Virus record (IMG/VR): IMGVR_UViG_3300030333_000529
Location: 1 to 26,287 of that record
Strand: one strand, 5' to 3'
DNA: 26,287 nucleotides
Source: a virus
How positions within the stretch are numbered: the first letter of the stretch is position 1; the number at the start of each line of letters is the position of its first letter. The notes under the pieces are model-generated. The model saw nothing but the letters and a program-made list of their open reading frames with translations. It did not search any database and was not told where the DNA came from. Positions 1-26,287 of this stretch are shown here, in pieces. The translations under genes and the position numbers were made by a program.

Positions 1-2
1 CA

Positions 3-119
3 AACATGGAGATACGCAAAGATAACCCAGAAGCTAGAAAATCATTTAGAGCAAGACATAAATGCGATACAGCAACAGATAAAACATCTGCAAGATATTG
101 GTCTTGCAAGATGTGGTGA
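3..119 (+). CDS. C-terminal end of a small phage protein (partial)
   Basis: An open frame enters from the left edge and ends at TGA 117-119. Its visible 38 residues are basic and aromatic, with two cysteines, and finish in ARYWSCKMW. There is an ATG at 6-8, but the frame is open before it, so this is probably the tail of a longer gene. Endings of the type RxSFRARHxCD...ARYWSCxxW recur, as far as I remember, in small or C-terminal modules of marine and other phage proteins of unknown role. I cannot assign a function. It lies directly before the small basic gene at 129, whose Shine-Dalgarno overlaps this stop codon, so the two are probably cotranscribed. Confidence 0.6.
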   Translation, partial: NMEIRKDNPEARKSFRARHKCDTATDKTSARYWSCKMW

Positions 120-128
120 GGAGATATT

Positions 129-269
129 ATGCCACATGGTTCAGGAAAAAATAGTTTAGTAGGAAACATACATAGAAGGCAACAAGCAGGTACTTCTAGG
201 TCTAAGAAAAAATCTACTATATCTAAAAAAGCATACGCTGAAATGAAGCGTGGTTGGAAAAAGAAGTAG
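129..269 (+). CDS. Small basic phage protein upstream of terminase
   Basis: This 46-aa gene starts at ATG 129, preceded by a good Shine-Dalgarno (GAGGAG, 118-123) at normal spacing, and ends at TAG 267-269. The product is strongly basic: it starts MPHGSGKNSLVGN, has a run of Lys/Arg/Ser in the middle and ends GWKKK. It has no membrane segment or recognisable domain. Charge and position just before the terminase suggest a nucleic-acid-binding or packaging accessory role, but that is inference only. It is too short for most gene callers. Codon use resembles the neighbouring genes and the RBS is convincing, so I regard it as real. Confidence 0.65.
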   Translation: MPHGSGKNSLVGNIHRRQQAGTSRSKKKSTISKKAYAEMKRGWKKK

Positions 270-275
270 TTAGTT

Positions 276-398
276 TTGGGATATTGGGGTATTCCATGTC
301 CAGCATGTGACAAGATACTATCTACAACTTACAGCGAAGATTTACAAAAAGTAAGTCTTGTATGCAAAAACAAAAAGTGTAAAAATTATGGCAAATAA
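276..398 (+). CDS. Tiny zinc-ribbon protein, TTG start, overlaps terL
   Basis: In the frame after the TAG at 267 runs a 40-aa ORF best started at TTG 276 and ending at TAA 396-398, 11 bases inside terL. The product reads MGYWGIPCPACDKILSTTYS, then a second pair CKNKKC near the C-terminus. The CPxC...CxxxxC arrangement with short linkers is typical of a single zinc ribbon. No upstream ATG or GTG is possible because the preceding stop is in the same frame, so the start must be TTG or a readthrough product. The RBS is weak (GAAG at about 263). The role is unknown; such mini-ribbons commonly bind nucleic acid or protein. The cysteine pattern supports it more than length does. Confidence 0.5.
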   Translation: MGYWGIPCPACDKILSTTYSEDLQKVSLVCKNKKCKNYGK

Positions 399-2307
399 AA
401 AATTATGTTATGCTGCTGGTTGTTTAAGACCACTACCACCTAAAGCTAGTAAATACTGTAGCACTAGATGTCGTAACAGAATATCGCAACAAAAGAAAAG
501 AGCAAAAGCAAAAGGTATTGAGTGGACACAAGAAGATGATGTTGTCAATATACCAAGTCAAAACAATGTAAGAAAGCGTAGAGGAAAAATATATACTGAC
601 ATAAAAGAATCAGGTTACGCACAACAAATTTTAGAAAAAAAAGTTACTATGTCAGAAGTAGCTAAAGTATTAGACACATCTGTAGCATCTGTGTCTATGG
701 CATACAATGCCTGGGTAGAAGATACAGAAACAGAAATTAAACAAAAAAATTGGGAAATACCACAAGTTGCAGAAAAATCATTAAAAGATTTTAAAGATTT
801 TAGAGATAGATATTTTGAAACAGAGCAAGGCATACCATACGAAACACCAGAGTTTCACATTAGATGGATTGAGTCAATATTAGAAGCAATAGAAAAAGGT
901 GAACAGCAAATGATATTGTCACCGCCACGACATGGTAAAACAGATTTGCTTATACATTTTGTTGTATGGCTTATATGTAAAACACCTAACATAAGAATTT
1001 TGTGGGTAGGTGGTAACGAAGATATTGCTAAGAACTCTTGTAGTTCTGTTATGGATCAATTAGAAAATAACGAATTATTAATAGAAGAAATATGTGGACC
1101 AGGACCTAAATTTAAACCACAAAACAGAAGTGGTAAAGCGTGGTCATCTACAGAGTTTACTGTAGGTACTAGAACAGTTACAGGTATTAAATCACCTACA
1201 ATGGTAGGCATTGGTCGTGGTGGTAAGATACTGTCAAGAGACTGCGATATTATTATTGCTGATGACATTGAAGATCACAGTTCTACTATGCAACCAGCAT
1301 CAAGAGAAAACACAAGAAACTGGTGGACAACAACATTGTCAAGTCGTAAAGAGGAACACACCGCTATGGTAGTTATTGGTTCTAGGCAACACTATGATGA
1401 CTTGTACTCACACTTGTTAGAAAACGAATCTTGGAAAACTATTGTAGAAGAAGCACACGATACAGCTTGTACTTTACCTGACTGGGATGAAACAGAACAC
1501 AATGATTGTATGTTGTGGACAGGTAAAAGAACATACAAGTGGTTAATGGACAGAAAAAGAGCAGCAGAGACAACAGGTGGTAGAGCAATATACGAAATGG
1601 TTTATCTTAATGTAGCTATGCCAGATGGTCTTGCTTTGTTTGACAGAGTAGAGATAGAAGAGTGTAGAGATCAGAAAAGAGATATAGGACACATACCACC
1701 AGGTATTCGTTTGATTGCAGGACTTGACCCTGCATCTACAGGTTATCAAGCTGCGTTTTTGTGGGCTTACAATATGGATGCTAATAAATTGTATATGGTA
1801 GATATGAACAATAGTTTAGGTGGTGGTATACCACAAGCATTAGAAATTATAAAAGAATGGTGGAGCAAATATAATTTATCACATTGGGTAATAGAAGAAA
1901 ATGGTTTCCAAAAAGCTATTAGACAAGATAAAAGCATAAGAGAGTTTGCATCAAGTCATGGTATATTTTTGGAAGGACATGAGACTTATAAAAACAAATT
2001 TGATCCAGTGTATGGTGTAACAGCTATGCGACCTATGTTTCAAGAACAAATAATTTCTTTACCATATCTTAGCTTTGAAGCACAAGAGAAGGTAAACTTA
2101 TATACAAGTCAGTTAGTTTACTTTTCTTCTGCAAAAAATAAAAGCAAAAGTGTAGGTACAAAAACTGACATAGTTATGGCAAGTTGGTTTCCAATGAGAG
2201 CTATAAGAAGAATGCAAAAAGAAAAATTTGCAGAGTTAGGATATGAATACAATCCTAGCTTTACAGGCTATAATTCAAGTAATATGGATATAGATAATTG
2301 GAGTTAA
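388..2307 (+). CDS. terL: Terminase large subunit with N-terminal Zn finger and HTH
   Basis: This is the DNA-packaging ATPase/nuclease that docks on the portal. I start it at ATG 388 (MANKKLCYAAGC), giving 639 aa; the ATG at 358 would add ten residues lying inside the upstream gene. Order of parts: Cys4 finger C7/C12/C24/C28; basic linker; helix-turn-helix-like segment about 86-109 (VTMSEVAKVLDTSVASVS); ATPase with Walker A SPPRHGKT (178-185), Walker B IIIADD (288-293) and a motif III-like GSRQH near 329; then an RNase H-fold nuclease with acidic residues D447 (AGLDPAS), E503/E504 (IEENGF) and D594 (TDIVMASW). ATPase and nuclease are as expected for TerL. The N-terminal finger plus HTH is extra and could supply the DNA recognition normally given by a small subunit; no separate terS is visible here. 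The portal gene follows after 4 bases. Confidence 0.93.
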   Translation: MANKKLCYAAGCLRPLPPKASKYCSTRCRNRISQQKKRAKAKGIEWTQEDDVVNIPSQNNVRKRRGKIYTDIKESGYAQQILEKKVTMSEVAKVLDTSVASVSMAYNAWVEDTETEIKQKNWEIPQVAEKSLKDFKDFRDRYFETEQGIPYETPEFHIRWIESILEAIEKGEQQMILSPPRHGKTDLLIHFVVWLICKTPNIRILWVGGNEDIAKNSCSSVMDQLENNELLIEEICGPGPKFKPQNRSGKAWSSTEFTVGTRTVTGIKSPTMVGIGRGGKILSRDCDIIIADDIEDHSSTMQPASRENTRNWWTTTLSSRKEEHTAMVVIGSRQHYDDLYSHLLENESWKTIVEEAHDTACTLPDWDETEHNDCMLWTGKRTYKWLMDRKRAAETTGGRAIYEMVYLNVAMPDGLALFDRVEIEECRDQKRDIGHIPPGIRLIAGLDPASTGYQAAFLWAYNMDANKLYMVDMNNSLGGGIPQALEIIKEWWSKYNLSHWVIEENGFQKAIRQDKSIREFASSHGIFLEGHETYKNKFDPVYGVTAMRPMFQEQIISLPYLSFEAQEKVNLYTSQLVYFSSAKNKSKSVGTKTDIVMASWFPMRAIRRMQKEKFAELGYEYNPSFTGYNSSNMDIDNWS

Positions 2308-2311
2308 ACAA

Positions 2312-4072
2312 GTGTTAGACAGCGACAAGATATACGACAGAATAGATTACCTTAGAGTTGTGAATCAAGATCAAATGATTGACAGAGCTAGAATTAGAGA
2401 CATTATGAATGGTGGAGAAGCTGCTGTTCATGCGTTGCTAGGTAAATCTATAAATGTAGAATATCACGAATTACCAGCACCTAATTTATTTTTAACCGCA
2501 CTAGAAAGATTTGCACAAAAATTAGGTAGAAGTCCAGATCTTAAAGTTGATATAGTAAATCAAAAAGATTCTGAAAGAGCAAAAAAGAAATCTGAAAAAT
2601 TAGAACGCATAGTTATGGCATATGACAAGAATCAAAAATTACATATGCAACTACCACAAGTTGGTAGATGGTTGCCAGGGTATGGTTTTGTTGTATGGGT
2701 TGTAAAACACAAAAAAGATAAAGATGGAAACTCATATCCTTATGCTGAATTAAGAGATCCATTTAGTTGTTACCCAGGTTATTTTGGTAACGATCAACAA
2801 CCAAAAGAACTTGCAATAATAACTAGAGTTCCACATAAAGTTTTAGCAGATCAATATCCAGAAGCTAAACCATACATATACGCATATGAAAATAATGATG
2901 GATTTCAAAATCCATATTCTGCAATTTTAGATGGTTCAGATAAATCAGGTAGTTGGGCTAACTCTACAGGTCATGGCAAAGTTGTAGTTGAATACATGAA
3001 TGAAGATGGTACATATGTGTATTTACCAGAAAATAAAAAAATAATTGATTTTATGGAAAACCCATTAAAATCTGGTCCATGTTTTGTTATAGCTAAAAGA
3101 TATAGTTTTGACCAAATGCAATCACAATTTCAACACATAACTGGTCTTATGGCAAACATGGCAAAGATTAACATACTTGGAACTATTGCTATGGAAGATG
3201 CAGTGTTTACAGAAACAAACATAATTGGTGAGATTGAATCAGGAAAATATAGAAAAGGCAGATTTGCTGTTAACTATTTAACACCTGGTTCGCAAGTGTC
3301 AAAGCCAGTCAACAATCTACCTTACCAATTATTTCAACAAGTAGATAGACTTGAAAGACACTTGCGACTTGGTGCTGCTTACCCAGTTTCTGATGATGGA
3401 CAATCACCTAACTCTTTTGTTACAGGTAGAGGTTTAGAAGAACTAGGACAATCTGCATCACTGCATGTAAGAGAATATCAATCTGTATTAGCAGACGCAT
3501 TAGAAGAACTTGATGCTAAAAGATTAGAATATGATGAATCAGTATTTGGTAATACTAGAAAACCAATAGCAGGTTATCACAAAGGTACTGCTTACAGAGA
3601 AAATTACACACCTAGTGTAGATATAAAAGAATTTTACAATACAAGAAGAGTTTATGGTGTTATGGCAGGATTTGATGAGCCACAAAAAATTATTACAGGG
3701 TTGCAATTAAAACAACAAGGTATTATTGATACACAGACTTTACAAGAAAACATGGATGGGTTAGATAATATAACAAAGATACAACAAAGAATATCTGCAG
3801 AAAAAGCTGAAACAGTATTGTTTGAATCATTAATGGCACAAGCTGCACAGGGAGATCCAAAAGCAACTATGGCAGCTATAGAGATAAGAAAAAATCCACA
3901 AAACATGACAAGAATTATGGATAAATTTTACACACCAGAAGAACCAGCTATGACAGAAGAAGAAATGTTATTAGCACAACAACAAGCAGCAGGTGTGCCA
4001 CAAGGACCAGTTGCTGAACCAGATATAGCAAGTGTATTAGCTGGGTTAGCAGGTGGTGGTCCAGTTGCCTGA
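2312..4072 (+). CDS. Portal protein
   Basis: A 586-aa protein immediately after terL, started at GTG 2312 with a GGAG Shine-Dalgarno at 2300-2303, eight bases away. It would form the dodecameric ring at the head vertex through which DNA is packed. Supporting features are position, length, and portal-like segments: an alpha/beta wing region, a long central helical part (about 270-400, including GLMANMAKINILGTIAMED), and a C-terminal crown-like tail rich in Gln/Ala/Glu (MTEEEMLLAQQQAAG) ending in small residues. It lacks a signal peptide or membrane span. It most resembles the SPP1 gp6-type portal families, by recall rather than by search. The next gene begins within its last codons. Confidence 0.85.
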   Translation: MLDSDKIYDRIDYLRVVNQDQMIDRARIRDIMNGGEAAVHALLGKSINVEYHELPAPNLFLTALERFAQKLGRSPDLKVDIVNQKDSERAKKKSEKLERIVMAYDKNQKLHMQLPQVGRWLPGYGFVVWVVKHKKDKDGNSYPYAELRDPFSCYPGYFGNDQQPKELAIITRVPHKVLADQYPEAKPYIYAYENNDGFQNPYSAILDGSDKSGSWANSTGHGKVVVEYMNEDGTYVYLPENKKIIDFMENPLKSGPCFVIAKRYSFDQMQSQFQHITGLMANMAKINILGTIAMEDAVFTETNIIGEIESGKYRKGRFAVNYLTPGSQVSKPVNNLPYQLFQQVDRLERHLRLGAAYPVSDDGQSPNSFVTGRGLEELGQSASLHVREYQSVLADALEELDAKRLEYDESVFGNTRKPIAGYHKGTAYRENYTPSVDIKEFYNTRRVYGVMAGFDEPQKIITGLQLKQQGIIDTQTLQENMDGLDNITKIQQRISAEKAETVLFESLMAQAAQGDPKATMAAIEIRKNPQNMTRIMDKFYTPEEPAMTEEEMLLAQQQAAGVPQGPVAEPDIASVLAGLAGGGPVA

Positions 4073-4274
4073 TAAAATAACACAACAGTTTTTTGACATA
4101 ATAAATCAAGAAGATTGGGATTTAGATGAAATAGAACTTCCAACAATACAAAGAGATATGATGTCAGGAAATGATATACCACTTGGTAATATGTTTTTAC
4201 CTACACCAATACCTGGTGTATGGATTAATATATTATTAGGATTTGAAATAGAAAACCCAGAGGATTATGGTTAG
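4065..4274 (+). CDS. Small acidic protein after portal, unknown
   Basis: A short gene overlapping the portal stop. GTG codons at 4053 and 4056 are possible starts, but TTG 4065 has the best placed ribosome site (AGGTGG, 4051-4056) and gives 69 aa beginning MPDKITQQFFDI. The product has an acidic N-terminal third (QEDWDLDEIEL) and a hydrophobic C-terminal part (PTPIPGVWINILLGFEI). I recognise no domain. Tight overlap on both sides (portal before, next gene starting at 4267) implies translational coupling and a structural or assembly role, possibly a portal-associated factor. That role is inference. Confidence 0.6.
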   Translation: MPDKITQQFFDIINQEDWDLDEIELPTIQRDMMSGNDIPLGNMFLPTPIPGVWINILLGFEIENPEDYG

Positions 4275-4644
4275 AAAACCAAGTAAATTAAAACAAAATA
4301 CAGATATGAAAGTAGATGGTGCATACGCTGATATTGTTGTGCCTCCACAAGCTAAAGGTGATTCTCTTGGACAAACAAAAGATTTACAAACACAAGTAGA
4401 TGCGGTTGGCGGTCCACTAGCACAAGAAGTAGCTGCAACAGGCGGTATGCCAAATGTAGATAATTTACCAGTTATGTCAGGAGATCAATTATTTGACGCT
4501 CCTACACAACTACCAGATCAACCAGGTAATACAATTACAGATACATCACAAATATTTAATCCAGAATCAAACAGGGTAGAAGTATTAAAAAATATAATAT
4601 TAGAAAAATATCCACATAGAGCAATTAAAAATAGGTTGTTATGA
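4267..4644 (+). CDS. Small Pro/Gln-rich virion-region protein, unknown
   Basis: A 125-aa gene with ATG 4267 preceded by AGAGGA and overlapping the previous stop by eight bases (ATGGTTAG). Its end overlaps the next start as ATGA. The product has a basic start (MVRKPSKLKQ), a long low-complexity middle rich in Pro, Gln, Asp and Gly that is probably disordered, and a short basic helix at the C-terminus (VLKNIILEKYPHRAIKNRLL). No catalytic motif is visible. Its position between portal and the giant protein suggests a small linker or chaperone for the internal proteins, but nothing in the sequence proves this. Confidence 0.7.
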   Translation: MVRKPSKLKQNTDMKVDGAYADIVVPPQAKGDSLGQTKDLQTQVDAVGGPLAQEVAATGGMPNVDNLPVMSGDQLFDAPTQLPDQPGNTITDTSQIFNPESNRVEVLKNIILEKYPHRAIKNRLL

Positions 4645-7600
4645 GTTATTTCACTAAGTGGAGTGAAGATTGGCTTAATGCAAAAAATGAAAGAGAAGCA
4701 CTTAGTCAATTTCAAAACAATGAAGAGGCAACAGCAGATACTGATTTAATAAGTAAAAGATATTATGAATTAGAACAATTTAATCCTAGAGAAGATGAAA
4801 ATTTATTATCAGCATTAGCTAGTGAAGGTGCTACTAATACTGATTATTACAATTTATGGAAAACAACTAATAGTAATGATTACAGAAAATACTCTGGTTA
4901 TGTTCCATTAGAAGCAAAAGAACATACTTCTTTTGTAAAATCTGCATTAGCATCAGATTTTAAAAATCCATTAAGAATAGGTTCAATAGTAAGAAAAGGT
5001 TTAAATGCAAGATACCCAGGAACTAATTTTTCTAGTACATTGTGGAATGGTGCATTATTATCTTTGGAATCAATAACCTATCCATTTCAAAGTATTTTTG
5101 GTCCAGCTATGGGTATTGAATATGAAGCAGCAGCAGATCGTATAATGAAAAATAGAGGCGATACATCTGGTGCAAGAAGTTTTAGAAGCTACCCTGGAGA
5201 ACAGGGCGAACAAAAAAAATTACCATGGACAGTAAGGGCAAGAGCAGGTTTAGAAGCATATGTAAAAGGGTATGGTTTATCTGGAACAGCAGGTGCTATT
5301 GCTGGTGCTAAATTAGGTGCTACAGGGGGTAGTGCTGCAGGACCAGTAGGAACAGTTATAGGTGGCGGTTTAGGTGCAATAGGTGGTGCTATTCTTGGTG
5401 CAACAGGACAAGCTATTGTTGGTGGTGGTTACGAAAATAATCCAGGTATTAAAAATGATTTTATTAGATTTGCACCTAGTGAGTCTGCATTAGAGTATCT
5501 AGGAGAAATAGATGTTGATTACAAAAAAATAGAAGAAGATAATATTACTAATTTAGGTGCTGTATTAGAAGCTGCACCAGATATATACAACAAAAATTTG
5601 CAAGTAGTTACAGATGGTAAAAAAAGAGAATTAACATTTAGTGAAAAAGCAGATGTATTTTATTTAACTGCAAATGAATTATTGGCAGCACCATTAACAG
5701 AAGAACAATCTGCAATAGAAGTATTTAACACAGGTAAAAGCATTAATGTGCCGCAATTTTTTAATAGAAGCGAAGTGTTAAATGATGCAATAAGAAGTAG
5801 AGATGGTTTGTATGCACAAGGTATAACAGCAAATGTAGGAGATTATTACAGAATGGCATTGTTAGGAAGTATGGAAAATAAATATTCTCCTAAATATGCA
5901 CTTACAGAAGAAATAGATGAAGCATACGAAATATCTGTATTGGCTATTAGACAGTTATTAGCACAAGGAGATATTACAGAAGAACAACAAAAATTATTAC
6001 TAGAAGATATAGAAACTACTGCTAATGAAATGTATTCAGAACTTAAATTTAATCCAGATACAAAAGGTGCTGGTAGGTTTTTATCAGGATTGTTAAATTT
6101 TTATATAATGTATAAAACAGATCTGTTTGTAATGGGAAGTAAAGGTGTTGGTGTTGCAGGTAAAAGTGTAGATACTGATTTAGTATTAGCAGGATTAGGT
6201 AAACAATATAATGATGAAGTTATTAAAGGCGGAATGGAAGTGTCAGAGTGGTGGGCTAAGAATGATGATGCATTAAAAGGATGGACTAATAAATTTCAAC
6301 AATTAATGGAAGAGTCACCAGATGCACCAGCATTGTTAGCTATGGTAGAAAATGGTATGCACCCAGAGTTTGCATTAAGATTAGTAGATAATCCAAGTGC
6401 AACTTACGATATATTAAAACAAGGAGTTACAGAAGGATTTGTAGCTGATGTAAGAGCAGGTTCAAGAACTATACCAGGAAGTAAAGGTCCTATTGGTGGT
6501 GAAACAGTTGGGGATGCAGTGCAATATGCATTACAACCTAAAGTATTAGATGATGCATTTATAGACAATATAGCAGATTTAATGAAGGGTAATGTAGATG
6601 AAGTATTTAATCAAGCTGCATATTCAAGAACTGGTAGTGTTTTAGATATATTTTTAGGCAGAGATAGAAGATTGCCTTCTATGCCATGGGGTGATTTATC
6701 TAACCCACAAAATGCAGCAGATACATTTTTTAAAGTTGCAAATATGTTATCTATACCAGATCCAGTCATAGAAAAATATTTAAGACAATTTGTTCGTGCA
6801 GTACAAAATGGAGACCAGGCACTAGCACAAAAAATATACTATGACGATTTACTTAAAGTAGAAGGTGCAATACAACTTAAAGCATTGTTTGGTTTGTCAG
6901 ATGATGAGATAGCAAAGTATTTTCAAAAAAACATAGATGAAGTTAGAGGTTTTGGTGTTGAAGGCGGTATATATAATGCTTCTATATTAAATAAATTTAG
7001 AGACCCAGATTTTATAAATGTAATTGTTAAAAAAACATTTGGTAATTTATTTGCTAATGAAGAAGATTTAATAAAATTTTCAGAAAAATTTATTTCTATA
7101 ATAGGACAAACTAGAGATATGTCTATTGCTGTGCCTAACCTAAGACAAACATTACGATACACAGGTTTAAAAAGAAAATTAAGAAACAGATGGAGTGGCT
7201 CAAAGACAGTAGACGAAAGTATAGCAACAATCAGAAAAGCACATGATGAAGGTGTACCTGGAACATTTTTTGACCCAGATACACCTTTAGGAGAAATTAC
7301 AAAAGGTGCATTTGCAGATATGAAAGATCCATCATTGTTGTATAGAGGTCTTGAAACAGGTATTGGTTTAGCTGAAACAGGATTATTTACTGCAATATCA
7401 AGAGGATGGATGCCATTACAATTATTATTTAGATTATCTTTCCCATTAAAAGTTATGTTAGATGGACAATTAAGAATGTCAGCATTAGGTATAGACTCAT
7501 TATTTAGAAATCCTGTTGGATTACTTAAATTACTTGCTAATGACCCAGAAGGTTATTTAGCAAAAGGATTAGGAATAGATGTATTTACTGGGCTACAAGG

Positions 7601-10600
7601 ACCATTTAGAACTGTATCAGAAAAAGGTCCACAATTTCTGCCAAGGTCTCTGCGTAAAGTTATGAATCTTGTACAAGAAGGTAAACAAGAATATTCTATT
7701 CCAGAAGTTATGGCTATGTTTGCAAGAGACCCTAAATTTACATCACAGTTTACAAAACCAACTGACCTATGGGATGAAGCATTAAAACAAGGTACAAAAA
7801 ATGTTAAGTTAAAAGATGGCACAGTATTACCTTTTGTGCCAAATGATGAATTTATAGAAGCATATGTAGATTTCCTAGTCACTCAATTAGTGCATGATCC
7901 ATTAATGCCAACAATAGCAAGAGGGTTAAGAGAAGGGTTAACAGATGATGAAATGGTAAAACAAATACTTGATAGTCAAGAACTAACACAAGAACTGTTA
8001 ACACTCAATCAAAGAATTATTGCAAGAAATCAAAAAAATGGTGGAGTAAAAATTGTAAAAATAATAGAAGATGACACAGATGTAGCAAATTTAGTAGCAC
8101 AATACAGACAAACTATTAATGGTTTTGCTGGAGGTAGTGATGATATTATTGATGTTATTGCTAGTGGCACAATAAAAGGTATAGATTTAAAAAGTTTTAG
8201 CATATTAAAACAAACACAAGCAACAAAAGCTAAAAACGAAATACAAAAAATTATGCAACCAGTGTACGAAGATTTACCTAGCTCTGTACCAATGCTAAGT
8301 AAAAATGTTAATAAAGAAGCAGCTAATTTTGTTACATCTTTTTTTGACAGTATGTTTTTTGCTGTAGGTCAGTTAGAAGCAGTATGGTCCAGAATACCTA
8401 CATTTAAACAAGCATACTTTTATTTCTTAGAAAACAACATACCATTTGCACAAAAAGAAGCATTAGCAGAATTACTTGCAAAACATTTTGATCCAGAAAG
8501 TGTAATTAAATTACCAGACAATATCGTACAGTTAGCAAAAGAAAACTTAGAAGCAGCAAGAATAACACCAGAAGAGTTGCAATCTATAATGAATGCAAAA
8601 GTACCAGTAAAACTACAATACAATGCTAACTCTATAGATACAGTTCTTTATAACACAGAGGGATTGTTTGATGTTAGATTGTTTAGAGGTACATCTGCTA
8701 CAGATGAAATAGTATTTGATTTAGATTTACAGAAAGCAGAGTTTACAGCGTTTAAAACTGAAAGAGAAATAGCTAATGTAAGAGCAGGTGCAAACAATAC
8801 AAAAATATCTGCATATGCAGCGTCTATACATGATGAAGCGTTAATAGTAAATGGCGGTTTGTCAGAACAACAACTAACAAAATTAAAACAAAATTTAACT
8901 ACAAAATTAGAAGATGATGCATTAGTTGACAAGATAATAGATGATTTTGCAAAAGCATTAGAAGATAATCCAGGTATGTCATATGCAGAAATATTAGAAA
9001 GATTAGGTATTAGTAACAAAGAATTTAATATTGCAAAAATTACAGATGATTTAAGAAAAGGTAGACATAAAGAAGGAGATGTAAATCCAGCAATAATTAA
9101 AAGAGTTTTAGAATTAGATACCAAACGACCAATACCAAATAAAAAAATAATAGATGGTGAAGAAAGAAATATATGGCTTGATGCAAATTCAGGAGAGTTT
9201 GGTGGAAGTTATGATTTAAGTAAAAAAGTAGCAGACTCACAAGACATGGATTTATTAGAGGGTATATATGTTAGTCCATATGCAACTAGAGTTAAAAAGG
9301 TTAAATCAGATGTTGAACCTGGCACTATAGCACCAGTAGAAATACCAAAATCAGAATTTACTCCACAAGTTATAAAAGAATACATAGATGCAAATAAAGA
9401 TTTGTTAAGAAGGCAGGGTCATTACTTAGGTATATGGGATGATGGTAGCACAGTTTATATAGATGTTTCTATAAAAATACCATTAAAAGAACAAAGAGGA
9501 TTACTAGATGAACAAATTGCTAAAGCTATGTATGTAGGTCTGTTGTCAGAACAACAATCTATAGCTGTTATAAAAAAAGTTTCTACTCCTACTGTGGGTG
9601 CAGATGGTAAACAAGTTGTTGTAGATACACTTGAAATATCATATCCAAAAGTTTACAAAAAAAATGGAGTTGCATCACACACATCATTAAATTACATAAA
9701 ACAATATGGAACAGAATTACTAGAAAGTATTAATAAACTCAATGCATTAATTAGAAACACTGGTGTTGCACCAATAGTTAAAGGCAAAAGAGGTAAAGTA
9801 AACAGTAACAATGTGTTATTTAGTTCAGGTATGCATGGTAATTTAAACACTGTAGATGATGCTAATAAATTAATATTGTTTGGTGGTAAAGATAATCCAC
9901 AACTTAACAAACTTACACAAGTAGATTATTTTTCTATGCTAGATTTGCATGGCATTAGATCTAATCTAAAAAGAAATATGACTTATGACGATTTAGACAG
10001 AAGAGCAGCAGAATATGGATATGAGCTACATAACAGATTATTGTATAACTTGCTAGAAAGAGGTTATTTAGCTGAAGCATATCGTGTTGCATTACCATTC
10101 TTTGAGGCATATAGAGAGGTGTTAGGTAGATATGCAACATTAGGTGCTGTAAATACTAGAGCTGCATCACAAGTAGCACATGTTTATCGCAGAGGTGTAG
10201 AAACAAATATTATATATGAAGATAAATATGGAGAAAAATATCTAATAATACCAGTAGGTGGTACACCATTAGAAGATTATGTTAAGTCTGAAGGTAGAGG
10301 CACATGGGTAAATGATATGGATGTAGATGATTCTAAAGTTATATTAAAAAGAGGAATACCAATATCTGCATTAGGTGTTGCAGGTGGTGGTTTATATCCA
10401 CCATTAGGACCAGTAGTAGCACTTCCAGTAGGTTATTTAACTAAAGATAAACCAGATCTTCGTAGAATGTTTGAACGAACAATATTTCAGTTTGGTTTGC
10501 CATTTGAATCAAGAGGCGACACATTTGTTGGTGAAGCGTTAGAAGAATCAATGCCATCAGTGGGTAGAAATTTATTAGGTGCAGTATTTGGTGAAGATTC

Positions 10601-11801
10601 TCCATCATTTGGTTTAGATGAAGATATATGGTTAAGGTCTGCAAACGAAGGTTTGCAAATTGCAGCAGTTTTATATCCAGACATAGCACAAGATTTTGAA
10701 GCATTAGAACCTGTAGCACAACAAATAGCAAAAAATATTTATCAATTAAAAGCATGGGATAGATTTATAAATCCATATGCACCTAACTTGCGTTTGTTGT
10801 ATCAGGTAGATGTTGATGATGAAATGTTTGCAAAATGGTATGGAGAAAAAGGTGAGGAATCAGGATTAATGTGGAACTCTTTTGTAGAGTTAGCAGTAAT
10901 ACATACATATTACAGAGACCTTAGAGAGTATTATTCACACTATATGGGTACTAGAGCTGCTGACTTTGAGGCAACAAAACAAATGGTGTTGTTATTTGAC
11001 CTGGGCAAGTATGACTTAGAAGATAGTTATACATCTATGGCATTAGTAAAGCAAGGTAAAAAAATAACAGAATCTGGTAAATTACCAATGACTAAACCAG
11101 AGTATGACTTTGTCAATGACAATGAAGAAGAATATAAAAAATATGGTGGATCAATATTGTATTTCTTTGAGGGTCTTGGCACAGGTGATGTAGATTACTC
11201 TGCATATCAATCATTAGATAACTTAGGTAAAGTTACACCATTAACATCAGATGAGTTCTTTTATTCTGCTGCTATGTATGGTTCATCTATTGTAGAAAGA
11301 GCATTAAAAAATGCAGAGAGAAAAAGATTACAACAAGCAGGTTATTCAAACACAGATGACTTGTGGAAAATTAGTATGGCAAAAATAGATTTTAAATTAA
11401 GAGAAATGTTCCCACTTGCATATGGTAGAGATTTAGGTGAGTTGTCAAAACTAGATGGTTACAACACTGTATCTAATCAAGAGTATGACATAGAAATAAG
11501 AATGATGGAAGAAATTTATAAAGACAAAGCATTTAAAAATAGTCCAGTGTTTCCATTATTAGAGGAGTATTTAATTGCAAGAGAAAGCGTAATAGCATCT
11601 GTAATGACAGCTAAAAAAATGCCATCAAGACAAGCTGCTTTAGATTTTATAACTGGTAATGATTCAGAAGATGCACAAGAAATGAGAGATATACTGTATT
11701 ATAAAGGTGTAGAGATAGCTAAGAAAAACTACATGTTTGCTATCATGTTTGATGAGATATTTTATGAGGAAATATCTTACTATGGAATAGGAACAAGCTA
11801 A
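4641..11801 (+). CDS. Giant internal virion/DNA-ejection-type protein (2386 aa)
   Basis: This is the largest gene of the window. It starts at ATG 4641 (MSYFTKWSEDWLNAKNEREA), overlapping the previous stop. Visible parts: a charged helical N-terminus; a glycine-zipper segment at about 213-265 with repeated GxxxG/AxxxG (GTAGAIAGAKLGATGG, GGGLGAIGGAILGATGQA) that could insert in or cross a membrane; long alpha-helical stretches; RLFRGTSA at about 1346-1353, resembling the first strand of ADP-ribosyltransferase folds; a compact GHYLGIWDDGSTVYIDVS segment at 1593-1610; and a C-terminal third with PFFEAYREVLGRY near 1820 and a hydrophobic Gly/Pro stretch (ALGVAGGGLYPPLGPVVALP) near 1915. Giant head-internal or ejection proteins such as T7 gp16 are comparable in position and size. 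I see no polymerase signature. Tape measure is an alternative, but this lies before the capsid gene, an unusual place for one. Confidence 0.75.
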   Translation: MSYFTKWSEDWLNAKNEREALSQFQNNEEATADTDLISKRYYELEQFNPREDENLLSALASEGATNTDYYNLWKTTNSNDYRKYSGYVPLEAKEHTSFVKSALASDFKNPLRIGSIVRKGLNARYPGTNFSSTLWNGALLSLESITYPFQSIFGPAMGIEYEAAADRIMKNRGDTSGARSFRSYPGEQGEQKKLPWTVRARAGLEAYVKGYGLSGTAGAIAGAKLGATGGSAAGPVGTVIGGGLGAIGGAILGATGQAIVGGGYENNPGIKNDFIRFAPSESALEYLGEIDVDYKKIEEDNITNLGAVLEAAPDIYNKNLQVVTDGKKRELTFSEKADVFYLTANELLAAPLTEEQSAIEVFNTGKSINVPQFFNRSEVLNDAIRSRDGLYAQGITANVGDYYRMALLGSMENKYSPKYALTEEIDEAYEISVLAIRQLLAQGDITEEQQKLLLEDIETTANEMYSELKFNPDTKGAGRFLSGLLNFYIMYKTDLFVMGSKGVGVAGKSVDTDLVLAGLGKQYNDEVIKGGMEVSEWWAKNDDALKGWTNKFQQLMEESPDAPALLAMVENGMHPEFALRLVDNPSATYDILKQGVTEGFVADVRAGSRTIPGSKGPIGGETVGDAVQYALQPKVLDDAFIDNIADLMKGNVDEVFNQAAYSRTGSVLDIFLGRDRRLPSMPWGDLSNPQNAADTFFKVANMLSIPDPVIEKYLRQFVRAVQNGDQALAQKIYYDDLLKVEGAIQLKALFGLSDDEIAKYFQKNIDEVRGFGVEGGIYNASILNKFRDPDFINVIVKKTFGNLFANEEDLIKFSEKFISIIGQTRDMSIAVPNLRQTLRYTGLKRKLRNRWSGSKTVDESIATIRKAHDEGVPGTFFDPDTPLGEITKGAFADMKDPSLLYRGLETGIGLAETGLFTAISRGWMPLQLLFRLSFPLKVMLDGQLRMSALGIDSLFRNPVGLLKLLANDPEGYLAKGLGIDVFTGLQGPFRTVSEKGPQFLPRSLRKVMNLVQEGKQEYSIPEVMAMFARDPKFTSQFTKPTDLWDEALKQGTKNVKLKDGTVLPFVPNDEFIEAYVDFLVTQLVHDPLMPTIARGLREGLTDDEMVKQILDSQELTQELLTLNQRIIARNQKNGGVKIVKIIEDDTDVANLVAQYRQTINGFAGGSDDIIDVIASGTIKGIDLKSFSILKQTQATKAKNEIQKIMQPVYEDLPSSVPMLSKNVNKEAANFVTSFFDSMFFAVGQLEAVWSRIPTFKQAYFYFLENNIPFAQKEALAELLAKHFDPESVIKLPDNIVQLAKENLEAARITPEELQSIMNAKVPVKLQYNANSIDTVLYNTEGLFDVRLFRGTSATDEIVFDLDLQKAEFTAFKTEREIANVRAGANNTKISAYAASIHDEALIVNGGLSEQQLTKLKQNLTTKLEDDALVDKIIDDFAKALEDNPGMSYAEILERLGISNKEFNIAKITDDLRKGRHKEGDVNPAIIKRVLELDTKRPIPNKKIIDGEERNIWLDANSGEFGGSYDLSKKVADSQDMDLLEGIYVSPYATRVKKVKSDVEPGTIAPVEIPKSEFTPQVIKEYIDANKDLLRRQGHYLGIWDDGSTVYIDVSIKIPLKEQRGLLDEQIAKAMYVGLLSEQQSIAVIKKVSTPTVGADGKQVVVDTLEISYPKVYKKNGVASHTSLNYIKQYGTELLESINKLNALIRNTGVAPIVKGKRGKVNSNNVLFSSGMHGNLNTVDDANKLILFGGKDNPQLNKLTQVDYFSMLDLHGIRSNLKRNMTYDDLDRRAAEYGYELHNRLLYNLLERGYLAEAYRVALPFFEAYREVLGRYATLGAVNTRAASQVAHVYRRGVETNIIYEDKYGEKYLIIPVGGTPLEDYVKSEGRGTWVNDMDVDDSKVILKRGIPISALGVAGGGLYPPLGPVVALPVGYLTKDKPDLRRMFERTIFQFGLPFESRGDTFVGEALEESMPSVGRNLLGAVFGEDSPSFGLDEDIWLRSANEGLQIAAVLYPDIAQDFEALEPVAQQIAKNIYQLKAWDRFINPYAPNLRLLYQVDVDDEMFAKWYGEKGEESGLMWNSFVELAVIHTYYRDLREYYSHYMGTRAADFEATKQMVLLFDLGKYDLEDSYTSMALVKQGKKITESGKLPMTKPEYDFVNDNEEEYKKYGGSILYFFEGLGTGDVDYSAYQSLDNLGKVTPLTSDEFFYSAAMYGSSIVERALKNAERKRLQQAGYSNTDDLWKISMAKIDFKLREMFPLAYGRDLGELSKLDGYNTVSNQEYDIEIRMMEEIYKDKAFKNSPVFPLLEEYLIARESVIASVMTAKKMPSRQAALDFITGNDSEDAQEMRDILYYKGVEIAKKNYMFAIMFDEIFYEEISYYGIGTS

Positions 11802-12751
11802 TGTTAAAGAATTTTATTATACAATACGATACAGTATCTAATGTAGATGAAGGTACAGACCCTTTAGATGCTCTTACAGGTGGTGGTGGTATACCTATAG
11901 ATCAAGGATTAGTACAACAAGTAGTAGATAGAATTGTAGATGAATTAGGTTTAGATTCTAACAAACCACTAGGAATAGGATTTAAAAGTAAATACAAAGT
12001 AATGGTTCTTGATGATGTATTAGGTGTAGAAGCACCTAAAGATGTAGATGCAGAAACTTATCTAAAAGATCAAGGTTTTAAGTATGTATATTTTCCAGAA
12101 GATATTACACAAGAAGGTGGTGCATATGGTCCTAAGATAGTAGAACAATTTAAAAATATGATGGCAACAATAGGTTTTATAAACATTAATAAAACTACAG
12201 GCGTACAAAAAGATGCAGAGTATTACAAAGGTATTCAAAAACTTATGGAGTTTTCTATGAACAATGGTGGTAAGTTTACTTATGTTCAAGGATTAAAAAT
12301 ATTGTACAACGCAACTCTTGCAGGACAAGCTCCTGTACAACAATATCAAATGGACACAGATGAGATGGATGAATTAGTAGATGATTACATTGGTAAAGCA
12401 GAAACTAAAAAAGGTAGTCCATTAACAAAGAATGAAAAGGATTATTTAACAAGACAACTAAATGCTAAGTTAGGAGACTTTAGTTCTTCACTTGCAAACT
12501 TACAACCAGCATCAACAGCAAGGATAGAGTTTGACGAAATGTCAGGTGTGGCTACAACTATACCTGGACAAGAGGCAGAGCAACCTGATGTAGAAGGATT
12601 AGAAGAAGATTTGTCAGGAGTAGTAGAAGAGTTTATTGAACCAAGAGAAGAATTAGCAAGACAAGCAGATATAGAATCAGATGCAGCTACAAGATTTGCT
12701 AGAACAATGGGTAGTTTGTCAGCAGCAGAAAGTGATAGAGTAAACAGATAA
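11801..12751 (+). CDS. Virion-region protein of unknown function (316 aa)
   Basis: Starts at ATG 11801, sharing a base with the previous TAA (TAATG), with AGGAA upstream as a modest ribosome site, and ends in another TAATG junction. The product is mildly acidic. It has a Gly-rich turn near 28 (ALTGGGGIPID), a central alpha/beta region (about 60-160), and a Glu/Asp-rich C-terminal tail with helical heptad character (VEGLEEDLSGVVEEFIEPRE). No signal peptide, membrane span or catalytic signature is seen. Being sandwiched between the giant protein and the lysozyme-like protein suggests a further internal virion or neck component. Confidence 0.75.
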   Translation: MLKNFIIQYDTVSNVDEGTDPLDALTGGGGIPIDQGLVQQVVDRIVDELGLDSNKPLGIGFKSKYKVMVLDDVLGVEAPKDVDAETYLKDQGFKYVYFPEDITQEGGAYGPKIVEQFKNMMATIGFININKTTGVQKDAEYYKGIQKLMEFSMNNGGKFTYVQGLKILYNATLAGQAPVQQYQMDTDEMDELVDDYIGKAETKKGSPLTKNEKDYLTRQLNAKLGDFSSSLANLQPASTARIEFDEMSGVATTIPGQEAEQPDVEGLEEDLSGVVEEFIEPREELARQADIESDAATRFARTMGSLSAAESDRVNR

Positions 12752-13815
12752 TGGCAACTACAGCAGAAGTTATAGAAGCGTTAAAACAAGAGGGTCTTGC
12801 AGATGATGTAATAAAAATGCTTGTACCTATACTTGCTTACGAATCAAGAGTAGATGGCGTTCCATATGTACTTACCGCTATAGATTCTGAATCACCATCT
12901 TATGGTTTAGGTCAAGCAAACATAACATCAATGGAATCTGCATATTGGATGGCATTTAACGAACTTAATATAGATCTGCCTGGTCAAACGCAACAACAAG
13001 CAGACCAGTGGAGAAGAGCAGGGTATGATGTTAATGAAGAAGATGTAAGAGACTTTACACCAGAACAAAAAGAATTTGTAATTAATTACATGAAAACTGC
13101 AGATTTAGAATTTAACGCTAAATTAGTAAAACACATGTTGCATCAAAAAGAATTAGAACAAGACTTAAATCCTATGGATGCAATAAAAGATTTGTATAAA
13201 TTGACTATTGCTAAATTTAATCAACCAGATAGACATCCAGAAAGTGCAGCTTTCAAAAGCACTATAGATGCAGAAGTTGAAGAATATTATAGTATGCCAC
13301 CAACAACAACTACAGTTCCAGAAACTACTACAACTACAGTTCCAGAGACTACTACAACAACTACGCCAACGACTACAACAACTATGCCAGAAACAACAGT
13401 ACCACAGGTAGATGTAGGTTTTGACGAAAGAAGTCCTGGCATAATAAATCAATTTGGTACACCTCCACAAGATCAAATAAATACTGGTGCAGGTGGTAAC
13501 CAATCATTTGCGGATAATTTTAATGAAAATTTTTCTGAACCTGTTGGTCCAATAACACAAAAAATTAGAGATAAATACAATTCAAAAGAACAAAAAAGTA
13601 TTACACAAATTATTGAAATGTTACTTGCTACTACTAATAAAAGAAGAGCTGAAAAAGGAATGAAAGAACTTGATAAAAAAAACATATTAGAAAAAAGAAT
13701 GAGCAATTTAATAGACAGAGATAATCAATTTTTTAGAGAAACAGGGAAAATGCAATTTCCTGGTAGTAGTGTTCCTTTCAATATAGAGGATGTAACAGAC
13801 TTTTTAGACGAATAA
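12751..13815 (+). CDS. Lytic transglycosylase/lysozyme-like virion protein with Thr-rich linker
   Basis: A 354-aa protein likely to cut peptidoglycan during entry. The N-terminal 180 residues look like a lysozyme-like/SLT fold: E31 sits in LAYESRVDGVP (the usual catalytic-Glu motif ESxxxP), followed by SYGLGQAN at 50-57, matching the SYGLxQIN motif of transglycosylases. Next comes a mucin-like linker (about 183-218) of VPETTTTT-type repeats, then a basic helical C-terminus (about 255-354). There is no signal peptide, which fits delivery from the virion rather than secretion. Thr/Pro linkers like this are common in actinobacterial cell-wall proteins. The family assignment rests on these short motifs; the enzyme class could equally be a glycosidase of related fold. 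A peptidoglycan-binding partner is encoded two genes on. Confidence 0.7.
   Translation: MATTAEVIEALKQEGLADDVIKMLVPILAYESRVDGVPYVLTAIDSESPSYGLGQANITSMESAYWMAFNELNIDLPGQTQQQADQWRRAGYDVNEEDVRDFTPEQKEFVINYMKTADLEFNAKLVKHMLHQKELEQDLNPMDAIKDLYKLTIAKFNQPDRHPESAAFKSTIDAEVEEYYSMPPTTTTVPETTTTTVPETTTTTTPTTTTTMPETTVPQVDVGFDERSPGIINQFGTPPQDQINTGAGGNQSFADNFNENFSEPVGPITQKIRDKYNSKEQKSITQIIEMLLATTNKRRAEKGMKELDKKNILEKRMSNLIDRDNQFFRETGKMQFPGSSVPFNIEDVTDFLDE
13307..13354 (+). repeat. 24-bp tandem repeat encoding Thr-rich linker
   Basis: Two adjacent 24-base units (13307-13330 and 13331-13354) differ at a single base and encode a TTVPETTT unit. Further degenerate Thr codons continue to about 13404. In-frame unit length means copy changes alter linker length without shifting the frame. 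It is coding, not a CRISPR or attachment site. Confidence 0.85.
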
Positions 13816-13816
13816 A

Positions 13817-16800
13817 ATGGCAGAAGAAAGATTAGTCTGGGGTTCTGAAAAATTTATAGATGCCATCCTTGATGATATGAGAGCAGCAGCTCAATTATTT
13901 GAAATGGATGAAACAGAAATAACACCTTTAACACAACAATATGTTAATGAAGAAAAACTTTCTATTGCTAATCATGTAGATTTTATAGATGTATATCGTG
14001 AGACTTTAGATAGAACTGACCTGCCAGAGGGTATGAGCAAAGCAGAAGCAGCAGATAATATATTGTTGTACATTGAAGCAGCACAATATAAACAAAGAAC
14101 AGAAGGTACAGGAACTATTAATGGTTTACAAATACCAGAATTAGGTGTAACAGATTTACAAGCACAAGACCCAGAATTTAAAAAATTATTAACACAACAA
14201 TTTATTGATGCGGATCAAATAAAAATAGTTGGTATTTTTGGTAGTACAAGAACTACACCTGATGGACCTAGTTTTGTATATGCTGAAATAAATGACATAT
14301 TTGATTTTGTTGAATACGACAGAAGAGATATGTTTAAATTTTCCAAAGAAAGTTCTGATGCAACTATTGATGCAGTTAAAAAAACTATGTTAGATAAAGG
14401 TTACTTGTTTGACATAGGAGAATCATACAAAAGTTCTATAGCATTTCCTGTTATGTTAGGCATGAATGGAAGAATACAAATTGGTGAAGGTAATCATAGA
14501 CTAAGAGCTGCTTTAGAAATTAGTCAAGAAACAGGTAAAAAAATTTATATACCTATCTATGCATATCCAATGGGAAATGTTCAGTATGGTGGCATTCAAT
14601 TAATGTCAGCAGAAAAATTACCATATAGAGGAAGATCTAGGTTTGTAGGTGAACAAACTTTATATGATGCGTTACGACAATTATTGTTTGATGCAGATGC
14701 AAGTGAATATACAGTAAATGAAAAAATAGGAGAAAGACTTGGTGCTGCTAAAGGATATTCAGGTTCTAATTATTTAGGTGCAGGTGGTAGTGGTGGTAGT
14801 GAAGTAAGCCAGGAAAATGTTAAAAAGTTTTTTGATGCTATAGGAGTAGAGACTTTAACTTATGATGAATTGCCAGAAGATAATGTTTACAAAACAGGAG
14901 TTAATAATTTAACAGACACTACAAATGTAGTAGATGAAGGCATAGAGTTATTCCATGGTAGAGGTAAAGGTAGTAGAGTTCCAGACGAATTACATGCAGG
15001 TACATATCAAGCAGCAGTAGATAGAAATGCATTTATGTTTGGTAGTGAAAATATGTATGAAATTATTTATCAAATTAAAAATGATTTTGTAAATCAAGTT
15101 GCAGATCAACTGTCATATATAACAGTTGATAGTCAAGATTTTAGTGCAACAGAATATTTACAACCAGAAGTTTATTTACCTAATGGTAATGTTGATACTT
15201 ACGACATAAGAATAGATGTATTAAAAGATGGAACATTAAATGTTGTAATAGGTAAAGATGGAGAAGAAATAGCTACAGTGTTTAGTGATAGTAGTGTTGG
15301 AAATGTTATTGATGAATTAGAAGATGGTACTAATTTATATTCACAAATTAATCAGGAAAATTTAGAAAAAATTATAGGAGATAGAAATTTAGATAAATAT
15401 TTTGGAGAAGCAGGAGGGTTTTTAGATCCTGATAGAAGTTTTAAATATAAAGATGGTTATGAATTATATAAAGTAACTATTGACCCACAAGCAAAAGTTG
15501 TAGAATTTACAGATGATATAACTCTTGTAGAGCTTGGTAGAAAAGTATCTGTTGACCCAGACCTATTTGTAAATTATTTAGAACAAGGAAAAGTGGGAGA
15601 TATACAAGAAATTACATTACCTGATGGAAAAACAATAACGCTTACAGGAACTGCTAAGGAAAAATTAAATACTATAAAAAAAGAAATGGATGTTGTTGGT
15701 TACAGAAATCAAATGGAAGATGTCGGTAGTACATCTTATTATTTTTTAAACAAAGATGTTTATACAGAGACACCAGTAGATGCAGCATCTAATAAACAAT
15801 TTGATGAGGATGTACTTAAAAAGTTTGTAGAAAATGATCCATACAGAGATTTAGCTGCATTTGACACCGCACCTATAGACAGACAAAGATTAGCTAAAAC
15901 ATTTATGGGGGAAGTAGAAGATATTGCTGATGGCAAACCACTATTAGAAACAAGAATGTTACCTGGTGATGACCGATTACAATGGGCAAGTGAAGTTATA
16001 GAACCTAACAAAATGTTTAATCCAGATGATTTAACTAGATTAGATGTACCAGATTCAGAAAATAGTAGAGTAATTTGGAATGATACAACAACATTTAAAC
16101 CAAGTGAATTGTATTCAAGGATAATTACTAACACTGCTACTGATGAAGATATAACTAGATTTTTTATTTATTTAGCTACACATAGTGGTACACAAGCATA
16201 TGCTAGACAACCATTTAGTAAACCAGATGCTATTGCAGATATTGTAAAAATAGGAATATTTAGTGATTTACCATTAAACGAAATAATACCTATGGGTCAA
16301 CCATATTATGAAGCAGAATTTATAGATAAATTAAAAACTAACAATAATCAAATTGGAGACGAAATATATAAAGTGTTAGTTAATTTAGTAACTGAACAAG
16401 GACAGTTTGCTAATTTAAAAGAAACAATGAGAAATGTAATACTAGAAGCTCACAGAGATATATACGCTGCAAACCCTAATGATTACTTTATTGTATGGAG
16501 AGGTGGTAACTTAAATAGATTTGTTCCTTGGCAATCAACAAGTAAAAGTTATGGGTCTGCACAAGGGGTAATGTATCAAATGGTACAAGGTGGTTATGGT
16601 GGTGGTAGATCTGTAGACACTTATGTAGTACATAAAAATAATATGATAGATTTAGATGCATTAGGTTTATCGTTTAGTAATGAAAAAGAAATTATAGTAT
16701 TAACCGAAGAATTAAAATCACCACTAGCAAAAAGACCTACAACAATAGAAGGTAGAAAAGATATAAGGTCAATAAATGATTGGTGGTTATTAGCTAGAGA

Positions 16801-18637
16801 AAGAGAAGATGCATTTCCAAAAGATGGCAAGGTAATTAATAACTTATCACAACCACTTACTGATGCAGGTCAATCTACACAAAATTGGTTTAGTGATGTA
16901 ATTGATGGTATTGACCCTAAATACAAACCAAAAAAACCATATCAGCAAATAATAGAATTAAATAATCCTGCATTATACGCTTTTCAAGATGACTACAATG
17001 CTTTTATAAAAGGCGGTGGTAATTTTAATCAACACATATTTACTTCTATACCTACATTTTATGAAACACAAATTGCAAAAATGCAAGGTATAACAAATAT
17101 GATTAACAAAAATAAACTTGTAGCAGATGTACCTCTAAACAATGTAACAAATGTGAAAGGACCAGGACCATACAAAATATTAGACATAGGTGGAACTGAA
17201 GGTGCATGGGCAAAAGCTCTTGCAAAAAATAATCCACTTGTTGATATACAAGTATTAGACCCTAATAGAGCAGCTATGTTAGCTTTCGAAAGTGGAGATC
17301 TAGTTACAAATGCAGAATTTATACATGCAGCATTTACACATATTGTAGAAGATCAAGGCAAAGCATTTATAGAAGGTGGTATTAAACAACCTGTATTTTA
17401 CCAGGGGTTTACAAAACCAAGGTATGATATTGTGCATGAATCTATGGCATTTCAATTTATGAGTAGTGAGAGAGCAGAACAAATAAAGTATATTAAAGAA
17501 AATGTGTTGAATACAAATGGTGTATTAATAATAGAAGAAAAGTTTTTAGATGACAGTCAAGCAATATATGACGCTAATGAAGCTAAAAAAAATAATTTTA
17601 AAGCAGAGTATTACACACCAGAACAATTAGCAGATAAAAAATTAAATGTGTTATTAGATATGGAAGGTAATCAAGTAGCAGTACAAGAGGTCCAAAAAAT
17701 ATTAGGTGAAAATTTTAATAGTGTAGAACAATATTGGGATGCTGGAAACTTTAAAGGTTTTGTTGCATCAGATGATGCAAAAAAAATAGAAGATTTTACA
17801 AATGGTATTAATGATGTAGGTTTATCACTAACTAATCATAGCTATTCTACTGCACCTAATAACACTGATATTAAAGGTGCAATAGAAAGACAAATGTTTA
17901 ACAAAGGTACAGATAGTAAACTTGCTGCACAATTAGCAGAAGAGACAGTTAAACAAAATCCTAGGTTTTTTGAAAGAGCTGCAAATGCATTAAGTAACTT
18001 TGATCCTAGTTTATCAGCAACTAAATTACTTAGTAGATTAGGAGTTGTTGCTGCACCAGCGTTAAATGTCTTAGGTAGAACAGCTCCACTATACGCACCT
18101 GGTGATGTATTTATAGAAAAAATTGTAGAAAAAACTGTGCCATATTTAGATGACGCAGCAGCTAGATTAGGTTTTGCTAGAATACCTTTTAATAAATTAT
18201 TACCAACATACATAGCTTATGAAATAGGAGTAGCATTAGCAGATGTAGCACAAGCTGCTTTGTATGCTTATGATGAATCACAAAAAAAAGGACCAAGACA
18301 AGCTAGTAATTTTCAAATAGGATTGACTAAATTATTATTACCAAAAGCATATGAAGAAGAAGCTATAAAAAGAAGTCAGATACCAGGAGATTTACAAGCA
18401 TTTTATAATACACCTACAGGGAAAAAAGTGTTAGAGGAAGTAGATTTTGGTAGTCAATTTATGAAAGAATTAGAAGCAGAAAAAATATCTAAATATTCTC
18501 CAGGATGGGGTTTAACTAAAGGATTGTTTAATATAGTCGGTAGCGTCTATAATGCTAGTCAAAACCCTAGTGATTATACTACAAAAGTTAAAGAAAATCC
18601 TGCTAGTATATATAATGCAGGATTCACAGGAAGATAA
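13817..18637 (+). CDS. Polyvalent virion protein: ParB-like, ART-like and SAM methyltransferase modules
   Basis: A 1606-aa multi-module protein, ATG 13817 one base after the previous stop. Modules in order: alpha/beta region with GEGNHRLRAA at 223-232, like ParB/sulfiredoxin-type nuclease domains; an ADP-ribosyltransferase-like region about 375-580 (ELFHGRGKGS, then HAGTYQAA 393-400 and LYKVTIDPQAKVVEF near 550); a second ART-like module with R895 (VWRGG), S907-T-S909 and E956-K-E958 (NEKEIIVL), matching R/STS/ExE; a class I methyltransferase about 1110-1320 with motif I ILDIGGTEGAW (D1123), D1148 in VLDPN, YDIVHESMAFQF at 1203 and GVLIIEEKF; then a helical Ala-rich C-terminus with one hydrophobic stretch. 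No DPPY is present, so it is not a typical DNA adenine methylase. Large proteins combining ART, ParB-like and methyltransferase domains are known as phage polyvalent proteins (P1 DarB-like logic): they are packaged and ejected to protect DNA or modify host proteins. That role is inferred here. Confidence 0.72.
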   Translation: MAEERLVWGSEKFIDAILDDMRAAAQLFEMDETEITPLTQQYVNEEKLSIANHVDFIDVYRETLDRTDLPEGMSKAEAADNILLYIEAAQYKQRTEGTGTINGLQIPELGVTDLQAQDPEFKKLLTQQFIDADQIKIVGIFGSTRTTPDGPSFVYAEINDIFDFVEYDRRDMFKFSKESSDATIDAVKKTMLDKGYLFDIGESYKSSIAFPVMLGMNGRIQIGEGNHRLRAALEISQETGKKIYIPIYAYPMGNVQYGGIQLMSAEKLPYRGRSRFVGEQTLYDALRQLLFDADASEYTVNEKIGERLGAAKGYSGSNYLGAGGSGGSEVSQENVKKFFDAIGVETLTYDELPEDNVYKTGVNNLTDTTNVVDEGIELFHGRGKGSRVPDELHAGTYQAAVDRNAFMFGSENMYEIIYQIKNDFVNQVADQLSYITVDSQDFSATEYLQPEVYLPNGNVDTYDIRIDVLKDGTLNVVIGKDGEEIATVFSDSSVGNVIDELEDGTNLYSQINQENLEKIIGDRNLDKYFGEAGGFLDPDRSFKYKDGYELYKVTIDPQAKVVEFTDDITLVELGRKVSVDPDLFVNYLEQGKVGDIQEITLPDGKTITLTGTAKEKLNTIKKEMDVVGYRNQMEDVGSTSYYFLNKDVYTETPVDAASNKQFDEDVLKKFVENDPYRDLAAFDTAPIDRQRLAKTFMGEVEDIADGKPLLETRMLPGDDRLQWASEVIEPNKMFNPDDLTRLDVPDSENSRVIWNDTTTFKPSELYSRIITNTATDEDITRFFIYLATHSGTQAYARQPFSKPDAIADIVKIGIFSDLPLNEIIPMGQPYYEAEFIDKLKTNNNQIGDEIYKVLVNLVTEQGQFANLKETMRNVILEAHRDIYAANPNDYFIVWRGGNLNRFVPWQSTSKSYGSAQGVMYQMVQGGYGGGRSVDTYVVHKNNMIDLDALGLSFSNEKEIIVLTEELKSPLAKRPTTIEGRKDIRSINDWWLLAREREDAFPKDGKVINNLSQPLTDAGQSTQNWFSDVIDGIDPKYKPKKPYQQIIELNNPALYAFQDDYNAFIKGGGNFNQHIFTSIPTFYETQIAKMQGITNMINKNKLVADVPLNNVTNVKGPGPYKILDIGGTEGAWAKALAKNNPLVDIQVLDPNRAAMLAFESGDLVTNAEFIHAAFTHIVEDQGKAFIEGGIKQPVFYQGFTKPRYDIVHESMAFQFMSSERAEQIKYIKENVLNTNGVLIIEEKFLDDSQAIYDANEAKKNNFKAEYYTPEQLADKKLNVLLDMEGNQVAVQEVQKILGENFNSVEQYWDAGNFKGFVASDDAKKIEDFTNGINDVGLSLTNHSYSTAPNNTDIKGAIERQMFNKGTDSKLAAQLAEETVKQNPRFFERAANALSNFDPSLSATKLLSRLGVVAAPALNVLGRTAPLYAPGDVFIEKIVEKTVPYLDDAAARLGFARIPFNKLLPTYIAYEIGVALADVAQAALYAYDESQKKGPRQASNFQIGLTKLLLPKAYEEEAIKRSQIPGDLQAFYNTPTGKKVLEEVDFGSQFMKELEAEKISKYSPGWGLTKGLFNIVGSVYNASQNPSDYTTKVKENPASIYNAGFTGR

Positions 18638-20281
18638 ATGGAATTTACAGTAGAACAAATAATGGATTATCAAACTCTTTTAAAAGAAAGAGGTTACTAC
18701 ACAGGTGAAATAGATGGCATCATAGGACCATTAACTAGAGCTGCAGCAGAAGCTATGATGAATAGCGACAAACCAACAGACATTGATGCTATAAGAGGTG
18801 ATAAAGCCATTAAACCATTGGGAATTGCATTAGATGCTATAACACAAACAACAGGATTAGTGTATGGAACTGATGTTGATACAGAAGAAACAGAAGAAAC
18901 AGAAGAAACAGAAGAAACAGAGGAAGAAGAAACAGAGGAACTATACAATGCTATTGGACAAACAGGTCCTGCAGGTGAATCTAATGATGGATATGAATTT
19001 AAATTTGAAAAACCACCAGGATTTGGAACAAATCCAGGCGTATCAAACATTGGAGATCCTGACCCAGATCCAGTAGAACCACAGGATGATGGTGAAGGTA
19101 ATGTATCTACAGGTTTTCAAGGTACACAACTATGGGAATTAGATGGTGCTACATATGTAGTATTTCCTGTACCAGGCACAGATTTATATTTAAGATATTT
19201 AGCTGATGACGAAACTTTAGATTTGTATTACTCCAGTGGTAGAGAAAAACCAGATGTAATATCTAAATCTGCTGATGATGAAGAATGGGTAAACTCTAGT
19301 TTCTTTGGAGATTTAGCAGAAGTAGATAAAGATATATTAGAAGGTGACAAAGAACCATTTGTTGGATTAGCAGATAAGTTTGATGTTGCTAAAAAATATA
19401 GACCATGGTTAGAAAATGATGAGTTGTATAACATATGGTTAGAAGCATTTATAGAAGATAGAGATATATTAGATGAAGAGTGGAAAACAACAGAGTGGTG
19501 GCGTACACATACACAAGAAGAAAGAGATTGGCTATTATTATCACAGGGTCAAGATTTAAGTACACTACCAGCAGATGCAACAGCATATCTAAATAACAAC
19601 ATAATTAAATTTAGAGATATGTTTAAAGCTGCAGGTGTAACAAACATAGAAGATATTGTAAACACAAATGGTGAGTCATTTTTAGATTGGTTTTCATTTA
19701 ACTTTACATCAGGTGCATGGACAGAACTATATACATTAGATCAATTAAAAGCTATTGCTGACCCTAGTACAGGTATAGAACAAGATGAAGCTATTACTAC
19801 CTGGATGCAAGGTAAAGCTGAAGGTGTTGATGTATCTACAACTAAACAATTTGAAGCACAAGTAGAAAACCTAGCTAATGAATGGTTAGGACCATTGTAT
19901 GGTGTATTGACAGATGATCAAAAATCTAATTATGCAGCTATGATTCGTAACGCAGAGTCAGAAGAAATAGGTGCAAGTAATGTTATAGATAAATTAAAAG
20001 GTATTAGAGGTACATTATTTGGTGATTATGATGAGAACTTAACATACAATGAAATAGCTACACCATGGAGAAATTATAGTTTTCAGTTATTAGGACAAAG
20101 AATGGATGAGACAGATGCTACATTTGTAGATGTTATAAAAGCTAATGACCAAAAAACTGCAACAACAATGCTGACTGAATGGGGTATAAATAATAATGCA
20201 ACAACATTATTAGACAAAGTAACAGATGATATAGGACAAGCACTAGGTGCTGGTCAAGTTGTAAGAGGGGTAGCTACATAA
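18638..20281 (+). CDS. Peptidoglycan-binding virion protein (547 aa)
   Basis: Starts at ATG 18638 immediately after the previous TAA. Residues about 5-45 form a PG_binding_1-type domain (MDYQTLLKERGYYTGEIDGI followed by GPLTRAA), the wall-binding helix bundle seen in endolysins and virion hydrolases. An extremely acidic Thr/Glu repeat follows (82-101), then a Pro/Gly/Asp linker, a small beta-rich part (LWELDGATYVVFPVPG), and a helical C-terminal half with EEWKTTEWWRTHTQEERDWL, a Trp-rich segment that resembles actinophage minor virion proteins I remember. No hydrolase residues are visible, so it should bind rather than cut the wall. Function with the transglycosylase-like protein at 12751 is likely, as an anchor at the entry site. 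Confidence 0.72.
   Translation: MEFTVEQIMDYQTLLKERGYYTGEIDGIIGPLTRAAAEAMMNSDKPTDIDAIRGDKAIKPLGIALDAITQTTGLVYGTDVDTEETEETEETEETEEEETEELYNAIGQTGPAGESNDGYEFKFEKPPGFGTNPGVSNIGDPDPDPVEPQDDGEGNVSTGFQGTQLWELDGATYVVFPVPGTDLYLRYLADDETLDLYYSSGREKPDVISKSADDEEWVNSSFFGDLAEVDKDILEGDKEPFVGLADKFDVAKKYRPWLENDELYNIWLEAFIEDRDILDEEWKTTEWWRTHTQEERDWLLLSQGQDLSTLPADATAYLNNNIIKFRDMFKAAGVTNIEDIVNTNGESFLDWFSFNFTSGAWTELYTLDQLKAIADPSTGIEQDEAITTWMQGKAEGVDVSTTKQFEAQVENLANEWLGPLYGVLTDDQKSNYAAMIRNAESEEIGASNVIDKLKGIRGTLFGDYDENLTYNEIATPWRNYSFQLLGQRMDETDATFVDVIKANDQKTATTMLTEWGINNNATTLLDKVTDDIGQALGAGQVVRGVAT
18881..18940 (+). repeat. 9-bp tandem repeat (ACAGAAGAA) encoding Thr-Glu-Glu
   Basis: Four perfect copies of ACAGAAGAA occupy 18881-18916, followed by degenerate copies to 18940. 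They lie inside the peptidoglycan-binding protein and encode a TEE repeat. The unit keeps frame, so slippage would only vary the length of an acidic linker. Confidence 0.9.
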
Positions 20282-21156
20282 TGGCATTAACACAAGCAGG
20301 TATAGACAATATAAAAAATTTAGTACAAACAAAGTATGGTTTTAATTTACCTGATAATTTACTAGCTTTAGTATCTCGTGAGTATGTAGCTAGTGGTAAT
20401 GATATTGCAGAAGCTATAACACAAATGCGTAAGAGTCAAGAGTATGCAGAAGTTTTTGCAGGTAATTTAAACCCAGATGGTGTGACTGTTAAATATTCAG
20501 AGTCAGAATATCTAAACATTGTAGATGCTTACAAAAGAAAAATAGAATCATTAGGTGTAAATGCAGATTTAATTATGACAGGTGATAGACAAAAAACATT
20601 GATAGAAAATGTTGTATCTCCAGATGAGTTTGGTACAAGATTGTCTGCATTATATAACCAAGTTGTAACTGCTATACCACAAGTCAAAGAGTTTTATAAG
20701 ACAAACTTTGATAGAGATTTAACTGATGTAGAAATACTAGCATCTGCTATAGACCCTAAAGTAGGACAAGATATTATTAGCGGTGCTATTGGTGCAAGAG
20801 ATGTATTAGCACAAAGAATAGTCAGAGCAGAAATAGGTGGTCAAGCACTTAAAGCTGGGTTTGAAATATCACAAGCACAAGCTGACGCATTACGACAAAT
20901 GGGTATATCTGGTCAACAAGCAGGTCAAGCATTTCAACAAGCTAGTCAAATAGCATCAGTAGCAGCTAGACAAGGTAGGCAACTAGGACAAACAGAAGCT
21001 GAAGCAGCTATAGAAGTAGTTGAAGGATTATCTGGACAAGAAGCAGAACAGAGAAGATTAGAAAAATTATTAGCACAACAACAATCTGAATCCTCTGCAC
21101 AATTAGGTGCAGTAACAACACGATCTGGTGCAGTCACTGGTTTAACTGAACAATAA
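20281..21156 (+). CDS. Helical virion-associated protein (291 aa), unknown
   Basis: The last gene of the long operon, with ATG 20281 sharing a base with the preceding TAA. The product is almost wholly helical. An N-terminal alpha domain (about 1-60) is followed by a middle part with YKTNFDRDLTDVEI. The C-terminal 100 residues are rich in Ala and Gln (GISGQQAGQAFQQASQIASV) and form probable coiled coil. No enzyme motif or membrane span is visible. Ala/Gln-rich helical proteins near the end of such blocks are commonly small ejection or internal core proteins; this fits but is not shown. A promoter-containing gap follows, so it marks the end of the transcription unit or a readthrough point. Confidence 0.72.
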   Translation: MALTQAGIDNIKNLVQTKYGFNLPDNLLALVSREYVASGNDIAEAITQMRKSQEYAEVFAGNLNPDGVTVKYSESEYLNIVDAYKRKIESLGVNADLIMTGDRQKTLIENVVSPDEFGTRLSALYNQVVTAIPQVKEFYKTNFDRDLTDVEILASAIDPKVGQDIISGAIGARDVLAQRIVRAEIGGQALKAGFEISQAQADALRQMGISGQQAGQAFQQASQIASVAARQGRQLGQTEAEAAIEVVEGLSGQEAEQRRLEKLLAQQQSESSAQLGAVTTRSGAVTGLTEQ

Positions 21157-21157
21157 C

Positions 21158-21184
21158 TTGCAATCTTAATTGATATGATATAAT
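21158..21184 (+). promoter_or_regulatory. Extended -10 promoter for scaffold/capsid genes
   Basis: TGATATAAT at 21176-21184 is a perfect extended -10 (TG, one base, TATAAT). A weak -35-like TTGCAA lies at 21158-21163 with a short 15-base spacer, so the extended -10 probably does most of the work. Transcription would start near 21190-21192, at the first GACC of the structured leader. It sits two bases after the preceding gene and directs into the scaffold and capsid genes. Confidence 0.65.
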
Positions 21185-21190
21185 AATTAT

Positions 21191-21341
21191 GACCCTATAG
21201 ATAGGTCTGGGGGTTAAACTAGACCTTCATTTTGTAATCGGTCTTGATGCCTACTGACAAGACCTGTCAAATAAAAACAGTAGTGTAAGACTAAAAATCA
21301 GTGGTTACTTATACACCACTTGTAAAAATATCGTATAAAGA
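21191..21341 (+). promoter_or_regulatory. Structured 5' leader with competing hairpins
   Basis: About 150 noncoding bases between the predicted start site and the scaffold gene. GACC and GGTC alternate at 21191, 21204, 21222, 21240 and 21261, so each block can pair with the one before or after it. The strongest single stems are GGTCTTG 21240-21246 with CAAGACC 21258-21264 (7 bp) and AGGTCT 21203-21208 with AGACCT 21221-21226 (6 bp, followed by TCATTTT). A competing TGACA/TGTCA stem lies at 21255-21269. A separate hairpin AGTGGT/ACCACT is at 21300-21320. The first stem GACC-C-TAT/ATAGGTC lies right at the RNA 5' end. This could be an attenuator, a stability element or an RNA-protein site. It has no T-arm, so I do not call it a tRNA. 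Confidence 0.55.
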
Positions 21342-21797
21342 ATGGACAATAGAATAATGACAGAAGAACTAAACAACCCTAACACTGAAGGCGATAAGAA
21401 CTGGAAAGAGATGAGGGAAAAACTAAATCTCTACGAAGCAAAGATCGCAGAATACGAAGGTAAAGAAAGACAAGAAGTTTTTAAACAAGCAGGTCTTGAC
21501 ACTACTAAAGGTGTAGGAAAAGCAGTTGAGATGATGTACGAAGGTGATTTAACTGTAGAAGGAATCCAACAATACGCATCAGAAGAATTTAAAGTTGAGT
21601 TTGGGAATCAAGACAGATTACAAGAAAATGTAGAACAAAGTCAAGAAAGACTGGACAACATACAGAAAAATTCTGTTGTAGATCTTTACAACACAGATGT
21701 AGTATCGCAGGTTAGAGATATAGAAAAATCAGGAACTGTGCGTGATTCAATAGCTGCCAAGCTCTCTGTTATAGAAGAAGCAAAAAAGAACAGCTAA
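21342..21797 (+). CDS. Probable capsid scaffolding protein
   Basis: A 151-aa acidic, highly helical protein directly before the capsid gene, the usual place of a scaffold that shapes the procapsid and is then lost. Heptad-like helices cover MREKLNLYEAKIAEYEGKER and the region around residues 88-106 (DRLQENVEQSQERLDNIQ), and the C-terminus is charged (LSVIEEAKKNS), as in scaffolds that bind the shell through a terminal helix. Two starts are possible: ATG 21342 (MDNRIMTEEL) and ATG 21357 (MTEEL). Neither has a convincing Shine-Dalgarno, and the upstream hairpin at 21300-21320 may position ribosomes. I keep the longer form but the shorter is as likely. Codon use has more C-ending codons than the upstream operon, as in the capsid gene. 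Confidence 0.7.
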   Translation: MDNRIMTEELNNPNTEGDKNWKEMREKLNLYEAKIAEYEGKERQEVFKQAGLDTTKGVGKAVEMMYEGDLTVEGIQQYASEEFKVEFGNQDRLQENVEQSQERLDNIQKNSVVDLYNTDVVSQVRDIEKSGTVRDSIAAKLSVIEEAKKNS

Positions 21798-21810
21798 GTA
21801 GTATCTTTTA

Positions 21811-21857
21811 CTTCTTCTAAAAAACAATTAAGACAATTTATATAGGAGAAGATAAAA
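21811..21857 (+). promoter_or_regulatory. Capsid ribosome site with anti-Shine-Dalgarno stem
   Basis: The capsid ATG at 21858 has a strong GGAG at 21845-21848. The same bases can pair with an upstream pyrimidine tract: CTTCTTCTA 21811-21819 with TAGGAGAAG 21843-21851, nine pairs including one G-U, and a 23-base A/T-rich loop. That would hide the ribosome site until melted or bound. Pyrimidine/purine complementarity can arise by chance, so the ribosome site is sure and the stem is tentative. Confidence 0.5.
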
Positions 21858-22982
21858 ATGGCAGACATATCGTTAACTAACAATACGATTTATGCACAAA
21901 ACATTAATAACTTTGCTGGTGAATTGTTTAAAGTTGGTGGTCAAAGAACACCTTTACTATCCGCAGTCGGTGGTTTGAATGGTGGTAAAGTATTAAATTC
22001 TACATATTGGCAAGTCCAAGTAGAAGATAATGCAATCATTAATTCAGAACCTGGCAAAGGAAAAGAAGGTGACGCACCTACAGAATACCTTGGAAGAGAC
22101 AGAAGTGCATACACATATGTAACTCAAATTTTCCATAAAGGTGTACAAATGACCTACACAGCTTTGGCATCCACAGGAAATCAAAATCCTTTCACACTAA
22201 GTGCTGATATTGTAAACCACTCTGATGGAGATGGAACAACAACACCAGGTGCTGAATTGGCTTCCTTTGGTGGAAATCCAGTAAATGATGAATTTGCATT
22301 ACAGCTTGAAAAAGCATTAGAAAAAGTAGCAAGAGAAGCAGAATGGTTCGCATTCAATGGTTCTTTCTCTGATGGTGCTAATACCACCCCAGGTGATGGA
22401 ACTAGAGAAATGTGGGGAGTTGACCACTGGGTTAACCAAAACAAGAACGCATCTAACTCTGTAGCTGCATCTGCAAACCCACTAGGTGGTAATGTTTATT
22501 ACAACGACACCACTGGTGATGGTACAGGTTCAGCACAAGTGCTTTCCTTTGATGCAATCGCAGGTGCTATGAAGAGATTATATGATGCTCATGCACCACT
22601 AAAGCAACCAGTTCTATGTGTAAGTCCAAAACAACTTTTGGATCTTAACACAGAGCTTATCGCAGGTAATGTCGGTATAACAGGTGCAATCATTCCTAGA
22701 GATAGAAATGTTGCAGGAATTGACATTGATACAGTAGTAACCCCATTTGGTTCTATTGGATTAATGGTCATTGACCCAGACATTATGCCTACAGGTACTT
22801 CATTCATCTTAGACATGGCTTACATACAACCAGTATTTACCAACATCCCAGGATTTGGTACTGTGTTTGTTCGTGACCTTGACCAAGATGCAAATGCAAG
22901 AATTGGTAAAGCAATTTATATGGAGATGGGATTTGAATTTGGTCCTCCTTCATATCACTGCAAGATTCAAGCAGTAGCTTAA
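21858..22982 (+). CDS. Major capsid protein
   Basis: A 374-aa protein, ATG 21858 with GGAG nine bases upstream, ending at TAA 22980-22982. It looks like an HK97-fold shell protein of the SU10/DUF5309-like type. An N-terminal arm (MADISLTNNTIYAQNINNFA) is followed by an E-loop-like region with GKGKEGDAPTEYLGRDRSAY, then IFHKGVQMTYTA, and a spine helix FALQLEKALEKVAREAEWFA. The rest is alternating strands and turns with a conserved-looking C-terminus (FGPPSYHCKIQAVA). Position after the scaffold, length, and codon use biased to C-ending codons (AAC, TTC, GAC) support an abundant structural protein. The family name is by recall of these segments; capsid identity is firmer than the exact family. 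Confidence 0.88.
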   Translation: MADISLTNNTIYAQNINNFAGELFKVGGQRTPLLSAVGGLNGGKVLNSTYWQVQVEDNAIINSEPGKGKEGDAPTEYLGRDRSAYTYVTQIFHKGVQMTYTALASTGNQNPFTLSADIVNHSDGDGTTTPGAELASFGGNPVNDEFALQLEKALEKVAREAEWFAFNGSFSDGANTTPGDGTREMWGVDHWVNQNKNASNSVAASANPLGGNVYYNDTTGDGTGSAQVLSFDAIAGAMKRLYDAHAPLKQPVLCVSPKQLLDLNTELIAGNVGITGAIIPRDRNVAGIDIDTVVTPFGSIGLMVIDPDIMPTGTSFILDMAYIQPVFTNIPGFGTVFVRDLDQDANARIGKAIYMEMGFEFGPPSYHCKIQAVA

Positions 22983-23001
22983 AAAAAGTAATTACAAGAT
23001 T

Positions 23002-23030
23002 AGGGTGGAACTCCACCTCCACCCTTTTCT
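23002..23030 (+). terminator. Intrinsic terminator after capsid gene
   Basis: A perfect 7-bp stem AGGGTGG (23002-23008) with CCACCCT (23019-23025), ten-base loop, followed by TTTCTT. It lies 19 bases after the capsid stop and is the most GC-rich spot in the gap. It would end or thin the capsid transcript before the tail genes. Confidence 0.8.
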
Positions 23031-23032
23031 TG

Positions 23033-23041
23033 TGGTATAGT
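23033..23041 (+). promoter_or_regulatory. Extended -10 promoter predicting a leaderless mRNA
   Basis: TGGTATAGT at 23033-23041 matches TG, one base, TATAAT with one mismatch, and resembles the 21176 element. The start site would fall at about 23048-23050, on or next to the ATG of the next gene. That gene has no Shine-Dalgarno, in keeping with leaderless translation, which is common in actinobacteria. The element begins only a few bases after the terminator T-tract. Confidence 0.5.
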
Positions 23042-23049
23042 TTTATATT

Positions 23050-24063
23050 ATGAGTACAACTATCGGAAATCTTGTAGATAGAATTTACAGAGAATATTTA
23101 GAACCTAATGATGATATACAATCATTTACTGTATTAACAGGAGGTTTAACAGCTAGTGCATCTGATCAAACAGTAGCTTACAATGCTGACTATCTAACAA
23201 CAGAAGAAGAGGATGCATTAGGCACTGGTGCATTTATTGAAATAAACCAGGAGTTAATGTTAGTAAGTTCACTAAATACAGCAGCATCCACTATGGCAGT
23301 AAAGAGAGCAGCAAGAGGTACTACTTTAGCTGCACATTCAACTGATGACGAAATCAAAGTTAATCCACCATTTCCAAGAAAAGTAGTATTTGATGCAGTT
23401 GTAGATCAAATTAATAATTTATTTCCTACATTGTTTGCAGTAGAAACTGTAAGCGTTACATCATCAGATGGATATACACTATTAGGAACATATGATAGTC
23501 CTGGTACAAACAATTATTTAATATCAGTATTAAAAGCAATATCACAATATACAGATTTTTCTTCTGGTTCTGACCAAACAGGAACTATATTTCAACCAGT
23601 GTCTGTAGAGTTAATTGAGTTACCTAATCCATTTACATACACAGACGACACAGGTACACAAAGAACAATAACATATACATCTGGACCAAACGCAGTTAAA
23701 GCATTACAGTTTTATAGCATTCAACAAGGACATACTGTCTATGTTACATTTAAGAAAAAGTTTGTAGAACCAACTGCAGAATCTGACACATTGTCAACTG
23801 TTGGTTTAGAGGATGAATATGAATCTATAATTATGGCAGGAGTTGCTGCACAAATGATGTCAGGTAGAGATATACCAGCAGCTACACAAAGTTATATTAC
23901 AGAATCATTACAAGCACAAGCGTTCCCAGTAGGATCTGGAACTAGCATTAGAAATTCTTTACTACAATATCAACAAATATTAATTACACAAGCAAGGAAA
24001 TATTTAAGAGCTAAATACCCAGAAGCTGTAGAAATAAATGGTGTTAATCTAGGTGTTCAATAA
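23050..24063 (+). CDS. Head-tail adaptor/connector-type protein (337 aa)
   Basis: The first gene after the capsid terminator, ATG 23050, no ribosome site upstream. The C-terminal part (about 255-330) has the pattern of phage head-completion adaptors: an acidic helix LEDEYESIIMAGVAAQMMSG, then a Gln/Ala region and YQQILITQARKYLRAKYPEA, like the helical adaptor subunits that sit under the portal. The N-terminal 110 residues hold a small beta module with GAFIEINQELMLVSS and KRAARGTTLAAHSTDD, the 'value that matters, then RGxxGTxxAxH' module common in tail and baseplate proteins. The same module begins in the gene at 26047. It ends in TAATG shared with the next gene. An alternative is a tail-fibre-like protein; the adaptor C-terminus makes that less likely. 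Confidence 0.55.
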   Translation: MSTTIGNLVDRIYREYLEPNDDIQSFTVLTGGLTASASDQTVAYNADYLTTEEEDALGTGAFIEINQELMLVSSLNTAASTMAVKRAARGTTLAAHSTDDEIKVNPPFPRKVVFDAVVDQINNLFPTLFAVETVSVTSSDGYTLLGTYDSPGTNNYLISVLKAISQYTDFSSGSDQTGTIFQPVSVELIELPNPFTYTDDTGTQRTITYTSGPNAVKALQFYSIQQGHTVYVTFKKKFVEPTAESDTLSTVGLEDEYESIIMAGVAAQMMSGRDIPAATQSYITESLQAQAFPVGSGTSIRNSLLQYQQILITQARKYLRAKYPEAVEINGVNLGVQ

Positions 24064-26045
24064 TGCCTAGAGTACCTACCACTGCAGATGTAACTAATCC
24101 ACACAGAAAAGGTTATGATTTTAGATTAGATAACTTGTTGTTTAGAGCAGCAGTTAGTCCAGATAGACAACTCGTTATTAGAAGTGCAGAATTTCCAGGC
24201 ACACAAATAGATTTAAAACAAAATCCAGAAGATATAACTACAAACATAGGTCAAATATTTTCACGAAATGATTTCAGTGGTGGACAAGGATTAGATTATG
24301 CACATAAAAGAAGTCAAACAGAAAAAGATGTAACTAGGTTTTTTGATAGCAAAGGTGTAGATGTATTTCACAGTGATGATGAAAGTGCATACAACATGCA
24401 TTTGTTGTACACAACACAAGATGAAGATGTTAGAGGCGGAACTACAACATTTGCTGGGTCTAATAACTATTTAGCACAAACAACTAATGGAGATTTATAT
24501 GTAACAGACCAAGCAGTAATATACAAATCAACAGATGATGGAGACACATGGAGTGCAGTAACTACTGGCTCTGTCACAGTAAATAATAATTTTACAGGTG
24601 CTGCCGCAGTAGGAGATCAAGTATATTTTACAACTGCAACAGGCACATCTGCTGGTGAATTAATTTTATACAATGGTTCTACTTGGTCAGAGTTATCACA
24701 CGACCAAACATCTAATGCCTTAACAGGTGTATGGTTTGCAAAGGGTCAATTATTTATATCAGGTGATGATGGTAGTGTTGGATATTTGTGGGCAGTAAAC
24801 CCTATAGGTAAATCATGGTCATCATCAGATTTAGCAGAAGCAGATGCTGTTGTAACTTTTGAAGATAGTCACACAATATCACAAGTTGTAGATGCAGGTG
24901 CAGTTGTATTAGCTGCCTCTACAAGTGGTGATATATTTTCTATAAAAGATGTGTCAGGTTCTATGACTTTGTTTGGACAAACTAACATACCATTTGAAGA
25001 AGTACACTCTATTGCTGCTGCAGAAGGAATAGTATTTTTTGGAACAAAAGACAAGTCAGAAGCTGTAGGTAGATTTTATCGTGCAGAGTTAGTAACAGCA
25101 GACAACTTATATGTACTAGCTAATAGACAATTAGTAAAAGAATGGAAAATTACAAGTGTAGACACAACACCTAAACACATGTTTGTGACAAGAGATAGTG
25201 TGTATTGTGGTATAAAAGAAAGTGGTTCAGAAAGTTTTTTGTGGAGATACTATTTACCAACAGCAGGATTTGCAAGAGATATAAAAATGAGTGCATCTGG
25301 TTTTATTACAGGAATTACACAAGCTAATGGTAAGTTTGTAGTCGTAGTTGCAGGTGTAGATGTTTATAGAGAGACTGCATTGTATGAGTCAACAGGTTAT
25401 GTAATACTTCCTAATGTAGATTTTTTTACATCAGAAGTAAAACAGTGGGTTGGAACAACAGTAGAACATGATGAGATAACAGATAGCAAAAGGGTACAAT
25501 GTTTTATTTCTACAAGAGAAGCAACAATAGATAATGCTGACAGTGGTAATTGGGAACTTACTAATGATAGCTCTACTGGTTTTGGTGGTGAAGAGTTCCA
25601 GATTAACAGAAACGCTAGATACTTAAACTTAAAAATTGTGTTACAAGCTAATGAAGATTTTTCTAGCTCACCTGTTTTTAGATCTGTATCAGCAAGAGCT
25701 TTACCTAGACCACAATTAATAGTTGTTGATATACCTGTAAATATATCTGACCAAGTAGAAAGACCAAACAGAAAAAGAATTGTAGTTAAAAATTTAGGTG
25801 AAGCTGTTTATCAAGAGTTAAAACAAAAAGAAGGTGATTCTGTTACACTAGAATTGTACGACCCTTCTGAAACTATTAGAGGAGTTGTTGAAAGTGTTGC
25901 ATATCCTGTAGTAAATAATGCTAACATAGGTTCTGTAACACAATACTGTACAATAAGAGTAAGAGGTGTTAGAGCAGCAGACATAACATCAGAGTTTACA
26001 AATGTATTAGGTATAGGTACATTAGGAGTAGTAAGATTAGGATAA
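24063..26045 (+). CDS. Beta-propeller tail protein (660 aa)
   Basis: ATG 24063 overlaps the previous stop. Residues 1-110 are an alpha/beta leader with RNDFSGGQGLDYAHKRSQ. Residues about 120-460 show repeated propeller blades: short strands with sialidase/BNR-like asp-box features (YKSTDDGDTWSAV, GDLYVTDQAV, GQLFISGDDGSVGYLW, GIVFFGTKDKS). The C-terminal 110 residues (from RPQLIVVDIPVNISDQ) with VYQELKQKEGDSVTLELYDP look like the small beta domain that ends many actinophage minor tail proteins. A propeller on a tail or adsorption protein could bind host glycans. No sialidase catalytic set is evident, so binding is more likely than cleavage. It has no signal peptide, as expected for a virion protein. 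Confidence 0.7.
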   Translation: MPRVPTTADVTNPHRKGYDFRLDNLLFRAAVSPDRQLVIRSAEFPGTQIDLKQNPEDITTNIGQIFSRNDFSGGQGLDYAHKRSQTEKDVTRFFDSKGVDVFHSDDESAYNMHLLYTTQDEDVRGGTTTFAGSNNYLAQTTNGDLYVTDQAVIYKSTDDGDTWSAVTTGSVTVNNNFTGAAAVGDQVYFTTATGTSAGELILYNGSTWSELSHDQTSNALTGVWFAKGQLFISGDDGSVGYLWAVNPIGKSWSSSDLAEADAVVTFEDSHTISQVVDAGAVVLAASTSGDIFSIKDVSGSMTLFGQTNIPFEEVHSIAAAEGIVFFGTKDKSEAVGRFYRAELVTADNLYVLANRQLVKEWKITSVDTTPKHMFVTRDSVYCGIKESGSESFLWRYYLPTAGFARDIKMSASGFITGITQANGKFVVVVAGVDVYRETALYESTGYVILPNVDFFTSEVKQWVGTTVEHDEITDSKRVQCFISTREATIDNADSGNWELTNDSSTGFGGEEFQINRNARYLNLKIVLQANEDFSSSPVFRSVSARALPRPQLIVVDIPVNISDQVERPNRKRIVVKNLGEAVYQELKQKEGDSVTLELYDPSETIRGVVESVAYPVVNNANIGSVTQYCTIRVRGVRAADITSEFTNVLGIGTLGVVRLG

Positions 26046-26046
26046 T

Positions 26047-26287
26047 ATGACAGCACAAGAAAGTAAATTAGCTAACGCATATGAAAGCACTATAGTATCT
26101 GCGTTAACTGCTGATAGTAGTAGTGTAATTATATCTGTTGACGCAGCACCTACTGATAGTTCAAATACAGCAATTACTGGTTCAGTAGTTATGTATTTAG
26201 TTTTAGATCCAGATAGTGATAGTTCAAGAGAGTATGTAAAAGTAACAAACATATCTGGTACGACACTTACAGTTCAAAGAAACATTG
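26047..26287 (+). CDS. Tail/baseplate-type protein, N-terminal part (cut by window end)
   Basis: ATG 26047 lies one base after the stop of the propeller gene, and the frame stays open to the right edge (80 codons). The visible protein is Ser/Thr- and Val-rich beta structure: SVVMYLVLDPDSDSSREYVK then VTNISGTTLTVQRNI. That EYVKVTNISGTTLTVQR segment is the beta module also present near the start of the 23050 protein, so the two may share a fold used at virion interfaces. The remainder is unseen. Confidence 0.65.
   Translation, partial: MTAQESKLANAYESTIVSALTADSSSVIISVDAAPTDSSNTAITGSVVMYLVLDPDSDSSREYVKVTNISGTTLTVQRNI

Follow-up and report, generated by a model that had tools for sequence, protein, structure and literature searches.

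The longest gap in the local region of the phage genome studied here separates a gene of unknown function, which ends at position 21156, from a scaffold gene, and within it sits a leader with five alternating GACC/GGTC blocks. This raises the question of what the leader RNA is and what it does for the genes behind it. The sequence belongs to IMG/VR record IMGVR_UViG_3300030333_000529, and we refer to the whole analyzed stretch of 26,287 nucleotides as the window. A preliminary description had placed a structured leader at 21191 to 21341 and had read its blocks as mutually exclusive stems of a transcription attenuator or switch. We found that these coordinates agree with a conserved element that runs from about 21191 to a ribosome-binding site at about 21346, and that covariation in relatives upholds a structured leader RNA on the scaffold/capsid transcript.

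The scaffold-capsid unit and its phage

The gene directly behind the leader (21357 to 21797, plus strand; phrog_7813) was identified as a scaffolding protein gene through synteny, because mycobacteriophages Mendokysei and Nebkiss have annotated scaffolding genes beside capsid genes homologous to the one found here. Alignment and Shine-Dalgarno spacing favor the second ATG (21357) over that at 21342 as its probable start, and relatives use the ATG equivalent to 21357. The second cistron of the operon (21858 to 22982, plus strand) encodes the major capsid protein (phrog_1328 major head protein, E 2.5e-26) and also matches mycobacteriophage major capsid proteins by tblastn. Elsewhere in the window, two very large open reading frames (4641 to 11801 and 13817 to 18637; 2386 and 1606 amino acids) have no Pfam match, and two frames contain simple repeats, a VPETTTTT-type stretch in that at 12751 to 13815 and a TEETEETEE run in that at 18638 to 20281, which also matches PG_binding_1 weakly.

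The host is probably a marine actinobacterium. This rests on an Actinomycetota metagenome-assembled genome (MAG) that contains one relative and a second, more distant phage, on the hosts of cultured capsid relatives (Mycobacterium, Propionibacterium, and Bifidobacterium), and on the known 'Ca. Actinomarinales' phages of similar GC content (PMC7771536). The two sequences in that MAG (L339 and L340, genome G001) are different phages of the group, with capsids 80% and 69% identical to that of the window.

A chain of pseudoknots conserved in six leader classes

The sequence evidence supports well a predicted chain of three consecutive H-type pseudoknots on the plus strand. PK1 (21193 to 21226) combines stem S1, CCCT (21193 to 21196) with GGGG (21209 to 21212), and stem S2, AGGTC (21203 to 21207) with GACCT (21222 to 21226). 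PK2 (21240 to 21283) combines S1, GGTCTTG (21240 to 21246) with CAAGACC (21258 to 21264), and S2, CTACTG (21251 to 21256) with CAGTAG (21278 to 21283), and has an A-rich third loop, TGTCAAATAAAAA. PK3 (21300 to 21338) combines S1, AGTGGT (21300 to 21305) with ACCACT (21315 to 21320), and S2, TTATAC (21309 to 21314) with GTATAA (21333 to 21338); both stems are perfect inverted repeats (I8 and I9). An unsupervised, alignment-blind knot finder recovered all three from the window alone. The pseudoknot chain score of the leader was -40.9, compared with -10.6 (standard deviation, 4.7) in dinucleotide shuffles, none of 60 of which scored as well, and the best of 256 other 168-nucleotide stretches of the window reached -28.2. 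Nested RNA folding of the leader was ordinary (z -0.83) and missed the knots, so models limited to simple hairpins are blind to what is unusual here.

A search with the capsid protein yielded 80 viral contigs, in which the gaps before the scaffold gene sort into distinct sequence classes. With two pattern scans and two further capsid searches, the collection came to about 180 distinct upstream regions, every one of which was assigned: 62 to class A (window included), 61 to class B, 52 to class E, 3 to class C, 2 to class D, and 1 to class F. Where a scanned copy had a readable downstream reading frame, this was the scaffold gene in 163 of 166 cases; the three exceptions (L082, L083, and L094) are class A 16-mer matches and are probably chance matches. 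Leaders of class E have four knots, as class F probably does, and the knot finder returned three or four knots on the class C to F examples tested. In the gap between the scaffold and capsid genes of class A (window 21815 to 21860), the capsid Shine-Dalgarno sequence AGGAGAAG could pair with CTTCTTCT upstream.

Judged from their sequences, the six classes look like one family. BLASTN linked A with E, C with E, D with E, D with F, E with F, and B with D, the A-E and C-E links being weak. The first knot is common to D, E, and F; the last knot is similar in sequence in B and D, and that of F is alike by eye. The first stem of PK2 reads GGTCTTG/CAAGACC in class A, AGCTTTC/GAAAGCT in E, GTGTA/TACAC in C, GATAGG/CCTATT in D, and ACACA/TGTGT in F, and takes many forms in B, for example, GATAACAC/GTGTTATC. 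Across classes, we counted 31 distinct S1 and 11 distinct S2 helices in PK2, with 98.1% of 939 cells paired, the class B knot being equated with the others by position and loop similarity in the absence of a significant sequence match. Therefore, the element behaves as a string of exchangeable knot modules. Leader class tracks the scaffold clade (the nearest neighbor was of the same class in 180 of 181 cases), and it tracks the upstream gene as well (178 of 179). Capsids can be 97% identical behind leaders of classes A and B (L409 versus L401 to L403), which points to recombination between leader/scaffold and capsid. The pre-scaffold gaps of the cultured actinophage relatives Mendokysei, Dulem 32, BigBern1, and Doucette contained no significant knot chain. 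Since these phages have homologous capsid genes, capsid synthesis does not generally need such a leader.

The preliminary description had called for compensatory changes to be sought in related phages, and we found them, using our own helix-level simulation rather than R-scape, with trees built from the leader itself. In the class A alignment, made structure-blind with MAFFT, 95.8% of cells were paired and 75 were doubly changed, while slid controls were 34 to 50% paired. When substitutions were re-placed on the tree in 300 simulations, the maxima were 92.0% paired and 46 doubly changed, and none of the 300 reached the observed values. Class B gave 96.7% paired and 58 doubly changed (simulation maxima, 93.3% and 28), and class E, scored over its four knots, gave 98.9% and 73 (maxima, 97.6% and 27). 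In an unsupervised G-test with average product correction (APC) on class A, 2 of 15400 column pairs were significant, and both lie in proposed helices (17-34 in PK1 and 143-159 in PK3). This per-pair test is weak here, as independent substitutions are few, and in class B its three further significant pairs stem from a one-base misalignment in the PK1 loop. For these reasons, the helix-level simulation is our main test.

The changes can be read off individual stems. S1 of PK1 occurs as CCC/GGG, CAC/GTG, TTT/AAA, TCT/AGA, and CTGC/GCAG, and S2 changes from AGGTC/GACCT to AAGTC/GACTT; one class A sequence (L015) does not fit the automatic PK1 pattern. PK2 S1 is unchanged throughout class A, and PK2 S2 has the variants CTACTT/AAGTAG (L013) and CTACTA/TAGTAG (L042). 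In PK3, S1 changes from AGTGGT/ACCACT to AGAGGT/ACCTCT and AGAGAT/ATCTCT, and S2 reads CTGATG/CATTAG in L026. G-U pairs are common, with U-G in 24 of 31 sequences at 19-32 of alignment A1 and G-U in 40 of 49 at 156-177 of alignment A4. This argues for an RNA rather than a DNA site.

The five blocks occur where they had been described (GACC at 21191 to 21194, GGTC at 21204 to 21207, GACC at 21222 to 21225, GGTC at 21240 to 21243, and GACC at 21261 to 21264), and both stems singled out at the time, AGGTCT/AGACCT and GGTCTTG/CAAGACC, exist in the sequence. Of the neighboring pairs, each of which had been proposed as able to form a stem, 2-3 (PK1 S2) and 4-5 (PK2 S1) are real, whereas 1-2 and 3-4 showed no convincing covariation. 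Each of the real pairings is one half of an H-type pseudoknot; the partner helices CCCT/GGGG and CTACTG/CAGTAG had been missed, and PK3 contains no GACC/GGTC at all. Mutual exclusion was not supported by the comparison: pairs 1-2 and 3-4 gave one doubly compensated pair, where shuffles led us to expect 0.7, and 18 of 31 sequences disrupt the 14-30 pair. The run TCATTTT, likened to the U-run of a terminator, is lost in L026, L027, L042, and L045 (GACCTAGAACGAATACGG), which have AGAACGAATAC in its place in the class A alignment. The alternating-block pattern is absent from the leaders of classes B to F, which nevertheless retain the knot architecture. Thus, the relatives conserve neither covarying mutually exclusive stems nor the U-run that a Rho-independent attenuator would have, and the alignment largely refutes the attenuator as a reading of the predicted RNA.

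What the leader may do for the late message

The knots are framed closely by a promoter and a ribosome-binding site. An extended -10 promoter, TGATATAAT, lies at 21176 to 21184 on the plus strand (hexamer 21179 to 21184) and predicts a transcription start at about 21191, in line with the start near 21190 that had been anticipated. A weak -35-like TTGCAA (21158 to 21163, plus strand), with a short 15-nucleotide spacer, was not decisive in a consensus scan. In all 156 distinct relatives measured (classes A, B, D, and E), the -10 hexamer is 6 to 12 nucleotides upstream of the first paired base of PK1; the hexamers are mostly TATAAT or TATACT, and every class A leader measured has the TGn motif. 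Therefore, from this spacing, transcription is expected to start within a few nucleotides of PK1. At the other end, the Shine-Dalgarno-like GAATGGA (21340 to 21346, plus strand; AAGGA in relatives, alignment A1) is just 3' of PK3 and unpaired in the model, and the distance from the last knot to the Shine-Dalgarno sequence is 2 to 7 nucleotides in classes A, B, and E. The knots and the Shine-Dalgarno sequence never overlap, which argues for an open ribosome-binding site. The 5' untranslated region would thus be almost wholly knotted, with its ribosome-binding site predicted to be free.

We consider that the leader probably stabilizes the message or boosts or controls shell production. In our preferred, tentative reading, it is a cis-acting leader of the late mRNA that would shield the 5' end and present an open ribosome-binding site. 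This role fits best because the knots extend from about +1 to the Shine-Dalgarno sequence, which lies outside the helices, because no terminator precedes the gene, and because scaffold and capsid form a two-gene unit. The leader would act in cis on the scaffold-capsid message. Its knots would fold successively while RNA polymerase leaves the promoter, so that pyrophosphohydrolase, RNase J, or RNase E would meet a 5' end without an exposed single strand to seize, and the ribosome-binding site could not be trapped by pairing elsewhere. The late message would then be long-lived and would be initiated efficiently, as suits two proteins that the phage needs in bulk. We hold this reading at somewhat less than even confidence because the near-invariant loops suggest specific binding or a precise fold. 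Within a class, the loops and PK2 are highly conserved. Loops kept this strictly suggest that stability is not their whole role and that they make specific tertiary contacts or bind a host factor, such as the ribosome or a ribonuclease. Since pure armor would not need near-invariant loops and, in class A, an invariant PK2 S1, some specific recognition is likely as well. A bolder version, which we regard as possible but doubtful, is an RNA-only device that would act directly on the bacterial expression machinery, such as a ribosome recruiter parallel to the triple-pseudoknot viral internal ribosome entry sites (IRESs) or a polymerase-modifying RNA, built from exchangeable modules in a large group of marine actinobacterial phages.

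Could the knots instead act on the polymerase as an antiterminator? Nascent knots that start at the predicted transcript start, like the put RNAs of phage HK022, would bind RNA polymerase so that it ignored terminators, and the tail genes would be expressed past the terminator-like hairpin and U-run right behind the capsid gene (23002 to 23025). This seems unlikely, as the U-run of that hairpin is missing in L003, L014, L016, and L044 despite intact leaders, Rfam gave no match, and several distinct leader classes would all need to suit one host polymerase. The hairpin belongs to a second conserved structured element (window 22996 to 23032; AAGATTAGGGTGGAACTCCACCTCCACCCTTTTCTT), found behind leader classes A to D; its variants retain the stem and a loop resembling CTCCACC. 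Because some of them lose the U-run, this element may not be a plain terminator.

We likewise think it unlikely that the leader is an autoregulatory operator, on which an excess of a phage or host protein (scaffold, capsid, or ribosomal protein) would bind the knots and block initiation. The conserved loops and PK2 are what such a site would show, and leader class does follow the scaffold clade. However, the upstream gene is linked to the leader as tightly and the scaffolds of all classes are acidic (median pI, about 4.6), so recognition by scaffold is not favored; recognition by capsid protein is unlikely because 97%-identical capsids follow different leader classes. For the same reasons, the nearly identical capsids and the acidic scaffolds, we favor a general role over recognition by structural proteins.

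A riboswitch or tandem riboswitch, with each H-type knot sensing a small molecule to control access to the ribosome-binding site, is improbable. The knots with their A-rich third loops recall the architectures of SAM-II and preQ1, and the Shine-Dalgarno sequence is close to the last knot; it is in no helix, however, no Rfam riboswitch matched, and it would be odd for a metabolite switch to control capsid genes. Similarly improbable is a leader released by processing as an RNA of its own that acts in trans or enters the virion, for instance in packaging or to decoy host RNases or defense. Its length of about 150 nucleotides, its modular knots, and the single element that each phage has before its scaffold gene would suit such an RNA, but there is no terminator between leader and scaffold, there are no tandem repeats, and the element is always fused to the same gene. 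Least probable of all is the attenuator, in which alternating GACC/GGTC stems would exclude one another and one would terminate: alternative pairings are possible within the window, but pairs 1-2 and 3-4, the U-run, and the block pattern all fail in the relatives as described above.

Several other identities were rejected. A 13-codon ATG frame over PK2 (MPTDKTCQIKTVV) lacks a Shine-Dalgarno sequence, and L010, L013, and L032 carry indels that disrupt it; a frameshift stimulator does not apply where no reading frame crosses the leader. The G-U pairs, the fixed strand, and the promoter/ribosome-binding-site framing favor RNA over a DNA site (cos, pac, or origin); where contigs end close by, the assembly more probably broke because the stretch is conserved. 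No Rfam ribozyme matched, which argues against self-cleavage, and a ToxI-like decoy was set aside because repeats are lacking. The T-box-like string GGGTAACACCGCG, found in L378, L412, and other class E leaders within knot 3 and its 3' flank, gave no T-box match in Rfam.

Relation to known structured RNAs

With the covariance models of Rfam 15, we found no match above the gathering threshold in the window or in nine loci of classes A to C, and nothing even at E of ≤1 for L378, L340, L411, L361, and L073 (classes D to F); the preliminary description, too, had recognized no riboswitch class. A literature search over a limited set of papers found no tandem pseudoknots in phage. A whole phage group appears to use a knot chain as the complete 5' untranslated region of its scaffold-capsid operon, and evolution has retained the architecture while replacing nearly all of the stem sequences. 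The leaders thus offer a natural variant set for asking how serial pseudoknots affect bacterial mRNA decay, translation initiation, or transcription, and the chain can serve as a marker for uncultured marine actinophages.

The HK022 put RNAs consist of two hairpins in the early operons. They resemble our leader as structured phage RNAs at a transcript 5' end, but they are not known to form a pseudoknot chain. SAM-II and preQ1 riboswitches are pseudoknots of the H type with an A-rich third loop upstream of the ribosome-binding site, whereas in our leader the Shine-Dalgarno sequence is not sequestered, Rfam finds no match, and the target is capsid synthesis. The type III toxin-antitoxin RNA ToxI also has tandem small H-type pseudoknots 3' of a promoter (PMC8860590). 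In ToxI, however, these are direct repeats of nearly the same sequence, with a terminator and a toxin gene behind them, whereas here the knots differ in sequence, no tandem direct repeats of 20 to 55 nucleotides occur (only one 9-nucleotide, two-copy repeat), and the scaffold gene follows without a terminator. The dicistrovirus intergenic-region IRES is likewise a triple-pseudoknot RNA upstream of capsid genes (PMC12221177). It serves eukaryotic ribosomes through a compact interlocked fold with a tRNA-mimicking PKI and a non-AUG start, in contrast to the tandem H-type knots, Shine-Dalgarno sequence, and ATG of this bacterial phage. Single H-type knots in phage mRNA leaders are known from T4, where gp32 acts on the pseudoknot in its own leader (PMC3014915). 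The gene 32 mRNA leaders of T4, T2, and RB69 resemble ours in placing an H-type pseudoknot ahead of a phage coding sequence, but theirs is one knot, bound by the gene product, whereas here three or four consecutive knots make up the whole leader. Thus, we propose that these structured phage leaders form a new RNA family, in which the chain architecture is unusual and the single leader pseudoknot is already familiar.
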